DNA of 64,000 nucleotides from Ferrovibrio sp. MS7 (GTDB taxonomy: Bacteria > Pseudomonadota > Alphaproteobacteria > Ferrovibrionales > Ferrovibrionaceae): NCBI RefSeq assembly GCF_038404985.1, contig NZ_JBBKBA010000001.1:2012001-2076000 (forward strand), written 5' to 3'. Numbering within the stretch: position 1 is the stretch's first letter; every line of letters starts with the position of its first letter. Below are positions 1 to 64,000 of the stretch, piece after piece. The notes beneath the pieces are model-generated. The model was not told where the DNA came from. It searched no databases and saw only the letters and a list, made by a program, of their open reading frames with translations. Made by a program: the position numbers and the translations under genes.

Positions 1-428
1 CCGAACAGCGCCAGTGTGTCGGCCACCAGTTTCGGCTCTGCAGTCCTGCTGCTGGTCGGCGGCGATTGCAGTGCGGCGGCGATGGTGCTGCCATCGCGCC
101 GCCCGGTCACGGTGATGGCGGCATCATTCAGGGTCAAGGCGAATTCGCCATCGCCGCATTGCAGCGCCAGCGCGGCGCCCAGCGCAATCGTGGCATGGCC
201 GCAGAACGGCACTTCCATGCCGGGCGCGAAATAGCGCACGCGCCAGGTTTTGTCGCTCAGCGGTGCCGCGAAAGCTGTTTCGGAATAACCGACTTCGGCG
301 GCAATGGCCTGCATCTCGGCGGCAGACGGGAGCGCATCAGCAATCACCACGCCGGCGGGATTGCCGCCAATCTCGCCATCGGAAAATGCCGCTAACCGTT
401 GTACCTGTATCGGGCGCTTTACCTGCAT
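1..428 (-). CDS. PhzF family isomerase/epimerase-like protein (3' end cut by window edge)
   Basis: The first 142 codons of a PhzF (phenazine-biosynthesis-like) protein are present, read leftwards off the window; complete members are about 260-300 residues. Visible family marks are GGNPAGVV at residues 21-28, the GYSETAF motif whose Glu50 corresponds to the catalytic acid, and FAPGMEVPFCGHAT at 68-80. Members catalyse proton shifts or isomerisations in varied small-molecule pathways, so the family does not give the substrate. The ATG at 428 is the only start that keeps the full N-terminal strand. It lies downstream of trcR on the same strand but a 9-bp hairpin separates the two genes. Family call is firm, function unknown. 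Confidence 0.85.
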   Translation of the reverse strand, partial: MQVKRPIQVQRLAAFSDGEIGGNPAGVVIADALPSAAEMQAIAAEVGYSETAFAAPLSDKTWRVRYFAPGMEVPFCGHATIALGAALALQCGDGEFALTLNDAAITVTGRRDGSTIAAALQSPPTSSRTAEPKLVADTLALF

Positions 429-508
429 GCTCAGCCTCGCTGGTGTTGCGTGAGGCTAACCAATGCGGCGCGAAGCAGCCAGAATTGAATTGTCAGGCTG
501 CAATTGCT

Positions 509-533
509 GCCGCAGCGTCAGGTGCGCTGCGGC
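509..533 (-). terminator. 9-bp hairpin after trcR
   Basis: A perfect 9-bp inverted repeat (GCCGCAGCG with CGCTGCGGC, 7-nt loop) follows the trcR stop codon on the minus strand. There is no T-run, so if it ends transcription it does so poorly or with Rho; it may instead protect the trcR mRNA end. Confidence 0.35.
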
Positions 534-542
534 TAGCGTGAA

Positions 543-1178
543 TCAGGCGGCGTCTTCGCTGCCGTCGATCTCTTCCAGCGGCTCGGCGGCCACCGGTGCG
601 TTGGCTTCGCGGTCGGCGCGGGCGCGCTCGCGGGCTTCGCGCTTTTCCTTGTTGTCGCGGCGCTTGGCGGCGAGCAGCAGCACGCGGTCGAGTTCCGACT
701 GGCTGCAGATGCCGAGGCTGACCGGATCGCGCGGCTTGATGTTGGGCGCGTTCCAATGCGTGCGCGAACGCACCGAGTCAATCGTCGCCTTGGTGGTGCC
801 GAGCAGCTTCTGCACCTGTGCATCGCCCACTTCCGGGTGATACTTCAGCAGCCAGGCGATGGCATCGGGGCGATCCTGGCGCTTCGAGAGCGGCGTGTAG
901 CGCGCGCCCTTGGTCTTCTGGCGTGCCAGCGGCACGGTCGGCTCCAGCAGCTTCAGGTTCGCCGCCGGGTTGGCTTCGCAGCGCGCGATCTCTTCTGGCG
1001 TCAACTGGTTGTTGGCGATCGGGTCCTGGCCGACGATGCCGACGGCCACTTCGCCATCGGCAATGCCCTTCACTTCCAGCGGATGCAGGCCGCAGAAATA
1101 GGCAATCTGATCGAAGGTCAGCTTGGTATTGTCGATGAGCCAGACGGCGGTGGCTTTGGGCATCAACGGTAGGGCCAT
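543..1178 (-). CDS. trcR: TrcR-like cell cycle transcriptional regulator (DUF1013)
   Basis: The 211-residue protein matches the DUF1013 family found almost only in Alphaproteobacteria, where it is annotated as the cell-cycle regulator TrcR. The conserved start MALPLMPKATAVWLIDNT, the stretch LTFDQIAYFCGLHPLEVKGIADG (helix-turn-helix-like, about residues 20-42) and a second helical block around TTKATIDSVRSRTHW are present. The C-terminus (about 175-211) is charged and probably disordered. I chose the ATG at 1178: GAAGG lies 9 nt before it, while it directly abuts the upstream in-frame ATG at 1187, leaving no spacing. It is probably transcribed alone from the promoter at 1322-1349. Function in this organism is inferred from the family. 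Confidence 0.88.
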   Translation of the reverse strand: MALPLMPKATAVWLIDNTKLTFDQIAYFCGLHPLEVKGIADGEVAVGIVGQDPIANNQLTPEEIARCEANPAANLKLLEPTVPLARQKTKGARYTPLSKRQDRPDAIAWLLKYHPEVGDAQVQKLLGTTKATIDSVRSRTHWNAPNIKPRDPVSLGICSQSELDRVLLLAAKRRDNKEKREARERARADREANAPVAAEPLEEIDGSEDAA

Positions 1179-1321
1179 GATACGCATCCTTCATAAACCA
1201 GCAGGCGGAAGCCGCGTGGCATAAGCCGGTATGGACCAGACAGCCGGGGGAGGTTCGCCGGGCAGCCCTTCCGGGACTGCCCCGGGCCACACCAGCTGGG
1301 AGTGTCCGGAAAACGGCGCCA

Positions 1322-1349
1322 ACTATACCCAAGCCGGCGTCGCGCGCAA
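1322..1349 (-). promoter_or_regulatory. Sigma-70-like promoter for trcR
   Basis: On the minus strand TTGCGC (1344-1349), a 16-nt spacer and TATAGT (1322-1327) resemble a housekeeping promoter. It would give a leader of about 137 nt before the trcR start. That leader contains a GGGCAG/CTGCCC hairpin near 1259-1284. Confidence 0.5.
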
Positions 1350-1380
1350 CCACCGGACGGCCATGTTTACGCTTTTATGG

Positions 1381-2376
1381 TCAAAGAGTTAGCAAAACTT
1401 TCCCGATATGGTCGCCGGCATCCAGGCGGGCATGGGCGGCTGCGGCCTCAGCGAGCGGGAAGCGGGAGTCGATGATCGGCTTGATCGTGCCAGCCGCCAG
1501 GCCGGGCCAGATTTTGGCTTCCAGGGCGGCGGCGATGGCGCCCTTGAAGGCCACCGGGCGGGGGCGGAGGGTCGAGCCGGTGATGGTCAGGCGGCGGCGC
1601 ATCACCAGGCTCAGGTCGCCTTCGCCCTTCGGCCCGCCCTGCAGTGCGATGATCACCAGCCTGCCCTCGTCGGCCAGGCACTTGATGTTGCGCGGCAGGT
1701 AGCTGCCGCCGACCATGTCGAGGATGACGTTGACGCCCTGGCCGCCGGTCTCCTGCTTGATGACTTCGGCGAAATCCTCGGTCTTGTAGTTGATGCCGCG
1801 CGCGGCGCCGAGCTGTTCGACGAAGCGGCATTTCGCATCGGTGCCGGCGGTGGCGAAGATGCGGCCCGCACCCAGCAGGCGGGAAAGCTGAAGCGCCGCC
1901 ACACCGATGCCTGAGGCGCCGCCATGGATCAGGATGCTCTCGCCGGCTGAGAGGCCGCCACGGTCGGCGATGTTGCTCCACACCGTGAACCAGTTTTCCG
2001 GCAGCGCGGCGGCTTCATCCAGGCTGAGGCCGGCCGGGATCGGCAGGCATTGCACGGCGGGCGCGGTGCAGTATTCGGCATAGCCGCCGCCCGCAACCAG
2101 GGCGGTCACCTTGTCGCCGGCCTTCCAGCGCGCGGCATTGGTTCCCAGGGCGACGATCTCGCCGGCCACTTCCAGGCCGGGAATATCCGGGGCGCCCGGC
2201 GGTGGCGGATACATGCCGGCACGCTGCATCAGGTCGGGCCGGTTCACGCCGGCGGCGGCAACCTTGATCAGGACTTCGCCGGCTTCCGGCTGCGGCACCG
2301 GGCGGCGGCCGGGTTTCAGCACCTCCGGCCCACCGGGCTGGGTGATCTCGATGGCGGTCATGTCCTGGGGCAGCAT
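1381..2376 (-). CDS. NAD(P)H quinone oxidoreductase (zeta-crystallin type MDR)
   Basis: The 331-residue protein is a zinc-free medium-chain dehydrogenase/reductase of the quinone oxidoreductase class. The N-terminal substrate domain contains VNRPDLMQRAGMYPPPPGAPDIPGLE; the nucleotide fold has GGASGIGVAALQLSRLLGA with the Rossmann glycines. The zinc-binding cysteines of alcohol dehydrogenases are absent. It likely reduces quinones or activated enones with NADPH in the cytosol. An ATG at 2376 is preceded by GGAG with 6-nt spacing, so the longer frame to 2481 is not used; the chosen start also leaves an 86-bp gap to the divergent DUF1192 gene. Confidence 0.85.
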   Translation of the reverse strand: MLPQDMTAIEITQPGGPEVLKPGRRPVPQPEAGEVLIKVAAAGVNRPDLMQRAGMYPPPPGAPDIPGLEVAGEIVALGTNAARWKAGDKVTALVAGGGYAEYCTAPAVQCLPIPAGLSLDEAAALPENWFTVWSNIADRGGLSAGESILIHGGASGIGVAALQLSRLLGAGRIFATAGTDAKCRFVEQLGAARGINYKTEDFAEVIKQETGGQGVNVILDMVGGSYLPRNIKCLADEGRLVIIALQGGPKGEGDLSLVMRRRLTITGSTLRPRPVAFKGAIAAALEAKIWPGLAAGTIKPIIDSRFPLAEAAAAHARLDAGDHIGKVLLTL

Positions 2377-2462
2377 ATCTCTCTCCCTGATCGGTGCCGA
2401 TTGATGTAGCCTCTGCCGGCCACTGCAGCAAGCGTGCGGATAATTTAAGGGGGGAGGCGGCA

Positions 2463-2639
2463 ATGGACTGGGATGAGGCACTGAAGAAGGCGCCGCTGGC
2501 GCCGCAATATGATGCCATGTCGATCGCCGACCTCGAGGAGCGGATCGAGGAACTGAAGGCCGAGATCGACCGCATCCGTACCGTGATCGCCAAGAAGCAG
2601 GCGGCGCGCGGCTCGGCCTCCGGCTTTTTCAAAAACTAG
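2463..2639 (+). CDS. DUF1192 family small protein
   Basis: A 58-residue protein of the DUF1192 family, a short conserved alphaproteobacterial family of unknown role. The core MSIADLEERIEELKAEIDRI is an amphipathic, probably coiled-coil helix, followed by a short basic tail ending in GFFKN. GGGGAGG lies 6 nt before the ATG at 2463, which is why the in-frame start at 2394 is rejected. It is divergent from the quinone oxidoreductase and its stop lies only 4 bp from the convergent TetR gene. No function can be assigned. Confidence 0.8.
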   Translation: MDWDEALKKAPLAPQYDAMSIADLEERIEELKAEIDRIRTVIAKKQAARGSASGFFKN

Positions 2640-2643
2640 CCAA

Positions 2644-3234
2644 CTAGCGCGGGCGCTTTTCCAGCCAGTCGGCGGCCGCCGCCGCCAGCGCGGTTTCGCG
2701 CGGGCCGGATTCCAGCAGGATGCGCGGATCGTGCAGCGGGCGGCTCATATCCTCCACCGTCTGCGCCAGGGCTTCCGAACTGCCGGAGCGGAAGCGGCCG
2801 GCGCGCTGACCATCACGGATCACGCCGGCATAGAGTGCGCGCAGTGCCCGGCGGTGCTGTTCCCACACATCGGCGCTATCCTGCAACGCCGCCGTTACCA
2901 CCTCGGCCAGCACGCGGTCGGCCAGCAACAGCCGCAGGCATTCGGCCTCCGCCAGCAGCAACGCCTTCAGCCGCGCCGCCGGGCTGCGGTCGCGGTCGCG
3001 CGCCAGTTCCGCCAGCCGCGCCTCGTCGCCCTGCAAGGTGCGGGCGGCCAGGGCAGCGAGGATGGCGCGCTTGCTGGGATAGAAACGATACAGCGCGGTC
3101 CGCGCCATGCCGGCCATGGCGGCGATATCCTCGATCCGCGCCTTCTGGCTGCCAAGCTGGCGGAAACTCGCCAGCGCCGCTTCCAGCAGGCGGTCGGAAT
3201 TCGGCAAAGCCGCTATGTCACCCCGTTCGGCCAT
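2644..3234 (-). CDS. TetR family transcriptional regulator
   Basis: A 196-residue TetR repressor. The helix-turn-helix is at about residues 25-55, ARIEDIAAMAGMARTALYRF, with the typical final Y-R-F-Y-P-S-K. The C-terminal ligand domain is rich in Ala/Leu/Arg and gives no ligand clue. The ATG at 3234 has AAGGTGG just upstream; an open frame extends to 3402 but would run through a palindrome and a terminator-like hairpin. The 21-bp dyad at 3337-3357, 103 bp upstream of the start, is the likely operator. Possible targets are its own gene and whatever is transcribed rightwards across 3341-3421. Confidence 0.85.
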   Translation of the reverse strand: MAERGDIAALPNSDRLLEAALASFRQLGSQKARIEDIAAMAGMARTALYRFYPSKRAILAALAARTLQGDEARLAELARDRDRSPAARLKALLLAEAECLRLLLADRVLAEVVTAALQDSADVWEQHRRALRALYAGVIRDGQRAGRFRSGSSEALAQTVEDMSRPLHDPRILLESGPRETALAAAAADWLEKRPR

Positions 3235-3336
3235 GCCCCACCTTACCTGAAACAGCTTCGTCTGAAACCTTGGGGCGGAAAACCGCCCCGGACCGCCTCC
3301 TGCTTCACCCTTCCTTAAGCAATCCAGGTTATAAAC

Positions 3337-3357
3337 AACACAGTATCGTATCGTGTT
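3337..3357. promoter_or_regulatory. Candidate TetR operator (21-bp dyad)
   Basis: The dyad reads AACAC-N2-TA-N3-TA-N2-GTGTT, with matching outer 5-bp arms and inner TA steps. Its size and position in the spacer upstream of the minus-strand TetR gene fit an autoregulatory operator. Confidence 0.45.
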
Positions 3358-3421
3358 TCCTCCCTGTTGGACTAAGACGGCCGCCGCGCCTGTATGTCCC
3401 AACTCCGGCGGCCGTTTTTTT
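3341..3421 (+). ncRNA. Candidate small RNA with anti-Shine-Dalgarno motif
   Basis: A rightward unit with no coding frame ends in a classical intrinsic terminator: a perfect 10-bp stem (3377-3386 with 3406-3415) followed by seven T. No plus-strand gene lies upstream, so the terminator must serve a transcript that starts within the spacer. TTATAA at 3329-3334 could be a -10 box, though the -35 is poor. The predicted RNA of about 80 nt carries UCCUCCC at 3358-3364, complementary to a Shine-Dalgarno sequence and just after the TetR operator candidate. The start and existence of the RNA are inferred. Confidence 0.35.
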
Positions 3422-3478
3422 CACGACGCGCCTTTCCCGCGACACGGCGATCCCTCCGTTACAATCTGTTACAACTGC

Positions 3479-3571
3479 TTGACTCCGTCCGTGGGCGGTG
3501 CGTTAATCTTTCTCAGTTGAGGTTGAGGCAATTCACAGGGCCGTCCCGAAATTGGGGCGGCCTATTTTTTT
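3479..3571 (+). promoter_or_regulatory. Promoter plus terminator-like leader ahead of the MetY gene
   Basis: TTGACT (3479-3484), an 18-nt spacer and TTAATC (3503-3508) form a good sigma-70 promoter. About 25 nt after the predicted start lies a 9-bp GC-rich hairpin (3539-3547 with 3554-3562, one G-T pair) followed by TATTTTTTT, an intrinsic terminator shape. It stands 67 nt before the sulfhydrylase start, so it may be a leader attenuator or end a separate RNA of about 60 nt. Just upstream, GTTACAA occurs twice (3459-3477) with 10-bp period, a possible regulator site. No known SAM riboswitch core is recognisable. Confidence 0.4.
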
Positions 3572-3637
3572 GCCGCCCTCGTATTTTGCCGCGAAGCCGG
3601 TATTGTCGCGCCAGTTTGCTTAAGGGGGGAGCGCCCG

Positions 3638-4951
3638 ATGGAGCCGAAGTTTCTCAAGTTCGATACGCTGAGCCTGCATGCCGGCCAGCAGCCCGATCCC
3701 ACCACCGGCGCGCGGGCGTTGCCGATCTATCAGACCACGTCCTACGTCTTCCGCGATGCCGACCATGCCGCGGCTTTGTTCAACCTGGAACGCGCCGGCC
3801 ATATCTACTCGCGCATCTCCAACCCCACCGTCGCGGTGCTGGAAGAACGCCTGGCGGCGCTTGAAGGCGGCGTCGGCGCGGTCTGCACCGCGTCTGGCCA
3901 GGCGGCCCTGCATCTCGCCATCGCCACGCTGATGGGGCAGGGGGCGCATATCGTCGCCAGCCGCAACATCTATGGCGGCAGCTACAACATCCTGGTCCAC
4001 ACCCTGCCGCGTTTCGGCATCACCACCACCTTCGTCGACCCGCGCGACCATGCGGCGCTGCGGGCCGCGATCAAGCCGGAAACCCGGCTGGTATTCGGCG
4101 AGATCCTCGGCAATCCTGGCCTGGAAGTGCTGGATGTGCCGGCCTGGGCCGAGATCGCCCATGCCGCTGGTCTGCCGCTGATGCTCGATTGCACCTTCGC
4201 CACGCCGTATCTGTTCAAGGGCTTCGAGCATGGCGCCGATCTGGTGATGCATTCCGCCACCAAATTCCTCGGCGGCCATGGTGTTGCCATCGGCGGCGCG
4301 CTGATCGATTCCGGTCGCTTCGACTGGGAAGCCTCGGGCAAATTCCCGACCCTGACCGAGCCCTATGCCGGCTATCATGGCCTGGATTTCGCCGAGGAAT
4401 TCGGCCCCGCCGCCTTCATCATGCGCGCGCGTGCCGAGGGCTTGCGCGATTTCGGCGCCTGCCTGAGCCCAACCAACGCTTTCCATATCCTGCAGGGTGT
4501 CGAGACGCTGCCGCTGCGCATGAGCCGCCATGTGGAGAATGCACGCCAGATTGTGCAGTTCCTGAAAAGCCACAAGGGCGTCGAATGGGTCAGCTACCCC
4601 GAACTGCCCGAACACAAGGATCACGAACTGGCGAAGAAGCTGCTACCCAAGGGCAGCGGCGCGGTGTTCAGCTTCGGCGTCAAGGGCGGCCGCGCGGCGG
4701 GCCGCGCGCTGATCGAGGCGTTGCAGGTGTTCTCGCATCTGGCCAATGTCGGCGATGCCAAGTCGCTGGTGATCCATCCGGCCTCCACCACGCATCAGCA
4801 GATGTCTGCTGCCGAACTCAAGGCCGCCGGCATCGGCGAGGAACTGGTGCGGCTTTCGGTCGGCCTGGAAGATATCGGCGACCTGATCGACGACCTGAAT
4901 CAGGCTTTGCGGGCGGCTGCCAAGGCAGCGCCGGCGCAGGCCGCTGAGTAA
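3638..4951 (+). CDS. metY: O-acetylhomoserine sulfhydrylase-type PLP enzyme (MetY/MetZ)
   Basis: A 437-residue Cys/Met-metabolism PLP enzyme. The cofactor lysine lies in HSATKFLGGHG (about residues 207-217); YSRISNPT (57-64), TASGQAAL (84-91) and DNCTFATP-like LDCTFATPY (about 186) are in place. The length over 420 residues and the insertion around EPYAGYHGLDF favour O-acetylhomoserine aminocarboxypropyltransferase (MetY) over the shorter O-succinylhomoserine enzyme MetZ. It would join sulfide and O-acetylhomoserine to homocysteine. GGGGGGAG precedes the ATG. It heads a run with the hydrolase, thiE and the phosphatase, and is preceded by a possible attenuator. Confidence 0.9.
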   Translation: MEPKFLKFDTLSLHAGQQPDPTTGARALPIYQTTSYVFRDADHAAALFNLERAGHIYSRISNPTVAVLEERLAALEGGVGAVCTASGQAALHLAIATLMGQGAHIVASRNIYGGSYNILVHTLPRFGITTTFVDPRDHAALRAAIKPETRLVFGEILGNPGLEVLDVPAWAEIAHAAGLPLMLDCTFATPYLFKGFEHGADLVMHSATKFLGGHGVAIGGALIDSGRFDWEASGKFPTLTEPYAGYHGLDFAEEFGPAAFIMRARAEGLRDFGACLSPTNAFHILQGVETLPLRMSRHVENARQIVQFLKSHKGVEWVSYPELPEHKDHELAKKLLPKGSGAVFSFGVKGGRAAGRALIEALQVFSHLANVGDAKSLVIHPASTTHQQMSAAELKAAGIGEELVRLSVGLEDIGDLIDDLNQALRAAAKAAPAQAAE

Positions 4952-4964
4952 GAGGGCAGTAAAG

Positions 4965-5756
4965 ATGTGGCTTGAGGTTCAGGGAACCAAGATTTTCGCC
5001 GCCACCGGCGGCAAGGCATTCGATCCGGCATTGCCGACTGTGGTGTTCATCCATGGCAATGCCTGCGACCACACGAACTGGGCATTGCAGACGCGCTGGT
5101 TTGCCTATCATGGCTGGTCGGTGCTGGCCGTCGACCTGCCGGGCAATGGCCGCTCCGGCGGCGAGATGCCGCAGAGCATCGAGGCAATCGCCGACTGGAT
5201 GCCGCATCTGCTTGATGCCGCAAAGGTGAAGCAGGCGGCACTTGTCGGCCATTCCATGGGGGCGCTGATCGCGCTGGAAACTGCCGCGCGCTATCCTGAC
5301 CGCGTCACCAAGCTGTCGCTGCTTGGCTTCGCGCTGCCGATGAGTGTCAATCCGGAATTGCAGGCTTTGGCCGATGCCGGCGACTTCAAGGCCATCGCGC
5401 TGATGAATGACTGGATGCTGGCGCGCAAGAGCCATATCGGCGGCAACCGCAATCCCGGCGGCTGGATCCTCGGCGGTTCGATCCGCCTCACCGACAGCGC
5501 GCCGCGCCAGGTGCTGGCCACCGGCTTCCGCATTTGCAACGCCTATGCGGCGGGCGAGGCGGCAGCGGCCAAGGTCGCCTGCCCGGTGCAGGTGCTGTCG
5601 GGTGCGCGCGACATGATGACGCCGGCGCGCTCCGGCGCCGCTTTCGCCAAGAAATTCAAGCAAGCCCGTGTCGATGTGTTGCCTGATTGCGGCCACCTGA
5701 TGATGAGCGAGAAGCCGGACGAGACTCTCGATACCTTGAAGGCGTTCCTGGCATGA
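4965..5756 (+). CDS. Alpha/beta hydrolase
   Basis: A 263-residue cytosolic alpha/beta hydrolase. The oxyanion-hole motif [10 protein letters not shown] is near residue 30, the nucleophile serine is in GHSMG (about 93-97), an acid follows in SGARDMMTP near 222 and the catalytic His in PDCGHLM near 245. No signal peptide is present. It overlaps the following thiE start by 4 bp (ATGA), so the two are translationally coupled. Its substrate is unknown; a thioester or lactone hydrolase role is possible from the neighbours but is not shown. Confidence 0.85.
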
Positions 5757-6418
5757 GCGGCGCGGAGACTAAGCCGCAGGCGCGGCTCTACCTGATCACG
5801 CCGTCCATCGTCGAGCCGGCGGCCTTCGCCGAACAGCTCAAGGCGGCCTTTGGCGCTGGTGATGTCGCCTGCCTGCAATTGCGCCTCAAGGAAGGCGAGC
5901 AGCCGGCTTCCGACAATGCTTTCCGCCGTGCCGCCGAGGCGGTGCTGCCGCTGTGCCATGAGCATGATGTGGCGCTGCTGATCAATGATCGCCCGGACCT
6001 GGCGGTGAAGCTCGGGGCCGATGGCGTGCATATCGGCCAGCAGGACACGCCCTATGAGGAAGCGCGCCGGCTGCTGGGGCCCGACCGCATCGTCGGCGTC
6101 ACCTGTCACAATTCCCGCCACCTGGCGATGGAGGCCGCCGAGGCCGGCGCCGATTATGTCGCCTTCGGCGCCTTCTACCCGACGACCACGAAGCAGCCGA
6201 AATTCCAGGCCGAGCCGGACCTGCTGGCCTGGTGGTCCGAGCTGATGGAAGTGCCGAGTGTCGCCATCGGCGGCATCACGGTGGAGAATTGTGGCCCCCT
6301 GGTCGCTGCCGGAACGGATTTTCTGGCGGTTTCTGCCGGTGTTTGGGCCTATCCGGGAGGCCCGGCCAAGGCCGTTCAGGCCTTCAATGAGGCAATTGCC
6401 AAGCACCGGCCCGGCTGA
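5753..6418 (+). CDS. thiE: Thiamine phosphate synthase (ThiE)
   Basis: A 221-residue TIM-barrel protein of the thiamine phosphate synthase family, joining HMP-pyrophosphate and thiazole phosphate. Landmarks are RLYLITPS at the start, LQLRLKEG (diphosphate loop), [21 protein letters not shown] with the Mg-binding Asp, [28 protein letters not shown] and AIGGIT near the C-terminus. The ATG at 5753 overlaps the preceding stop. CHNSRH replaces the usual SxHS/T sequence, as in many alphaproteobacterial ThiE-like proteins, so a TenI-like or specialised role cannot be excluded. No TPP riboswitch lies upstream. Confidence 0.82.
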
Positions 6419-6476
6419 TAGGGTCCGCCCCCTTCCGCCAGCCCCCCGTCTGAAGTACCGCCGAGCACGAAAAGCC

Positions 6477-7271
6477 ATGGCCCTGCGATCCGCCCTGATT
6501 AACGCGATGACCAATTCGGCGCGCAAGGCCGCGCGCGGCCTGCTGCGCGACTTCAACGAGGTCGAGCATCTCCAGATCAGCCGCAAGGGCCCGGCCGATT
6601 TCGTGTCTGCCGCCGACCGCAAGGCGGAGAAGGTGCTGCAGGCCGAACTGTCCAAGCTGCGCCCGGATTTCGGCTTCATCATGGAAGAGGGCGGCCGCAT
6701 CGAGGCCAAGGACGGCAAGCATTACTGGGTGATCGACCCGCTGGACGGCACCACCAATTTCCTGCACGCCATCCCGCATTTCGCCATTTCCATCGCCGTG
6801 AAGCGCGACGAAGAACTGATCGCCGGTATCGTGCTGGACGTGGTGCGCGACGAATTGTTCTGGGCCGAGAAGGGTGCTGGCGCCTATTGCAATGAACGCC
6901 GCTTGCGCGTTTCCGTGCGCCGCAAGATGACCGATGCGGTGATCGCCACCGGCATCCCGTTCCATGGCCGTGGCGACCATGCCCAGTTCCGCCGCGAGAT
7001 GGCCGGCGTGATGCAGGAAGTGGCCGGCATCCGTCGCATGGGTGCGGCGGCCCTCGACCTCGCCTATGTCGCCGCCGGCCGCTATGACGGCTTCTGGGAG
7101 CGCGGGCTTTCGGAGTGGGATATTGCCGCCGGCATCGTGCTGGTGCGCGAGGCGGGCGGCATGGTCACCGACCTCAAGGGCGGCGAGACCATGATGGCGT
7201 CAGGCGATATTCTCGCCGCCAACGACGCGCTCTACACCCCGCTGCAGAAATTGCTCAATAAACCGGCCTAA
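6477..7271 (+). CDS. suhB: Inositol monophosphatase family protein (SuhB-like)
   Basis: A 264-residue Mg-dependent phosphatase. EEGG near residue 61, VIDPLDGTTNF at about 82-92 and the second metal site in LSEWDIAAGIVLVREAGG near 210-227 are all intact. It would hydrolyse inositol-1-phosphate or related sugar phosphates; SuhB in enterobacteria also joins rRNA antitermination complexes. Start at the ATG at 6477 gives the family N-terminus; the ribosome site is weak (no clear GGAG), consistent with coupling to the genes before it. A second member of this superfamily, CysQ-like, lies at 56378-57172. Confidence 0.88.
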   Translation: MALRSALINAMTNSARKAARGLLRDFNEVEHLQISRKGPADFVSAADRKAEKVLQAELSKLRPDFGFIMEEGGRIEAKDGKHYWVIDPLDGTTNFLHAIPHFAISIAVKRDEELIAGIVLDVVRDELFWAEKGAGAYCNERRLRVSVRRKMTDAVIATGIPFHGRGDHAQFRREMAGVMQEVAGIRRMGAAALDLAYVAAGRYDGFWERGLSEWDIAAGIVLVREAGGMVTDLKGGETMMASGDILAANDALYTPLQKLLNKPA

Positions 7272-7299
7272 TTGGTTTCGCTTCCACCCTTTTGCCGGG

Positions 7300-7328
7300 T
7301 TGAGCTAGAGGGGAAGGTCCGCTATCGT
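7300..7328 (+). promoter_or_regulatory. Sigma-70-like promoter for the OmpA/MotAB-like operon
   Basis: TTGAGC (7300-7305), a 17-nt spacer and TATCGT (7323-7328) lie 33 bp before the OmpA-like gene, giving a short leader. It would drive the envelope genes through 11030. Confidence 0.5.
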
Positions 7329-7361
7329 TCGCGCCATACTGCGTAACGGGGGGACCCACCA

Positions 7362-8387
7362 ATGGCCGTCAAGCTGTTTCAGCATCCGCTTCCCGCCATG
7401 GCGCTTGGCCTGGTGCTGGCGTTGCCGGCGGTGCATGGCGCCTCGGCCCAGACCACCTATGTCGGTGGCGGCAGCGTGATCGTGAACATGCAGGCGCTCG
7501 ACCGCCTCGGCCCGCCGTTGCCCGGCTTTGCCAATAACCAGGATCCCGGTTCGTCCGCGTTGGGTGGCCCGGCGCAGAAGCCGCTGCTCGGCGATTCCGG
7601 CCCGGCGCCGGCCAGCGTGAAACTGCGTCCACCGCGTGCCACGAAGTCAGCCGCCGCACCCGCCACCACTGCTGCCGTGGCCAAGGCGCCGACCCCGGCT
7701 GCCGCGCCTGCCGCGACCACACCACGCCGCACGGGCGGCAGCCGTGGCGAGGGTACCAGCCCGGCACCGCAGACCCCCGCCGTGGTGGTGAACCTGCCGC
7801 CGCCAGTCACAGATACCCCTTCGAGCAATGCCGCCAGCAATGCCGGCCGCCCGCTGCAATTGCCCGCGCCACCGTCGGCCGTGGCTGCGGCACCGTCTAC
7901 TGTCCCAGCCCCGGCTCCGGCACCTGCCGCCGTGGCCCAGGCCCCTGTAATCCAGGCTCCCGCCGCGCCGGCGCCGGCTGCTCCGCGGGCCGCCAACCCG
8001 GCGGCACAGCAATCGGCCTTGCTGACCCCGCCGCCGGTTTCGAGCGCGGCGCCCACCCCGTTGCCTGGAGGGGCCGCCGGCCAGGTCAATCTCACCTTCG
8101 AGGCCGGCAAGAGCGATCTTTCCGGCGAAGGCAGCGGCGCGCTTGAAGCCCTGGCCCGCGCACTCGCCAATACCGAAGACCGTATCCAGATCCGTGCCTA
8201 TGCCAGCGCCAGCGGCGCGGATGCCGCCAGCGGTGCGCGTCGCCTCTCGCTCAGCCGTGCGCTCGCAGTGCGCGGTTTCCTGATCGACCGTGGTATTCGT
8301 TCCACGCGCATTGATGTGCGCGCGCTTGGTGCGCCTAGCGACAATTCGCCGCCGGACCGTGTTGAAGTTGCCCCGGTCGGGCGCTGA
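7362..8387 (+). CDS. Secreted OmpA-domain protein with long Pro/Ala linker
   Basis: A 341-residue envelope protein. Residues 1-29 are a signal peptide ending in GASA. Residues about 75-240 are a low-complexity Ala/Pro/Thr/Val linker. Residues about 245-340 form an OmpA-like peptidoglycan-binding domain, beginning VNLTFEAGKSDLSGEG and continuing with RALAVRGFLIDRGI. The usual R at the end of the OmpA motif is seen in the NSPPDRVEV stretch rather than NRRVE. The long flexible linker fits an arm that reaches from the outer or inner membrane to the cell wall. It precedes the MotA/MotB-like pair and is probably part of the same envelope machine. Confidence 0.8.
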   Translation: MAVKLFQHPLPAMALGLVLALPAVHGASAQTTYVGGGSVIVNMQALDRLGPPLPGFANNQDPGSSALGGPAQKPLLGDSGPAPASVKLRPPRATKSAAAPATTAAVAKAPTPAAAPAATTPRRTGGSRGEGTSPAPQTPAVVVNLPPPVTDTPSSNAASNAGRPLQLPAPPSAVAAAPSTVPAPAPAPAAVAQAPVIQAPAAPAPAAPRAANPAAQQSALLTPPPVSSAAPTPLPGGAAGQVNLTFEAGKSDLSGEGSGALEALARALANTEDRIQIRAYASASGADAASGARRLSLSRALAVRGFLIDRGIRSTRIDVRALGAPSDNSPPDRVEVAPVGR

Positions 8388-8402
8388 TTGATGCAGGCAC
8401 AC

Positions 8403-8424
8403 GGCTTTTCGCCCAGGAAAAGCC
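8403..8424 (+). other. Intergenic hairpin between OmpA-like and MotA-like genes
   Basis: GGCTTTTC and GAAAAGCC form a perfect 8-bp stem with a 6-nt loop in the 101-bp gap. No T-run follows, so it could set relative expression by mRNA processing rather than end transcription. Confidence 0.35.
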
Positions 8425-8488
8425 ATATTCGCTGCCTAAGTCGGAACCATATACCACTAGCCATTGGGCCGCAGGATAAGGTGAAGGC

Positions 8489-9637
8489 ATGACCAGACCT
8501 GGTCGTTACCTGGTGCGTATGGTGCTGTTCCTCGTTGCTGTCGGCGCGGTGATTTTCGTGCTGAAGGATCCGCTGCAGCGTGCCTTCCTCGCCAATCCGG
8601 CGCTCAACGGCCTGATCACGGCCGTGGCCGTGATCGGCATTCTTTTCATCTTCCGCCAGGTTTTCGTGCTCGGCCGCGAAGCCGACTGGCTCGCCGCTTG
8701 GCAGAAGTCGCAGCATACCAGCACCGTCGCCCATGTCGGCAAGCCGTCCAACCTGCTGGCGCCGCTGGCCAAGATGCTCGAGAACCGTGGCCCGCGCGGC
8801 CAGGTTTCGGCAGCCGCGACGCGCGCTCTGCTCGATTCCGTCGGTTCGCGGCTGGATGAAGCACGCGATATCTCGCGCTACCTGATCGGCTTGATGGTTT
8901 TCCTCGGCCTGCTTGGCACCTTCTGGGGCCTGCTCGAGACCATCGGTTCCGTCACCGATACCATCTCCGGCCTGTCGCTGGGGGCGGAAGAGAATATCAA
9001 CGTGTTGTTCGAGAAGCTGAAGGGCGGCCTGCAGCGGCCGCTGGCTGGCATGGGCCTGGCTTTCTCCTCCTCGATGCTCGGCCTTTCCGGCTCGCTGATC
9101 CTCGGTTTCCTCGATCTGCAGGCGGGCCAGGCGCAGAATCGTTTCTATAACGATCTCGAGGAATGGCTCGCCGGCTTTACCCGCGTCGGCGGCGGCGCGG
9201 TGGCCGATGGCGACCAGTCGGTGCCGGCTTATGTGCAGGCGTTGCTGGAACAGACGGCTGACAGCCTCGATAACCTGCAGCGTACCCTGGCGCGCTCGGA
9301 AGACAATCGCGGCAACGCTTCTGCCGCCCTGCTGCAGCTCAACGAGAAGCTCAGCCTGCTCACGGAGCAGATGCGCGCCGAGCAGGGGCTGCTGCTGAAG
9401 CTCACCGAGCATCAGATCGAGATGAAGCCGATCATGGCCAAGCTGGCGCAGAATACCGAAAGCGGCGGCTTCGATGCCGCCAGCCGGGGTCATCTGCGCA
9501 ATATGGATATCCTTCTCACCCGCCTGCTCGACGATGCCGCCCAGGGCCGCGCCAAGCTGGTCGACGACATGCGGGCCGAGATCAAGCTGTTGTCGCGCAC
9601 CATCGCGGCGGCAGCCGACAATCAGCGGCGGACCTAA
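8489..9637 (+). CDS. MotA/TolQ/ExbB-type proton channel protein with long helical tail
   Basis: A 382-residue inner membrane protein. Hydrophobic segments are near residues 9-27, 36-57, 133-158 (YLIGLMVFLGLLGTFWGL) and 185-212 (MGLAFSSSMLGLSGSLILGF), the last two matching the MotA/TolQ/ExbB core. Unlike TolQ or ExbB, about 160 residues follow the last membrane helix, predicted helical and heptad-like (SLDNLQRTLARSEDN, LLQLNEKLSLLTEQM), projecting into the cytoplasm. It ends 3 bp before the MotB-like partner. The pair probably converts ion flow into motion or force on the cell wall. The layout resembles ZorA of Zorya, but see the rejected list. Confidence 0.82.
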   Translation: MTRPGRYLVRMVLFLVAVGAVIFVLKDPLQRAFLANPALNGLITAVAVIGILFIFRQVFVLGREADWLAAWQKSQHTSTVAHVGKPSNLLAPLAKMLENRGPRGQVSAAATRALLDSVGSRLDEARDISRYLIGLMVFLGLLGTFWGLLETIGSVTDTISGLSLGAEENINVLFEKLKGGLQRPLAGMGLAFSSSMLGLSGSLILGFLDLQAGQAQNRFYNDLEEWLAGFTRVGGGAVADGDQSVPAYVQALLEQTADSLDNLQRTLARSEDNRGNASAALLQLNEKLSLLTEQMRAEQGLLLKLTEHQIEMKPIMAKLAQNTESGGFDAASRGHLRNMDILLTRLLDDAAQGRAKLVDDMRAEIKLLSRTIAAAADNQRRT

Positions 9638-9640
9638 GGT

Positions 9641-10714
9641 ATGGCAAGCCGCGCCTGGCGCCGGGGCGAGAGCGGGGTAGCCAATCCCTGGCCCGGTTAT
9701 GTCGACGTGCTGTCGACCCTGATGATGGTCATCGTCTTCGTGCTGGCGGTGTTCATCCTGGCGCAGTTCTTCCTCGCCAATGCGATTTCCGGCAAGGACA
9801 AGGCGATTGATGCGCTGCGTGGCGACCTCGCCCGTCTGGTCGAGCAATTGTCGCTGGAGAAAAAGACCAGTGCCGACCTGCGTACCAATCTCGGCCAGTT
9901 GCAGGCCACGCTGGCTGCCAGCATCGCCGAGCGCGACCAGCTTGCCGCCGCGCTGAGCGATGCCCAGACCCGCCATGATGAAGCCGAGAAGCAGCTTGCC
10001 GAGCAGAAGCAGATCGTGATCGATCTCGATGGCAAGCTGGTTTCCGGCGCGGCTGCCCTGGAAGCCGAGCGCCGTGCCTCCGCCGATGCCCGCAGCCAGA
10101 TCGACCTGCTGAACCGCCAGATCCTGGCCTTGCGCGAGCAATTGGCGCAGATCGACCGCATCCTGCGCGAGAGCGAGGAGAAGGAGAAGCAGAGCCAGGC
10201 CCAGGTGATCGACCTTGGCAAGCGGCTGAATGCCGCGCTGGCGCGCAAGGTCGACGACCTGATGAGTTACCGCTCGGAATTCTTCGGCCGGCTGCGTCAG
10301 GCGCTCGGCGACCGCAAGGATATCCAGATCGTCGGCGACCGCTTCGTGTTTCAGTCGGAAGTGCTGTTCACGTCGGGCTCGGCCGAACTCAATCCGCAGG
10401 GTCGCGAGCAGATGGGTCAGCTCGCCAAAACACTGATCGAGATAGCGAAGAAGATTCCGGCTGACCTGCCCTGGGTGCTGCGGGTCGATGGCCATACCGA
10501 CCGTGTGCCGATCAACACGCCGCAATTCCCCTCCAACTGGGAATTGTCGGCGGCGCGGGCCATCTCGGTAACGAAATTCCTGATCGCCCAGGGCGTGCCG
10601 GCGCAGCGCCTCGCCGCTGCCGGCTTCGGCGAATTCCAGCCGCTGGACGAGCGCAACGACGAGATTGCCTTGCGGCGCAACCGGCGCATTGAATTGAAGC
10701 TGACGGAGCGCTAG
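9641..10714 (+). CDS. MotB/OmpA-type stator protein
   Basis: A 357-residue partner of the preceding gene. One N-terminal membrane helix, VDVLSTLMMVIVFVLAVFIL, begins with Asp22, the position of the proton-binding Asp of MotB. A coiled coil of about 130 residues (55-190) follows, then an OmpA-like peptidoglycan-binding domain from about 225 with VLFTSGSAELNPQG, DGHTDRVP and RRNRRIELKL. It would anchor the complex to peptidoglycan in the periplasm. The coiled coil is longer than that of flagellar MotB. No flagellar genes are nearby. Confidence 0.85.
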   Translation: MASRAWRRGESGVANPWPGYVDVLSTLMMVIVFVLAVFILAQFFLANAISGKDKAIDALRGDLARLVEQLSLEKKTSADLRTNLGQLQATLAASIAERDQLAAALSDAQTRHDEAEKQLAEQKQIVIDLDGKLVSGAAALEAERRASADARSQIDLLNRQILALREQLAQIDRILRESEEKEKQSQAQVIDLGKRLNAALARKVDDLMSYRSEFFGRLRQALGDRKDIQIVGDRFVFQSEVLFTSGSAELNPQGREQMGQLAKTLIEIAKKIPADLPWVLRVDGHTDRVPINTPQFPSNWELSAARAISVTKFLIAQGVPAQRLAAAGFGEFQPLDERNDEIALRRNRRIELKLTER

Positions 10715-10724
10715 AAACGCCGCC

Positions 10725-11030
10725 ATGCTGAACCTGATCGCTCCGCATTCCTTTGTTGGCCGTCTTGTCGCCAGCCTTGCCTATGGCATCGGCTTGCCGG
10801 TGCTGATTTATGCCGTGCTGCTACTGCGCACCCATGGCAACGAACCGCAGGGCATGTGCAGCCGCGTGCCGGGCCAGGGCGGCACGCTGCCGATCCAGAT
10901 GGGCCGCGGCGATGGCGATTTCACCTGCGGCCTGAACTGGGATTACACTTTCTGGAATCTGGCGCTGCCGGCGCTGGGCTTCGCCGCGCTGGCTTTCATC
11001 CTGATGGGCATGGCGCGCAAGCGCGCCTAG
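10725..11030 (+). CDS. Small membrane protein, unknown function
   Basis: A 101-residue protein with two hydrophobic helices (about residues 11-34 and 76-96) and a loop between them holding two cysteines, MCSRVPG near 45 and FTCGLNW near 63, that could form a disulfide if periplasmic. It starts 10 bp after the MotB-like gene and is likely the last gene of that operon, so it may be an accessory of the channel complex. I do not recognise a family. Confidence 0.65.
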   Translation: MLNLIAPHSFVGRLVASLAYGIGLPVLIYAVLLLRTHGNEPQGMCSRVPGQGGTLPIQMGRGDGDFTCGLNWDYTFWNLALPALGFAALAFILMGMARKRA

Positions 11031-11051
11031 GCTATATTTTTGTTCGGGCCC

Positions 11052-12165
11052 TTAAGGCTGGATTTCCTTAAGCTTCGCCGTCTCGATGCGGCAATCCATG
11101 ATGCGCGGCTGGAAGGTGGCGCCGATCAGCAGCCGGCCCTTGTGATGCGCTGCCACGCTGGCGCCTGAGAGCAGCCCGCCGGGATCGCCGAAGGCTTCAA
11201 CAATACGCGTGGCGCCACGGCCATCGCGGTCGACCCGCACCACCAGGCTCGGGCTTTCCTTCTGCGCATCGCGGGCATGGCCGATGAAGGCGAAGGAATT
11301 GACGTGCAATGCCGCCCACATCGCGCCGTCTGAATCAAAGCGGATATTGTCGACGCCGCCGGGCAACGCCAGCGAGCCGCTGCGCCTGAGCAGGCCGCTG
11401 GCCGGCTCGCGGTCAAAGGACAGCACCATGCGCCACAATGTCGAGCCGACCAGGGCGGTGAGGCCATCCGGCGTGAGTGCGATGCCATTGGCAAACGCGA
11501 TATCCTCCGCCACCGGCCTGGTGCCGCGCGGGTCGTGATAGATCACCGTGGAGCGCGAGAGCTGCAGGATATTCTCCACCGCATGCATCCAGCGCGGGCC
11601 GGCGCCACGGTCGTTGGTGAGGTAAAAGCTCTGCGGCCCGGTGGCGACGATGCCGTTCGGGCTGACGAACAGGTCGCTGCCGATGCTGCCGAGATGCCTC
11701 AGTTTGCCGGCTTCGAGCGCGAAGACTTCCACTGTGTTGCGGTCGGCGCTGCGCTGGTTGATCACCTGCAATACCCACTCGCCGCTGCTTGGGCCATGCA
11801 GCGCGATGCCGCGCGGGTGGAACGGCATCTGTTCAGGCACATTGAGTTCGGTGAGCTTGCCCGGCGCATTCCCGCTCAAGTCATAGAACCACAGGCCGCC
11901 GCGATTGCTGCGGTTGCGGCGGTCCTGCGCCGAGATGATGGCACCGCTGCCATCTGGCAGGATCAGGATGTCTTCCGGACCAGCCGGCGCATCGATGGGC
12001 GTGCATTGCCCGGCCATGAAAGGCTCGACGCTGCGATAGGCGCCGCCGAGCCACACGGTATAGACGCCATAGGCGACCAGCACGGCCGCCAGGAAACTCC
12101 ACCACAGCTTCATGCGCGAGCCGCGCCGCACCGGCAGATTGCGATTGGGCGCGCGCTGGCGCGGA

Positions 12166-12188
<23 letters not shown>
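11052..12188 (-). CDS. SMP-30/paraoxonase-like beta-propeller protein, membrane-anchored
   Basis: A 378-residue protein with an N-terminal anchor helix (about residues 27-45, LWWSFLAAVLVAYGVYTVWL) and an extracytoplasmic six-bladed propeller of the SMP-30/gluconolactonase/paraoxonase group. Calcium-site-like motifs are GPEDILILPDG near 70, HPRGIALHG near 125, VSPNGIVATG near 175 and FANGIALTPDG near 235. A lactonase or esterase role is likely; substrate unknown. The ATG at 12188 overlaps the end of the upstream ABC gene by 23 bp; the ATG at 12113 just before the anchor helix is an alternative. It is probably cotranscribed with the exporter. Confidence 0.75.
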
Positions 12189-14031
<1,843 letters not shown>

Positions 14032-14238
14032 GGCGGTAGGGATATACCAGCCGGGCCGGTTTCTGCCCAGCGGCAGGGCCTGGTTCCCGGGGTCGCAGGG
14101 CCGCCCCAGGAAGCCGCCCAGGAAGCCGCACGGGGGCACTTCCGGGCTTGCGGAGGCGGCCTGCTTTGGCTATAACCCGCCGCCATTGCGGATTTTTGAG
14201 GCCGGCCCGGGTGTGTCCAGGCGGCCAGGAGACAGATC

Positions 14239-14466
14239 ATGAAGGCCGATATCCATCCCGACTACCACGAAATCAAGGTGCAGATGACCGACGGCACCGT
14301 GTATTCGACCCGTTCCACCTACGGCAAGGCGGGCGATACCCTGGCGCTGGATATCGACTCGAAGTCGCATCCGGCCTGGACCGGTGGCCCGGCCCGTATC
14401 AACGAGGCGGGTGGCCAGGTGGCCAAGTTCAACAAGCGTTTCGCCGGTTTCGGCCTCAAGAAGTAA
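14239..14466 (+). CDS. rpmE: 50S ribosomal protein L31
   Basis: A 75-residue L31. It starts [19 protein letters not shown] and contains STYGK and the HPAWTG motif. The four zinc cysteines of the C+ form are absent, which is the common form in Alphaproteobacteria. It is single, divergent from the ABC exporter and followed by a strong intrinsic terminator. Confidence 0.95.
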
Positions 14467-14500
14467 CGCTTTTCCGCCCTTCACAGGCGGTGCTAGAATT

Positions 14501-14538
14501 ACAGGCGGTCCGAATACTCGGGCCGCCTGTATTGTTTT
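14501..14538 (+). terminator. Intrinsic terminator of rpmE
   Basis: An 11-bp stem with one G-T pair (14501-14511 with 14520-14530), loop of 8 nt, then ATTGTTTT. It lies 35 bp after the L31 stop. Confidence 0.8.
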
Positions 14539-14557
14539 CTAGGGAGCCGCCAGCAAA

Positions 14558-14827
14558 ATGGGGCAGGTTTACCAGGCGACGTCGTTCCAGCTCGGTGCCG
14601 AGGTGGTGACCATTGTTCTCGTCGCGGAGAGCGCCGTTGCCACCGCCGAAATGGCGCAACGGTCATTCAAGGCATTACAGCCCTATTTCGGCAATTCGTT
14701 GCTGGTGCTGGCCTATCAGGCAATGAATCTGGCGCCGCAATTCGTTGGCCCGAAACACATCGTGCAGCAGCTTGGCGGCAAGCGGCTCACTGATTTCCGC
14801 TGGCAGCCCGTCGCCATAACGCGCTAA
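14558..14827 (+). CDS. Small hypothetical protein
   Basis: An 89-residue frame with no recognised family, no signal peptide and no membrane helix, beginning MGQVYQATSFQLGAEVVTIV. AGGGAG stands 13 nt before the ATG, longer than usual. It sits alone between the rpmE terminator and the heat-shock gene promoter. Its codon third positions are less GC-rich than neighbours, so it may be recently acquired or not a real gene. Confidence 0.45.
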   Translation: MGQVYQATSFQLGAEVVTIVLVAESAVATAEMAQRSFKALQPYFGNSLLVLAYQAMNLAPQFVGPKHIVQQLGGKRLTDFRWQPVAITR

Positions 14828-14844
14828 CCGGGGGCAACGCCCCT

Positions 14845-14872
14845 CTTGAAAGCCGTCACAGGCTCCCTAAAT
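14845..14872 (+). promoter_or_regulatory. RpoH (sigma-32) promoter for hsp20
   Basis: CTTGAA (14845-14850), a 14-nt spacer and CCCTAAAT (14865-14872) match the heat-shock sigma factor pattern. The predicted leader to the hsp20 start is about 95-100 nt. Confidence 0.65.
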
Positions 14873-14880
14873 CGAAAGCA

Positions 14881-14976
14881 TTCCGGTGCCGCAGAGCGGA
14901 TCGGGATAGTTCCGCGGCCTGGCCATCCTGGCGGGCCGCAAGCAACCCATCTTGTCGCTCAAGGAGGATAAGACCC
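14881..14976 (+). promoter_or_regulatory. ROSE-like RNA thermometer in the hsp20 leader
   Basis: The leader can form successive hairpins, including GCGGCC/GGCCGC (14914-14919 with 14934-14939). The last one, 14951-14960 with 14964-14972, pairs CUUGUC-G-CUC with GAGGAUAAG and closes a 3-nt loop. It buries the Shine-Dalgarno GGAGG, has one bulged G (14957) and contains UCGCU. This is the ROSE signature: a UYGCU box with an unpaired G opposite the ribosome site. Heat would open it and allow translation. Folding is by eye. Confidence 0.65.
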
Positions 14977-15447
14977 ATGCGTGCTTTCGATATTTCCCCG
15001 CTGCTGCGTTCCAGTGTCGGCTTCGACCATGTGAACCGCCTGTTCGATCTCGCCAGCCGGCTGGACGAATCGAGCCTCAGCTACCCGCCCTACAACATCG
15101 AGAAGCGTGGCGAAGATGCCTACCGCATCACCATGGCGGTGGCCGGCTTCCGCCAGGATGAACTCGATGTGACGGTGAAGGAAAACAGCCTCACCATTTC
15201 GGCCAAGGCGCAGGGCGCCGAGCAGCCGGAAGAGGGTGTGACCTACCTGCACCGCGGCATTGCGCGCCGCGCCTTCGAGCGCCGCTTCGAGCTTGCCGAC
15301 ACCGTGAAGGTGGTGGGTGCGCAGCTCACTGACGGCCTGCTGCATATCGAGCTGAAGCGCGAGATCCCCGAGGCCAAGAAGCCGCGCCAGATCTCGATCA
15401 ACGTCGGCAGCCAGCCGGTGACGCTGGAACAGGCTCGCGCCGCGTAA
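14977..15447 (+). CDS. Hsp20 family small heat-shock chaperone (IbpA-like)
   Basis: A 156-residue alpha-crystallin-type chaperone. The crystallin domain spans about residues 38-135 with YNIEKRGEDAYRITMAVAGF, LTISAKAQG and the closing GLLHIELKREIPE; the GIARRAFERRFELAD strand is typical of class A IbpA-like proteins. The C-terminal ISINVG supplies the I-x-I/V anchor. It binds unfolding proteins in the cytosol. AAGGAGG lies 8 nt before the ATG and is probably hidden in a ROSE-type hairpin at normal temperature, under a sigma-32 promoter. Confidence 0.93.
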   Translation: MRAFDISPLLRSSVGFDHVNRLFDLASRLDESSLSYPPYNIEKRGEDAYRITMAVAGFRQDELDVTVKENSLTISAKAQGAEQPEEGVTYLHRGIARRAFERRFELADTVKVVGAQLTDGLLHIELKREIPEAKKPRQISINVGSQPVTLEQARAA

Positions 15448-15471
15448 CGCGCGTCCTGACCTCGAAATGAA

Positions 15472-15509
15472 GAAGCCCGGGTGGCAACACCCGGGCTTCA
15501 GCTTTTTCC
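15472..15509 (+). terminator. Intrinsic terminator after hsp20 (convergent with pgk)
   Basis: A perfect 12-bp stem (15472-15483 with 15488-15499) with a GCAA tetraloop, followed by AGCTTTTT. It ends hsp20; on the other strand it may help stop the gap-pgk transcript but has a weaker T-run. Confidence 0.9.
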
Positions 15510-15525
15510 GGCCTGTCTTTGATGA

Positions 15526-16722
15526 TCAGGCGGTCTTGAGCGCCGCCACGCCAGGCAGTTCCTTGCCTTCCAGCCATTCCAGGAAGGCACCGCCAGCAGT
15601 CGAGACGTAGGAGAATTCCTCCGCCACGCCGGCATGGCGCAGAGCCGCCACGGTATCGCCGCCGCCGGCCACGCTGAGCAGGCGGCCCGAGGCGGTGAGC
15701 GCCGCCGCCGTGCGCGCCACCATCACGGTGCCGGCATCGAAGGGCGCGGTCTCGAAGGCACCGAGCGGGCCGTTCCATACCAGCGTCTTGCAATCCGCCA
15801 GCAGGGTGCCGAGGCGCGAGGCCGCGACCGGTCCGATATCCAGGATCATCTGGTCCGCCGGCACGCGGTCGGCTGCCACCACCTTGCTCGGGGCACCGGC
15901 CTTGAACTCGCGCGCCACCACTACGTCATCGGGCAGCACCACGGCACAGCCGCGCGTCACCGCATCGCGCAGGATGTCGCGGGCGGTATCGGCCATGTTC
16001 TTCTCGCACAGGCTCTTGCCCACCTCGCGCCCTTGGGCGAACAGGAAGGTGTTGGCCATGCCGCCGCCGATGATCAGCTTGTCGACCTTGCCGAGCAGAT
16101 TGCCGAGCAGTTCGAGCTTGGTGGAGACCTTGGCGCCGCCGATCACGGCGGCCACCGGATGCTCCGGCTTTTCCAGCGCGGCGGAGAGGTGCTTCAGTTC
16201 CACTTCCATGTTGCGGCCGGCATAGGCCGGCAGCAGATGCGCCAAGGCTTCGGTGGAGACATGGGCGCGATGGGCGCAGGAGAAGGCGTCGTTGACGTAG
16301 ATGTCGCCGAGATCGGCCATCATCTTCGCAAACGCGCTGTCGTTCTTCTCTTCCGCCGCGTGGAAGCGGGTATTCTCCAGCAGCACGATGCCGCCCTTGC
16401 GCAGCTTCTCGATCGCCGCCTTGGCGGCATCGCCGACGCAATCCTCGGCGAAGCCGACAGCCGAGCCGAGCGCGGTGGCAAGCGCTGCCGCCACCGGCTT
16501 GAGGCTCATCTCGGGCACCACCTTGCCGTCGGGACGGCCAAAATGCGACAGCACCACCACCTTGGCATCCTTGCGCGACAATTCGTGCAAGGTGGGCAGG
16601 ATGCGGCTGATGCGCAGATCGTCGGTGATGCGCCCGTCCTTCATCGGGACGTTGAGATCGACGCGGACGAGCACGGTCTTGCCGGCAACGTCCACGTCAT
16701 CCAGGGTGTGGAAATGAGCCAT
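15526..16722 (-). CDS. pgk: Phosphoglycerate kinase
   Basis: A 398-residue glycolytic/gluconeogenic kinase that interconverts 1,3-bisphosphoglycerate and 3-phosphoglycerate with ADP/ATP. The N-terminal substrate domain has [14 protein letters not shown] and [20 protein letters not shown] and [13 protein letters not shown] lie in the middle; the nucleotide end has GPLGAFE and [13 protein letters not shown]. Length is normal for a bacterial Pgk. Its start is 13 bp after the gap stop, so gap and pgk form an operon. No fructose-bisphosphate aldolase gene follows. Confidence 0.97.
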
Positions 16723-16735
16723 GGGGCTTACGGCC

Positions 16736-17740
16736 TCAGAGCTTCGCCATGGCGATGGCGGTATCCGACATGCGGTTGGAGAAGCCCCACTCGTTGTCGT
16801 ACCAGCTCACCACGCGCACCAGATTGCCTTCCATCACCTGGGTCTGCTTCAGGTCGAAGGTGGAGCTGGCCGGGTTGTGGTTGAAGTCGCTGGAAACCAG
16901 CGGCTGGTCGTTGACGCCGAGGATGCCCTTCAGCTTGCCATTGGCGGCAGCAACGATGGCGGCGTTGATTTCCTCGGCGGTGGTGTTCTTCTTCGAGATG
17001 AACTTGAAGTCGATCAGCGACACATTCGGGGTCGGCACGCGGATCGAGGAGCCGTCCAGCTTGCCCTTCAGGTTCGGCAGCACCAGGCCGACAGCCTTGG
17101 CGGCACCGGTGGTGGTCGGGATCATGGAGAGCGCGGCGGCGCGGGCGCGGTAGAGATCCTTGTGCATGGTGTCCAGCGTCGGCTGGTCACCGGTATAGGC
17201 ATGGATCGTGGTCATGTAGCCCTTCTCGATACCCACGGCGGCATCGAGGATGAAGGCGACCGGCGCCAGGCAGTTGGTGGTGCAGGAGGCGTTCGACACC
17301 ACGGTATGCTCAGCCTTGAGCTGGTCGTGGTTCACGCCATAGACCACGGTGAGGTCGGCGCCGGTGGCCGGCGCGGAGACCAGCACCTTGCGGGCGCCGG
17401 CGGTGAGATGCAGCGCGGCCTTCTCCTTGTCGGTGAAGATGCCGGTGCATTCCATCGCGATATCGACCTTCAGCTCCTTCCACGGCAGCTTGGCCGGGTC
17501 GCGCTCGGCGGTCACCTTGATCGGGCCGCGACCGACATCGATGCTGTCGCCGTTGACGGTCACGGTGCCGGGGAAGCGGCCATGCACGCTGTCATAGCGG
17601 AACAGATGTGCGTTGGTCTCGACCGGGCCGAGATCGTTGATGCCGACAACCTCGATATCCGTGCGGCCGGACTCGATAATGGCGCGCAGCACATTGCGCC
17701 CGATGCGACCAAAACCATTGATGGCAACGCGAACCGTCAT
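16736..17740 (-). CDS. gap: Glyceraldehyde-3-phosphate dehydrogenase, type I
   Basis: A 334-residue NAD-dependent enzyme. [12 protein letters not shown] is the nucleotide motif, [12 protein letters not shown] holds the catalytic Cys near residue 155, and [13 protein letters not shown] is at the C-terminus. The ATG at 17740 has GGAG with 7-nt spacing; an in-frame extension to 17788 lacks any conserved residues. It leads the gap-pgk operon and is divergent from the pagL-like gene. The asparagine-rich start [11 protein letters not shown] fits GapA/GapB of Alphaproteobacteria. Confidence 0.97.
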
Positions 17741-17956
17741 CTTTCGTCTCCAGGAGAGCTGACGCGGGCCGCAGGACTGGACCCGCAAAGGGGTGGTACC
17801 CGCAAGGTGAGCGGGTTTTCGGGCCTGGATGTAGCGGCTTTGGCCCCCCTTATCAAGGCGGCTAAGCCCGATAAACAGGCAACCGCTTCAAATCCGCGCG
17901 GAAGCCGGCTAGAGTTCCCGTTAGTGGGGTTAAGTACATGAAGTTGGGGGAATAAT

Positions 17957-18577
17957 ATGGTGGCGTCGATCCGGCAGGCGTGGCTTGCCGCTTTTCTGGT
18001 GCTGGGCTTCGGATTCGTCGGCGCTGCCCAGGCGCAACAGCAGCCGCGTGCGCCCTATCCGGGCCAGGCCCCTTCAGGCCAGGTCTATGCCCAGTCGACC
18101 CAGGCGATGGCGCCGGCCGGCACCAGCACCGCCAAGGCCGATGATCCGGCCTTCTGGGCTTTCTCGGCCGGCTGGTTTGATATCAACAAGCAGAAGAATG
18201 AGGCTTTCGAGGGCCGCATCGAGTATCGCGGTGCCGAAAAATATTGGATTTTCAAGCCTTTTGGCGGCATCATGGCCACCTCTGACCGTGCCGTGCATGG
18301 CTTTGCCGGCGTGCTGGTCGATCTCTATTTCGGCCGCCGCTGGGTGCTGACGCCGAGCTTCGCGCCCGGCCTCTACTACGAGGGCGACGGCAAGCATATC
18401 TCCAACGGCATCCAATTCCGCTCGCAGCTCGAATTGAGCTACCGCTTCGACGACCGCTCGCGACTCGGCATCAGCTTCAACCACATCTCCAATGCCGGCA
18501 TCCGCGACCCGAATCCGGGCTCCGAGACCCTGGCCATCACCTACGCCATCCCGACCGACAAGCTGTTCAAGTGGTAG
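17957..18577 (+). CDS. PagL-like lipid A 3-O-deacylase (acyloxyacyl hydrolase)
   Basis: A 206-residue outer-membrane protein. Residues 1-26 are a signal peptide ending in AQAQ. After a Pro/Gln/Ala-rich stretch, about 140 residues form an eight-stranded barrel. The active-site block FNHISNAGIRDPNPGSETL carries the His, Ser and Glu of the PagL family. It would remove an acyl chain from lipid A and so remodel the outer leaflet. The gene stands alone, ends at a terminator and is divergent from gap. Confidence 0.85.
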   Translation: MVASIRQAWLAAFLVLGFGFVGAAQAQQQPRAPYPGQAPSGQVYAQSTQAMAPAGTSTAKADDPAFWAFSAGWFDINKQKNEAFEGRIEYRGAEKYWIFKPFGGIMATSDRAVHGFAGVLVDLYFGRRWVLTPSFAPGLYYEGDGKHISNGIQFRSQLELSYRFDDRSRLGISFNHISNAGIRDPNPGSETLAITYAIPTDKLFKW

Positions 18578-18589
18578 GGGCGTGATCCG

Positions 18590-18623
18590 GTGCCGCGCTC
18601 GATGCGGGCGCGGCATTTTATTT
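18590..18623 (+). terminator. Intrinsic terminator after the pagL-like gene
   Basis: An 8-bp stem, TGCCGCGC with GCGCGGCA, 9-nt loop, followed by TTTTATTT. Confidence 0.75.
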
Positions 18624-18714
18624 GATTTGAATGTTCTGTTTTTATTCGATTCTTGGCTTGGCAGGCCGGTACGGCCTAGAGTTTGGCTGCGGATAACGTG
18701 CCACCAGGGAGATC

Positions 18715-19518
18715 ATGCGCCCCCTTTACATAATGCTGCTGTTGCTCTTGCTGCCGGGCTGGGCTCGGGCGGCTGAGCCGCTGCTGTGGCTGAAGGCGCA
18801 GTGGGTGCCGGTCTTCGTGGAGCAGGAAACCGGCTTCGGCGATGCGGCGCTGGACTGGCTGAAGCAGCGGCTGCCGGATTACCGACATGATACCCGCTTC
18901 CTGCCGTTGCCACGCCTGGAGCGGCTGCTGGCCGAGCAGCCGCAGGCCTGCACCGCCAGCCTGGCGCGTAATCCCGCCCGCGAGGCGCGCTTCCTGTTCT
19001 CGCGTGACTTCCTACGTCTGCCCGGCCTGGCCGTGGTGGTGCGTGAGGACAGCCTGAAGGCAGTGAAGGCGCATGGCGATGCTCAAGCTGGCATCGATAT
19101 GGCGGCTTTGCTCAGCGATGCCGCGCTGGATGGCGTGATCAACGAAAACCGCAGCTATGGCACGGCGCTGGATGCGGTGTTGCAGCCGGTGCCGCCAGAG
19201 CGGCTGCTGCGGCTGCCGCGTGCCAGCACCATGGTGGCGATGCTGGGCGCCGACCGCGTTGACTGGCTGCTGCTCTATCCCTTCGAGGCCAATGCCCAGG
19301 CCCGACTGCTCAAGCCACCGCCCGTGCTGCATATGCTGCCGATCCGCGGCCAGCGGCCGGTGACCGCCAGCGGCATCGCCTGCGCCCGCAGCGCCTTCGG
19401 CCAGCGTGTTGTCGATCAGGTCAACGCGCTGATTGATGCCCATCCTGGTGCGCCCTGGCAGGCCGCTCTCGACGCTTTGCTGGATGACGAGACCCGGGTG
19501 CGCATGGGGGCGCGCTAG
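18715..19518 (+). CDS. Periplasmic solute-binding-like protein (TIGR02285-type)
   Basis: A 267-residue secreted protein: signal peptide about residues 1-20 ending in ARAA, then a bacterial extracellular solute-binding fold similar to the amino-acid binding (SBP_bac_3) group. It starts LLWLKAQWVPVFVEQETGFGD and contains RNPAREARFLFSRDF and NRSYGTALDAVL, which fit the TIGR02285 group of orphan binding proteins. No transporter genes are adjacent. It converges with gluQ with a 4-bp overlap of stop codons. The ligand is unknown. Confidence 0.75.
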   Translation: MRPLYIMLLLLLLPGWARAAEPLLWLKAQWVPVFVEQETGFGDAALDWLKQRLPDYRHDTRFLPLPRLERLLAEQPQACTASLARNPAREARFLFSRDFLRLPGLAVVVREDSLKAVKAHGDAQAGIDMAALLSDAALDGVINENRSYGTALDAVLQPVPPERLLRLPRASTMVAMLGADRVDWLLLYPFEANAQARLLKPPPVLHMLPIRGQRPVTASGIACARSAFGQRVVDQVNALIDAHPGAPWQAALDALLDDETRVRMGAR

Positions 19519-20396
19519 AAACCAAATACTCCCGGATCGAAGCCGAGGCGGCGCCAGAGATCGGCGGGATGCTCGCCGCCTTGGCGGCGCTCGCGCAAAC
19601 TCGGCGCGTTATGCCGCTTGGCCAGGCGTTCGCCGGCAGTATCGAACAGCAGCGGGTGATGCGCGTAGTCCGGCACCGGTAGGCCGAACAGCGCCTGCAG
19701 CAGCCGGTGCAGCGGCGTGGCATTGCGCAGATCGACGGCACGGGTGACCAGCGTGATGCCTTGCAGGGCATCATCCAGCGTGACGCAGAGATGGTAGCTC
19801 GCCGGGGTTTCCTTGCGCGCCAGCACGGCATCGCCATGCAGGCGGTGCAACGTATCAAACGTCACCACCTGTTCGCCCAGCTCGGCGTCATGCCAGGAAA
19901 GCGCGGGATGTAGCGCACAGGCAGCGGCGATGTCGAGCCGCAGCGCATAGCTTTCGCCGGCCGCGATCCGCGATGCGCGCTCGTCATCGGAAAGATGGCG
20001 GCAGGTGCCGGGATAGATCGCCGTGCCGTCTTCCGCATGCGGGGCGCCGCCGATGCGGGCGATTTCGGCCAGCACCTGTTTGCGGGTGCAGAAGCAGGGA
20101 TAGAGCAGGCGGCGCGCGGCAAGCTTATCCAGCGCCGCGCCATACTCGGCGAAATGCTGTGATTGCCGCCGCACCGGTTCTGCCCAGCGCAAACCCAGCC
20201 AGGCGAGGTCTTCCAGCAAGCCAGCATCGAATTCCGCCCGGCAGCGGGTGCGGTCGATATCCTCGATGCGCAACAGGAAGCGGCCGCCTTGAGTATTGGG
20301 GGCAGCTTCATGCGCCTTGGTCCAGGCGAAGCCGGCGGAATAGGCATGGCCCTCATGCAGCCAACCGGTCGGGCTCGGTGCGAAGCGAGTGACCAT
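19515..20396 (-). CDS. gluQ: Glutamyl-Q tRNA(Asp) synthetase
   Basis: A 293-residue truncated glutamyl-tRNA synthetase lacking the anticodon-binding domain. It has FAPSPTGWLHEGHAYSA (the HIGH-type motif HEGH), RIEDIDRTRC and CFCTRKQV, with two of the usual zinc cysteines. It adds glutamate to queuosine at position 34 of tRNA-Asp. Two candidate ATGs exist, 20396 and 20417, because a 19-bp sequence at the start is duplicated; 20396 matches the family start MVTRFAPSPTG. Confidence 0.9.
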   Translation of the reverse strand: MVTRFAPSPTGWLHEGHAYSAGFAWTKAHEAAPNTQGGRFLLRIEDIDRTRCRAEFDAGLLEDLAWLGLRWAEPVRRQSQHFAEYGAALDKLAARRLLYPCFCTRKQVLAEIARIGGAPHAEDGTAIYPGTCRHLSDDERASRIAAGESYALRLDIAAACALHPALSWHDAELGEQVVTFDTLHRLHGDAVLARKETPASYHLCVTLDDALQGITLVTRAVDLRNATPLHRLLQALFGLPVPDYAHHPLLFDTAGERLAKRHNAPSLRERRQGGEHPADLWRRLGFDPGVFGF

Positions 20397-20433
20397 GGAA
20401 GGGATGACAGGGTTCATGGAAGGGATGACAGGG
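20394..20433. repeat. 19-bp tandem duplication at the gluQ start
   Basis: The same 19 bases (beginning CATGGAAGGGATG) occur at 20394-20412 and 20415-20433 with a TT linker, a 21-bp period. On the minus strand each copy carries an in-frame ATG, so translation from the outer one would add seven residues. Confidence 0.85.
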
Positions 20434-20480
20434 GCGCCGGGCATCGGCAAGCTGGCTCCAGAAGCGACTCCGAGCAAGCT

Positions 20481-21155
20481 ATGACAAAGCCCGCTGCCAA
20501 AGGGAAGCCACTCAATGCCGCGAAACCGGACCAGCGCGCCCGCACGCTGAAGGCGCTCGCGGAGCTTTGCGTCCGTGAACCGCGCTTTGCCCAGGCGCTC
20601 GAGGTCTGCGGCCATGTGCATGACCGCCGCCGACCCGCCGATCTTGCCAATCTCTGCCGCATCATTGTCGAGCAGCAGGTTTCAGTGGCCGCCGCCGCGA
20701 CGATCTGGGCCCGTGTCGAAGCCATGGTGGTGCCGTTCACGGCGGAAAATATTCTCGGCCATGACGAGGCCGCCTTGCTTAGGTGCGGCCTCAGCCGGCC
20801 GAAGTTGCGCTACTTGCGCGAGATTGCCCTGGCGGTTTCAAACGGTAGCCTCGATCTCGGCAGCCTGGCGGCGCTGGAGGATGCGGAAGTATTCGCCCGG
20901 CTCACGGCAGTGAAGGGCATCGGCCGCTGGACGGCGGAAATCTTCCTGCTGTTCGCCCTAGACCGCACCGATATCTGGCCGGCGCATGACGTGGCGTTGC
21001 AGGAAGCGGCGAAACGCCTGTTCAACATGCGCAAGCGGCCGGATGTGAAGCGGATGGACAAGATCGCCGCCCGCTGGAAACCGCATCGCGGGGTCGCCGC
21101 GCGGCTGCTCTGGCGCTATTATAGTGTTTCCAAGCAGCAACCGGTGACACCATGA
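20481..21155 (+). CDS. DNA-3-methyladenine glycosylase (AlkA-type, HhH-GPD)
   Basis: A 224-residue base-excision glycosylase. IIVEQQVSVAAAATIW is the conserved helix, GIGRWTAEIFLLFALDRTDIWP is the helix-hairpin-helix region and the catalytic Asp follows in WPAHDVALQ near residue 176. It removes alkylated purines from DNA. The ATG at 20481 follows GAGCAAGC, a weak ribosome site. The 3' end overlaps the esterase start by 4 bp, so the two are coupled. The AlkA N-terminal domain is missing, as in the short Mag-like form. Confidence 0.88.
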   Translation: MTKPAAKGKPLNAAKPDQRARTLKALAELCVREPRFAQALEVCGHVHDRRRPADLANLCRIIVEQQVSVAAAATIWARVEAMVVPFTAENILGHDEAALLRCGLSRPKLRYLREIALAVSNGSLDLGSLAALEDAEVFARLTAVKGIGRWTAEIFLLFALDRTDIWPAHDVALQEAAKRLFNMRKRPDVKRMDKIAARWKPHRGVAARLLWRYYSVSKQQPVTP

Positions 21156-21880
21156 GCCAGACGCCCTCCCAATTCCCCGGACGTCTCATCGATGGCCCCC
21201 GCCTGCCGCCCACCAAAGGCCCGGCGCGGCAGCTTATCGTGCTGCTGCATGGCTATGGCGCCGATGGCAATGACCTGATCGAACTCGCTTCGCATTGGCG
21301 GCGTGAATTACCTGGCGCGGCTTTCGTGGCGCCGAATGCGCCGAGCCTGATTCCGGGCACGCCGCAAGGCCCCGGCTTCGGCGGCCGGCAATGGTTCGGG
21401 CTGAATGATTACGATCCGAACATGCTGCGCCGCGACCCGCACCGCGCCGGCGGCATTTACGAAGCCTTGTATGCCGGTGCCGAACAGGCAGCCCCGGTGA
21501 TCGAGGCGTTTCTCGATGCCGAACTGGCGCGGCATAACCTGCCGGCGGCCAGGCTTGGCCTGGTCGGTTTCAGCCAGGGCACCATGATGGCGCTGCATGT
21601 CGGCCTGCGCCGGGCTGCGGCACCCGGCGCCATCCTCGGCTATTCCGGCGTGCTGGTTGGCGCCGCCAAGCTGCCGGAACAAGCGCGAGGTAAGCCACCG
21701 ATTCTGCTGGTGCATGGCTCGGCCGATGATGTGGTGCCGATGGAAGCCCTGTTCGACACGCTGAACGGCCTCGGCGCCGCCGATATTCCGGCGCGCTGGC
21801 ATCTCAGCCTCGGCGTGCCGCATGCGATTGACCCGGAAGGGTTGCGCCTGGGCGGCCATTTCCTGGCCCAGAGCTTGTGA
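21152..21880 (+). CDS. Phospholipase/carboxylesterase family alpha/beta hydrolase
   Basis: A 242-residue cytosolic serine esterase of the YpfH/acyl-protein-thioesterase group. LLHGYGADGND is the oxyanion motif, the nucleophile is in GFSQGTMM near residue 148, the acid in HGSADDVVP near 196 and the His in GVPHAID near 226. The gene overlaps the glycosylase. Substrates of this group are short acyl esters or thioesters. Confidence 0.87.
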   Translation: MSQTPSQFPGRLIDGPRLPPTKGPARQLIVLLHGYGADGNDLIELASHWRRELPGAAFVAPNAPSLIPGTPQGPGFGGRQWFGLNDYDPNMLRRDPHRAGGIYEALYAGAEQAAPVIEAFLDAELARHNLPAARLGLVGFSQGTMMALHVGLRRAAAPGAILGYSGVLVGAAKLPEQARGKPPILLVHGSADDVVPMEALFDTLNGLGAADIPARWHLSLGVPHAIDPEGLRLGGHFLAQSL

Positions 21881-22019
21881 CGTGCCGGGTTTGTGAGGCA
21901 ACGGGCTTGTGATGCGACAAAATAAGGTAGTTGTCACCGGGGCGTAACGCAGCATATTGTATTGTCTAGGCATTCAGTTGGCGTTCCCCCTTGTCGTTAG
22001 CAGTGGGAGTGATCACAGG

Positions 22020-22565
22020 ATGAGGCCAGACAATTGTCCGGCATTGGTGCTTAACGCGGATTATCAGCCGCTGTCTTACTTCCCCTTGTCCGTCTGGCCC
22101 TGGCAGGAAGTGGTCAAGGCGGTATGCATGGACCGCGTCACGATTCTCTCGGAATACGATCAGGAAATCCGCAGTCCCAGCTTCCGCATGCGGCTGCCTT
22201 CCGTGGTGGCGCTGAAACGCTATATCCAGCCGGCGCGGCGCCCGGCCTTCACCCGGTTCAATCTTTTCCTGCGCGACCGCTTCGCCTGCCAATATTGCGG
22301 CAGCCGCCACGAACTCACCTTCGATCATGTGATCCCGCGCTCGCGCGGCGGCCTCACCCGCTGGGACAACGTGGTGGCGGCCTGCGCACCGTGCAATCTG
22401 CGCAAGGGCGGTCGCATGCCGCGCGAATGCCGCATGTTCCCGCGCACCGCGCCGCATGTGCCGAGCGTGACCGAATTGCAGCAGAATGGCCGCGCCTTCC
22501 CGCCCAACTACCTGCACCAGAGCTGGCGCGACTATCTCTACTGGGATAGCGAGCTGGAACCTTAA
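22020..22565 (+). CDS. HNH endonuclease family protein
   Basis: A 181-residue conserved HNH protein. Residues about 85-125 contain the zinc-binding CQYCG and CAPCN pairs and the ELTFDHVIPRSRGG active-site block (D-H and later N). It begins MRPDNCPALVLNADYQPLS, the typical start of this housekeeping HNH family common in Alphaproteobacteria; a specific target is not known. ATG at 22020 follows GGGAGTGATCACAGG. Its stop overlaps the coq7 stop by 4 bp. Confidence 0.85.
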   Translation: MRPDNCPALVLNADYQPLSYFPLSVWPWQEVVKAVCMDRVTILSEYDQEIRSPSFRMRLPSVVALKRYIQPARRPAFTRFNLFLRDRFACQYCGSRHELTFDHVIPRSRGGLTRWDNVVAACAPCNLRKGGRMPRECRMFPRTAPHVPSVTELQQNGRAFPPNYLHQSWRDYLYWDSELEP

Positions 22566-23128
22566 ATCCGCTCGGACAGCCAGATGGCGGCGCGGGTGGC
22601 GGCTTTCACCCCTTGGCTCAGCGCCGGATAGGCCGGGGCCTCCTGGGCGCCGGCCTCGCGCGCGGTGTCGCGGTGCTCGATTTCCTCGGCGCGGAACTGC
22701 TCGATCAGCGCGGCAAGCTCTGGCTCCGCCTTGCCCTCGGCGGCCAGCGTCTCAAGTGTTTCGAGCTGGCGCGAATAATGCGCGTCGATAACTTCTTCGA
22801 CAGCCTCCGTGCAGGCCATCGCGGCCTTCTCGCCGAGCATCGCGGTGGCGGCGCCGAGCGCGAAGCCGGCGACATGCCATAGCGGCCCGAGCAGGGTGGG
22901 GCGTGCACGGCGCTCCGGCAGCAGCTTGTCGAAAGCCGCGAGATGCTTCATCTCCTGTTCCGCCATGTGGCGGATGGTCGGCGTCGAGGGCGCGTTTTTC
23001 AGCACCGCAAGCTGGCCTTCGTAAATTCGCTTGGCGCCGTATTCACCGGCATGGTCGACACGCAGGATGCGCTCGATGACCTCGGCTGGCTTGAGGTCGC
23101 CGGGTAGACGCGGCTTGGTATTGGTCAT
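22562..23128 (-). CDS. coq7: Coq7-type demethoxyubiquinone hydroxylase
   Basis: A 188-residue diiron enzyme that hydroxylates demethoxyubiquinone in ubiquinone synthesis. Two E-x-x-H pairs are seen, EMKH near residue 59 and EIEH near 150, with the N-terminal RVDHAGEYGA carrying another Glu. It is membrane-associated through hydrophobic helices near 80-100. It lacks the domain found in UbiF flavin enzymes. The ATG at 23128 overlaps the dsbB-like stop, so the two genes are coupled. Confidence 0.93.
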   Translation of the reverse strand: MTNTKPRLPGDLKPAEVIERILRVDHAGEYGAKRIYEGQLAVLKNAPSTPTIRHMAEQEMKHLAAFDKLLPERRARPTLLGPLWHVAGFALGAATAMLGEKAAMACTEAVEEVIDAHYSRQLETLETLAAEGKAEPELAALIEQFRAEEIEHRDTAREAGAQEAPAYPALSQGVKAATRAAIWLSERI

Positions 23129-23598
23129 GCCTGCCTCGCTTTGATCGCGGCCAGGATGGCGAGCAGCGCACCCCACAGCGCGTTCCAAGCTGCCATGCTG
23201 AGGCCGAGGAAGGAGAAGGCGGCTTCGTCGCAGCGCACGATCGGCGCCGAAAGCACTTGCGCGCGCAAGGCTTCCAGCGTGGTGGCGGTGTTGCCGCCGC
23301 CGCAGCTCTCAAGGCCCGCCCACCATTTCTGCTCGACGCCGGTATGGAACAGGCCGATGCCAGCGGTGATCGCGAAGCTGAGTGCCACCAGCCACAGCAG
23401 CAGCGGGCGGAAACGCTCCAGCCGCCACGCGGCGAGTCCGAGAAGAATCGCGGCGGCATAGGGCCAGCGCTGCCACAGGCAGAGCTGGCAGGGCGCGAGG
23501 CCGAAGCCGTATTGCGCCACGAAGGCGGCGCCGAGAGTGAGGGCGCTCAAGCCGGCGAACAGCAGGCCGGCGAGCTGTGCGGAGAGACGGTCGAACAT
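23125..23598 (-). CDS. dsbB: DsbB-like disulfide bond formation protein
   Basis: A 157-residue inner membrane protein with four hydrophobic helices. The first periplasmic pair C37-QL-C40 and the second pair Cys99/Cys123 are all present, so electron transfer from DsbA to quinone is possible. The arrangement with Coq7, which makes ubiquinone, links the two in one operon. Ends in basic IKARQA. Confidence 0.92.
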   Translation of the reverse strand: MFDRLSAQLAGLLFAGLSALTLGAAFVAQYGFGLAPCQLCLWQRWPYAAAILLGLAAWRLERFRPLLLWLVALSFAITAGIGLFHTGVEQKWWAGLESCGGGNTATTLEALRAQVLSAPIVRCDEAAFSFLGLSMAAWNALWGALLAILAAIKARQA

Positions 23599-23839
23599 GG
23601 CGGCATTTTAGGCCCTGACGGGCGGCTCCGGAAGTCCCGGGAAACACTGTGACGATATGTTGCAGGCGGCATCACGGTAACAATTCCGGCAAGAGCTGCC
23701 GGGGCGAATCTGCCGGGGCATTTTCCTGCAACACTATTACATCGCCGAATCAACGCGCTGCGAAATGCCTGTGGCTGGCATGCGGCTTGAAATTCATGCG
23801 CTGGGGGCAAGCCGCCCTCATCAGCCATAGGAGACCGAC

Positions 23840-24487
23840 ATGGTTACAAGTGTCAGCAGTGCGAGCGGCTTCAATCCGCTCGAAATGATGAAGCAGATGC
23901 GGCAGAAAATGTTCGAGGAGGCCGATAGCGACGGCGATGGCTCCTTGAGCAAGGCCGAGCTGGAAGCGCAGATCAGCAAGATGGAAGAGCAGCGCAAGGC
24001 CGAGGGTGTTTCCGGCCCGCGCGGCGGCAAGGGCCCTTCCGCCGACCAGATGCTTAAGGATTTCGACAGCGACGGCGATGGCAACATCTCGCAGACCGAG
24101 TATGACAGCGGCTTCGCCAAGCTGGACGAGCAGATGCAGTCACAGCTTGTTGCCATGCAGGGCCAGGGCTTCGGGCCGCCGCCACCGCCGCCGGGCGAAG
24201 GCGCTGCCGCCTATGGCCGTGCCGCTGGGCAGGTGCAGGGCGGGGGAGGCGGCGGGCAGTCGCTGATCGACCTGTTGAATTCGCTGAGCGAAGAGGATGA
24301 CGACGACAGCGACAGCAGCAGCGATGACAGCGCCAGCACCAGCGCGTCCAGCAGCGACAACCTGAAGCTCTTCCTCGATGAGCTGAAGCGCTACACGGAA
24401 GCGTCGGATGGCAGCACCAATCCGCGCGATATCGAGCAGCATATGGCAGGCTTCATCGCCGGCCTGAAGCAGGCCCAGGCGGCGTGA
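23840..24487 (+). CDS. EF-hand calcium-binding protein
   Basis: A 215-residue protein with two canonical EF-hand loops, DSDGDGSLSKAE near residues 29-40 and DSDGDGNISQTE near 76-87. Between the second hand and the C-terminus lie a Pro-rich patch (GFGPPPPPP), a Gly stretch and a highly acidic Asp/Ser run (about 150-175). No signal peptide is visible, so the location is unclear. GGAG stands before the ATG. It lies beside a two-component system transcribed toward it and ends at a strong hairpin, so it may sense calcium or be regulated by that system. Confidence 0.75.
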   Translation: MVTSVSSASGFNPLEMMKQMRQKMFEEADSDGDGSLSKAELEAQISKMEEQRKAEGVSGPRGGKGPSADQMLKDFDSDGDGNISQTEYDSGFAKLDEQMQSQLVAMQGQGFGPPPPPPGEGAAAYGRAAGQVQGGGGGGQSLIDLLNSLSEEDDDDSDSSSDDSASTSASSSDNLKLFLDELKRYTEASDGSTNPRDIEQHMAGFIAGLKQAQAA

Positions 24488-24506
24488 TGCTGGCAGCGTA
24501 AGCGAG

Positions 24507-24538
24507 ACAGCCCCGCGACGCTGGTGTTGCGGGGCTGT
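24507..24538. terminator. Bidirectional hairpin between EF-hand and kinase genes
   Basis: ACAGCCCCGC and GCGGGGCTGT form a perfect 10-bp stem around a 12-nt loop in the 67-bp convergent gap. There is no T-run. Confidence 0.45.
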
Positions 24539-24554
24539 TCACCGCCTGAATGGT

Positions 24555-26117
24555 TCATCGCTTGAGTGGCAGTGTCACCACGGTGTCGAAGCCGCCGGCG
24601 CTGGGATACTCGAAGGCAAGCTGCCCGGCATGGGCGCGCAGGATCGAGGCCGCCACCGCCAGGCCCATGCCGAGCCCGCCGGTTTCCTGGCCGCGCGCCG
24701 CGTCCAGGCGATAGAACGGCGCCAGCACATTCTCCTGCTCGGCTTCCGGGATGCCGGGGCCGGCATCGTGGATACGGATGGCGATGCTGCCCTGCTGCAT
24801 CTGCAGCGACACATGTGCCTGGCCGCCATATTTGATCGCGTTGTCGATCAGGTTCATCAACGCGCGCTTGATCGCGGTGGGGCGGCACAAAGTCACCACA
24901 TGCAGCGGGCCATCGTAGCGTGCATCATGGCCGGCGTCGGCGGCGTCGTCGCAGAGGCTGGCCAGCAGCACGGCCACGTCGAGCCGCTGTTCCGGCTCGC
25001 CGCGCGCATCCAGCGCCGCGAAGCCAAGCAACTGATCGGTCAGCCGTTCCATGAAGCCGAGGTCTTCCAGCATGCGCTGGCGGCGTTCGGGGCTGTCCGG
25101 GCTTTCCAGCCGCAGCCGCAGGCGGGTCAGTGGTGTGCGCAGATCATGCGACAGGGCGGCGACCAGGGCAGCGCGGTCGGCAACGAAGCGGTGGATGCGG
25201 CCCTGCATGCCGTTCAGTGCCTGGGCGATGGCGCGGAATTCCATCGGTCCGGTCTCGGGCAGCATTTGCGGCGGCGCCTCGGCCTGCCAGTCGCGGGCCG
25301 CATCGGCCATGCCACGCAACGGACGCAGCAGGCGTGCCGTGGTCCACAGCGTAAGCCCGGCGATGATCGCCGCCGTGGTCAGCAGCCACAACGTAGTGAA
25401 CAGCCAGCGCGGCACCAGCGGCTCCACCTGGCGCGGCCGCACCGTGTACCATTGCCCATTGGCATCGCGCAGCCCGACGGCAAAGACCGGCGGCAGCCGC
25501 AATTCACCGCTGGCCAGTTCCTCGGCGCGCAACTGCGCCGCTTCGCCCGGTGATGACGGCGGCGGCGGTGGCGATTGCAGTGGAATCACAATGCTCAAGC
25601 CGGGGCCGATATCGAGGCCGGCCTGGGGCCGCCGGGGCCGCCAGGGCCGCACCTGCAGTTCGGGGTAATCCGCTTCCGAGATCGCCTCGCGCAATTCGCG
25701 TTCAAGTTCGGAGAAGGGCCAGGGCGGACGCGGCGGGCCGCCACGCTCTAAATCGCGAGGGCCCATGTCGCGCGGCGCCATATCCTTGGGGCCCTTGTCG
25801 CGGTCACGCGGACCCATTTCGCGCGGCCCGGGTTCACGCGGCCCGGGTTCGCGTGGGCCACGCCCGCGTTCCCAGGTGAATTCACCGCCATCCTCGCCCT
25901 TGGCAATCGCTGCCTGCGGGTCGCGGCTGGCGGCACTGATTTCGGCGACAATGCTGCTCATGGCATGGCGCGGCGCTTCGCCGGGCAATACCAGATAGAT
26001 CAGCAGAATGGTGGCGATCTGGGTGCCGATGATGCCGAGCAAAACCGTAATGGCGATGCGCCAGGCAATGCGGTCGCCGCCCAGACGCCGGGCCAGCGCC
26101 GTGAACGGGTTGATCAT
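24555..26117 (-). CDS. Sensor histidine kinase (EnvZ/CpxA-type)
   Basis: A 520-residue membrane kinase. The first membrane helix is about residues 20-45, a periplasmic domain of about 190 residues follows, then a second helix near 238-262, HAMP, the H-box ALSHDLRTPLTRL near 320, and the ATPase with NLIDNAIKYGG, DAGPGIP and GGLGMGLAV. The sensor domain contains a repeat: eight or so short GPRE/GPRD-type units (GPREPGPREPGPREM and on) at about residues 86-125, rich in charged pairs. The gene overlaps the regulator by 4 bp. The signal is unknown. Confidence 0.88.
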   Translation of the reverse strand: MINPFTALARRLGGDRIAWRIAITVLLGIIGTQIATILLIYLVLPGEAPRHAMSSIVAEISAASRDPQAAIAKGEDGGEFTWERGRGPREPGPREPGPREMGPRDRDKGPKDMAPRDMGPRDLERGGPPRPPWPFSELERELREAISEADYPELQVRPWRPRRPQAGLDIGPGLSIVIPLQSPPPPPSSPGEAAQLRAEELASGELRLPPVFAVGLRDANGQWYTVRPRQVEPLVPRWLFTTLWLLTTAAIIAGLTLWTTARLLRPLRGMADAARDWQAEAPPQMLPETGPMEFRAIAQALNGMQGRIHRFVADRAALVAALSHDLRTPLTRLRLRLESPDSPERRQRMLEDLGFMERLTDQLLGFAALDARGEPEQRLDVAVLLASLCDDAADAGHDARYDGPLHVVTLCRPTAIKRALMNLIDNAIKYGGQAHVSLQMQQGSIAIRIHDAGPGIPEAEQENVLAPFYRLDAARGQETGGLGMGLAVAASILRAHAGQLAFEYPSAGGFDTVVTLPLKR

Positions 26118-26842
26118 GCGGCGGCGAAACTCTTGACGGCAGGCGTGAAGATATAGCCGCCGCTGCGCACGGTCTTGATCACCTCCGGCATGTTCGGGTC
26201 GATCTCGATCTTGCGCCGCAGGCGGCTCACCTGCACATCGACGCTGCGGTCGAACAGCAGGGTCGAGCGGCCGCGCGTGATGTCGAGCAACTGTTCGCGG
26301 CTCAGGATGCGCTGCGGGTGTTCGACGAAGGCCAGCAGCAGGTCGAATTCGCCCGAGGTGAGGGGTAGCAGCGTGCCTTCCGCCGAGCGCAGATGGCGCT
26401 TGCCGATTTCCAGCGTCCAGCCCTCGAAGCCATAGGCGGTGGGGCGTTCGGCCTCGCTGCTGGCAGCGCCGGGGCCGACGCGGCGCAGGATCGCCTTGAT
26501 CCGCGCCACCAGTTCGCGCGGGCTGAACGGTTTGGTGAGATAGTCGTCGGCGCCGAGTTCCAGGCCGAGGATGCGGTCGGTCTCGCCCGACATCGCGGTG
26601 AGCATCAGCACCGGCAGCGAAGTTTCCTGGCGCAGCTTGCGGCAGAGCGACAGGCCATCCTCGCCGGGCAACATGAGATCCAGCACCACCAGATCGAAAC
26701 GGCCATTCTTCAGCGCCGCCATCATGCCCTTGCCATCGCTGGCGGGCGTGACGCGGAAGCCATGCTCGGTGAGGAAATGCTGCAGCAGGCTGCGGATTTC
26801 GCGGTCGTCGTCGACGATGAGGATATGCGGGCTACGGGCCAT
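26114..26842 (-). CDS. OmpR/PhoB-family response regulator
   Basis: A 242-residue regulator. The receiver has ILIVDDDRE (acidic pocket), phosphorylated Asp in VVLDLMLPGEDG near residue 55, and KPFSPRELVARI with the switch Lys. The winged-helix domain (about 140-235) contains LTSGEFDLLLAF and VSRLRRKIE with RSGGYIF. It is cotranscribed with the overlapping kinase. The palindrome GTAAC-N5-GTTAC at 26920-26934, between it and the divergent Spy-like gene, is a likely binding site. Confidence 0.92.
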   Translation of the reverse strand: MARSPHILIVDDDREIRSLLQHFLTEHGFRVTPASDGKGMMAALKNGRFDLVVLDLMLPGEDGLSLCRKLRQETSLPVLMLTAMSGETDRILGLELGADDYLTKPFSPRELVARIKAILRRVGPGAASSEAERPTAYGFEGWTLEIGKRHLRSAEGTLLPLTSGEFDLLLAFVEHPQRILSREQLLDITRGRSTLLFDRSVDVQVSRLRRKIEIDPNMPEVIKTVRSGGYIFTPAVKSFAAA

Positions 26843-26919
26843 GGCGGATCGGTTTTCAGTAGGGGAGGAAATCGTGGCCTTATCATGGCGCGCTGCCGGC
26901 GCTGGGCAAGGATTCCTTT

Positions 26920-26934
26920 GTAACAGCCCGTTAC
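26920..26934. promoter_or_regulatory. Candidate binding site for the OmpR-type regulator
   Basis: GTAAC-AGCCC-GTTAC is a perfect 5-bp inverted repeat in the divergent spacer. It resembles the CpxR box of enterobacteria (GTAAA-N5-GTAAA) in spacing and in lying ahead of a Spy/CpxP-type gene. Confidence 0.45.
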
Positions 26935-27032
26935 CAACCGTAGCGCTGCCGTCATCCTGCCAGGGTTGGGCTGTTTTAGATTGACCCCAGATGCCACTCC
27001 CCCCGTGGCATCCTTAGCACTGGAGGTTGATC

Positions 27033-27593
27033 ATGCTCACCCGTTCCCGAACCCTTGCTGCCGGCCTGATGGCGGTCAGCCTGCTCTCTCTGCCGGCGCT
27101 GGCCGCCGGCCCGCGCGATGGCGGCGCCCGCGATGGCGTGGACCGTCCGAACCGCGCCGAGCGCATGGAGATGCATCGCCAGCGTGCCTGCGCCGATGCG
27201 CCGGCCTGGCTTGCCGGCTGGCTCGGCTTTGCCGAAACCAAGCTCGGCATAACCGCGACGCAACGCACGGCGTGGGACAATTTCGCCCGCGAGCTGCGTG
27301 CCAGCCAGGGTCCGATGCAGGCCTTGTGCAACACGCAGCCGCAGCCGGCCAAGGCGGAAGGCACCGCGCCGGTGAAGCCTGATCCGGTAGAACGCCTGCG
27401 CGGCCAGGAAGCCCGGCTCAGTGCCGAGCTTGAAAGTGTGAAGCTGCGGCGTGGTGCCATCGAGCAGTTGCTGCCGCAGCTTTCCGCCGAGCAGCGTGAC
27501 CGCTTCGCGGAATTGCCGCCGATGGTGATGCTGGGTCGTCCCGGTCCGCATGGCGGTCCGCAGGGTGGGCCGCACCGGGCGCCAGGCCGCTAA
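27033..27593 (+). CDS. Spy/CpxP-like periplasmic protein (LTXXQ)
   Basis: A 186-residue secreted protein. The signal peptide runs to about ALAAG (residue 25). LGITATQRTAWDNFARELRA near residue 75 is the Spy/LTXXQ helical motif and a second helix pair (QLLPQLSAEQRDRF) follows. Such proteins are periplasmic chaperones or feedback sensors of envelope kinases. The ATG at 27033 has GGAGG with 6-nt spacing; the TTG 6 bases before it would leave no spacing. It is divergent from the kinase-regulator pair and ends at a strong terminator. Confidence 0.8.
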   Translation: MLTRSRTLAAGLMAVSLLSLPALAAGPRDGGARDGVDRPNRAERMEMHRQRACADAPAWLAGWLGFAETKLGITATQRTAWDNFARELRASQGPMQALCNTQPQPAKAEGTAPVKPDPVERLRGQEARLSAELESVKLRRGAIEQLLPQLSAEQRDRFAELPPMVMLGRPGPHGGPQGGPHRAPGR

Positions 27594-27616
27594 CGTCTAG
27601 GCTTTGGTGAAAAGAG

Positions 27617-27648
27617 CCCCGGGCCGGGCAGCCGGCCCGGGGTTTTTT
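27617..27648 (+). terminator. Intrinsic terminator after the Spy-like gene
   Basis: An 11-bp perfect stem (27617-27627 with 27632-27642) and 4-nt loop followed by six T. Confidence 0.9.
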
Positions 27649-27654
27649 GGTGCT

Positions 27655-28233
27655 CTAGAGAATGAAGCGCACGACGACGAAGCCGCCGATCAGGCCGATG
27701 AAGAAGATCCAGGTCAGGATCGTCAGGCGCTTCTCGATGAAGTCCTTGATCGGCGGGCCGAAGCGCCACAGCAGCGCGGCAATCAGGAAAAAGCGCAGGC
27801 CGCGCGTGACGATGGAAGCCAGCGTGAAGGACAGCAGGCTGAAATGCGCCGCGCCGCTGGCGATAGTCACCAGCTTGTAGGGGATCGGGGTGAGGCCCTT
27901 CACCAGGATGATCCAGACGCCCCATTCCTGATAGGCCTCCTGGAAGGCATGCAGCTTTTCGCCGTAGCCATAGGCGCGGATGATCAGGTCGCCCAGCGTC
28001 TCGATCAGGAAATAGCCGATGGCATAGCCGAACAGGCCGCCGATAACCGAGGCGATGGTGCAGATCAGTGCGTAGCGGAAGGCGTTCTCGCGCTGCGCCA
28101 GGCACATCGGCACCAGCATCACATCGGGCGGGATTGGGAAGACCGAGCTTTCCAGGAAGGAAATGAAACCCAGCCAGCGGCCAGCCTTGGGGCTGGCGGC
28201 CTGGCGCATGGTCCAGTCGTAGAGCTTTTTCAT
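27655..28233 (-). CDS. YqaA/DedA-family membrane protein
   Basis: A 192-residue inner membrane protein of the VTT/SNARE-associated group. It contains FLESSVFPIPPDVMLVPM near residue 28 and the conserved GLTPIPYKLVTIASGA near 110, with four to five hydrophobic helices. DedA/YqaA proteins act in lipid scramblase or transport functions and envelope homeostasis. ATG at 28233 was chosen because the sequence before it is non-homologous to the family. It converges with the Spy-like gene near a shared terminator. Confidence 0.85.
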   Translation of the reverse strand: MKKLYDWTMRQAASPKAGRWLGFISFLESSVFPIPPDVMLVPMCLAQRENAFRYALICTIASVIGGLFGYAIGYFLIETLGDLIIRAYGYGEKLHAFQEAYQEWGVWIILVKGLTPIPYKLVTIASGAAHFSLLSFTLASIVTRGLRFFLIAALLWRFGPPIKDFIEKRLTILTWIFFIGLIGGFVVVRFIL

Positions 28234-28392
28234 TGGCCCTGGCTGTAGCGGTTGGGGCCTTGGCAGTAGCCGCTGGCCGCGGCTTTGTCCATGGCCGGCT
28301 GCAGGGGCAGGGGACAAATCCCGGCCTGAAAATCTGCCGCTGGGCGAGGATTGCGAAACAGGGGCGCTTCGCTAATATCCGCCCGCTCTGAT

Positions 28393-28479
28393 GCCCCAGT
28401 GGTGGAATCGGTAGACGCGACGGACTCAAAATCCGTTGTCCGCAAGGACGTGCCCGTTCAAGTCGGGCCTGGGGCACCA
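28393..28479 (+). tRNA. tRNA-Leu (CAA)
   Basis: The 7-bp acceptor GCCCCAG pairs with CTGGGGC (28469-28475), followed by A and an encoded CCA. The anticodon arm is ACGGA-CTCAAAA-TCCGT, giving anticodon CAA (reads UUG). A long class II variable arm (TGTCCGCAAGGACG) and a TTCAAGT T-loop are present. Confidence 0.97.
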
Positions 28480-28509
28480 CCACATCTTCCACACAATCAC
28501 ATAACCCTT

Positions 28510-28536
28510 CGCGGTTTTCCGCCTTGGAAAGCCGCG
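28510..28536 (+). terminator. Hairpin after tRNA-Leu
   Basis: CGCGGTTTTCC pairs with GGAAAGCCGCG (one G-T) around a 5-nt loop. Only a short TTTT follows after 8 bases, so termination is likely but not certain. Confidence 0.5.
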
Positions 28537-28570
28537 CGCGGATCGTTTTGAAATAAATGCCAGATTCCGC

Positions 28571-28599
28571 TTGCAGATAAACATACTACCTAGTAGGTT
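28571..28599 (+). promoter_or_regulatory. Promoter with overlapping palindrome for the catabolic operon
   Basis: TTGCAG (28571-28576), a 17-nt spacer and TAGGTT (28594-28599) form a promoter 19 bp before the operon's first gene, which has AGGAGG 7 nt before its ATG. The odd palindrome ACCTA-G-TAGGT (28588-28598), with a longer overlap CTACCTAGTAG, covers the -10 box. This is where a repressor such as the TetR encoded in second place would act. Confidence 0.5.
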
Positions 28600-28617
28600 T
28601 TTCTCAGGAGGAAACAA

Positions 28618-29853
28618 ATGTCAGAAGCACAAGGCTATTCCCGCTGGAATGGCGAGCCGTCTTATGCGGCCGCTGCCACCCCTATTATCTGGGAGCCCCA
28701 GCTAGACGCCGATTCAGCCAAGTGGCGCGCCAAGGCCCGCCAGCTCTCGCTCGATCACTTTTCCGACCTCGCCCCGGTGATCGACCGCGAGCAGCGTTTC
28801 CCATACGAGAACGTGGCCCTGCTGCGCCAGGCCGGCATCAGCACCATGTTTCTGCCCAAGACTTATGGCGGCGCCGGTGCCTCGCTCACCTCGCTCAGCG
28901 CCGTGATCGAGGAAATCGCCGCCCATTGCGCTTCCACCAGCGGCATCATCGCCACCTTGCAGCTTGGCGCGCACCCGCTGCTGCTTGGCGCCAGCGACGC
29001 CCAGCGCCAGGAACATCTCACCGCCCTGGTGCGTGACGATATCTATATTTCCTTTGCCTTGAGCGAGCCCGGCGCCGGTTCCGACCCGGCCAACATGGCC
29101 ACCACCGCCACGCGCGAGGGCAGCGGCTGGCGCCTGCGCGGCACCAAATGCTGGATCGGCAATGGCGGTATCGCCCAGAAATACCTGCTGTTCGCCCAGA
29201 CCCGACCGGGCAGCGGCCGCGCCGGCATCGCCGCCTATATGGTGCGGGCCGATGCAGCGGGCGTGAAGGTGCATCCCAAGGAAGACAAGATGGGCATGCG
29301 CGGCACCGCCACCACGGTGATCGATTTCGATACCCTGGTGGATGATGCGGCCGTGATCGCCGCGCCCGGCGCCGCTTTGCGCCTGGCATTGGAAACCCTG
29401 AATGTTGGCCGCATCACTGTGGCGGCGCAGTCGGTCGGCATCGGCCTCGGCGCCTATCGCGAGATGACCGCCTATGCGGTGTCGCGCCAGACTTTCGGCC
29501 AGTCGATCCTCAGCCATCAGGGCCTCGGCTTCCAGATTGCCGATACGGCGATGCAGCTCTCGGCGGCGCGCATGATGGTCTACGAGGCGGCGCGGCAATT
29601 CGATGCCGGCCAGGATATCGCCAATCTCGGCGCCATGACCAAGCTGTTCGCCACCGAAGTGGCGCATCAGGCGGTCGATCTCGGCGTGCAGGTATTCGGC
29701 GGCCGCGGCTATGTGCGCCCGACACCGGTTGAGCGTTTCTACCGCGACCAGCGCGCCACCGAAATCTATGAAGGCACCTCGGAAATCCAGCGCCTGGTGC
29801 TGATGCGCGCGATCCAATCGGCTGCCGCTGCCGCCTTGGGAGACGATAAATGA
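28618..29853 (+). CDS. Acyl-CoA dehydrogenase
   Basis: A 411-residue FAD enzyme that would introduce a double bond next to the carbonyl of an acyl-CoA. FALSEPGAGSDPANM (flavin and substrate region) is near residue 145, GMRGTATTVIDF near 230, and the C-terminal GGRGYVRPTPVERFYRDQRATEIYEGTSEIQ carries the Glu base in the IYEGT segment (quoted parts are shortened). The gene is first in the operon and overlaps the TetR gene start by 4 bp. The substrate is unknown but the CoA ligase two genes on would supply one. Confidence 0.9.
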   Translation: MSEAQGYSRWNGEPSYAAAATPIIWEPQLDADSAKWRAKARQLSLDHFSDLAPVIDREQRFPYENVALLRQAGISTMFLPKTYGGAGASLTSLSAVIEEIAAHCASTSGIIATLQLGAHPLLLGASDAQRQEHLTALVRDDIYISFALSEPGAGSDPANMATTATREGSGWRLRGTKCWIGNGGIAQKYLLFAQTRPGSGRAGIAAYMVRADAAGVKVHPKEDKMGMRGTATTVIDFDTLVDDAAVIAAPGAALRLALETLNVGRITVAAQSVGIGLGAYREMTAYAVSRQTFGQSILSHQGLGFQIADTAMQLSAARMMVYEAARQFDAGQDIANLGAMTKLFATEVAHQAVDLGVQVFGGRGYVRPTPVERFYRDQRATEIYEGTSEIQRLVLMRAIQSAAAAALGDDK

Positions 29854-30497
29854 CCGTTGCCGCCATCCGCTCCGGCACCAACGCCGAAGAACAGAATCGC
29901 GCCGAAATCCTCAAGGCCGCGGCTATCGCCTTCATGCGCAAGGGCTACTCGGCGGCGAGCATCGACGACGTGGCGGACCTGATGAACGCCACCAAGGGGC
30001 GTGTCTATCACTATTACCGCAGCAAGGCGGATCTGTTCTTCGATGTGCATTTCGAGGCGATGCGGCTGGATCTCGACGTGGTGCGCCCGTTGGCGGCGAG
30101 CGGCGGCGATCCCTTGCAGCGCCTGCATGCCATGGCGGTGGCGCATATCCTGATCATCATGACGCAGCTTCCCTTCCAGCGCGTGGCGGTGCAGGGCCTG
30201 GAGATGCATCTGGCCGGCCAGACCACGCCGGAGCAGCGCTCGCTGCTCGCCCGCATCCTGGAGCTGCGCGATGAATATCAGGCATTGTTTGCCGGTCCGA
30301 TCGAGGAGGCGCTGCAGGCCGGCCTGATTCCGCCGCAGGATACCCGCACGGTGGTCAAGGCCTTCTTCGGTGCGCTGAACTGGACCACGATCTGGTATCG
30401 CCCCGGCCCGGAAGAAACACCGGAACGCCAGCAGGCAATGGCGGAAGAGATTGCCACCTTTGCCATCCGTGGATTGGGCAGCAAGAGCCATGGCTGA
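29850..30497 (+). CDS. TetR family regulator of the catabolic operon
   Basis: A 215-residue regulator with the helix-turn-helix ASIDDVADLMNATKGRVYHYY near residues 36-56. The C-terminal part resembles the TetR_C domain of fatty-acid/aromatic responders. The gene is inside the operon, overlapping both neighbours (ATGA with the acyl-CoA dehydrogenase; 8 bp with the CoA ligase), so it is likely autoregulated through the palindrome at 28588-28598. Its ligand would be a pathway compound, possibly a CoA thioester. Confidence 0.88.
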   Translation: MTVAAIRSGTNAEEQNRAEILKAAAIAFMRKGYSAASIDDVADLMNATKGRVYHYYRSKADLFFDVHFEAMRLDLDVVRPLAASGGDPLQRLHAMAVAHILIIMTQLPFQRVAVQGLEMHLAGQTTPEQRSLLARILELRDEYQALFAGPIEEALQAGLIPPQDTRTVVKAFFGALNWTTIWYRPGPEETPERQQAMAEEIATFAIRGLGSKSHG

Positions 30498-31824
30498 AGC
30501 GCGTCCGTTTTCCGACAAGTTCTGGGATGAGCGCGAAACCTGGTCGCGCGACCGCCTGGAATCCGAACAGCTTGCAGCGCTGAAGCGCCAACTCGCCTAT
30601 GTTGGCGCCAACAGCATCTACTACAAGCGCGCCTTCAAGGAAGTCGGCTTCGATCCCGCCGGCCTCAAGAGTTTCGCGGATCTGTCGCGCCTGCCGCTGA
30701 CCAAGAAGGCTGATTATGTCGCCTCCGTGCAGCGTCAGCCGCCCTGGGGCGAATTCGTCGCCGCGCCGCGCGAGCAGGTGCGCCGCGTGCATTTCTCGTC
30801 CGGCACTACCGCCAAGCCGGCGCCGCAATTCTGGACCGAGGCGGATCTCACCCGCTGGGCCGATAATTACGCGCGCGGCGCCTGGTCGCAGGGCGTGCGG
30901 CCGGGCCAGGTCTTCCAGTGCCTGTTCACTTACACTTGGTTCGTCGGCGGCCTTGGTGCCACGGCGGGTTATCAGCGCGCCGGCGCCATCTGCATTCCCG
31001 CCGGCAGCGGCGAGACCGAGCGCCAGGTGCATTCGATCTATGAATTCGGCACCGAGATCATCTGCGGCACGCCGTCCTTCATGCTGCATCTGGCCGAAAC
31101 GGCGGCCAAGCTTGGCTATGACAGTGCGGCTTCGCCGGTGAAACGCATCATGGTTGGCGGCGAGCCGGGCGCCAGCATTCCGGCGACGCGCAAGCGCATC
31201 GAGGAATTGTGGGGCGCGAAATGCTACGACGCCTATGGCTCGCTGGAATTCCAGACCATCGGCTGGGATTGCGAGGCACAGACCGGCCCGCATCTGCTGG
31301 AAGACTTCGCCTATGCCGAGATCGTCGATCCCGAGACCGGCAAGGCGGTGAATGATGGCCAGCGCGGCGTGCTGGTGCTGACGCATCTGGACAAGCAAGC
31401 CGGCCCGCTGGTGCGCTGGTGGACTGGCGACATCGTGTCGCGCCGGCGTGAGACCTGCGCCTGCGGCCGCACCCATGCCCGCCTGATCAATGGCGTGCTG
31501 GGCCGTGGCGACGACATGCTGGTGATCCGGGGCGTCAATCTTTTCCCCTCGGCGGTGGAAGAACTGATCCGCTCCACCAGCGGCACCACCGATGAATACC
31601 GCATCATTGTCGGCGGCAAGCTGACCGATGCCGGCGGCTTCCCCACCGGCATCCGTTTGCAGGTCGAGGCGCTTTCCGACGCCCCGGCGGATCTCGGTCA
31701 GCGCCTGAGCGTTCTGATCAAGGAGAGGCTGCAGGTACGGGCGGAAGTGGAATTGCTGGCGCCCGATACGCTGGCGCGTTCCAGCCACAAGTCGAAGCGC
31801 GTGATCCAGGAGCCGGCAGGATGA
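30490..31824 (+). CDS. Phenylacetate-CoA ligase-like adenylating enzyme
   Basis: A 444-residue AMP-forming ligase of the PaaK group. The phosphate loop is HFSSGTTAKPAPQFW near residue 100, the adenine region YGSLEFQTIGWDCEAQ near 250, WWTGDIV near 320 and a C-terminal ACT-like lid with GRGDDMLVIRGVNLFPSAVE. It would activate a carboxylic acid to its CoA ester. ATG at 30490 overlaps the TetR gene. The acid is not known. A short N-terminal part distinguishes it from the longer acyl-CoA synthetases. Confidence 0.85.
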   Translation: MAEARPFSDKFWDERETWSRDRLESEQLAALKRQLAYVGANSIYYKRAFKEVGFDPAGLKSFADLSRLPLTKKADYVASVQRQPPWGEFVAAPREQVRRVHFSSGTTAKPAPQFWTEADLTRWADNYARGAWSQGVRPGQVFQCLFTYTWFVGGLGATAGYQRAGAICIPAGSGETERQVHSIYEFGTEIICGTPSFMLHLAETAAKLGYDSAASPVKRIMVGGEPGASIPATRKRIEELWGAKCYDAYGSLEFQTIGWDCEAQTGPHLLEDFAYAEIVDPETGKAVNDGQRGVLVLTHLDKQAGPLVRWWTGDIVSRRRETCACGRTHARLINGVLGRGDDMLVIRGVNLFPSAVEELIRSTSGTTDEYRIIVGGKLTDAGGFPTGIRLQVEALSDAPADLGQRLSVLIKERLQVRAEVELLAPDTLARSSHKSKRVIQEPAG

Positions 31825-32609
31825 GCGATGCCGTGCTGAAAGACGGCTGCCTGAAAGCCGAGACCGTGGTGGTCACCGGCGCCGGTTCCGGGCTTGGCCG
31901 CGCCATCGCGCTGCGGCTGCTCGGCCTTGGTGCCCGCGTCATCGGCATCGGCCGTCGCGCGGAGCGGCTCGAGGAAACCGGCGCGTTGGCTGGCAACCAT
32001 AGCGGTCGCTATGCTGTGCAGGCATTGGATGTCCGCGATGAAGCGGCGATCACCGAAGCCGCCAAGGCCATTGGCGAAAAGCATGACGTGACCGCGCTGG
32101 TGAACAATGCCGGTGGCCAGTTCGTGGCGCCGGCCACCGAGATTTCGCGGCGCGGCTGGAACTCGGTGATCGATCTCAATCTCACCGCTGTGTTCCGGCT
32201 TTGCCAGCTTTTCCAGCCGGCCCTGGCGAAAAGCGGCGGCGCCATCGTCAATATTTCGCTGAGCCCGATCGAGCGCGGCGCCATCGGCATGGCGCATGGC
32301 GTGGCGGCGCGCGCCGGCGTGCTGGGCCTGACCAAGTCGCTGGCGCTGGAATGGGCCGAGCAAGGCATCCGGGTCAATTGCATCGGGCCGGGTTCTGTCG
32401 CCACCGCCGGCCTGGATGATGAAGTGAGTGCCGAGACGCGGCCGCGTCTGGTCGCCGGCATCCCGCTCGGGCGTCTCACGCGGCCGGAGGAAGTGGCGGA
32501 ATTCGTTGGTTACCTGATCAGTCCGGCAGGCCGCATGATTTCCGGGCAGATGCTGCAGATAGATGGCTTGGCGCATTTGGGTGCGCCGGTCGATCTGCTG
32601 CCAAGATGA
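31821..32609 (+). CDS. SDR family oxidoreductase, 2,4-dienoyl-CoA reductase-like
   Basis: A 262-residue short-chain dehydrogenase. TGAGSGLGRAIA (residues 19-30) binds the cofactor and NNAGGQFV follows near 96. The usual Tyr of YxxxK is not seen; instead GMAHGVAARAGVLGLTKSLALEW is present, the pattern seen in 2,4-dienoyl-CoA and trans-2-enoyl-CoA reductases. It could reduce an enoyl-CoA made by the acyl-CoA dehydrogenase or other unsaturated intermediate. The gene overlaps the ligase by 4 bp. Confidence 0.82.
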   Translation: MSDAVLKDGCLKAETVVVTGAGSGLGRAIALRLLGLGARVIGIGRRAERLEETGALAGNHSGRYAVQALDVRDEAAITEAAKAIGEKHDVTALVNNAGGQFVAPATEISRRGWNSVIDLNLTAVFRLCQLFQPALAKSGGAIVNISLSPIERGAIGMAHGVAARAGVLGLTKSLALEWAEQGIRVNCIGPGSVATAGLDDEVSAETRPRLVAGIPLGRLTRPEEVAEFVGYLISPAGRMISGQMLQIDGLAHLGAPVDLLPR

Positions 32610-32649
32610 ACAGCAAAAACTAGAGTATAACCAAGCGGAGGAAACAAAG

Positions 32650-33711
32650 ATGAAGACCAAGATCAAAATGGTGGCCGGCCTCGCCGGCGCGGTGCTGGCA
32701 TTCGCCGGCAGCCAGGCCATGGCGGCCGAGAAGGTGATCATTGCCATCGGCACCAGCGTGTTCGATGCCTCGCAGGCCAACAACACCTCCTATCCGATTT
32801 TCAGCAAGTGCTGGGAAAAGGAAGGGCTGAATGTCGAATTGCAACCGACCAGCTCCACCGCCGCGATGCAGGCCGTGCTTTCCGGCCAGGCGCAGATGGT
32901 GAATATGGGCCCCGCCGCCGGTGTCATCGCGCGCGGCAAGGGTGCGCCGCTCACCGCCGTCTATGTCAACATGCGCAAGAACTTCCAGTTCCCAGTGGTG
33001 CTGGAAAGCAGCCCGATCAAGACCATTGCCGATTTCAAGGGCAAGACCATGGGCGTTTTCTCCTATGGCGCGCAGATGGTGAAGGTGTTCCGTGGCATGG
33101 CCTCGGAAGCCGGCCTCAACCCGGACAAGGATCTCAACATCGTCGAGACCGGCGTCGGTGCTCAGGCCATCACCGCGCTGCAGACCGGCCGTGTCGATAT
33201 CTGGGGCACCTGGGATTCGCAGATCGCCACCGCCGAGAATGCCGGCCTGAAGCTGCGCCGCTTCACCACGCCGGCAGCCGAGAAGCTGACCTGGGGCGGT
33301 TCCTACTTCGTCCGTGACGATTATGTGAAGAGCAACCCACAGGCGATTGAGAAGACGCTGCGCTGCATCGCGCAAGGCTCGGTTGCCGCCATCGCCAATC
33401 CGCAGGGCGCGGTGAAGGCGCATTGGCAGGTCTATCCGGCCACCAAGCCGAGCGGCATCGAGGAATCGAAGGCCTTCGAACAGGCGCTGCATCTGCTCAA
33501 CACCCGCATCGAGTTCCTGAAGCTCAATCCGGGCGAGCGCTGGGGCGAATTCCCGCATGAGATGGTTGCCGAGACCGTCAAGTTTATGCGCGAGACCGGC
33601 GAGCTGCAGAACGACATCGACCCGCGGACGCTCTACACGAACCAGTTCGTGGAAGGCATCAACCGTTTCGACGCCAAGGCGGTCGAGGCGGCAGCCAAGG
33701 CGATCAAGTAA
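32650..33711 (+). CDS. ABC transporter substrate-binding protein (NitT/TauT type)
   Basis: A 353-residue periplasmic binding protein. Residues 1-26 form a signal peptide ending in QAMAA. The two-lobed fold of the nitrate/sulfonate/taurine binding family is indicated by SSTAAMQAVLSGQAQMVNMG near residue 75, LESSPIKTIADFKGKTMGVF near 120 and VDIWGTWDSQIATAENAG near 190. Its ATPase and permease follow after three metabolic genes. GGAGG lies 8 nt before the ATG. The ligand is probably a small anionic organic compound, sulfonate- or carboxylate-like. Confidence 0.87.
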   Translation: MKTKIKMVAGLAGAVLAFAGSQAMAAEKVIIAIGTSVFDASQANNTSYPIFSKCWEKEGLNVELQPTSSTAAMQAVLSGQAQMVNMGPAAGVIARGKGAPLTAVYVNMRKNFQFPVVLESSPIKTIADFKGKTMGVFSYGAQMVKVFRGMASEAGLNPDKDLNIVETGVGAQAITALQTGRVDIWGTWDSQIATAENAGLKLRRFTTPAAEKLTWGGSYFVRDDYVKSNPQAIEKTLRCIAQGSVAAIANPQGAVKAHWQVYPATKPSGIEESKAFEQALHLLNTRIEFLKLNPGERWGEFPHEMVAETVKFMRETGELQNDIDPRTLYTNQFVEGINRFDAKAVEAAAKAIK

Positions 33712-33712
33712 G

Positions 33713-34603
33713 ATGGGCAGCGCCACTGCATCCGGTTCGGCCGGCAGCCGCTTGAAGCGACTGCTGGAAGCCCGCTCGATGGCCCTGATCCCCGGCTGCC
33801 ATGACGCCCTCGGCGCCAGGCTGATCGAGGATGCCGGTTTCGAGGCGGTCTACATGTCCGGCTTTTCGGTGGCGGCCAGCTTTGGCCGCCCCGATCTCGG
33901 CATCCTGACCATGACCGATGTGGTGGCGCGTTCCATCCAGATTGCCGAAGCCGTGTCGGTGCCGCTGCTGGTGGATGCCGATACCGGCTATGGCGGGCCG
34001 CTGAATATCGCCGAGACCGTGCGCCGCCTGGAGCAGGGCGGCGTCGCTGGGCTGCATCTGGAAGACCAGAAGACGCCGAAGAAATGCGGCGCGCTCGCCG
34101 GCAAGGAACTGGTGCCGGTGGAAGAAATGTGTGCCCGCATCATCATCGCCAAGCGGGCGCGGCGCGGCGAAGATTTCGTCATCGTCGGGCGCACCGATGC
34201 CGTCACCGTGGCCGGCCTGGATGAAACCATCCGGCGCTGCAAGGCGATGGCCGAGGCCGGCGCCGATGCCATCATGGTGCCGTCGCTGGAAACGCCGGAG
34301 CAGCTTCGCGCCGTTGCCACCTGCGTGTCCAAGCCGGTGCTGTATGTCGCCGCCGAAACCGTGCGGACGATGTATGACGCCAAGCAGCTTGGCGAATTCG
34401 GCTTCGCGGCTTCGCTCTATCCGCTGTCGCTGATCATGGCCAGCGTGGCGGCGCAGCGTACCGTGCTGCGCGACCTGCGCAGCACCGGCAACACGGCACA
34501 GCATATTCCGAACATGACGCCCTTCCGCGAAGTCGGCGCCCTGGTGGGCACGCCGGCGGCGGGCGAAGAAGAAGCCGCCCTGGTGGCGGGGACGGGTACC
34601 TGA
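33713..34603 (+). CDS. Isocitrate lyase/PEP mutase superfamily C-C lyase
   Basis: A 296-residue TIM-barrel enzyme. DADTGYGG (residues 88-95) is the metal site and KKCG (123-126) carries the catalytic Cys of lyases such as methylisocitrate and 2,3-dimethylmalate lyase, absent from the oxaloacetate decarboxylase group. It would split a substituted malate or isocitrate into pyruvate or glyoxylate plus an acid. The next two genes encode a LeuCD-like hydro-lyase that could make its substrate. The start follows the preceding stop by one base; it is coupled. Confidence 0.82.
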   Translation: MGSATASGSAGSRLKRLLEARSMALIPGCHDALGARLIEDAGFEAVYMSGFSVAASFGRPDLGILTMTDVVARSIQIAEAVSVPLLVDADTGYGGPLNIAETVRRLEQGGVAGLHLEDQKTPKKCGALAGKELVPVEEMCARIIIAKRARRGEDFVIVGRTDAVTVAGLDETIRRCKAMAEAGADAIMVPSLETPEQLRAVATCVSKPVLYVAAETVRTMYDAKQLGEFGFAASLYPLSLIMASVAAQRTVLRDLRSTGNTAQHIPNMTPFREVGALVGTPAAGEEEAALVAGTGT

Positions 34604-35877
34604 TGGCTGGTGCAACGGCGGCACAGAAAATCCTGGCCCGCGCTGCAGGGCGCGATCAGGTGGCAGTGGGCGAGGTGATCTGGGCCGAGCCGGATCTAGT
34701 CACCACGCCGGAAGTGTCGTTTCCGGCCTATGTGAAGCGGCTGGACAGTATCGGCGTGCGCAAGTTCCGTTACCCGGAACGCGTTGTTGTTGCCATCGAC
34801 CATGAAGTGCCGGTGCATAGCCGCGATGGTGCCGAGCGCAACCGGCTGACCCGCCGGCTGGCGGAGGAATTCAAGGTCGGCCATTTCTACGATGGCGATG
34901 GCATCACCCATCCGCTGGTGGTGGAGCAGGGTCTGGTGCGACCGGGCATGTTTTGCGCCGGCGCTGATTCCCATGCCCCGGGTCTTGGCGGCGTTGGCGC
35001 GCTGTCCATGCCGTTCGGTTTCGAGCTGACCATGATCCTGGCATTGGGCCGCATCTGGCTGCCGGTGCCGGCCAGTGTGCGCGTGGTGCTGGAAGGCCGC
35101 TTGAGCCCCGGCCTCGCGGCGCGTGATATCATTCTGCAGGTATTCCGCCAGCTTGGCGCCGAGCGCGCCCATGACAAGGTGATCGAATTCACCGGGCCCG
35201 GCATCGCTTCCCTGAGCGTGCGCGAACGCATGACGCTCTGCGGTCTCTGCGTCGATCTCGGCGGCGTCACCGGCCTGGCGCCGGCCGACGCGGTGGCGCT
35301 GCAGTATCTGTGCGATATCGGCATGGCGGACGCAGAAGCCGTGACATCCGATGCCGATGCCGTCTTCGCCGATGAAATCCGCATCGATCTGGCGAGGCTG
35401 GAACCGCAGGTTTCGGTTCCGCCGTCGCCGCTGGATGTGCAGACCGTGGCCGAACTCGGTCCGGTGCCGATCCAGCACGCCTATATCGGTTCCTGCGTTT
35501 CCGGCAGCCTTGCCGAATTGCGCAGCGTGGCGGATTTCCTGAAATCCCGCAAAGTGCATAACGGCGTGCAGATGCTGGTGATTCCGGCCACCCGCAGCGT
35601 CTATCGCCAGGCAATGGCGGAAGGGCTGCTCGATACCATCCTGGCGGCCGGCGCACAGGTGGCGCCACCCACCTGCGGCCCGTGTTTCGGCGGCTTGGCG
35701 CAACTGGCGCCGGGCGAGGTGCGCATTTCCACCAGCACGCGCAACGATCCTGGCCGCATGGGCAGCAAGGAAGCATCGATCTACCTGGGCAGCGCGCTCA
35801 CGGTGGCGGCGTCGGCGGTGGCCGGCCATATCGCCGATCCGCGCGCTGTTTTCGGGCAGGAGGGAGGTCGGCGATGA
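34603..35877 (+). CDS. Aconitase-family hydro-lyase, large subunit (LeuC-like)
   Basis: A 424-residue [4Fe-4S] enzyme related to 3-isopropylmalate dehydratase large subunit. The cluster cysteines are Cys298 and C358-GP-C361; GADSHAPGLGGVGAL near 120 is the substrate motif. It would hydrate or dehydrate a substituted maleate/malate with the small subunit next door. Dimethylmaleate hydratase DmdA is a near functional model from the family. The ordinary leucine genes leuA/leuB are absent. It overlaps the lyase gene by 1 bp. Confidence 0.85.
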   Translation: MAGATAAQKILARAAGRDQVAVGEVIWAEPDLVTTPEVSFPAYVKRLDSIGVRKFRYPERVVVAIDHEVPVHSRDGAERNRLTRRLAEEFKVGHFYDGDGITHPLVVEQGLVRPGMFCAGADSHAPGLGGVGALSMPFGFELTMILALGRIWLPVPASVRVVLEGRLSPGLAARDIILQVFRQLGAERAHDKVIEFTGPGIASLSVRERMTLCGLCVDLGGVTGLAPADAVALQYLCDIGMADAEAVTSDADAVFADEIRIDLARLEPQVSVPPSPLDVQTVAELGPVPIQHAYIGSCVSGSLAELRSVADFLKSRKVHNGVQMLVIPATRSVYRQAMAEGLLDTILAAGAQVAPPTCGPCFGGLAQLAPGEVRISTSTRNDPGRMGSKEASIYLGSALTVAASAVAGHIADPRAVFGQEGGRR

Positions 35878-36383
35878 GCATCATCCACAGCGGGCGCTGC
35901 TGGAAACTGCCCGATGAAGTGTCGAGCGATCAGTTGATCGGCTCGCATCTGGCCTTTGAATTCGATCCACAGATCCTGCGCCAGCATCTGCTGGAAGAGT
36001 TGCGGCCCGAACTGGTGCGCGAGGCGCAGCCGGGCGATTGCATCGTTGCGGGGCGTAATTTCGCCCATGGCAGCGTGCATAGCCATCCCTTCCTGGCGAT
36101 GCAGGCGATGGGTCTGGGGTTGATTGCCCGCTCCATGCCGCGCGGTGGTTTCCGCCTCGCGGTGTTCATGGGCATCCCCATGCTCACCGCCGACGATACG
36201 CTCTATGACGGCGTCAACGATGGCGACAGCCTGGAAATCGATTACAGCCTGGGCAAGCTGCGCAATGCGACCACGGGTCTCGAATTCACGGTCGCGCCGC
36301 TAGCCCCGTTCCTGCAGGACATCGTCGCTTCCGGCGGCGGCCTCAACTATGTGCAGCGTTTGGTGAAAGAGCAGCCGGCATGA
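35874..36383 (+). CDS. Aconitase-family hydro-lyase, small subunit (LeuD-like)
   Basis: A 169-residue swivelling-domain partner of the large subunit. AGRNFAHGSVHSHPF near residue 60 corresponds to the GxNFGCGSSREH motif of LeuD, with the Cys and Arg changed: the second residue pair reads AHGSVHSH. This points away from leucine synthesis and toward another substrate. AGGAGGGAGGT is a strong ribosome site inside the large-subunit gene and the start overlaps its stop by 4 bp. Expected partner of the 34603 gene. Confidence 0.82.
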   Translation: MSIIHSGRCWKLPDEVSSDQLIGSHLAFEFDPQILRQHLLEELRPELVREAQPGDCIVAGRNFAHGSVHSHPFLAMQAMGLGLIARSMPRGGFRLAVFMGIPMLTADDTLYDGVNDGDSLEIDYSLGKLRNATTGLEFTVAPLAPFLQDIVASGGGLNYVQRLVKEQPA

Positions 36384-37144
36384 TCAGTATCCGCGATGTA
36401 ACCAAGGTCTACGCGACCCATTCCGGCGAGCGCATCGGCGCGCTGGGGCCGATCTCCCTCGATATCCGCGAAGGCGAGCTGATCTGCATTGTCGGGCCCT
36501 CGGGCTGCGGCAAGTCGACCTTGCTGAAGCTGCTGGCCGGACTGATGAACCGCTCCGGCGGCGACATCACTTTCCGGGGACGGCCGATGAACGGGCCGCA
36601 GAAGGATATCGGCGTGGTGTTCCAGAGCCCGGTTTTGCTGCCGTGGAAAACCGTGCTGCAGAATGTGCTGCTGCCGGCGGAAGTGCTGGGGCTGGACATG
36701 AAGGCGGCGACCAAGCGCGGCCATGACCTGCTCGCCATGGTCGATCTTGAAGGCTTCGCCGGCAAGTATCCGAACGAGCTTTCCGGCGGTATGCAGCAGC
36801 GCGTCGCCATTGCTCGCGCCCTGCTGCACGATCCGGCCCTGTTGCTGATGGACGAGCCGTTCGGCGCGCTGGACGCCATGACGCGCGAGACGATGAATCT
36901 GGAATTGCTGCGCATCTGGCGGGAATCGCGCAAGACCATCCTGTTCGTCACCCACTCGATCCCGGAAGCCGTGTTCCTCGGCGGCCGCGTGGTGGTGATG
37001 ACCCAGCGCCCCGGCACCATCGCCGACCTGGTTGAAACCAATCTGCCCGAGGATCGCGACCTCGACATCATGACCACCGAACGTTTCGGTACCCATACCA
37101 AGCGTATCCGGCAGCAATTCAACGCGCGCGGAGGCATCGAATGA
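36380..37144 (+). CDS. ABC transporter ATPase (TauB/SsuB type)
   Basis: A 254-residue cytosolic ATPase. Walker A GPSGCGKSTLL is near residue 41, Q-loop VVFQSP near 85, signature LSGGMQQRVAIARALL near 140, Walker B LLLMDEPFGALD near 158. It powers the importer with the permease that follows (4-bp overlap) and the binding protein at 32650. The type belongs to the nitrate/sulfonate/taurine family. Confidence 0.92.
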   Translation: MISIRDVTKVYATHSGERIGALGPISLDIREGELICIVGPSGCGKSTLLKLLAGLMNRSGGDITFRGRPMNGPQKDIGVVFQSPVLLPWKTVLQNVLLPAEVLGLDMKAATKRGHDLLAMVDLEGFAGKYPNELSGGMQQRVAIARALLHDPALLLMDEPFGALDAMTRETMNLELLRIWRESRKTILFVTHSIPEAVFLGGRVVVMTQRPGTIADLVETNLPEDRDLDIMTTERFGTHTKRIRQQFNARGGIE

Positions 37145-37935
37145 GCGACATGACCGAACAGCCGCAGAAGCGGCCCGAGCGTTATCTGGTGCCGGGCGTT
37201 TTCGTCCTGGTGGTGGGGAGCTGGGAACTGGGTATCCGCTGGGGCAACGTGGCGGAATATATCGTCCCGGCGCCCTCGGCGATTGTGAAGGCGCTGTATA
37301 ACGGCCTCAAGGACGGCACCTATATCAGCAACAGCCTCACCACCCTGGGCGAGGCGATGGCCGGCTTCCTCATCGCCACCTGCCTTGGCCTGATCATCGG
37401 CACGCTGATCGCGCAGTCGCGCACGGTGGAAAAGACGCTGTATCCCTACCTGATCACCATCCAGACCACGCCAAAGGTGGCCATCGCGCCGCTTTTCATC
37501 ATCTGGTTCGGTTTCGGCATCGCGTCCAAGATCATCATTGCCGCCACGGTGGCGTTCTTCCCGATCCTGGTGAACGTGATCGCCGGTCTGCGCTCCACCG
37601 ACCAGCAGCGTATCGACCTGCTGCGCTCGCTGCATGCCACGCCCTGGCAGATTTTCCGCATGGTGCGGCTGCCCAGCGCGGCGCCGATGATCTTCGCCGG
37701 CCTCAATGTGGCGGTGATCTTCGCCATCCTCGGCGCCATTGTCGGCGAATTCGTCGGTTCCAAGCATGGCCTGGGCAACCTGATAGTACAGAAGAACTTC
37801 AATCTCGATACCGCTGGCGTCTTTGCCGCCCTGGCCTGCCTTTCGGCCATGGGTGTCAGCCTGCATCTGATCATGCATTGGCTGCAGCGCCGCCTGCTGT
37901 TCTGGGCCGACAGTACGCAGACACCAAACGTTTAA
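37141..37935 (+). CDS. ABC transporter permease (TauC/SsuC type)
   Basis: A 264-residue inner-membrane permease with about six helices. The ATPase-coupling EAA-type loop is around LRSLHATPWQIFRMVRLPSA near residue 175. Start overlaps the ATPase stop by 4 bp. Together with 32650 and 36380 it completes an importer for an anionic compound. Confidence 0.9.
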   Translation: MSDMTEQPQKRPERYLVPGVFVLVVGSWELGIRWGNVAEYIVPAPSAIVKALYNGLKDGTYISNSLTTLGEAMAGFLIATCLGLIIGTLIAQSRTVEKTLYPYLITIQTTPKVAIAPLFIIWFGFGIASKIIIAATVAFFPILVNVIAGLRSTDQQRIDLLRSLHATPWQIFRMVRLPSAAPMIFAGLNVAVIFAILGAIVGEFVGSKHGLGNLIVQKNFNLDTAGVFAALACLSAMGVSLHLIMHWLQRRLLFWADSTQTPNV

Positions 37936-37964
37936 TGGCACCGAACGTCTAAGAGGGCGAAACC

Positions 37965-38744
37965 ATGCAGACCGCCGCCGTTAGCGAAGCACCGTATCAG
38001 GTTTTCTGGGCGCCGGGCTGCACAAGTTGCCTGCGCACCAAGGAATACCTGAAGCGCCAGGGTATTCCTTTTGAGTCGATCAATGTGCGCACCGATCCGC
38101 AGGGCATGGCCAAGCTGCAGGCCATCGGCGCCAGCAGCGTGCCGATCGTGGCGCGCGGCGAGCGCTTCATCTATGCCCAGTCGCTGGAAGACCTGAAGGC
38201 TTTTCTCGGCCTAGATGCCGAAGCCGAGCAGAAGCTGGCGCCGGCCGAACTGATCCGCCGCGCCGATATCGTGCTGGCCGCCGCCGCGCGCTACATGCGG
38301 CAGATGTCGACGGAACAGCTCGATGGCCCGTTCCGCAATAGCTGGGCGCCGCCGCGCGGCATCGGGCACCATGTTTTCCGCATTGCCGAAGCCTTTCTCG
38401 AAGCAGTCGAGACGCCCTGCGAGCTGACCTATGAAATGACCATGCGCGGCACTTACGAGGTGAAGCCGGGCGACGACGTGATCAGCTATGGCGAGGGTAT
38501 CCGTGCCCGCCTGAACGCCTGGTGGCAGGCCAATGCCGGTCGAGACTTCAGCGTCATGGTGCCGACCTATTACGGCGAGCAGACTTTGCATGAAGTGCTG
38601 GAGCGCACCACCTGGCATTCGGCGCAGCACACGCGGCAGCTGATCGTGATGGTGGAGAGTTTCGGCCTGGCACCGGACCAGCCGCTGACCCCGGCGGACC
38701 TGGCCGGATTGCCGCTGCCGGAGAAAGCCTGGGACACGGACTAG
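37965..38744 (+). CDS. Glutaredoxin-DinB fusion protein
   Basis: A 259-residue two-domain protein. Residues about 10-85 are a glutaredoxin with active site C19-TS-C22 and TVPIVA-like SVPIVARGE. Residues about 92-245 form a DinB/YfiT four-helix domain: the metal triad is probably His135 or 136 with His218 and His222 (WHSAQH). DinB relatives include thiol-dependent maleylpyruvate isomerases, so a thiol-dependent step or isomerisation is a plausible role. The combination in one chain is unusual. It lies between the permease and the dioxygenases in the operon. Confidence 0.8.
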   Translation: MQTAAVSEAPYQVFWAPGCTSCLRTKEYLKRQGIPFESINVRTDPQGMAKLQAIGASSVPIVARGERFIYAQSLEDLKAFLGLDAEAEQKLAPAELIRRADIVLAAAARYMRQMSTEQLDGPFRNSWAPPRGIGHHVFRIAEAFLEAVETPCELTYEMTMRGTYEVKPGDDVISYGEGIRARLNAWWQANAGRDFSVMVPTYYGEQTLHEVLERTTWHSAQHTRQLIVMVESFGLAPDQPLTPADLAGLPLPEKAWDTD

Positions 38745-38774
38745 AGCACAGAGTTACGAACTAGGGCGGGAACC

Positions 38775-39632
38775 ATGGATATAAAACCGATTGCGGCGGG
38801 CCTGGGCGCCGAAGTCACTGGTATCGATCTGGCGCAGCCGCTGGATGCGGCCACAGTCAAGGCATTGCGGCAGGCCTGGCTAAAATATCTGGTGCTGCTG
38901 TTCCGTGGCCAGACCCTGACGCCGCAGCAGTTGATCGATTTCAGTGCCGGGTTTGCCCCGCTCGAGACGCATGAGAGCTATCAGCCCGAACTGCGCCATC
39001 CCGATCACCCGGAATTGCTGGTGGTGAAGGCCAGCGAAGTTGGTGGCCGCCGCATCGTGTTCGGCCAGCAATGGCATTCCGATCTTTCTTACACCACGCG
39101 CCCCTCCCTCGGCTCCTGCCTCTATTGCCGCAAGCTGCCGAGCGTCGGCGGCGATACGCTGTTCGCCAATATGTACATGGCCTATGACGAGCTTTCGCCA
39201 GCGATGCAGCGGATGCTGGAACGCCTGGAAGTGGTGCATGACCTCTGCAATGGCCGCTCTTTACGCAATGCCAGTCATGAAGCGCGCGAGGGCGCCCGGC
39301 GGCGTAATCCGCCGGTGGCGCAGCCGGCGGTGCGGGTGCACTCGGAAACCGGCCGCAAGGCGCTTTATATCAGCGAATGGATGTGCCCGCGCTTTGTTGG
39401 CATGAGCGAGGAAGAAAGCGCCGGCCTGCTGCGCTTCCTGTTCGATCATTCCGTGCAGGAGCCTTTCACCATGCGCCAGCGCTGGCGGGTGGATGATGTG
39501 CTGATGTGGGACAACCGCGCCACGATACACATGGCACTGGCGGATTATGCCATCGGCGAGCCGCGCGAATTGCTGCGCACGTCGATGATGGGTGAGGATT
39601 GCGGCCGGCTTCTGCAGGAAGCGGCTGAATAG
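38775..39632 (+). CDS. TauD/TfdA-family 2-oxoglutarate dioxygenase, copy 1
   Basis: A 285-residue iron enzyme. The facial triad is H101-S-D103 (QQWHSDLS) and His252 (IHMALADY), with Arg268 for 2-oxoglutarate. Members use 2-oxoglutarate and O2 to release sulfite from taurine or to open aryl-ether, sulfate or carnitine-type substrates. It lies in the operon beside a taurine-like importer. It shares many motifs with the next gene, so both arise from a duplication. Confidence 0.9.
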   Translation: MDIKPIAAGLGAEVTGIDLAQPLDAATVKALRQAWLKYLVLLFRGQTLTPQQLIDFSAGFAPLETHESYQPELRHPDHPELLVVKASEVGGRRIVFGQQWHSDLSYTTRPSLGSCLYCRKLPSVGGDTLFANMYMAYDELSPAMQRMLERLEVVHDLCNGRSLRNASHEAREGARRRNPPVAQPAVRVHSETGRKALYISEWMCPRFVGMSEEESAGLLRFLFDHSVQEPFTMRQRWRVDDVLMWDNRATIHMALADYAIGEPRELLRTSMMGEDCGRLLQEAAE

Positions 39633-39657
39633 AGTAGGCAGGGTAAGGGAGAGGAAC

Positions 39658-40509
39658 ATGGCAATCGAAATCAAGCGGCTGGCAGCCGGCATCGGCGCGG
39701 AAATTTCCGGCGTTGACCTCACCCGTCCGGTGAGCAACGCCGACATGGAAGCGATCAAGCAGGCCTGGCGCGACCATCTGATCCTGCTGTTCCGTGGCCA
39801 GCAATTGACCCATGAGCAGCATATCGAGTTCAGCCGCCGCTTTGGCGACCTGGATGATCACGATGCGATCCCGAAATTCCGCGACCCGCAGTATCACGAG
39901 ATCCTGCCGGTGACGAACCAGGAGATCGATGGCCGTAAGCAGCCGGTGGGCCGCCAGTGGCATTCCGATCTTTCCACCACCTTGCGCCCGGCACGTGCCT
40001 CGCTGCTGCGTTGCGAGGTGATCCCGCCGGTGGGCGGCGACACCATGTTCGCCAACATGTATCTCGCCTATGAAACGCTTTCGGAGAAGATGAAGGAGAT
40101 CATCGATGATCTCTGGGGCATTCATGACATGACGGTGGCCAAGGCCTCCCAGGGCCGCGACCTTTCGGAAGTGCGCAAGCGCAATCCGCCAGTGGCGCAG
40201 CCGGTGGTGCGGGTGCATCCGGAAACCGGCCGCAAGGCGATCTATGTCAGCGAAATGACCACCACCGGCATTGTCGGCATGAGCGACGAAGAGGCGCGGC
40301 CGATCCTGGAATACCTGTTCCGCCATTCGGTGCGGCCGGAATTCACCTACCGCCATCGCTGGCAGGTGCATGACATGATCGCCTGGGACAATCGCTGCGC
40401 CATGCATCTGGCGCTGGACGATTACGATATCAACGTGCCGCGCAAGCTCTACCGCACCACTCTGTTGGGTGAGCCCTCGGGGTATATCGTGCAGAGCAAC
40501 GCCGCCTGA
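39658..40509 (+). CDS. TauD/TfdA-family 2-oxoglutarate dioxygenase, copy 2
   Basis: A 283-residue paralogue of the preceding enzyme. Triad H102-S-D104 (RQWHSDLS) and His250, with Arg266, is intact. Blocks ITRLAA-like IKRLAAGIGAEISGVDL, LLFRGQQLT, VGGDTMFANMYLAYE and NPPVAQPVVRVH are almost the same as in copy 1, but the mid-region 60-95 and the end differ. So the two may act on successive substrates. Start ATG at 39658 has GGAG upstream. It overlaps the next start by 1 bp. Confidence 0.9.
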   Translation: MAIEIKRLAAGIGAEISGVDLTRPVSNADMEAIKQAWRDHLILLFRGQQLTHEQHIEFSRRFGDLDDHDAIPKFRDPQYHEILPVTNQEIDGRKQPVGRQWHSDLSTTLRPARASLLRCEVIPPVGGDTMFANMYLAYETLSEKMKEIIDDLWGIHDMTVAKASQGRDLSEVRKRNPPVAQPVVRVHPETGRKAIYVSEMTTTGIVGMSDEEARPILEYLFRHSVRPEFTYRHRWQVHDMIAWDNRCAMHLALDDYDINVPRKLYRTTLLGEPSGYIVQSNAA

Positions 40510-41864
40510 TGTCGCTGACGCGCCGGTTCGTCGCGCAATCGCTGGCGATCTCGGCGCGTCATGACCCGGCGCTGCCGGACAAACTGAAGCTTTGCCTCGC
40601 CGATCATATCGGCTGCGTGCTAGCCGGTGCTGCCATGCCTTGGGCAAAGCAGACGCTCACGGCTCTGGCCAGATGGCCAGTCAGCAATGGCAGCCCGGTG
40701 CTGGGGCAGGGGCTTGCCCTGGCGCCGGCGGAAGCAGCTTTCGCCAATGCGGTGCTGGCGTCGTCTTCCTCGCGCACTGACACGCATCCGCCAACCAATT
40801 CGCATCCCGGCGCCGTGCTGTTCCCGGTGCTACTGGCGCTGGCGGCACAGCGCCGGGCCAGCGGCGCCGATCTACTGGATGCGGCTTTTGCCGGCTATCA
40901 GGCGATGGGGCGGCTTGGCCGCGTCATGGTCGATGATGCTTTCCGCAAGCGTTTCCGCACCACGCCGGTGATCGGCACCGTGGGCGGCGCCATTGCCGCC
41001 GCGCATCTGCTGAAATTGGATACCGAGCGTGCCATTCATGCCGTGGCGCTGGCGGCCAATGCCGCCGGCGGCCTGATGCAATGGGCCCATAGCGGCGGGC
41101 TGGACCTGATCTACCATGCTGGCCAGGCAGCGCGCGCCGTGGTGCATGGCGCCCTGCTGGCGGAAGCCGGCTGCACGGCTTCCGAAGCCATCCTCGAAGG
41201 CGAGGGCGGCCTGCTGATGGCCTTCGGCGGCCGCGAGCGGGCAGAAGCATTGCTTGCCCACCAGGAACCGGCCTGGGAATTGGAGGTTATCGAGTTCAAG
41301 CCGGTGCCGGCCTGTGTTTTCGTGCAAGCGGCGGCCTATGCGGCGCTGAAGCTGGTCACGGCACATGCCCTTGAGCCTGCGCGTATCCGGGCCGTGGCCG
41401 TCACCAGCTTCCACACCGCCTTGCGCTTTCCCGGCTGCGACAATCCGGGGCCGCTGGCCGATATCCAGGCGGCGCGCATGAGCCTGAAGCATAGTGTCGC
41501 CGCCGTGCTGGCGCGTGGCGAACTGACTGACGCCAATTACCTGGCGCTGGATGATGCGGCGATCCAGCGGCTGTGCCGTGTGATGACGCTGCATGAGGAT
41601 GCGGCGATGACGGCGGCCTTTCCCGCTCGCCAGTCGGCGCATGTGGCGGTCACGCTGGATGATGGTCGGTCCCTCGAAGCGGCTGTTGATGATATTCCGG
41701 TATTTGGTCCGGCGCAGGTGATGGCGCGGTTTCGCGCAGTGGCCTCGGCTGCATTGGGCGGGCAGCGGGCGAAGCTTCTCGAAGCCGCGTGTATTGCTGT
41801 CGAGGCCTGCGACGACATGCGGGATTTCCTTACCTCTTTGACTCAGGAAAGGCGGGCGGCATGA
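40509..41864 (+). CDS. MmgE/PrpD family protein
   Basis: A 451-residue member of the 2-methylcitrate dehydratase/cis-aconitate decarboxylase family. SSSRTDTHPPTNSHPGAVLFP near residue 90 and GTVGGAIAAAHLL near 155 are landmarks; the all-helical domain extends to about 270 with the lid domain after. Such enzymes dehydrate or decarboxylate substituted tricarboxylates or branched dicarboxylates. Overlaps its neighbours. In this operon it may prepare a substrate for the LeuCD-like or lyase step. Confidence 0.85.
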   Translation: MSLTRRFVAQSLAISARHDPALPDKLKLCLADHIGCVLAGAAMPWAKQTLTALARWPVSNGSPVLGQGLALAPAEAAFANAVLASSSSRTDTHPPTNSHPGAVLFPVLLALAAQRRASGADLLDAAFAGYQAMGRLGRVMVDDAFRKRFRTTPVIGTVGGAIAAAHLLKLDTERAIHAVALAANAAGGLMQWAHSGGLDLIYHAGQAARAVVHGALLAEAGCTASEAILEGEGGLLMAFGGRERAEALLAHQEPAWELEVIEFKPVPACVFVQAAAYAALKLVTAHALEPARIRAVAVTSFHTALRFPGCDNPGPLADIQAARMSLKHSVAAVLARGELTDANYLALDDAAIQRLCRVMTLHEDAAMTAAFPARQSAHVAVTLDDGRSLEAAVDDIPVFGPAQVMARFRAVASAALGGQRAKLLEAACIAVEACDDMRDFLTSLTQERRAA

Positions 41865-42652
41865 GGCTGCATCTGCGCGACAAGCTGCGGCCTGATGCGC
41901 CGCTCACCGGCATGGCCTGCTTTTCCGCCAGCCCGGTGCTGATCGAGATCATGGCGGCCGGTGGTCTCGATTTTGTCACCATCGACATGGAGCATTGCCC
42001 GACAGGGCTCGAAACCGTGGCGCATCTGCTGCGCGCCGCCGATGCCGGTGGCCTGTCGCCCTTGGTGCGCGTACCGGATCTCGATCCGGGCCTGATCGGC
42101 CGCGTGCTCGATCTTGGTGCCGATGGCATTGTGCTGCCGATGGCGACAGCTGAGCGCACGCGGGCCGCCGTGCAGGCCGCGCGCTATGCACCGGAAGGCA
42201 TGCGCGGCGCCTGTCCCGCTGTGCGCGCCGCCGGCTATCTGCCGCGCGACTGGGCTGCCTATCAGCGCGAGCAGAACCAGCGGGCGCTCGTCGTGCCGCT
42301 GATCGAGGATCGTGCCGGGCTGGAACAGGCCGAGGAAATCTGCGCCGTCGATGGCGCCGATGTATTGTTTCTCGGCCCCTTCGACCTCGCTGCCTCTCTG
42401 GGGCTGGATGGCACCGATTTCCGCCACCCCGTGCTGCGCGCGGCCTTGGACCGGCTGCTGGCCGCCGCCCGGCGCCATGGCAAGCATGTGCTGACCACTA
42501 TGGGCAGTTCCGTCGATGCCGATTACGCCCGGCAATTGCTCGGCCTCGGTGTGGCGATGCTGAGCTTCAGCGCCGATGTGGTGGTGTTCGCCGCTGCCTG
42601 CCGGCGCATCGGCGACCTGGCCGGCAGCCTGCGGCCAGTGCCGCCTGCTTGA
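41861..42652 (+). CDS. HpcH/HpaI-family aldolase
   Basis: A 263-residue class II pyruvate aldolase fold. MEHCPTGLE near residue 44, PLVRVPDLDPGLIGRVLDLGADGIVLPMA at 66-95 (parts), and LFLGPFDLAASLGL near 170 match the 4-hydroxy-2-oxo-acid aldolase group. It would cleave a hydroxy-oxo acid to pyruvate and an aldehyde, or make malyl/citramalyl-type products. It is the last gene of the run, ending 15 bp before a methyltransferase gene of unrelated function. The start overlaps the PrpD stop. Confidence 0.87.
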   Translation: MRLHLRDKLRPDAPLTGMACFSASPVLIEIMAAGGLDFVTIDMEHCPTGLETVAHLLRAADAGGLSPLVRVPDLDPGLIGRVLDLGADGIVLPMATAERTRAAVQAARYAPEGMRGACPAVRAAGYLPRDWAAYQREQNQRALVVPLIEDRAGLEQAEEICAVDGADVLFLGPFDLAASLGLDGTDFRHPVLRAALDRLLAAARRHGKHVLTTMGSSVDADYARQLLGLGVAMLSFSADVVVFAAACRRIGDLAGSLRPVPPA

Positions 42653-42667
42653 TAGATAAGGGGGGGC

Positions 42668-43594
42668 TTGATAGACAGGGCGGACCGATCCCGGAGACCG
42701 CCCTTGCCGCTGCCCGACCCCATTCCCACCACGCTGATTGCCGATGGCTGGCAGGATTACCGCCTGCTGGATAGCGGCCATGGCCGCCGGCTGGAGCAGC
42801 TTGGCCGTGTCCGCGTCATCCGCCCGGAGCCGCAGGCGATGTGGTCGCCGAAGCTGCCGGAGGCAGAATGGGATCGCGCCGATGCCAGTTTCGGGCCGAA
42901 CGAGAAAAGCGAGGAGGATGCCGGCAACTGGCGTTTCCGCCGCGAATTGCCGGAAACCTGGCCGGTCAGCTACCGCGACCTGCGCTTCTATGGCCGCTTC
43001 ACGCCGTTCCGCCATCTCGGCTTCTTCCCGGAGCAGATGACGCAATGGGATTGGGTGGCCGATTGCGTCACCAAAGCTGGCAATGCGCCGCGCGTACTCA
43101 ATCTCTTCGGCTATACCGGCGTGATCTCGCTGATCGCGGCGCGTGCCGGGGCGAAAGTCACCCATGTCGATGCCTCGAAGAAGGCGATCACTTACGCCCG
43201 CGAGAATCAGGAGCTAGCCGGCCTGGGCCAGGCGCCGATCCGCTGGATCCTGGATGACGCACGCAAGTTCATCGCCCGAGAGGCACGGCGCGGCAGCCAT
43301 TACGAAGGCATTATCTTGGACCCGCCGAAATTCGGCCGTGGCCCCAAGGGCGAAATCTGGAAAGTGTTCGAGCATCTGCCGCTGCTGCTGAGCGAATGCC
43401 GCGCGGTGCTTTCGGATAAGCCGCTTTTCGTCATCCTCACGGCCTATGCCGCGCGGCTCTCGCCGTTTTCGCTGCATGCGCTGCTCGAGGAGCATATCGG
43501 CAAGGGCCGCATCGAATGCGGCGAGATCGCGCTGCGCGAGGAATCCGGCAACCGGCTGGTTTCCACCGCGCTGCATGCGCGCTGGACGCCCTAA
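42668..43594 (+). CDS. Class I SAM-dependent methyltransferase (RlmK/RsmC-like)
   Basis: A 308-residue methyltransferase. LNLFGYTGVISLIAARAGAKVTHVDAS near residue 138 is the SAM site, LDPPKFGRGPKG near 220 the catalytic loop (DPPxxG type) of rRNA base methylases. The frame opens at a TTG at 42668 with AAGGGG before it; a second TTG at 42704, with GGAG 7 nt upstream, fits as well. No ATG is near. Its 3' end overlaps the convergent TrmH-type gene by 4 bp. Confidence 0.82.
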   Translation: MIDRADRSRRPPLPLPDPIPTTLIADGWQDYRLLDSGHGRRLEQLGRVRVIRPEPQAMWSPKLPEAEWDRADASFGPNEKSEEDAGNWRFRRELPETWPVSYRDLRFYGRFTPFRHLGFFPEQMTQWDWVADCVTKAGNAPRVLNLFGYTGVISLIAARAGAKVTHVDASKKAITYARENQELAGLGQAPIRWILDDARKFIAREARRGSHYEGIILDPPKFGRGPKGEIWKVFEHLPLLLSECRAVLSDKPLFVILTAYAARLSPFSLHALLEEHIGKGRIECGEIALREESGNRLVSTALHARWTP

Positions 43595-44403
43595 AGGCTC
43601 TTTCTATTGATTTCGTAGAGCACGATGGCGGTAGCCACCGCCACGTTGAGCGAATCCGCGCTGCCGCGCATAGGGATGCGCACACGGGCGTCGCAGGCAT
43701 CTTCGTATTCCGCCGGCAGGCCGGCCTGTTCGTTGCCCATCAACAGGCAGACCGGGCCCTTGTAGTCGACCTTGCGGTAGTCTTCCGAGGCCCGCAGCGA
43801 GGTGCCGACCAGCATGGCGCCCTGCTTGCGTCGCCAAGCATCGAAATCGGCGAAACGGGCGCGGGCCAGCTTCACGGCGAAGATCGAACCCATCGAGGCG
43901 CGCACCGCCTCGATGGAAAACGGATCGCAGCACTCGTCGATCAGCACGATGCCCTCGGCGCCAACGGCATCGGCGGTGCGCATGATGGTGCCGAGATTGC
44001 CGGGATCGCGGATCATCTGCAAAGCGATCAGGCAGGATTGCGGTTTGGGTGCCAAATCCTCCAGCTTCTGCCAGCCAATGCGGTAGATGCCGATCACCCC
44101 TTGGGGATTGTCGCGCCGGGCAATCTTTTCCATCGCCTGGCGGCCGGCCTCGATGCATTCGATGCCGCGCTTCAGGCAGCGACCGAGATATTCCTTGAGT
44201 TTGGGATGGTCCTTCAGTTCGGCACTGAAGATCAGGGTTTCTGGATAGACGCCCTGTTCCTCGGCGGTGAGCGCCGTACGCAAACCTTCCGCGACATAGA
44301 GGCCGCTTTCGCGCCGCTGTTTCTTGTCATCCAGCGCGCGCACCAGCTTGATCGTCGCATTGGCGGCGCTGGTGACGATTTTCACGCTATTGGCTTCTGA
44401 CAT
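43591..44403 (-). CDS. TrmH/SpoU family RNA 2'-O-methyltransferase
   Basis: A 270-residue protein with an N-terminal substrate-binding domain (ending near 110) and a knotted SpoU methylase domain. Motifs: IRDPGNLGTIMRTADAVGAEG near residue 130, LLMGNEQAGLP near 215, and the C-terminal IPMRGSADSLNVAVATAI. It would 2'-O-methylate ribose in rRNA or tRNA. It converges with the methyltransferase gene and is separated from the helicase by a shared hairpin. Confidence 0.9.
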   Translation of the reverse strand: MSEANSVKIVTSAANATIKLVRALDDKKQRRESGLYVAEGLRTALTAEEQGVYPETLIFSAELKDHPKLKEYLGRCLKRGIECIEAGRQAMEKIARRDNPQGVIGIYRIGWQKLEDLAPKPQSCLIALQMIRDPGNLGTIMRTADAVGAEGIVLIDECCDPFSIEAVRASMGSIFAVKLARARFADFDAWRRKQGAMLVGTSLRASEDYRKVDYKGPVCLLMGNEQAGLPAEYEDACDARVRIPMRGSADSLNVAVATAIVLYEINRKSL

Positions 44404-44437
44404 GACTGTTGCTTAGCAAGGCGGCGGGCGGCGGGCA

Positions 44438-44467
44438 AGAAAAAGCCCAGGGCGAACCTGGGCTTTT
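44438..44467 (-). terminator. Intrinsic terminator of the DEAD-box helicase gene
   Basis: AAAAGCCCAGG pairs perfectly with CCTGGGCTTTT around a GCGAA loop. On the minus strand five T follow, so it ends the helicase transcript. Confidence 0.8.
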
Positions 44468-44492
44468 CCTCGAACGTGATTGGAGTGGCGCG

Positions 44493-45950
44493 TTAAGCGC
44501 GCTGACCCGAACGCTGTCCGGAATGTTGGTTGCCGCCGCTGCGCTGGCCACCCTGATTGCGGCCCTGGCCGGTACGCTGGCCCTGGCCGGCAGCCTGCTT
44601 CGGGCGCTGCCCTTGACCCTGGCCCTGATGTGCCCGCTGGCCATCGGCACGCTGGCCCTCATGCCGTTGCCCGTCATGGCGCTGGCCTTGCGGACGTGCC
44701 TGGCCTTGCGGGCGGCCCTGGCTCTGGGGCCGGCCGGAATGCTGGCCGCCACGGCCATGCTGTGGGCGGGGGCCGCGCGGCGCTTCGGCCTCGGCAGCCA
44801 CCTTGATGGTGCCGGTGCGGTCCTCGGCCGGAATCTTCTGGCGGATCAGCCGCTCGATATCGCGCAGGTAGGCGCGTTCCTCATGATCGCACAGCGAGAT
44901 CGCGATGCCGGCGCGGCCGGCGCGCGCGGTGCGGCCGATGCGATGGACATAGGATTCCGGGATATTCGGCAATTCGTAGTTGATGACGTGGGTCACTTCC
45001 GGAATGTCGATGCCGCGCGCCGCGATATCGGTGGCGACCAGGGCGCGCACCTTGCCTTCGCGGAAGCCGGCCAATGCGCGTTCGCGCTGGCCCTGCGACT
45101 TGTTGCCATGGATGGCAGCCGCTTCGACGCCGCTGACTTCCAGATGCTTGGCCACGCGGTCGGCGCCGCGCTTGGTGCGGGTGAAGATCAGCGTGCGGTA
45201 GATCGAGTCATCTTTCAGCAATTCGCTGAGGATGGCGCGCTTGGCCGGGCCCTCGATATGGATCACGCGCTGCTCAACGCGGTCGGCGGTGGCGGCTACC
45301 GGCGTTACGGCCACGCGCACCGGATCGCTGAGGAAGTTATGCGCCAGCTTGGCGATATCGTCCGGCATGGTGGCGGAGAAGAACAGGCTCTGGCGCTTGG
45401 CCGGCAACTGGCCGACGATCTTGCGGATCGGCTGAATGAAGCCCATGTCGAACATCTGGTCGGCTTCGTCCAGCACCACGATCTCGGTGAGGTCGAGGCG
45501 CAGGTTGCGGCTGCCCGTATGGTCGAGCAGGCGGCCCGGCGTGGCGACGAGCACGTCGACTCCCTGGCCAAGCTGCTTGATCTGCGGGCCGGCGGAAACG
45601 CCGCCGAACACGATGGCGACGCTGACGCCCATCTTGTGGCCGTAGAAGCGGAAACGCTCGGCGATCTGGCTGGCCAGTTCGCGGGTCGGGCTCAGCACCA
45701 GCACGCGGCAGGATTTCGGCTGCGCCTTGGGGCGGCGGCCATCGGGGCCGGGCTGCATCAGGCGGTGCAGGATCGGCAGCGCGAAGGCGGCGGTCTTGCC
45801 GGTGCCGGTCTGGGCAATGCCGAGCAGGTCGCGGCCCTGCATCACATGCGGGATGGCCTGGGCCTGGATCGGGGTCGGGGTCTGGTAGGGGCCGGTGGCG
45901 AGCGCCTGCAACAGCGGCGCGGCGAGGCCAAGGTCATTGAAACTGGTCAA
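44493..45950 (-). CDS. DEAD-box RNA helicase with Gln/Gly/Arg-rich tail
   Basis: A 485-residue ATP-dependent RNA helicase. Motifs are AQTGTGKT, PTRELASQ, VVLDEAD (DEAD), FSATMP, TRTKRGADRV and HRIGRTARAG, covering about 370 residues. The last 90 residues are low complexity, rich in Gly-Gln-Arg-His repeats (GQRH and GRGQ units), a disordered RNA-binding tail. AAGGA sits 7 nt before a TTG at 45950 while the ATG at 45980 has no ribosome site, so TTG is chosen. The family acts in ribosome assembly and cold adaptation. It has a long leader with a promoter at 46171-46198. Confidence 0.9.
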   Translation of the reverse strand: MTSFNDLGLAAPLLQALATGPYQTPTPIQAQAIPHVMQGRDLLGIAQTGTGKTAAFALPILHRLMQPGPDGRRPKAQPKSCRVLVLSPTRELASQIAERFRFYGHKMGVSVAIVFGGVSAGPQIKQLGQGVDVLVATPGRLLDHTGSRNLRLDLTEIVVLDEADQMFDMGFIQPIRKIVGQLPAKRQSLFFSATMPDDIAKLAHNFLSDPVRVAVTPVAATADRVEQRVIHIEGPAKRAILSELLKDDSIYRTLIFTRTKRGADRVAKHLEVSGVEAAAIHGNKSQGQRERALAGFREGKVRALVATDIAARGIDIPEVTHVINYELPNIPESYVHRIGRTARAGRAGIAISLCDHEERAYLRDIERLIRQKIPAEDRTGTIKVAAEAEAPRGPRPQHGRGGQHSGRPQSQGRPQGQARPQGQRHDGQRHEGQRADGQRAHQGQGQGQRPKQAAGQGQRTGQGRNQGGQRSGGNQHSGQRSGQRA

Positions 45951-46198
45951 AACGGAATCCTTTGAACTAGCCAGGCGCATAGGCGCATGGCGTCGCTTTT
46001 CCGCGACAGGCGGAAAGCGGGGGGTGAAAACGCCCCGCGTGACCTGGGTCGTAAGATGGAGATGAAGGGCACCCGGCAGGATGATCCTGGGCTGAAAGCC
46101 TGGTCAGGGATCGTTCACGCGGCCAGTGGCGCCGATAGTCGCGGGGCGGAACCCTCAAGCGACGGCGCTGATATGACAGCTTCGGCCGCAATAGTCAA
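45951..46198 (-). promoter_or_regulatory. Helicase promoter and long structured leader
   Basis: TTGACT (46193-46198), 16-nt spacer and TCATAT (46171-46176) give a start near 46164, so about 214 nt precede the TTG. The leader has a hairpin of GCGGGG/CCCCGC (46017-46038) and one of about 9 bp just before the ribosome site (45996-46018). Such long folded leaders are usual for cold-induced helicase genes. Confidence 0.4.
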
Positions 46199-46204
46199 GT
46201 TAAC

Positions 46205-46226
46205 CTTTTTGCACCGCGGCAAAAAG
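46205..46226 (-). other. Hairpin between SDR and helicase promoter
   Basis: CTTTTTGC and GCAAAAAG form a perfect 8-bp stem with a 6-nt loop 15 bp after the SDR stop. It lacks a T-run on either strand and may be a weak terminator. Confidence 0.4.
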
Positions 46227-46240
46227 ATCGGGCAGCGTAA

Positions 46241-46978
46241 TCACCAGGGTTCCATCCAGGGGCGCAGGTCGGTTTCGAAGGTCCAGGCGCTGCGCGGCTG
46301 GCTGTGCATTTGCCAGTAGACTTCGGCAATGGCATCGGGATCGAGGATGCCGTCCTTGTCTTTCAGCGCATAGCGTTCGGGAAACATGTCCTGGATGAAC
46401 TTGGTGTCGATGGCGCCATCGATCACCACATGGCCGACATGGATGCCCTGCGGCCCCAATTCGCGCGCCATGCTCTGCGCCAGGGCGCGCAGCGCATGCT
46501 TGGCGCCGGCGAAGGCGGCAAAGCCGGCGCCGCCACGCAGCGAGGCGGTGGCGCCGGTGAACAGGATGCTGCCTTTGCCGCGCGGCACCATGTGTTTCGC
46601 CGCCTCGCGCCCGGCCAGGAAACCGGCGAAGGCGCCCATTTCCCACACCTTGCGGTAGACGCGGGACGTCATGTCGCGGATCGGGAAGCGCACATTGGCA
46701 CCGATATTGAAGACGACGACTTCCAGCGGCCCGACTTCGCGCTCGATGGTTTCGAACAACGCCATCACCTGGTCTTCCTCGCGGGCATCGGAGCCGAAGG
46801 CGCGGACCTTGCCGCCATCGGCGGTGATGCGCTGCACCAGGGCTTCGAGTTTCGCGGCCTCGCGGCGGGTGACGCAGGCGGTGTAGCCCTCGCGGGCAAA
46901 GCGCCGCGCAATGGCACCGCCGGTGGCGTCGCCAGCACCGATCACCAGGGCGGCCTTGCCGCTGCCGAGTTTGTTCAT
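46241..46978 (-). CDS. SDR family oxidoreductase lacking the catalytic Tyr
   Basis: A 245-residue short-chain dehydrogenase. GAGDATGGAIARRF near residue 14 binds the cofactor, and VFNIGANVRF corresponds to NNAG. At the active site the YxxxK motif reads FAGAK (FAAFAGAKHA), so the Tyr is Phe; the Lys remains. The protein also ends in an unusual WTFETDLRPWMEPW. It lies divergent from the HxlR gene with a palindrome between, so it is probably its target. ATG at 46978 follows GGAAGC. Confidence 0.82.
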   Translation of the reverse strand: MNKLGSGKAALVIGAGDATGGAIARRFAREGYTACVTRREAAKLEALVQRITADGGKVRAFGSDAREEDQVMALFETIEREVGPLEVVVFNIGANVRFPIRDMTSRVYRKVWEMGAFAGFLAGREAAKHMVPRGKGSILFTGATASLRGGAGFAAFAGAKHALRALAQSMARELGPQGIHVGHVVIDGAIDTKFIQDMFPERYALKDKDGILDPDAIAEVYWQMHSQPRSAWTFETDLRPWMEPW

Positions 46979-47022
46979 ATCGCTTCCTCCAGTTTCCGCT
47001 TCTCTCAAGCATCATTGCATTG

Positions 47023-47043
47023 TAAGTTCTAAAAGGGAACTTA
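47023..47043. promoter_or_regulatory. Candidate HxlR operator
   Basis: TAAGTTC-N7-GAACTTA is a perfect 7-bp inverted repeat in the 95-bp spacer between the SDR and HxlR genes. Confidence 0.6.
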
Positions 47044-47073
47044 ATCTTTGCATGGGAGCATTGCGGCAAGGTC

Positions 47074-47562
47074 ATGCGGTGGCAGGAACTGGATCGCGAA
47101 GCCTGTTCGGTGGCGCGCTGCGTGGCGGTGGTGGGCGACCGCTGGAGCCTGCTGGTGCTGCGCGACTGCTTCCTCGGCGTGCGCCGCTTCGATGATTTCC
47201 ATGCGCGCCTCGCCATCACCCGGCATGTGCTGGCGGATCGTCTGAAGGGTCTAGTGGAGGAGGGTGTGCTGAAGCGTGTTGCCTATCAGCAGCGCCCGGA
47301 GCGGTTTGAATACCGGCTGACGGAAGCCGGCCGCGACCTCTATCCGGTGATCATGGGGCTGGTGGCCTGGGGCAACAAGCACCGTGCCGGTACCCGTGGG
47401 CGCCCTGTGCTGCATCGGCACAAGGCCTGCCAGCATCATTTCGATGCGGTGATGATCTGCTCCGAATGCAACGAGCCGCTGGATCCGCGCCAGGTGGAAG
47501 TCGAGCCGGGGCCCGGCCTGCCGCGCAGCCAGCAGCTCAGGCATCTGCCGCCAGCTTCGTAG
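47074..47562 (+). CDS. HxlR family winged-helix regulator
   Basis: A 162-residue regulator. SVARCVAVVGDRWSLLVLRDCFLGVRRFDDF near residues 12-42 (here shortened: DRWSLLVLRDC) is the HxlR signature, ITRHVLADRLKGLVEEGVL the recognition helix, and a C-terminal tail has a second Cys pair ICSECNEPLD that might bind metal. It is divergent from the SDR and precedes a DsbA-like isomerase, so it likely controls one or both. The N-terminal Cys11/Cys16 pair might sense electrophiles or quinones as in other HxlR proteins. Confidence 0.88.
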   Translation: MRWQELDREACSVARCVAVVGDRWSLLVLRDCFLGVRRFDDFHARLAITRHVLADRLKGLVEEGVLKRVAYQQRPERFEYRLTEAGRDLYPVIMGLVAWGNKHRAGTRGRPVLHRHKACQHHFDAVMICSECNEPLDPRQVEVEPGPGLPRSQQLRHLPPAS

Positions 47563-47586
47563 AACGAAAAAATGAGGGAGGGAAAC

Positions 47587-48174
47587 ATGAAGCAAGTGGA
47601 ATTCCTGTTCGATTATGGCAGCCCGACCTGCTATCTCGCCTATACGCAATTGCCGGTGCTGGCGGCCAAGTACAATGCCGAGATCCTGTGGAAGCCGATC
47701 CTGCTTGGCGGCGTGCACAAGGCCACCGGCAACCGCTCGCCGGTGGAAGTGCCGGCCAAGGGCCTATGGATGTTCCAGGACCTGCAGCGTTTCGCCAAAC
47801 GCTATGGCGTGCCCTTCAAGATGAATACGCATTTCCCGATCAACACCCTGCTGCTGATGCGCGGCGCCGTGGCGATGCAGCGCGAGGGCCGCCTGCTGCC
47901 CTATAGCGACGCCATCTTCAAGGCGATGTGGGTGGATGGCCTGAATCTCAATGACCCCCAGGTGATCGGCGGCGTGCTGCACAAGGCCGGCTTCGATCCG
48001 CAGGCCTTGCTGAGCGCAGCGAATGACGAGGCGGTGAAGCAGCAGCTTAAATCCGAGACCGAGGCGGCGGTGGCGCGCGGCGTGTTCGGCGCCCCGGTTT
48101 TCTTCGTCGGCGAGGCGATGTTCTTCGGCCAGGACCGGCTGGATTTCGTTGCCGAGGAGCTGGCGGCAGCTTGA
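47587..48174 (+). CDS. 2-hydroxychromene-2-carboxylate isomerase family (DsbA-like)
   Basis: A 195-residue thioredoxin-fold protein of the GST-kappa/HCCA isomerase group. FDYGSPTCYLAYTQLP starts the fold with the serine/proline active site, and GVFGAPVFFVGEAMFFGQDRLDFV is the C-terminal strand block. Such enzymes use glutathione to isomerise aromatic breakdown products. GAGGGA sits before the ATG at 47587. Located just after the HxlR gene, possibly cotranscribed. Confidence 0.85.
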   Translation: MKQVEFLFDYGSPTCYLAYTQLPVLAAKYNAEILWKPILLGGVHKATGNRSPVEVPAKGLWMFQDLQRFAKRYGVPFKMNTHFPINTLLLMRGAVAMQREGRLLPYSDAIFKAMWVDGLNLNDPQVIGGVLHKAGFDPQALLSAANDEAVKQQLKSETEAAVARGVFGAPVFFVGEAMFFGQDRLDFVAEELAAA

Positions 48175-48220
48175 CGCGGCGGCTTGACGTGGGGGCGTTA
48201 AAGTTTTCCGATAGCGGGTA

Positions 48221-49453
48221 ATGACCGAGTCAAAGCCCGCCGGGAAGCCTTCCAGCCAACGCCTGCTCTGGACGCTCTGCATCGCCGAGGTGCTGAGCAT
48301 GGCCGGCTTCTCGGCCTTTCCCGCCTTGCAGCCTCATTTAAGCGCCGCCTGGCAGTTGAGCGCGGCGGAGGCCGGCTGGATCAACGGCCTGTATTTCGCC
48401 GGCTACACCCTGGCGGTGCCGTTCCTGGTCGCCTTCACCGATCGCAGCGACCCGCGCCAGGTAATGCTGGTGGGCCTGGTGCTGGCGGTGGTGGGCAATC
48501 TCGGCTTCGCGCTTCTAGCCGAGGGCTTTGTCAGCGCCGCCTTGCTGCGCTTCATTGCCGGTGCGGCTTTGGCCGGCACCTATATGCCCGGCTTGGTGCT
48601 GCTCACCGATCATGTGCAGGGCCCGATGCAGTCGCGCTCTGTGGCCTTCTACACCTCCACCTTCGGCATCGGCAGCGCCGGCTCCTTCCTGGTGGCCGGC
48701 GAACTAGGCGAATTGTTCCCCTGGCCGGTGGCTTTCGCCGCTGCCGGCCTGTTGGCCGCGCTGGGCCTGCTGCTGGTGCTGTTCGGCCTGCCGCGGCGTC
48801 CGCTTGAGCAACGCCCGCTGGTTCCGGTGCCGCTGCGCCGCGTGCTGGATTTCCGGCCCGTCTTCGCCAATGGCAATGCCATGCGCTATGTGCTCGGCTA
48901 CACGCTGCATTGCTGGGAATTGTTCACCGTGCGCTCCTGGATCGTCGCCTTCCTGGCGGCACGCGAAGCGGCAGGTGCCGATGCGTTGTGGCGGCCCTCC
49001 ACTGTCGCGATGATCGTGGTGTTGGTCGGCGTGCCGGGCAGTATCCTGGGCAATGAACTGGCGCTGCGGGTCGGCCGCGTGCGCGCCATTGTCGGTGTGG
49101 CCATTGTCACCGCCTGCCTCGCCGCCCTGGTCGGCTGGTCCGGTGCCTGGCCGGCCTGGCTGCTGGGCAGTGCGTTGGTGGTCTACAAATTCATGATCAT
49201 GGCCGATTCCGGGGCGCTGACCGCCGGGGCGGTGGCGGCTGCAGAGCCGGAGCGCCGGGGTGCCACCATGGCAGTGCATTCCACGCTCGGGTTCCTTGGC
49301 GCCTTCCTCGGGCCGGTTGTATTCGGCCTCACCCTGGATGGCTTAGGGGGAGCCAGGGAACCGATGGCCTGGGGCATTGCCTTCACATCCCTGGCTGCCA
49401 TCGGCTTGCTGTCGCCGCTGGTCCTGCTTACCCTGGGGCGTACCCGCCCCTGA
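48221..49453 (+). CDS. MFS transporter (12-helix)
   Basis: A 410-residue membrane transporter. VAFTDRSDPRQVMLVG near residue 65 corresponds to the loop 2-3 motif GxxxDrxGrR (partly changed), and the alternate hydrophobic helices number about twelve. GSFLVAGELGEL matches motif C region. Substrate is not readable. The first helix follows a 15-residue polar leader. Confidence 0.85.
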   Translation: MTESKPAGKPSSQRLLWTLCIAEVLSMAGFSAFPALQPHLSAAWQLSAAEAGWINGLYFAGYTLAVPFLVAFTDRSDPRQVMLVGLVLAVVGNLGFALLAEGFVSAALLRFIAGAALAGTYMPGLVLLTDHVQGPMQSRSVAFYTSTFGIGSAGSFLVAGELGELFPWPVAFAAAGLLAALGLLLVLFGLPRRPLEQRPLVPVPLRRVLDFRPVFANGNAMRYVLGYTLHCWELFTVRSWIVAFLAAREAAGADALWRPSTVAMIVVLVGVPGSILGNELALRVGRVRAIVGVAIVTACLAALVGWSGAWPAWLLGSALVVYKFMIMADSGALTAGAVAAAEPERRGATMAVHSTLGFLGAFLGPVVFGLTLDGLGGAREPMAWGIAFTSLAAIGLLSPLVLLTLGRTRP

Positions 49454-49496
49454 GTCCCGCCCCTGGGGCCCCGTCAGGGGTCAACCGAGTTCCCCT

Positions 49497-50882
49497 ATGC
49501 TTATCCCGCTCATCGTCGCCTGTGCGCTGTTCATGGAGAATCTCGACTCCACGGTGCTGGCCACGTCGCTGCCCGCCATCGCCCATGCCTTCGGCGAGAG
49601 TCCGCTGAAGCTCAACCTGGCGATCACCTCCTATCTTTTCGCGCTCGCCGTCTTTATCCCGATCAGCGGCTGGATGGCCGACCGCTTCGGCACCCGCACG
49701 GTATTCCGCGCCGCCATCATCGTCTTCACCTTCGGTTCGATCCTTTGCGGCATCAGCGAATCCTTCTGGGAGTTGGTCGGTGCCCGCGTGCTGCAGGGCA
49801 TGGGCGGCGCCATGATGGCGCCGGTAGGCCGCCTGCTGGTGATCCGCTCCACCAGCAAGTCCGAACTGGTGCGCGCCATGGCTTTCCTGATGCTGCCGGC
49901 GTTGCTTGGGCCAGTGATAGGGCCGCCGCTCGGCGGTTTCCTCACCACCTACCTCTCCTGGCGCTGGATCTTCTGGATCAATGTGCCGATCGGCATTATC
50001 GGTGTCATCCTGGTCAGCATCTATATCCCGAATACCCGCGCCGCCTCGGTGCCGCCGCTGGATTACAGCGGCTTCCTGCTTTCGAGCCTCAGCCTGCTCG
50101 GCCTGGTCTTCGGCTTCGAGACCATTGGCCGTGACCTGATGCCGGCCTGGATTTCATCAGGGTTGATGGTGGGTGGCGCCATCGGCCTGTGGCTTTACTT
50201 GCGCCATGCCCGCCGCACCGAATATCCGGTGCTGGATTTCCGGCTGCTGCAGGTGCAGACCTTCCGCGTCAGCGTCACCGCCGGCACGTTGTTCCGCATC
50301 GGCGTCGGCGCCATACCCTTCCTGCTGCCGCTGATGCTGCAGGTCGGCTTCGGCCTCTCGGCCTTCCAGTCTGGCATGCTCACCTTCGCCAGCGCCGTCG
50401 GCGCATTGGCGATGAAAACCACCGCCGCGCCGATTCTGCGCCGCTTCGGCTTCCGCCGCGTGTTGCTGGCCAATGCCGTGATCAGCGGCAGCTTCATCGC
50501 TATCCTCGGCTTCTTCCGGCCGGACTGGCCGGCCTGGGTGATCCTCGGGCTGTTGCTGGTCGGCGGCTTTTTCCGCTCGCTGCAATTCACCGCCATGAAC
50601 ACCATTGTCTATGCCGATATACCGCCTGAGCGGATGAGTGCGGCCACCAGCTTCTACGCCATGGCGCAGCAGGTTACACTCAGTGCCGGCGTCGCGGTCG
50701 GCGCCATGGTGCTGCATATTACCGCCACGCTGGCCGGCGACCGTGCCCTGGTGCCGGGCGATTTCACCCCGGCCTTTGTTGCCGTCGGCCTCGCTGCCAT
50801 GTGTTCGGTGCTGCTGCTGCGGCCGCTGCCGAAAAATGCCGGCGAGGAATTGAGCGGTCACAGGCTGCCGCCGCCGAAATAA
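49497..50882 (+). CDS. MFS multidrug-type transporter (DHA2/EmrB-like)
   Basis: A 461-residue transporter. NLDSTVLATSLPAIAHAFG near residue 16 is the DHA2 motif D1 (L-D-x-T-V-x-N/L-V-A-L-P), ADRFGTRTVFRAAI near 60 the loop 2-3 motif and GPPLGGFL the motif C. About thirteen or fourteen helices. It would export a hydrophobic drug or metabolite in exchange for protons. No strong ribosome site is present, and a CCCCTG/CAGGGG hairpin (49460-49480) lies in the 43-bp gap, so translation may be weakly coupled to the MFS gene before. Confidence 0.87.
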   Translation: MLIPLIVACALFMENLDSTVLATSLPAIAHAFGESPLKLNLAITSYLFALAVFIPISGWMADRFGTRTVFRAAIIVFTFGSILCGISESFWELVGARVLQGMGGAMMAPVGRLLVIRSTSKSELVRAMAFLMLPALLGPVIGPPLGGFLTTYLSWRWIFWINVPIGIIGVILVSIYIPNTRAASVPPLDYSGFLLSSLSLLGLVFGFETIGRDLMPAWISSGLMVGGAIGLWLYLRHARRTEYPVLDFRLLQVQTFRVSVTAGTLFRIGVGAIPFLLPLMLQVGFGLSAFQSGMLTFASAVGALAMKTTAAPILRRFGFRRVLLANAVISGSFIAILGFFRPDWPAWVILGLLLVGGFFRSLQFTAMNTIVYADIPPERMSAATSFYAMAQQVTLSAGVAVGAMVLHITATLAGDRALVPGDFTPAFVAVGLAAMCSVLLLRPLPKNAGEELSGHRLPPPK

Positions 50883-50969
50883 TTCCCCAATGCTGTCACA
50901 GCCGGGTGGGCAGGGCCGTCTTTAAGGGCGTTACTCCCCTTGGAGACCCTTGTTTGGAGAGCTTGTGTC

Positions 50970-51407
50970 ATGCAACCCCGTATCGCGTTTTCCGAAGTTC
51001 CCGCCGATCATCGCAGCCCGCTGATGGCAGTCCACAAGACGCTGGAGGCGTCCAGCCTTGGCAAGACCCTGGTCGAACTGGTCTATCTGCGTGTTTCGCA
51101 GATCAATGGCTGCACCTACTGCATCGATATGCACACCACGGCCCTGCTCAAGGCCGGCGTCGACAACCGCAAGCTGGCGACCTTGATGCATTGGCGCGAA
51201 ACCGCCTGGTTCGATGGCCGCGAAGCCGCCGCTCTGGCCTGGGCCGAGGCAGTTACGCTTTGTGCCGATGGCTGGCCCGATCCGGCACTCTATGCCGACC
51301 TGGAGCGGCAATTCAGCCGGGCCGAGATCATTGATCTGGTCTATGCCATCGGCCTGATGAATGCGCTCAACCGCACCGCCATCGCGTTTGGCCAAGGTCC
51401 TGCCTGA
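50970..51407 (+). CDS. Carboxymuconolactone decarboxylase/AhpD-like protein
   Basis: A 145-residue all-helical protein. NGCTYCIDMHTTALLKAG near residue 46 is the CxxC-x3-H motif of AhpD-type alkylhydroperoxidases. It could reduce peroxides or act as a thiol-disulfide enzyme. GGAGAG precedes the ATG at 50970. Pirin, which follows, is often its neighbour. Confidence 0.88.
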   Translation: MQPRIAFSEVPADHRSPLMAVHKTLEASSLGKTLVELVYLRVSQINGCTYCIDMHTTALLKAGVDNRKLATLMHWRETAWFDGREAAALAWAEAVTLCADGWPDPALYADLERQFSRAEIIDLVYAIGLMNALNRTAIAFGQGPA

Positions 51408-51476
51408 GGAATGCTTCGGCCTTGACCGGGCGGGACACCTGGGATACCCGGGAGGTAGCCAGCAGGGAGCCCCGCC

Positions 51477-52370
51477 ATGAGTGACGCATCGGAAGCCAAT
51501 ACCGTTGTTGAGATGCAGATCCAGCCGCGCAGCCAGGATCTTGGCGACGGCTTCATGGTGCGCCGCGTGCTGCCCTATATGAAGCGGCGCCATATCGGCC
51601 CCTTCGTCTTTCTCGACCATATGGGGCCGGCGCGGTTCGAGCCCGGCCACGGCCTGGATGTGCGGCCGCATCCGCATATCGGGTTGGCGACCGTCACCTA
51701 CCTGTTCGAAGGCGAGATCATGCATCGCGATTCGCTCGGCTATCACCAGCCGATCCGGCCCGGCGACGTGAACTGGATGACCGCCGGTTCCGGTATCGCG
51801 CATTCCGAGCGTACCCGCGCCGAATTGCGCTCCAGCGGCCAGTCGCTGCATGGCGTGCAGGCCTGGGTGGCTTTGCCGCTGGAAGCCGAGGAGGTGGATC
51901 CGAGTTTCCAGCATCATCCGGCGGCGAGCCTGCCGGAACGCAGCGCGCCGGGCGTCACCTGGCGCCTGATCGCCGGCAGCTATGACGGCGTGACCTCGCC
52001 AGCGCAATGCCTGTCGCCGATGTTCTATATCGACCTGCAGCTTGCGGCTGGAGCGCGTTTCGTGCTGCGGCCGGAATACGCCGAGCGCGCTGTGCATATG
52101 TCGATTGGCGGCGCGGTGATTGGCGGTCAGGCCTTCGCGGAGGGCAGCATGGCGGTGTTGCGCGAGGGCGGCGATGTGGTGATCGAGGCGCCGACGCCTT
52201 GCCGCCTGATGCTGCTGGGCGGTGCGCCGCTGGATGCGCCGCGCTTCATGTGGTGGAATTTCGTGTCCAGTTCGAAGGAGCGGATCGAGCAGGCCAAGGC
52301 GGATTGGCGCGAAGGCCGCTTCGCCAAAGTGCCAGGCGAAACTGAGTTCATTCCACTGCCGCCGGGCTGA
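51477..52370 (+). CDS. Pirin family protein
   Basis: A 297-residue bicupin. The metal-binding N-terminal domain has RPHPHIGLATVTYLFEGEIMHRDSLG with its His and Glu ligands near 62-88, and GDVNWMTAGSGIAHSER follows. Such proteins may be quercetinases or redox-linked regulators. C-terminal domain ends PRFMWWNFVSSSKERI. Only 5 bp before the PPK2 gene, so coupled. Confidence 0.92.
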   Translation: MSDASEANTVVEMQIQPRSQDLGDGFMVRRVLPYMKRRHIGPFVFLDHMGPARFEPGHGLDVRPHPHIGLATVTYLFEGEIMHRDSLGYHQPIRPGDVNWMTAGSGIAHSERTRAELRSSGQSLHGVQAWVALPLEAEEVDPSFQHHPAASLPERSAPGVTWRLIAGSYDGVTSPAQCLSPMFYIDLQLAAGARFVLRPEYAERAVHMSIGGAVIGGQAFAEGSMAVLREGGDVVIEAPTPCRLMLLGGAPLDAPRFMWWNFVSSSKERIEQAKADWREGRFAKVPGETEFIPLPPG

Positions 52371-52375
52371 GCGCC

Positions 52376-53134
52376 ATGCAGGGCAACGGCAGCTACGAGG
52401 ACGAACTGCGCCGGCTGCAGATCGAACTGGTGAAGCTGCAGCACCATCTGATTGCGCGTGGCGAGAAAGTGTTGATCCTGCTGGAGGGCCGCGATGCCGC
52501 CGGCAAGGATGGCAGCATCAAGCGCCTGGTGGAGCACATGAGTCCGCGCGAGACCCGCGTGGTGGCTTTGGCCAAGCCAAGCCAGCGCGACGAGGCAAGC
52601 TGGTATTTCCAGCGCTGGGTATCGCATCTGCCGGCGGCCGGCGAATTCGTGCTGTTCAATCGCTCCTGGTATAACCGCGCCGGCGTCGAGCATGTCATGG
52701 GTTTTTGCTCAAAGGCCGAATACAAGGAATTTCTCGCCAGCGTGCCGGAATTCGAGAAGCTGCTGCTGCGCGGCGGCATCCACTTGAGCAAATACTATCT
52801 CGATATTTCCAGGGCCGAGCAAAAGCAGCGGCTGGCCGAACGGCGTCAGGATCCGCTGGCGCAATGGAAAACCAGCCCGATCGACGACGTGGCTTTGCGG
52901 CGTTACGACGCTTACACCAAGGCGCGCGATGCCATGTTGCTCAAGACCAGCAGCCGCCACGCGCCCTGGTACATCATTGCCGCCGACCGCAAGAAACAGG
53001 CCCGGTTGGCACTGATCCGACACATTCTTTCGTGTTGGGATTATCCGGGGAAAGGAAAGCACCTGGAGCCGGATGCGAAGCTCGTTTTTACCTTTGCGCC
53101 GCGCTATTTGAAGCAGGGACGGCTCCAATCCTAG
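52376..53134 (+). CDS. ppk2: Polyphosphate kinase 2 (PPK2)
   Basis: A 252-residue single-domain PPK2. Walker A GRDAAGKDG (residues 38-46), Walker B-like FNRSWYNRAGVE near 104, lid with SKYYLDISRAEQKQRL, and the C-terminal APWYIIAADRKKQARL are in place. It transfers phosphate between polyphosphate and nucleoside diphosphates/monophosphates. Class I to III cannot be told from the sequence; its length fits class I. Follows the pirin gene directly. Confidence 0.92.
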   Translation: MQGNGSYEDELRRLQIELVKLQHHLIARGEKVLILLEGRDAAGKDGSIKRLVEHMSPRETRVVALAKPSQRDEASWYFQRWVSHLPAAGEFVLFNRSWYNRAGVEHVMGFCSKAEYKEFLASVPEFEKLLLRGGIHLSKYYLDISRAEQKQRLAERRQDPLAQWKTSPIDDVALRRYDAYTKARDAMLLKTSSRHAPWYIIAADRKKQARLALIRHILSCWDYPGKGKHLEPDAKLVFTFAPRYLKQGRLQS

Positions 53135-53162
53135 GGGAGCCATTGCAAGCGGCGAGGATGGC

Positions 53163-54296
53163 ATGAGCAGCGAAGCAGCCGATATCGTCATCATCGGCGG
53201 CGGCATGGCCGGTGCCGGCGCTGCCTATGCCCTGGCGCCGCAGCGCCGCGTCATCCTGCTCGAGCGCGAAAGCCAACCCGGCTATCACACCACCGGGCGT
53301 TCGGCGGCATTGTTTTCCGAAACCTATGGCAATGGGCCGATCCGGGCGTTGACGGTGGCGAGCCGCGATTTCCTGATGCAGCCGCCTCGGGGCTTCAGCG
53401 ATACGCCGATCCTCACCCCGCGCGGCGTGCTGCAGGTTGGTGGGGCGGACAAGGCCGCCCAGCTTGATGCCGCCTATGCGGAGATGCGCCGCCTGGTGCC
53501 CTCGGTGCAGCGGCTGGATGCCGCCGCCGTATTGGCCCAGGTGCCGGTGCTGCGGCCCGAGATTGTGGCCGGTGGCGCAGTGGCCGAGCCGCATGCCATG
53601 GATATCGATGTGCATGCCCTGCATCGCGGCTTCCTGCGTGGTGCGGCGGCGGCTGGTGCGCGCATCCTCAGTGATGCCGGCGTCACTGGTATTGGCCGGG
53701 CGGGCGGCGATTGGCTGGTCGAGACCACACAGGGCAGCTTCCGCGCCGCCGTGGTGATCAATGCCGCCGGTGCCTGGTGCGATGCGGTTGCCGCGCTGGC
53801 GGGTATCAAGCCGATCGGCCTGGAACCGATGCGGCGCACGGCGCTCACCGCCGACATGCCGGCGGGAACCGACTTCCAGCATTGGCCGATGGTGATCGAT
53901 GCCGACGAGGACATCTACTTCAAGCCCGATGCCGGCCGGCTGCTGATCAGCCCGGCGGACGAGACGCCGTCCGAGCCCTGTGATGCCCAGCCGGACGAGA
54001 TGGATGTGGCGATTGCCATTGACCGTTTCGAAACCCTGACCAGCCTGACCGTGCGGCGGGTGGCGGCAAAATGGGCGGGGCTGCGCAGCTTTGTGGCCGA
54101 CCGGACTATCGTGGCTGGTTTCGATCCCGCAGCGCCCGGCTTTTTCTGGCTGGCCGGGCAGGGTGGCTACGGGATTCAGACTTCCGGCGCCATGAGCCGG
54201 GTTGCCGGGGCGCTCGCCTTGGGTCAAGCTCTGCCCAGCGATATCCAGGCCCTCGGTCTTTCAGCGGCGGATATCGGACCTAGCCGCCTGAGGTAA
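53163..54296 (+). CDS. FAD-dependent oxidoreductase (DAO/glycine oxidase-like)
   Basis: A 377-residue flavoprotein. IVIIGGGMAGAGAAYAL (9-25) is the FAD motif; YHTTGRSAALFSETYGN follows and AGQGGYGIQTSGAM is near the C-terminus. Related to D-amino acid dehydrogenases and glycine oxidases; likely oxidises an amino or hydroxy acid and passes electrons to FAD. The gene is 28 bp after PPK2 and 9 bp before the molybdopterin enzyme, so they may share a transcript. Confidence 0.87.
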   Translation: MSSEAADIVIIGGGMAGAGAAYALAPQRRVILLERESQPGYHTTGRSAALFSETYGNGPIRALTVASRDFLMQPPRGFSDTPILTPRGVLQVGGADKAAQLDAAYAEMRRLVPSVQRLDAAAVLAQVPVLRPEIVAGGAVAEPHAMDIDVHALHRGFLRGAAAAGARILSDAGVTGIGRAGGDWLVETTQGSFRAAVVINAAGAWCDAVAALAGIKPIGLEPMRRTALTADMPAGTDFQHWPMVIDADEDIYFKPDAGRLLISPADETPSEPCDAQPDEMDVAIAIDRFETLTSLTVRRVAAKWAGLRSFVADRTIVAGFDPAAPGFFWLAGQGGYGIQTSGAMSRVAGALALGQALPSDIQALGLSAADIGPSRLR

Positions 54297-54305
54297 CTTG
54301 CCCCA

Positions 54306-56381
54306 ATGAATGCCCTCTCGCCAGCCAAGCCGATTATTGCGCGCAGCGCCTGCCCGCATGACTGCCCCTCGACCTGTGCGCTGGAAATCGAGAAGCTGGA
54401 TCAGTTCCGCATTGGCCGCGTGCGCGGCGCCGAGGCCAACAGCTACACCGCCGGCGTGATCTGCGCCAAGGTGGCGCGCTATGCCGAGCGGGCGCAGCAC
54501 CCGGACCGCTTGTTGAAACCGCTGCGCCGCACCGGGCCGAAGGGTTCGAACCAGTTCACCGAAATTTCCTGGGCCGAAGCGCTGGACCGCACAGCGGAGG
54601 CCTTCCTGGCCGCCGAGCGCAAATTCGGCAGCGAAACCGTGTGGCCCTATTACTATGCCGGCACCATGGGGCTGGTGCAGCGCGACGGTATCCATCGCCT
54701 GCGCCATGCCAAGCGCTATTCCGGTTTCCATTCCACCATCTGCGTCACGCTGGCCTGGAGCGGCTATATCGCCGGCACCGGCAATCTGCGCGGCCCCGAT
54801 CCGCGCGAGATGGCGAAAAGCGACTGCGTGGTAATCTGGGGCACCAATGCGGTGCACACGCAAGTCAACGTGATGACCCATGCGGTGCGGGCACGCAAGG
54901 AGCGCGGCGCCAAGATCGTGGTGATCGATCCCTACCGCAATGCCACCGCCAAGCAGGCGGACATGCACCTGATGCTGCGGCCCGGCACCGATGGCGCGCT
55001 CGCCTGCGCGGTGATGCATGTGCTGTTCCGCGATGGCTTTGCGGATCGTGACTACCTGGCGCGCTATACCGACGTGCCGGCTGAACTCGAAGCGCATCTG
55101 CAATCGCGTGGCCCGGCCTGGGCGGCGGCGATCACCGGCTTGAGCATCGCGGAGATCGAGGCTTTCGCGCATCTGCTGGGCGAACGCAAGCGGCATTACC
55201 TGCGGCTTGGCTATGGTTTCTCGCGCAGCCGCAATGGCTCGTCCAACATGCATGCGGCGGCCAGCATTGCCGCTGTCACCGGGGCCTGGCAGCTCGAAGG
55301 CGGTGGCGCCTTCCACAATAACGGCGCGATTTTCCACTGGGACAAGTCGCTGATCGAAGGCCATGACCTGCGCGATCCGGCGATCCGCATGCTGGATCAG
55401 TCACGCATCGGCCCGGTGCTGGTGGGCGAGGCGGAAGCCTTGAAAAACGGCCCGCCGGTGACGGCGCTGCTGATCCAGAATACCAATCCAGTGGATGTGG
55501 CGCCGGAACTGGCCAAGGTGCATAAGGGCTTCGCGCGCGAGGATCTGTTCACCTGCGTGCATGAGCAGTTCATGACCAATACCGCCAAGATGGCGGATAT
55601 CGTGCTGCCGGCCACCATGTTCACCGAGCATGACGACATCTACCAGGCCGGCGGCCAGCAGCATATCCTGCTTGGGCCGAAGATCGTCGAGGCGCCGGGC
55701 GAGGCGCGCGAGAATCATTACGTGATCTGCGAATTGGCCAAGCGGCTTGGCGCCGAGCATCGCGGCTTCCAGATGACAGCGCGCGAGATCGCTGATTGGA
55801 CGCTCACGGCTTCCGGCTGGTCCGATGTCGAGACGCTGGAGCGCGAATTCTGGATCGATTGCCAGCCGGATTTCCGCAGCAGTCATTTCCTTGATGGCTT
55901 TGGCCATCCCGATGGCAAATTCCGCTTCGCGCCGGATTGGTCGGCAATGGGGCCGGATGGCTATAAGCTGCCCAAACTGCCGGACCATGCGGCGCTGATC
56001 GAGGAAGCGACAGCAGAGACGCCGTTCCGCATGGTGACGGCGCCGGCCCGCAACTTCCTCAATTCCAGCTTCACCGAAACACCGACCTCGGCCAGAAGCG
56101 AGGGTCGCCCCAGTGTGATGCTGCACAGCCAGGATGCGGCTGCACTCGGCGTTGCCGAAGGCGATGTGGTGCGGCTCGGCAATGCGCGCGGCGACCTCGC
56201 CATCCATGTCCGGCTGTTCGATGGCGTGCAGCCCGGCGTGGTGATCGTGGAAGGCATCTGGCCGAGCCACACCTTCATCGAAGGCATCGGCATCAACCTG
56301 CTGGTCGGCGCCGATGCCGCCCCGCCCAATGGCGGCGCCGCGTTCCATGATACGGCGGTGTGGATACGCAAAAGCGCCTAG
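54306..56381 (+). CDS. Molybdopterin-dependent oxidoreductase
   Basis: A 691-residue DMSO-reductase family enzyme. The N-terminal [4Fe-4S] motif is C-x3-C-x3-C (SACPHDCPSTCAL) with a fourth Cys in GVICAK; the bis-MGD region has VIWGTNAVHTQVNVM, IVVIDPYRNATA and QNTNPVDVAPE, and the C-terminal domain from about 570 starts HSQDAAALGVAEGDVVRL. No signal peptide is present, so it is cytosolic. No small Fe-S or chaperone subunits lie next to it. The substrate is unknown; the family includes formate dehydrogenases and anaerobic dehydrogenases. Confidence 0.87.
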   Translation: MNALSPAKPIIARSACPHDCPSTCALEIEKLDQFRIGRVRGAEANSYTAGVICAKVARYAERAQHPDRLLKPLRRTGPKGSNQFTEISWAEALDRTAEAFLAAERKFGSETVWPYYYAGTMGLVQRDGIHRLRHAKRYSGFHSTICVTLAWSGYIAGTGNLRGPDPREMAKSDCVVIWGTNAVHTQVNVMTHAVRARKERGAKIVVIDPYRNATAKQADMHLMLRPGTDGALACAVMHVLFRDGFADRDYLARYTDVPAELEAHLQSRGPAWAAAITGLSIAEIEAFAHLLGERKRHYLRLGYGFSRSRNGSSNMHAAASIAAVTGAWQLEGGGAFHNNGAIFHWDKSLIEGHDLRDPAIRMLDQSRIGPVLVGEAEALKNGPPVTALLIQNTNPVDVAPELAKVHKGFAREDLFTCVHEQFMTNTAKMADIVLPATMFTEHDDIYQAGGQQHILLGPKIVEAPGEARENHYVICELAKRLGAEHRGFQMTAREIADWTLTASGWSDVETLEREFWIDCQPDFRSSHFLDGFGHPDGKFRFAPDWSAMGPDGYKLPKLPDHAALIEEATAETPFRMVTAPARNFLNSSFTETPTSARSEGRPSVMLHSQDAAALGVAEGDVVRLGNARGDLAIHVRLFDGVQPGVVIVEGIWPSHTFIEGIGINLLVGADAAPPNGGAAFHDTAVWIRKSA

Positions 56382-57172
56382 TCGTGGCCGTCGCGCTTGC
56401 GCGTTTTCAGCAGATCGACCAATTCATCATGCAGCCATGGGCCGGTGGCGATCACGCTGGGATGGCGGTGGCGCGGGGCGTCGTAGCGCAGGGGTGCGCC
56501 ATCGGCGGTGCTGATGCGGCCCCCGGCCTCGCGCACCACCAGGTCGGCGGCGGCGATATCCCAGTCGCTCTTCTCGCTTAAAGAGAGCGCGGCATCGAAG
56601 CGGCCGGCTGCCACCAAAGCCATGCGGTAGGCGATGGAATTGCGGTGCTCGAACTCCGCCTTGCCGGTGCGGGCGAGCCAGCCATGGCGGTCGAAGGTGC
56701 GGCGGCTGGCCAGCAGGCGGGCTTCCGCCAGCGTCCCATGGCCGGAGGCGCGGATCGTCTTGCCGTTCAGCTTGGCGCCATCGCCGGTGGCGGCCTCAAA
56801 GAATTCATCGGTGGCAGGATTGAAGATCGCCGCCAGCACCGGCTGGCCTTCCGCCATCAGCGCAACACTGACGGCGAATTCCGGCTTGGCGGCAATGAAG
56901 GCGCGGGTGCCGTCGATCGGATCGACCACCCAGGTGGCGGCATCGCCCACCGCTGCCGCCGAGGCGCTTTCCTCTGACAGCCAGCCATAGCCGGGCCGGG
57001 TATCCACCAGCCGCGCGCGCAGCAGCTTGTCGATAGCGATATCGGCTTCCGAGACCGGATCGTTCGGCTGCTTGTTCCAGGATTTCACGCCATCGCGGAA
57101 ATACTTCAACGCCACCGCGCCGGCTTCGCGCACGGCATCGAGCAGCAGCGGGCGGTCTTCCAGATGGCGCAT
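56378..57172 (-). CDS. cysQ: Inositol monophosphatase superfamily protein (CysQ-like)
   Basis: A 264-residue phosphatase. LSEESA near residue 64, VVDPIDGTRAF near 82, and SDWDIAAADLVVREAGG near 205 are the metal and substrate motifs. The sequence order and the Arg in DGTRAF suggest the 3'(2'),5'-bisphosphate nucleotidase CysQ. Convergent with the molybdopterin gene and 2 bp from PmbA, so it likely belongs to the pmbA operon. Confidence 0.88.
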   Translation of the reverse strand: MRHLEDRPLLLDAVREAGAVALKYFRDGVKSWNKQPNDPVSEADIAIDKLLRARLVDTRPGYGWLSEESASAAAVGDAATWVVDPIDGTRAFIAAKPEFAVSVALMAEGQPVLAAIFNPATDEFFEAATGDGAKLNGKTIRASGHGTLAEARLLASRRTFDRHGWLARTGKAEFEHRNSIAYRMALVAAGRFDAALSLSEKSDWDIAAADLVVREAGGRISTADGAPLRYDAPRHRHPSVIATGPWLHDELVDLLKTRKRDGHD

Positions 57173-57174
57173 GA

Positions 57175-58530
57175 TCAGCGCCCGGCGATGGTCATGCCTT
57201 CCACCAGCACGGTGGGGGCATCGGTGCCATAGCGGAATACCAGATCGCTGGCCGGAGTGATGCGCTTGAACATCTCCTTGAGATTGCCGGCAATGGTGAT
57301 CTCGGAAACCGGATCGGTCAGCTTGCCGTTCTCGATCAGGAAGCCGGCGGCGCCACGGCTGTAATCACCGGTCAGCGGATTGACCGACGAACCCATCATT
57401 TCGATCACATAGAGCCCGCGCGCGATGCCGCCGAGCAATTCCTCGACGCTTTGCTTGCCGGCGGCGAGGTAGAGGTTGGTAGCGCCAGGCGAAGGCGGCG
57501 AGGAAGTGCCGCGCGAGGCATGGCCGGTGCTCTTGAGGCCAAGCTGCCGCGCCGTGGCGCAATCCATCAGCCAGGTGGTGAGGCGGCCCTGGTCGATCAG
57601 CTTGCGGCGCTGGCGTGCCACGCCCTCCATGTCGAACCAGCGCGAACGGAAGCCGCGCGGCCTGAGCGGATCGTCGATCACATCAAGGCCGGGGGCGAAG
57701 ATTTCTTCGCCCATCTTGTCTTTCAGGAAAGAGGTGCCGCGCGCCACCGCCGCGCCATTGATGGCGCCGGAAAGATGGCCGATCAGGCTGTTGGCAACGC
57801 GGTTGTCGTAGACCACCGGCAGGGCCTGGCTCTCGATCTTGCGCGGATTGAGCCGGCGCACGGCGCGCTCGCCGGCTGAGCGGCCGATCACTTCGGGCGC
57901 GGCAAGATCGGCGAAATGCAGCGCGGCGCTGTAATCATAGTCCCGCTCCATGCCGGTATCCTTTCCGGCAATGGCGACGGCTGAAAGGCTGTGCGAGCCG
58001 CTGAAACCGGCGCCGCTGAAGCCGTTGGAGGCGGCATAGGCCGTGAGGCCCAGGCTGCGCGAGGCCGAGGCGCCTTCGGAATTGGTCACGCCGCTGACGG
58101 CAAGGGCGGCGGCCTCACAGGTCTTGGCGCGCTCCAGCAACTGCGCCATGTCGAGTTCGACGCCATCGAGCTGGTCGAGGTCAACGGCGGTGGTGGCGAG
58201 TTCGGACGGATCGGCAAGGCCGCAGAATTTGTCTTCCGGCGCCAGTTTGGCCATCGCCACGCCGCGCTCGATCAGGGCCGCCACGGCGTCCTTGCCGAAA
58301 TCGGTGGTGGAGACGCAGGCTTGGCGCTGGCCGATCAGCACCCGCAGGCCGATCTCGCGGCTCTCCGAGCTTTCCACATCCTCGGGCTGGCCCAGCCTGA
58401 CGCCGGCGGAAAGCGAGCGGCTTTCATGGTAGACGGCATCGGCGGCATCGGCGCCGGCCTTGCGTGCAGCGGCGATCAGGTCGCCCAGCAGGGACTTGGC
58501 TTCATTAGCGCGTGCATTGAAATCAGTCAT
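57175..58530 (-). CDS. pmbA: TldD/PmbA family metalloprotease partner (PmbA/TldE)
   Basis: A 451-residue protein of the PmbA/TldE class. ESRSLSAGVRLGQPEDVESSESREIG begins the domain (parts shortened: LGQPEDVESS), and SSVNPLTGDYSRGAAGFLIENG is near the end. The HExxxH zinc site of TldD is absent, as expected for the PmbA subunit, which forms a dimer with TldD. Acts in antibiotic peptide maturation and toxin turnover. ATG at 58530. Confidence 0.93.
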   Translation of the reverse strand: MTDFNARANEAKSLLGDLIAAARKAGADAADAVYHESRSLSAGVRLGQPEDVESSESREIGLRVLIGQRQACVSTTDFGKDAVAALIERGVAMAKLAPEDKFCGLADPSELATTAVDLDQLDGVELDMAQLLERAKTCEAAALAVSGVTNSEGASASRSLGLTAYAASNGFSGAGFSGSHSLSAVAIAGKDTGMERDYDYSAALHFADLAAPEVIGRSAGERAVRRLNPRKIESQALPVVYDNRVANSLIGHLSGAINGAAVARGTSFLKDKMGEEIFAPGLDVIDDPLRPRGFRSRWFDMEGVARQRRKLIDQGRLTTWLMDCATARQLGLKSTGHASRGTSSPPSPGATNLYLAAGKQSVEELLGGIARGLYVIEMMGSSVNPLTGDYSRGAAGFLIENGKLTDPVSEITIAGNLKEMFKRITPASDLVFRYGTDAPTVLVEGMTIAGR

Positions 58531-58540
58531 GATTATCCAC

Positions 58541-58822
58541 TTACTCTGGTGCGTCTTCCATACGATAAGCCATATAGCTGACGAAGGCGACAAAACAACC
58601 CACAACCCAGCCAAGCCAGTGCAGTTGGTCGGTCCAATAGCGCCAGTCTTCGCTGCTGAAATGAGCCAGGATCTGGGCCAGGAATTCGACGCTCAAGAAA
58701 CCGATGCCGGCGCCAAGCGCGGCGGAAAAGGCCAGGTTCCAGGCGCCGCGCATCAGTGCCCAAGGATGCCACCAGGGCAGCAGGTCGCGCTCATCCGCGC
58801 GGCGGAGCTTGAACAGCGGCAT
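58541..58822 (-). CDS. Small two-helix membrane protein
   Basis: A 93-residue protein with two hydrophobic segments (about residues 30-50 and 70-86), starting MPLFKLRRADERDLLPWW. No recognised family. It lies 10 bp from PmbA and 4 bp from the cyclase gene, all on the same strand, so it is likely part of the same transcript. Role unknown. Confidence 0.65.
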   Translation of the reverse strand: MPLFKLRRADERDLLPWWHPWALMRGAWNLAFSAALGAGIGFLSVEFLAQILAHFSSEDWRYWTDQLHWLGWVVGCFVAFVSYMAYRMEDAPE

Positions 58823-58826
58823 GGCG

Positions 58827-60302
58827 TTAATGGATCGTCGGCGGGGTTTCGGGTTGCAGCGTGGTGCCGGCCTCATGCGTCGGCGTTCCCGGCTGCACGG
58901 CGCCTTCTCGCGGCAGCATCCACACCACCATGCGCTCGCGCAGGCCACGGATCGCCTGTGGCCGCATCTCGGTGAGATCGCGCAAGGGGGCGAGATCGCC
59001 GCGCGTCTCCTGCTTCAGCCGTTCCACGAAGGCCTCGCTGATGCAGAGTGAGGCATTGATGCTGCGCGTCATCTGCTCCAGGCGGTGCGCCACATTCACG
59101 GTTTCGCCAACCAGCGCGTATTCGACGCGGTGCTCGTCGCCGATATTGCCAAGCGTCAGCGGTCCGAAATGCAGGCCGACGGCAAGCTGCAGCGGCGGCT
59201 GGCGCAAGGGTGCGCGCTGGCGGTTCAGTTGCTCGATGGCCTGTTGCATGGCGCGGGCGGCGAGTAGGGCGGAGGAAGCGTCGCGCAGGCCGGCGCGCGG
59301 CGTGCCGAAGGAGGCCATGATGCCATCGCCGAGATACTTGTCGAGCGTGCCCTGCTGCTCGGCCACGGCATGGGCCAGGCGGCGGTGCACTTCGCGCAGC
59401 AGGGCGATGGTCTGGGCCGGCGACATGTCATCGGAAAGCCGGGTGAAGCCGACCAGGTCAGCGAACAGCACGGCGGCATCGATCTGGGTCACGGCACCGA
59501 GCGGATCATCCATGCGCTGCAATTCCTCGGCGATATGCGGCGAGAAATGACGTGCCAGATTGCGCCGGCCGCGTTCGCTCTCGATCTGGCGCGCCACCAG
59601 ATGGCGGGCGCGCACAGCCGCCACCATCAGGATCACGCCGATCAGCCCGATCAGCACGATGCGGCGGATCATGTCGCCATAGGAAACCCGCCAGGGGTCA
59701 AGCAGGAAGGCGAGGCGATCCAGGGCCGAGATATTGGCGACATTCATCGGCAGCAGCATGGTGTCGACGCCCGGCTGCATCGCGATGCTGACGGTGACCA
59801 CGGCCCAGGTGATCATTGCCGCTATCGTGGTGAACAACACCGTGCGTGCCGATTGGCCCAGCGCCGCCAGCGCCAGGAACAGCGGCAGATACAGCACGGT
59901 ATCGAAGCTGAGCATCATCGGCGGCGGCAGCGGGTTCGGATCGAACGGGTTCGGCAGCGCAATGGCGGCGCCGATGAAGGCCATGTCGATGAACGGGAAC
60001 AGCCAGTGCATCCAGGGGCGGTCGATGCCGGGCTTGCGCACCAGAAGCTGGATATAGGCGGATAATGCCAGCGCCAGCAGCCAGGGATAATAGTTCAGCG
60101 CCAACGGCCAGCGCATCTCGGTGGTGAGCAGCGTGGCAACGATGGCGAGCGCAACGAAGCGCAGGTTGATGGCGAGCTTCAGGCCTTCGTATTCTTCGGC
60201 CTGGAAAGCCTGCCCCAGGCGGCGCTGTTCGGCATCAACGAGCTGATCGCAGCCTTGGCCGCAGATCGCATCATGCATGCGCTGCCAGAGGGTGGATTTC
60301 AT
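58827..60302 (-). CDS. Membrane class III adenylate/guanylate cyclase
   Basis: A 491-residue protein. The N-terminal half has about six hydrophobic helices (residues 45-240). The C-terminal catalytic domain has AVLFADLVGFTRLSDDM (first metal Asp), KYLGDGIMASFG (second), and EYALVGETVNVAHRLEQM. The metal Asp pair is intact; the substrate-specifying residues are not read with certainty so ATP or GTP is open. Output would be cAMP or cGMP. A Pro/Thr-rich tail follows. No effector gene is adjacent. Confidence 0.9.
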   Translation of the reverse strand: MKSTLWQRMHDAICGQGCDQLVDAEQRRLGQAFQAEEYEGLKLAINLRFVALAIVATLLTTEMRWPLALNYYPWLLALALSAYIQLLVRKPGIDRPWMHWLFPFIDMAFIGAAIALPNPFDPNPLPPPMMLSFDTVLYLPLFLALAALGQSARTVLFTTIAAMITWAVVTVSIAMQPGVDTMLLPMNVANISALDRLAFLLDPWRVSYGDMIRRIVLIGLIGVILMVAAVRARHLVARQIESERGRRNLARHFSPHIAEELQRMDDPLGAVTQIDAAVLFADLVGFTRLSDDMSPAQTIALLREVHRRLAHAVAEQQGTLDKYLGDGIMASFGTPRAGLRDASSALLAARAMQQAIEQLNRQRAPLRQPPLQLAVGLHFGPLTLGNIGDEHRVEYALVGETVNVAHRLEQMTRSINASLCISEAFVERLKQETRGDLAPLRDLTEMRPQAIRGLRERMVVWMLPREGAVQPGTPTHEAGTTLQPETPPTIH

Positions 60303-60366
60303 CGTAACCGGCCTCCAAAAACCGGCAAAAGCCAGGATACTCTTCCGGGTCAACGGGCGCGAGGGG

Positions 60367-61878
60367 CTATTTCCAGATCGGCTTGCCGGAACCAGGAAGC
60401 CCGAGTTTCGGCCATTTCTCTGTGACGGTGCGCACCACATCGGCATCCATTGCCAGCTTCTCGCCCCATTCCCGCTTGGTCTCGGGCGGCCATTTATTGG
60501 TGGCATCCAGGCCGATCTTGCTGCCCAGGCCTGATTCCGGCGAGGCGAAATCCAGGTAGTCGATCGGGGTATTCTCGATCAGGGTGATGTCGCGCGCCGG
60601 GTCCATGCGGGTGGACATGGCCCAGACCACGTCCTTCCAGTTCCGGGCGTCGATGTCGTCGTCCACCACGATCACCCATTTGGTGTACATGAACTGGCGC
60701 AGATAGGACCACACCGCCATCATCATGCGCTTGGCATGGCCGGGATACGCCTTCTTGATGCTGACCACCGCGACGCGGTAGGAGCAGCCTTCCGGTGGCA
60801 ACCAGAAATCGACGATCTCGGGGAATTGCTGGCGGATCAGTGGCACGAACACATCGTTCAGCGCCTCGCCCAGCACGCTCGGCTCATCCGGCGGGCGGCC
60901 GGTGAAGGTGCTCAGATATATGGGTTTCCGCCGCCTGGTGATCGCCGTGACGGTAAAGACCGGGAATTGCTCCACCGAATTGTAATAGCCGGTATGGTCG
61001 CCATAGGGGCCTTCGTCGCCATATTCATCCAGCGACACATAGCCTTCCAGCACGACCTCGGCTTCCGCCGGCACCTTCAGCGGCACAGTGCGGCAATTCA
61101 CCAGCTCCACCTTCTTGCCGCGCAACAGGCCGGCGAACTGGTATTCCGACAGCGTTTCCGGCACCGGCGTCACGGCGGCCAGGATCACGCCGGGATCGGC
61201 GCCGATCACCACGGCAGCGGGGAAGGGCTCGCGCTTGCCGGCCTGTTTCCAGCGCTGGTGCTGCTGCGCGCCGCCGCGATGCTTCAGCCAGCGCATCAGG
61301 GTCTGCTTCTTGTTCAGCACCTGCATGCGGTAGATGCCGAGATTGAAGCTGTCCTCGCGCGCGTCGCTCGGGCCTTTGGTGACCACCAGCGGCCAGGTGA
61401 TCAGCGGTGCCGGCTCACCCGGCCAGCAGGTCTGGATCGGCAATGCCGTAAGGTCGATGTCGTCGCCCTGCAGCACCACTTCATGCACCGGGCCGCTGCT
61501 CACGGTCTTGGGCGCCATGGCCAGCACGTTCTTCACCAGCGGCAGCAGGCCGAAAGCCTCGCGCAGGCCCGCCGGCGGCTCCGGCTGACGCAGGAAGGCC
61601 AGGGTCTCGCCGATCTCGCGCAGCTGCCCCGGCTCACGGTCCATGCCCCAGGCGACGCGCTCGACGGTGCCGAACAGGTTCACCAGGACGGGAATGTCGC
61701 TCAACGAGCCATCGGCCTTGAGCGGCTTCTCGAACAGCACCGCCGGGCCATTCTCGGCCAGCAAGCGGGTCTGGATCTCGGTCATTTCCAGCACAGTGGA
61801 GACCGGCTCGGTGACGCGCACCAGGCGGCCCTTGGCTTCGAGCTGGGAAATGAAGTCGCGCAGCGAGGCATAGGCCAT
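60367..61878 (-). CDS. ubiD: UbiD family decarboxylase
   Basis: A 503-residue prenylated-FMN decarboxylase. [12 protein letters not shown] near residue 180, [26 protein letters not shown] near 275-300 (parts) with the acidic catalytic site, and [19 protein letters not shown] near 410 are typical of 3-octaprenyl-4-hydroxybenzoate decarboxylase. It fits with coq7 for ubiquinone synthesis. Start at 61878 overlaps the EamA gene stop by ATGA. UbiX is not in this window. Confidence 0.95.
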
Positions 61879-62801
61879 CAGGCAGTCTCCTGTTGCGGCT
61901 TGTGGGTGGCGAGATACAAGCCAGGCAGCACCAGGGCGCTGCCGATCCAGTGATAGAAGGCAAAACTCTCGCCGAGCAAGGCCCAGGCCATCAAAGCCGT
62001 GTAGATCGGCGACAGGTAGAGCATCAGCCCGGTCTTGCTGGGGCCGAGATGCTTGGTCATGTAGCCATAGGTGCCGTAGGCGCCGATGCCGGGCACGATC
62101 ACCAGGGTGATGATCGCCAGCAGGGTGCGACCATCCAGCGCCGGTGGCCCGGCCAGGGCGGTTTCCGCTGCCAGAAGCGGCAGCAGCAGCAAGGCGCCGG
62201 CGCCGGTAATGCAGGCCAGCCGGGCATTGATGCTCAAGCGGCTGGGCCAGCGCTTGAGCAGCACGGCATACACCGCCCAGGCCGCCGAGGCCGCCAGGAT
62301 CAGCAGGTCGCCGAGCGAGAAGGAGAGGCTGAACATCAGGCCGATATCACCGCGCAGCACGATCACCAGCACGCCGATCAGGGCCAGTGCCGTGCCGAGC
62401 CCCTGGCGCAGGCTCATCGCCTCGCCGAACCAGATGCGCGAGAGGAGAATGATGATCACCGGTGAGGTGGCATAGATCAGGCCGATATTGGTGGCCGTGG
62501 TGCTGGCCGCGCCCCAATAGACGCCGGCACCACAGATCACCATGCCGAGGAAGCCGAGCATCAGGCATTGCCCTGCCTCGGCACGGATGGCGCTGCGCAG
62601 GCGCCACAATTCGCGGCCATAGAGTAGGGCGAGGACCAGGAACACGCCGCTCCAGCGCCAAAAGGCCAGCGCCACTGGCGGGATGAAATCGGCGGTGGCG
62701 CGCGCCATCACCATGTTGGTGGTGAACATGGCGGGCGTAATGAACAGCAGAATCTGCGCCAGTTGCTGTTCGCGGGCGGTGGCAGCCGGGGGAGGGGTCA
62801 T
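61878..62801 (-). CDS. EamA/DMT family transporter
   Basis: A 307-residue inner-membrane protein with ten hydrophobic helices in two EamA repeats. The first half contains [32 protein letters not shown] (parts) and the second [26 protein letters not shown]. Likely exports a metabolite. ATG at 62801 has GGAGG close by and the gene overlaps ubiD. Long frame before it is not conserved. Confidence 0.88.
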
Positions 62802-62856
62802 GGCGGCGGAGAATAGGCCGGGTGGCGGGTGCTTTCCAGGCTTCGGGAATATTGCT

Positions 62857-63600
62857 ATGCCAGCCGCCATGCGCCGCTTTCCCGCCGAATTCGCCGATCT
62901 GCTGAGCCGCCAGGGCCAGGCCCTGCTGCTGGGCCGCCATGCGGCTGCCGGCAAGCTCGCCGAGCCGCGCACCCGGTTCCTGGCCCTGGCCGGCCTGATC
63001 GATGCCCGCCAGGCCAAGGGTGCCGCCGCTTTGCTGGAGACGGCGCTGGCGCCGCATCTGCGGCTGATGGCGCAACCGATCCCGCCGGAAAGCATCTGGG
63101 AGATGCGCGAGAACTACGCCGAGCAACTGCCCAAGGTGATGCGCCAGCGCACGCTGCACCTGGATGGCGGCAAGGGCATCGGCCTGAAGGCGGCGACCGA
63201 TATCGGCCTGATCGCCATGCTGCGCTCGGCCAGCTACCGCGCCTTCGCCGAGGCACTGGCGGGCCGGAAGCTGCGGCGCAAGTATGGCCTGCAGGCCATT
63301 GCCTATCATCCCGGCGACTATGCCGGGCCGCATAACGACCATCACCCGGAAGAACCGCTGGCGCGTCAGGGCTATGTCGACATGCATATCGGCTTTTGCA
63401 CGCCCGGCGCCAAAAGCCAGCTATTGGTCTATGCCAAGGCCGGGCATTTCAGCGAAGCCGTGGAAGTGGTCGGCAACGGGCTGGTGAATGCCTACCGGCT
63501 GCCGTTCTGGCATTACACCACGCCGCTTATCCCAAAGCGCGGCCAGGCGGACACCGCCCGGCGCTGGATCCTGCTCGGCACGTTCCTGTACGGAACGTGA
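62857..63600 (+). CDS. Possible 2-oxoglutarate/Fe(II)-dependent oxygenase
   Basis: A 247-residue protein with the iron-ligand-like segment YHPGDYAGPHNDHHPEE (H-x-D) near residue 155, and the C-terminal RRWILLGTFLYG with an Arg that could bind 2-oxoglutarate. The second His is not assigned with certainty. ATG at 62857 is used; the ATG at 62869 fits about as well. It is divergent from the EamA gene and abuts the next gene stop. Confidence 0.6.
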   Translation: MPAAMRRFPAEFADLLSRQGQALLLGRHAAAGKLAEPRTRFLALAGLIDARQAKGAAALLETALAPHLRLMAQPIPPESIWEMRENYAEQLPKVMRQRTLHLDGGKGIGLKAATDIGLIAMLRSASYRAFAEALAGRKLRRKYGLQAIAYHPGDYAGPHNDHHPEEPLARQGYVDMHIGFCTPGAKSQLLVYAKAGHFSEAVEVVGNGLVNAYRLPFWHYTTPLIPKRGQADTARRWILLGTFLYGT

Positions 63601-64000
63601 TTACGGCGCCAGATAGCCACCTTTCGGTTCCGGCCCCAGGCTGCCGCCGGCTTCCTTCACGGCCTTCTTATAGGCGGCTTCGGACTTGTAGGCGCCACGC
63701 GGCTTGAAATCCGCCATGGTGGCCGGGCGCAGTTCATGGGTGCGCGGCATCACCTTGAAGATGCCGCCATCGCGGCCCAGGATCGGGATCGGGCGGTTCC
63801 AGCGCGAATAGACCCGGCGCGTCGAGGCGCCATGACTCTTCATGCTTTCCCATTCCTCGGGATCGAAGGCGAAAATCTTCTCAAACGAGGCCACCATCTC
63901 CTTGATGAAGGCCTGCTCTGCCAGGTCCATGCGGGCGATCATCCAGCAGCGGTCCTCGAAGATCCAGTAGACCGAAAGCCCGATGAATTCGCCCTTGGCG
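63601..64000 (-). CDS. Conserved-looking hypothetical protein (5' end cut by window edge)
   Basis: The frame continues without a stop to the right edge: codons before the ATG at 63942 read AKGEFIGLSVYWIFEDRCW, so the gene starts outside the window and only the last 133 or so residues are seen. They include FEKIFAFDPEEWESMKSHG, YSRWNRPIPILGRDGG and the ending GPEPKGGYLAP. No motif or family is recognised. The stop touches the stop of the divergent/convergent oxygenase gene. Confidence 0.65.
   Translation of the reverse strand, partial: AKGEFIGLSVYWIFEDRCWMIARMDLAEQAFIKEMVASFEKIFAFDPEEWESMKSHGASTRRVYSRWNRPIPILGRDGGIFKVMPRTHELRPATMADFKPRGAYKSEAAYKKAVKEAGGSLGPEPKGGYLAP

Follow-up and report, generated by a model that had tools for sequence, protein, structure and literature searches.

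Which acidic compound does a block of about 14 kb and 15 genes, adjoining a transfer-RNA gene in the genus Ferrovibrio, appear to take up and degrade, and how did these genes come together? The block lies in a 64,000-nucleotide stretch of Ferrovibrio sp. MS7 (the window, in which all positions are given). From the letters alone, a sequence-only reading had described a catabolic operon with an importer, dioxygenases, a hydro-lyase, a C-C lyase and a CoA ligase. This description is well supported, and the order of parts A and B (Table 1) is kept in a second family. Our preferred reading, to which we give an even chance, is that of an acquired catabolic operon in which genes for import and cleavage (B), along with some accessory ones (C), were joined to an older, TetR-controlled set (A). 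The operon suggests that some acid from the environment is broken down along a route not described so far.

A gene block at a tRNA-Leu gene

The fifteen codirectional genes reported earlier, with their small gaps or overlaps, were all recovered as intact open reading frames on the + strand (28618-42652; gaps of -8 to +40 bp, with starts picked from ribosome-site context). The earlier family calls were likewise upheld. Two scores stay below their cut-offs: NCBIfam LeuD/DmdB for the LeuD-type protein (105.6 bits against 108.95; no Pfam match at 1e-3) and DinB_2 for the glutaredoxin-DinB (Grx-DinB) fusion (22.1 bits against 24.8). A comparison with a same-species MAG gives dN below dS in 15 of 15 genes, and no stops, showing that the operon genes are under purifying selection. 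Thiolase, MaoC and enoyl-CoA hydratase genes are not found within the block.

Table 1. Positions of the insertion site, the control elements and the fifteen genes in the window
Feature	Part	Position	Strand	Remark
tRNA-Leu(caa), insertion point of block		28393..28479	+	ARAGORN; empty site in congener G006
Block missing from G006		28480..42732	.	Right end between HpaI stop (42652) and 42732
Putative promoter		28571..28599	+	By eye; -35 TTGCAG 28571-28576, 17 bp spacer, -10 TAGGTT 28594-28599
Putative TetR operator		28581..28599	+	Palindrome ACATACTACCTAGTAGGTT; identical in G121 and G763
Acyl-CoA dehydrogenase (ACAD)	A	28618..29853	+	
TetR regulator	A	29850..30497	+	
PaaK-type CoA ligase	A	30490..31824	+	
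SDR oxidoreductase	A	31821..32609	+	
Periplasmic binding protein	B	32650..33711	+	NMT1/SsuA type
ICL/PEP-mutase-superfamily lyase	B	33713..34603	+	KKCGA variant
Aconitase-family large subunit	B	34603..35877	+	LeuC/HacA type
LeuD/DmdB-type small subunit	B	35874..36383	+	SVHS replacing SSRE
ABC transporter ATPase	B	36380..37144	+	
ABC transporter permease	B	37141..37935	+	
Glutaredoxin-DinB fusion	C	37965..38744	+	
TauD1 dioxygenase	C	38775..39632	+	
TauD2 dioxygenase	B	39658..40509	+	56% to G121/G763 genes
MmgE/PrpD-family protein	C	40509..41864	+	
HpcH/HpaI-type aldolase	C	41861..42652	+	

All 15 genes are absent together from the congener G006, where the flanks of the block join at the same tRNA-Leu (in the alignment, window position 28479 corresponds to 11229 of G006, and 42733 to 11122). 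Because this congener, the one from which the empty site is known, lacks the block and its flanks meet at the same gene, the block was probably acquired horizontally; the direction of transfer is one that we infer. An entire catabolic operon sits undivided beside a tRNA gene. Such an empty site in a relative is shared with tRNA-borne genomic islands; unlike in these, no integrase is found among the fifteen genes, and the window holds no repeat of the tRNA end (att repeat) longer than 11 nt. Neither the tRNA-Leu(caa) nor the insertion there had been remarked on in the sequence-only reading.

The operon had also been assigned one promoter with a palindrome. The palindrome stands: the 19-bp ACATACTACCTAGTAGGTT occurs once per genome with 0 mismatches in four genomes (the window's own, G000; G005 of the same species; G121 and G763), none of which has a further site at three mismatches or fewer. 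The promoter was picked by eye, and a sigma-70 consensus scan of 28300-43000 found none; a single promoter may serve the operon. Binding of the TetR protein to the palindrome is predicted, and looser relatives of the operator precede part A in some other loci (by eye). The operon seems to be governed by the regulator that belongs to the pathway to which it is attached.

Three parts and their occurrence elsewhere

The operon is a composite. Part A is a TetR-controlled CoA/beta-oxidation set (ACAD-TetR-PaaK-SDR), part B runs from the binding protein over lyase, LeuC, LeuD, ATPase and permease to TauD2, and part C consists of Grx-DinB, TauD1, the PrpD-like protein and HpaI. G121 and G763, two genomes of one other family, have A and B joined in an unchanged order, at 49-68% identity; these operons carry one TauD, and an enoyl-CoA hydratase gene where the window has the SDR. 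The gene order expected to be conserved across genomes is found for A and B, but not for C, which is in line with them in this species only. Genome comparison also revealed in part what had been named as speaking against one operon, namely unlinked occurrence: part A, whole or partial, is found without B in seven other loci.

Some relatives of part A share with the bbs-type beta-oxidation gene set an OB-fold protein, a thiolase, two SDRs, an ACAD and class III CoA transferases. They differ from it in that part A has a PaaK ligase and that the Variovorax and G763 thiolases, at 128 and 139 bits, score far under the 750 bits required for BbsB. The best solved match of the ligase is 2-hydroxyisobutyryl-CoA synthetase (6hdw, 246.8 bits), with phenylacetate ligases almost equal (244.9 bits); the block differs from the system of that synthetase by having no B12 mutase gene. 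Neighbours of part A elsewhere (cyclase-like, FMN oxidoreductase-like, molybdenum hydroxylase, amidase) pointed to no clear substrate.

A LeuC scan of named genomes with 8-residue patterns, which finds close relatives only, yielded three relatives, one being the same-species MAG (L071) and the other two matching at 33-34%. Searches of plasmid records with LeuC, Grx-DinB, the lyase, the binding protein, the ligase, TauD2 and PrpD gave no match at 60% identity or more, and the full operon is absent around the eight listed matches whose surroundings were examined. In agreement with the earlier statement that no described pathway was recognised, none of the papers listed in a literature search deals with such a gene set, as judged from titles, abstract starts and passages. 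The gene set is new as a combination, while its component families are all known.

The position of C outside the A+B line in G121 and G763 could mean that two or three separate pathways are read from one promoter, C being unrelated to A and B. TauD1, PrpD and HpaI, though not Grx-DinB, also have the highest dN in the operon (against the same-species MAG), and the expanded Grx-DinB loci contain LeuC in 0 of 19 cases and a lyase in 1 of 19. We nevertheless consider this unlikely: close spacing and overlaps persist through part C, the entire block is missing as one from G006, on two plasmids Grx-DinB has a lyase nearby that is accompanied either by LeuCD or by TauD and PrpD genes, and a lyase adjoins Grx-DinB in G211 and G097. 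Grx-DinB itself is matched in 52 of 385 class genomes at E 0.001 and in 31 (the window's included) at E <1e-50. Its use as a marker for the operon led nowhere, given the complete lack of LeuC in the 19 expanded loci.

The hydratase-lyase pair

Within the composite, acquired operon that we prefer, the ABC importer would take up an anionic compound, which TauD2 (perhaps also TauD1) would oxidise with 2-oxoglutarate and O2. LeuCD would add or move water, and the ICL-type lyase would cut the C-C bond beside the hydroxyl, so that a carbonyl fragment and a small 2-oxoacid, either glyoxylate or pyruvate, are formed. The PaaK-type ligase would activate the acid that results; on its way to general beta-oxidation this would then be desaturated by the ACAD, with the SDR carrying out the following oxidation. 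We infer this reaction order, as well as substrate and products.

The lyase keeps the catalytic Cys in its KxCG loop, the acidic D58, D85, D87 and E115, and Arg158 (in the window and in G763; D58, C123 and R158 also in an alignment against AceA), but H125, E188 and N210 (E. coli PrpB numbers) are replaced by A, P, V or L. In M. tuberculosis ICL, an Asn, a Glu and an Arg are described as holding a succinate carboxylate (PMC9780415), residues matched to the lyase positions via E. coli AceA and numbering rather than by alignment with the M. tuberculosis sequence. The large subunit of the hydratase keeps three cluster cysteines and the RNxxGR loop (GSC, TCGPC, TRNDPGR). In the small subunit the first Ser of the SSRE motif is kept, and SRE has become VHS or IHS (G000, G005, G121, G763); the Arg of this motif is the residue that we take to hold a carboxylate.

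Putative carboxylate-site residues of LeuD and lyase are thus lost together in this subtype. Because they are replaced together, the group beside the carbanion, a carboxylate in isocitrate, is probably a different one in the natural substrate (a ketone, amide, thioester or sulfonate, for instance), and a plain alkylmalate or citrate is an unlikely substrate. Methylated dicarboxylates, among the candidates named earlier, become less likely than assumed, given that lyase and hydratase have lost the residues usually holding a carboxylate. As the altered pair occurs in two lineages only, co-divergence by shared descent is inseparable from joint adaptation. R158 of the lyase is retained, and some carboxylate contact may remain.

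A lyase gene lies at most 1.5 kb from the LeuC-type gene in 51 of 88 loci, LeuCD with an isocitrate-lyase-type gene being a common cassette. Four LeuD/lyase motif pairs are seen (SSREQ-KRCGH, HPHYP-KRCPA, SSRNG-KRCGF and S(V/I)HSH-KKCGA), which may mark different substrates of one cassette. Tentatively, and with slightly less than even confidence, we propose that the operon encodes a pathway not yet described, whose aconitase-type hydratase and isocitrate-lyase-type enzyme were jointly switched to a substrate without the usual second carboxylate. The pair would be one of several subtypes of this widespread cassette in which both enzymes diverged together.

Dimethylmaleate hydratase and 2,3-dimethylmalate lyase, enzymes of nicotinate fermentation, likewise combine a two-subunit hydratase of the aconitase family with a lyase of the ICL superfamily. 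In contrast to that system, the operon has LeuD SSRE and lyase H/E/N replaced, adds dioxygenases and an importer, and the block holds no nicotinate genes. The methylcitrate pathway (PrpB, PrpD, AcnB/AcnD) shares PrpD-like, aconitase-family and PrpB-like genes; the block, however, has no PrpC, its PrpD falls outside the conserved core, and the leaving-acid side of the lyase is changed. A methylcitrate-like degradation of alkylcitrates or dialkylmaleates would have PrpD dehydrate, LeuCD rehydrate and the lyase release a 2-oxoacid together with either succinate or a fatty acid, bound for part A. Three enzyme types of the methylcitrate route are indeed at hand (PrpD, aconitase-type, PrpB-type lyase), and a 5.4-kb stretch of S. 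cattleyicolor pSCAT contains genes for LeuC, LeuD, a PrpD-like protein and a lyase. The loss of carboxylate-site residues from lyase and LeuD nonetheless makes this route distinctly unlikely, as does the PrpD itself: it has no match in G121 at E 1e-10 and only 26-32% ones, outside the operon, in G763, and in alignment it is without the His and Lys of IRG1, presumably catalytic there.

Importer and dioxygenases

The TauABC-type importer is complete: one operon encodes its ATPase, its permease and a binding protein of the NMT1/SsuA type. In TauD1 and TauD2 alike, H99, D101 and H255, which we take to be the Fe triad, are kept, and so is R266, presumably the 2-oxoglutarate residue (E. coli numbers). 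H70 and R270 of E. coli TauD are also kept in both; on the assumption that these bind an anion, the anionic substrate proposed earlier seems plausible. Of the residues that presumably serve the amine end of taurine, N95 and F206 are retained in neither protein, and Y73 in TauD1 only.

Binding protein, ATPase, permease and TauD are common to the TauABCD/SsuABC sulfonate systems, but here their genes are interspersed among those for LeuCD, the lyase and CoA enzymes, and the binding protein resembles sulfonate binders weakly (38 bits to SsuA). Use of sulfonates or sulfate esters, with TauABC-type import and TauD desulfonation as the main business and the remaining enzymes for the carbon skeleton, would fit the importer type, the H70 and R270 positions and TauD2, whose best matches among solved structures were deposited as taurine dioxygenases (199 bits). 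Given that RdpA scores similarly (188 bits), that the amine-end positions are altered, that the match to SsuA is so low and that the operator accompanies part A rather than a sulfur regulator, we judge this quite improbable. Ether cleavage of aryloxyalkanoates by paired TfdA/RdpA-like dioxygenases, suggested by RdpA and TfdA among the solved matches of TauD2, is highly improbable, since one TauD suffices in the G121 and G763 operons and the block is without a phenol hydroxylase or ring-cleavage gene.

Most of part C is without a place in the proposed route. Its HpaI-type protein keeps the His, the Arg, and the Glu and Asp (by eye, in alignments with 1dxe and 4mf4) to which we assign the roles known from HpaI/GarL aldolases, Glu and Asp presumably binding the metal.

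The fifteen-gene block and its probable insertion

The operon consists of fifteen genes, all on the + strand and spaced by -8 to +40 bp, in a genome of 4.58 Mb. This agrees with the sequence-only reading, which described fifteen codirectional genes with small gaps or overlaps; its family assignments are borne out by Pfam and NCBIfam, and for eight proteins also by PDB sequences. We distinguish part A (acyl-CoA dehydrogenase (ACAD), TetR, PaaK-type ligase and SDR), part B (binding protein, ICL-superfamily lyase, the hydratase subunits LeuC and LeuD, ATPase, permease and TauD2) and part C (Grx-DinB, TauD1, PrpD-like protein and HpaI). All fifteen genes recur in the same-species MAG Ferrovibrio sp. 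isolate Gw_Bodden_bin_214 (L071) at 95-100% protein identity. Comparing the window's genome with a same-species genome, dN is below dS in every operon gene; in these two genomes PrpD has the highest dN/dS ratio (0.0253/0.0888), and dN is highest for TauD1, PrpD and HpaI.

Coordinates of features (window positions unless a locus is named)
Feature	Position	Remark
tRNA-Leu(caa)	3' end 28479
Operon genes	28618-42652	+ strand
PrpD-like protein	40509-41864
Strongly negative AT skew	48001-52000	-0.31 and -0.17; long + strand ORFs
HMG-CoA-synthase-like protein fused to OB-fold domain	L156 13726-15279	adjoins thiolase gene, divergent from the operon of G763
Second LeuC-LeuD-lyase cassette, KRCGH type	L126 8010-17218	same genome as window, G000:C1 about 1.640-1.649 Mb
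LeuC, LeuD, PrpD-like, Pfam-less ORF, lyase in a row	L180 8092-13405	Streptantibioticus cattleyicolor pSCAT

In the congener G006 the match to the window up to 28479 stops at 11229 and the match from 42733 begins at 11122, leaving 106 bases where the window carries the block. Within the order, LeuC of the operon's type was found in 2 of 18 genomes, namely those of the window and its species-mate; relatives in the remaining genomes, several of which are incomplete, reach at most 42%. Because of the empty site and this distribution, the block appears more likely to have been gained than lost. The congener G010, where the right flank alone aligns and in differing order, offers no empty site. There is no integrase among the fifteen genes, and repeats of the tRNA end within the window do not exceed 11 nt. 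In GC content the block (0.644) differs little from the rest (0.654).

Parts A and B in other genomes

A LeuC at 59% identity was found in one of 384 other genomes of the class, G121 from another family (runner-up 43-44%), and its congener G763 emerged among 43 genomes of that order. No LeuC above 43% besides the window's own occurs in 398 sampled phylum genomes, and among 385 class genomes just two, the window's own and G121, have the binding protein at E 1e-50. G121 and G763 both show the order ACAD-TetR-PaaK-[enoyl-CoA hydratase]-binding protein-lyase-LeuC-LeuD-ATPase-permease-TauD, the shared genes being ordered as in the window at 49-68% identity. The gene-order search proposed with the sequence-only reading recovers parts A and B, but not part C: Grx-DinB, TauD1, PrpD and HpaI are absent from the line of either operon. 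In the rest of these genomes, no PrpD match at E 1e-10 turns up in G121, those in G763 have 26-32% identity, and HpaI matches only at 33-35%. Genes divergent from the operon in G763 encode MaoC, an ACAD, an SDR, an OB-fold-bearing HMG-CoA-synthase-like protein, a thiolase, a second SDR that shares 50% identity with that of the window, and FadB; the divergent genes checked in G121 were MaoC, ACAD and both SDRs.

A putative TetR operator, ACATACTACCTAGTAGGTT, is identical ahead of the ACAD gene in the window's genome, the same-species genome G005, G121 and G763. It has one copy per genome, and none of the four contains a further site within three mismatches; the reversed pattern, used as control, gives 0, 0, 2 and 3 matches respectively. 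Of the promoter with a palindrome suggested earlier, the palindrome is conserved; the putative promoter was picked by eye, and a consensus scan gave no match.

Part A appears older and is wider in distribution. Among 347 genomes, seven, including the window's and G121, have the ligase at E 1e-115. ACAD and PaaK genes, adjacent or separated by TetR, occur in G074, G198, G175, G130, G232, Variovorax paradoxus VAI-C and Rhizobium sp. SSA_523, and LeuC, the lyase and the binding protein are missing from all seven of these loci (17-29 kb each). A close SDR (52-60%) accompanies TetR in G074, G198, Variovorax and Rhizobium; G175 has TetR without a detected close SDR, and G130 and G232 have SDRs at 28-33% without detected TetR. 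Divergent OB-fold and thiolase genes, plus class III CoA transferases, are present in G074, G198, G175 and Variovorax, the Variovorax transferase scoring 543 bits against the 750 required for succinate-glutarate CoA transferase. By eye, palindromes resembling the operator precede part A in G074 and G198, and G175 and Variovorax have weaker ones; the stretches inspected in G130, G232 and Rhizobium showed none. We infer that the regulator arrived with part A.

Hydratase, lyase and the proposed route

LeuC searches yielded 92 loci; 4 were dropped, and the other 88 had LeuC-type matches of more than 200 bits. An ICL-superfamily gene lies within ~1.5 kb in 51 of the 88: in 2 of 17 loci (two genes double-counted) where LeuD has SSREH, as in E. 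coli, and in 49 of 71 where the motif is other or unread. LeuD and lyase motifs pair up across the loci; the sequences are related and the events non-independent, the window's pair rests on two lineages, and the pattern misread or failed to read 6 loci.

LeuD and lyase motif pairs
LeuD motif	Lyase motif	Loci	Remark
SSREQ	KRCGH	29	5 more SSREQ loci without lyase in reach
HPHYP	KRCPA	6	3 more HPHYP loci without lyase in reach
S(V/I)HSH	KKCGA	4/4	window's type
SSRNG	KRCGF	3
SSREH	KKCGH	2
SSRPA	KRCGH	2
SSREG	KKCGH	1
SAREV	KKCGH	1

Compared with E. coli PrpB, the lyases of the window and G763 keep D58, D85, D87, E115, C123 and R158 and replace H125 by A, E188 by P and N210 by V or L; E. coli AceA gives the same result at the six positions compared. 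The Cys is the catalytic acid according to PMC7609661. In M. tuberculosis ICL, Asn313, Glu295, Arg228 and Gly192 hold one succinate carboxylate according to a review (PMC9780415). We matched these residues by numbering; relative to E. coli AceA the numbers are shifted by four, which should put the Glu at 285, as in PMC9026967. PMC8184944 gives the aconitase Ser as base. This Ser is kept in window-type LeuD, with the following SRE replaced by VHS or IHS. The Arg of the SSRE motif normally holds a substrate carboxylate. The changes in both enzymes argue against plain alkylmalate or citrate as substrate, although one carboxylate may still be bound through the kept lyase Arg. The PrpD-like protein, aligned with IRG1, is missing the His and Lys that are catalytic there, and its dN is the highest in the operon.

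The simplest account is a route in which the substrate would be imported, oxidised by TauD, hydrated, cleaved and activated with CoA; we infer the order of steps, the substrate and the products. PrpD and HpaI may act on a substrate variant met only by the window's species, or on a by-product. The gene combination was not found described in literature lying mostly outside subscription journals; within the same coverage, titles and abstract openings on dimethylmaleate hydratase/dimethylmalate lyase mention no such operon.

The second cassette of the window's genome has similar counterparts in five congeners. Neighbours of KRCGH-type cassettes (51 proteins, 12 loci) include hydantoinase A (5), hydantoinase B (5) and isochorismatase-type amidase (4), a set that would be consistent with ring opening of a cyclic imide to a maleate. 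Grx-DinB lies ~12 kb or less from lyase and LeuCD on the Caballeronia Lep1P3 plasmid (L037), in an arrangement unlike the operon's, and equally near lyase, TauD and PrpD genes on the Variovorax SRS16 plasmid (L038), again arranged differently.
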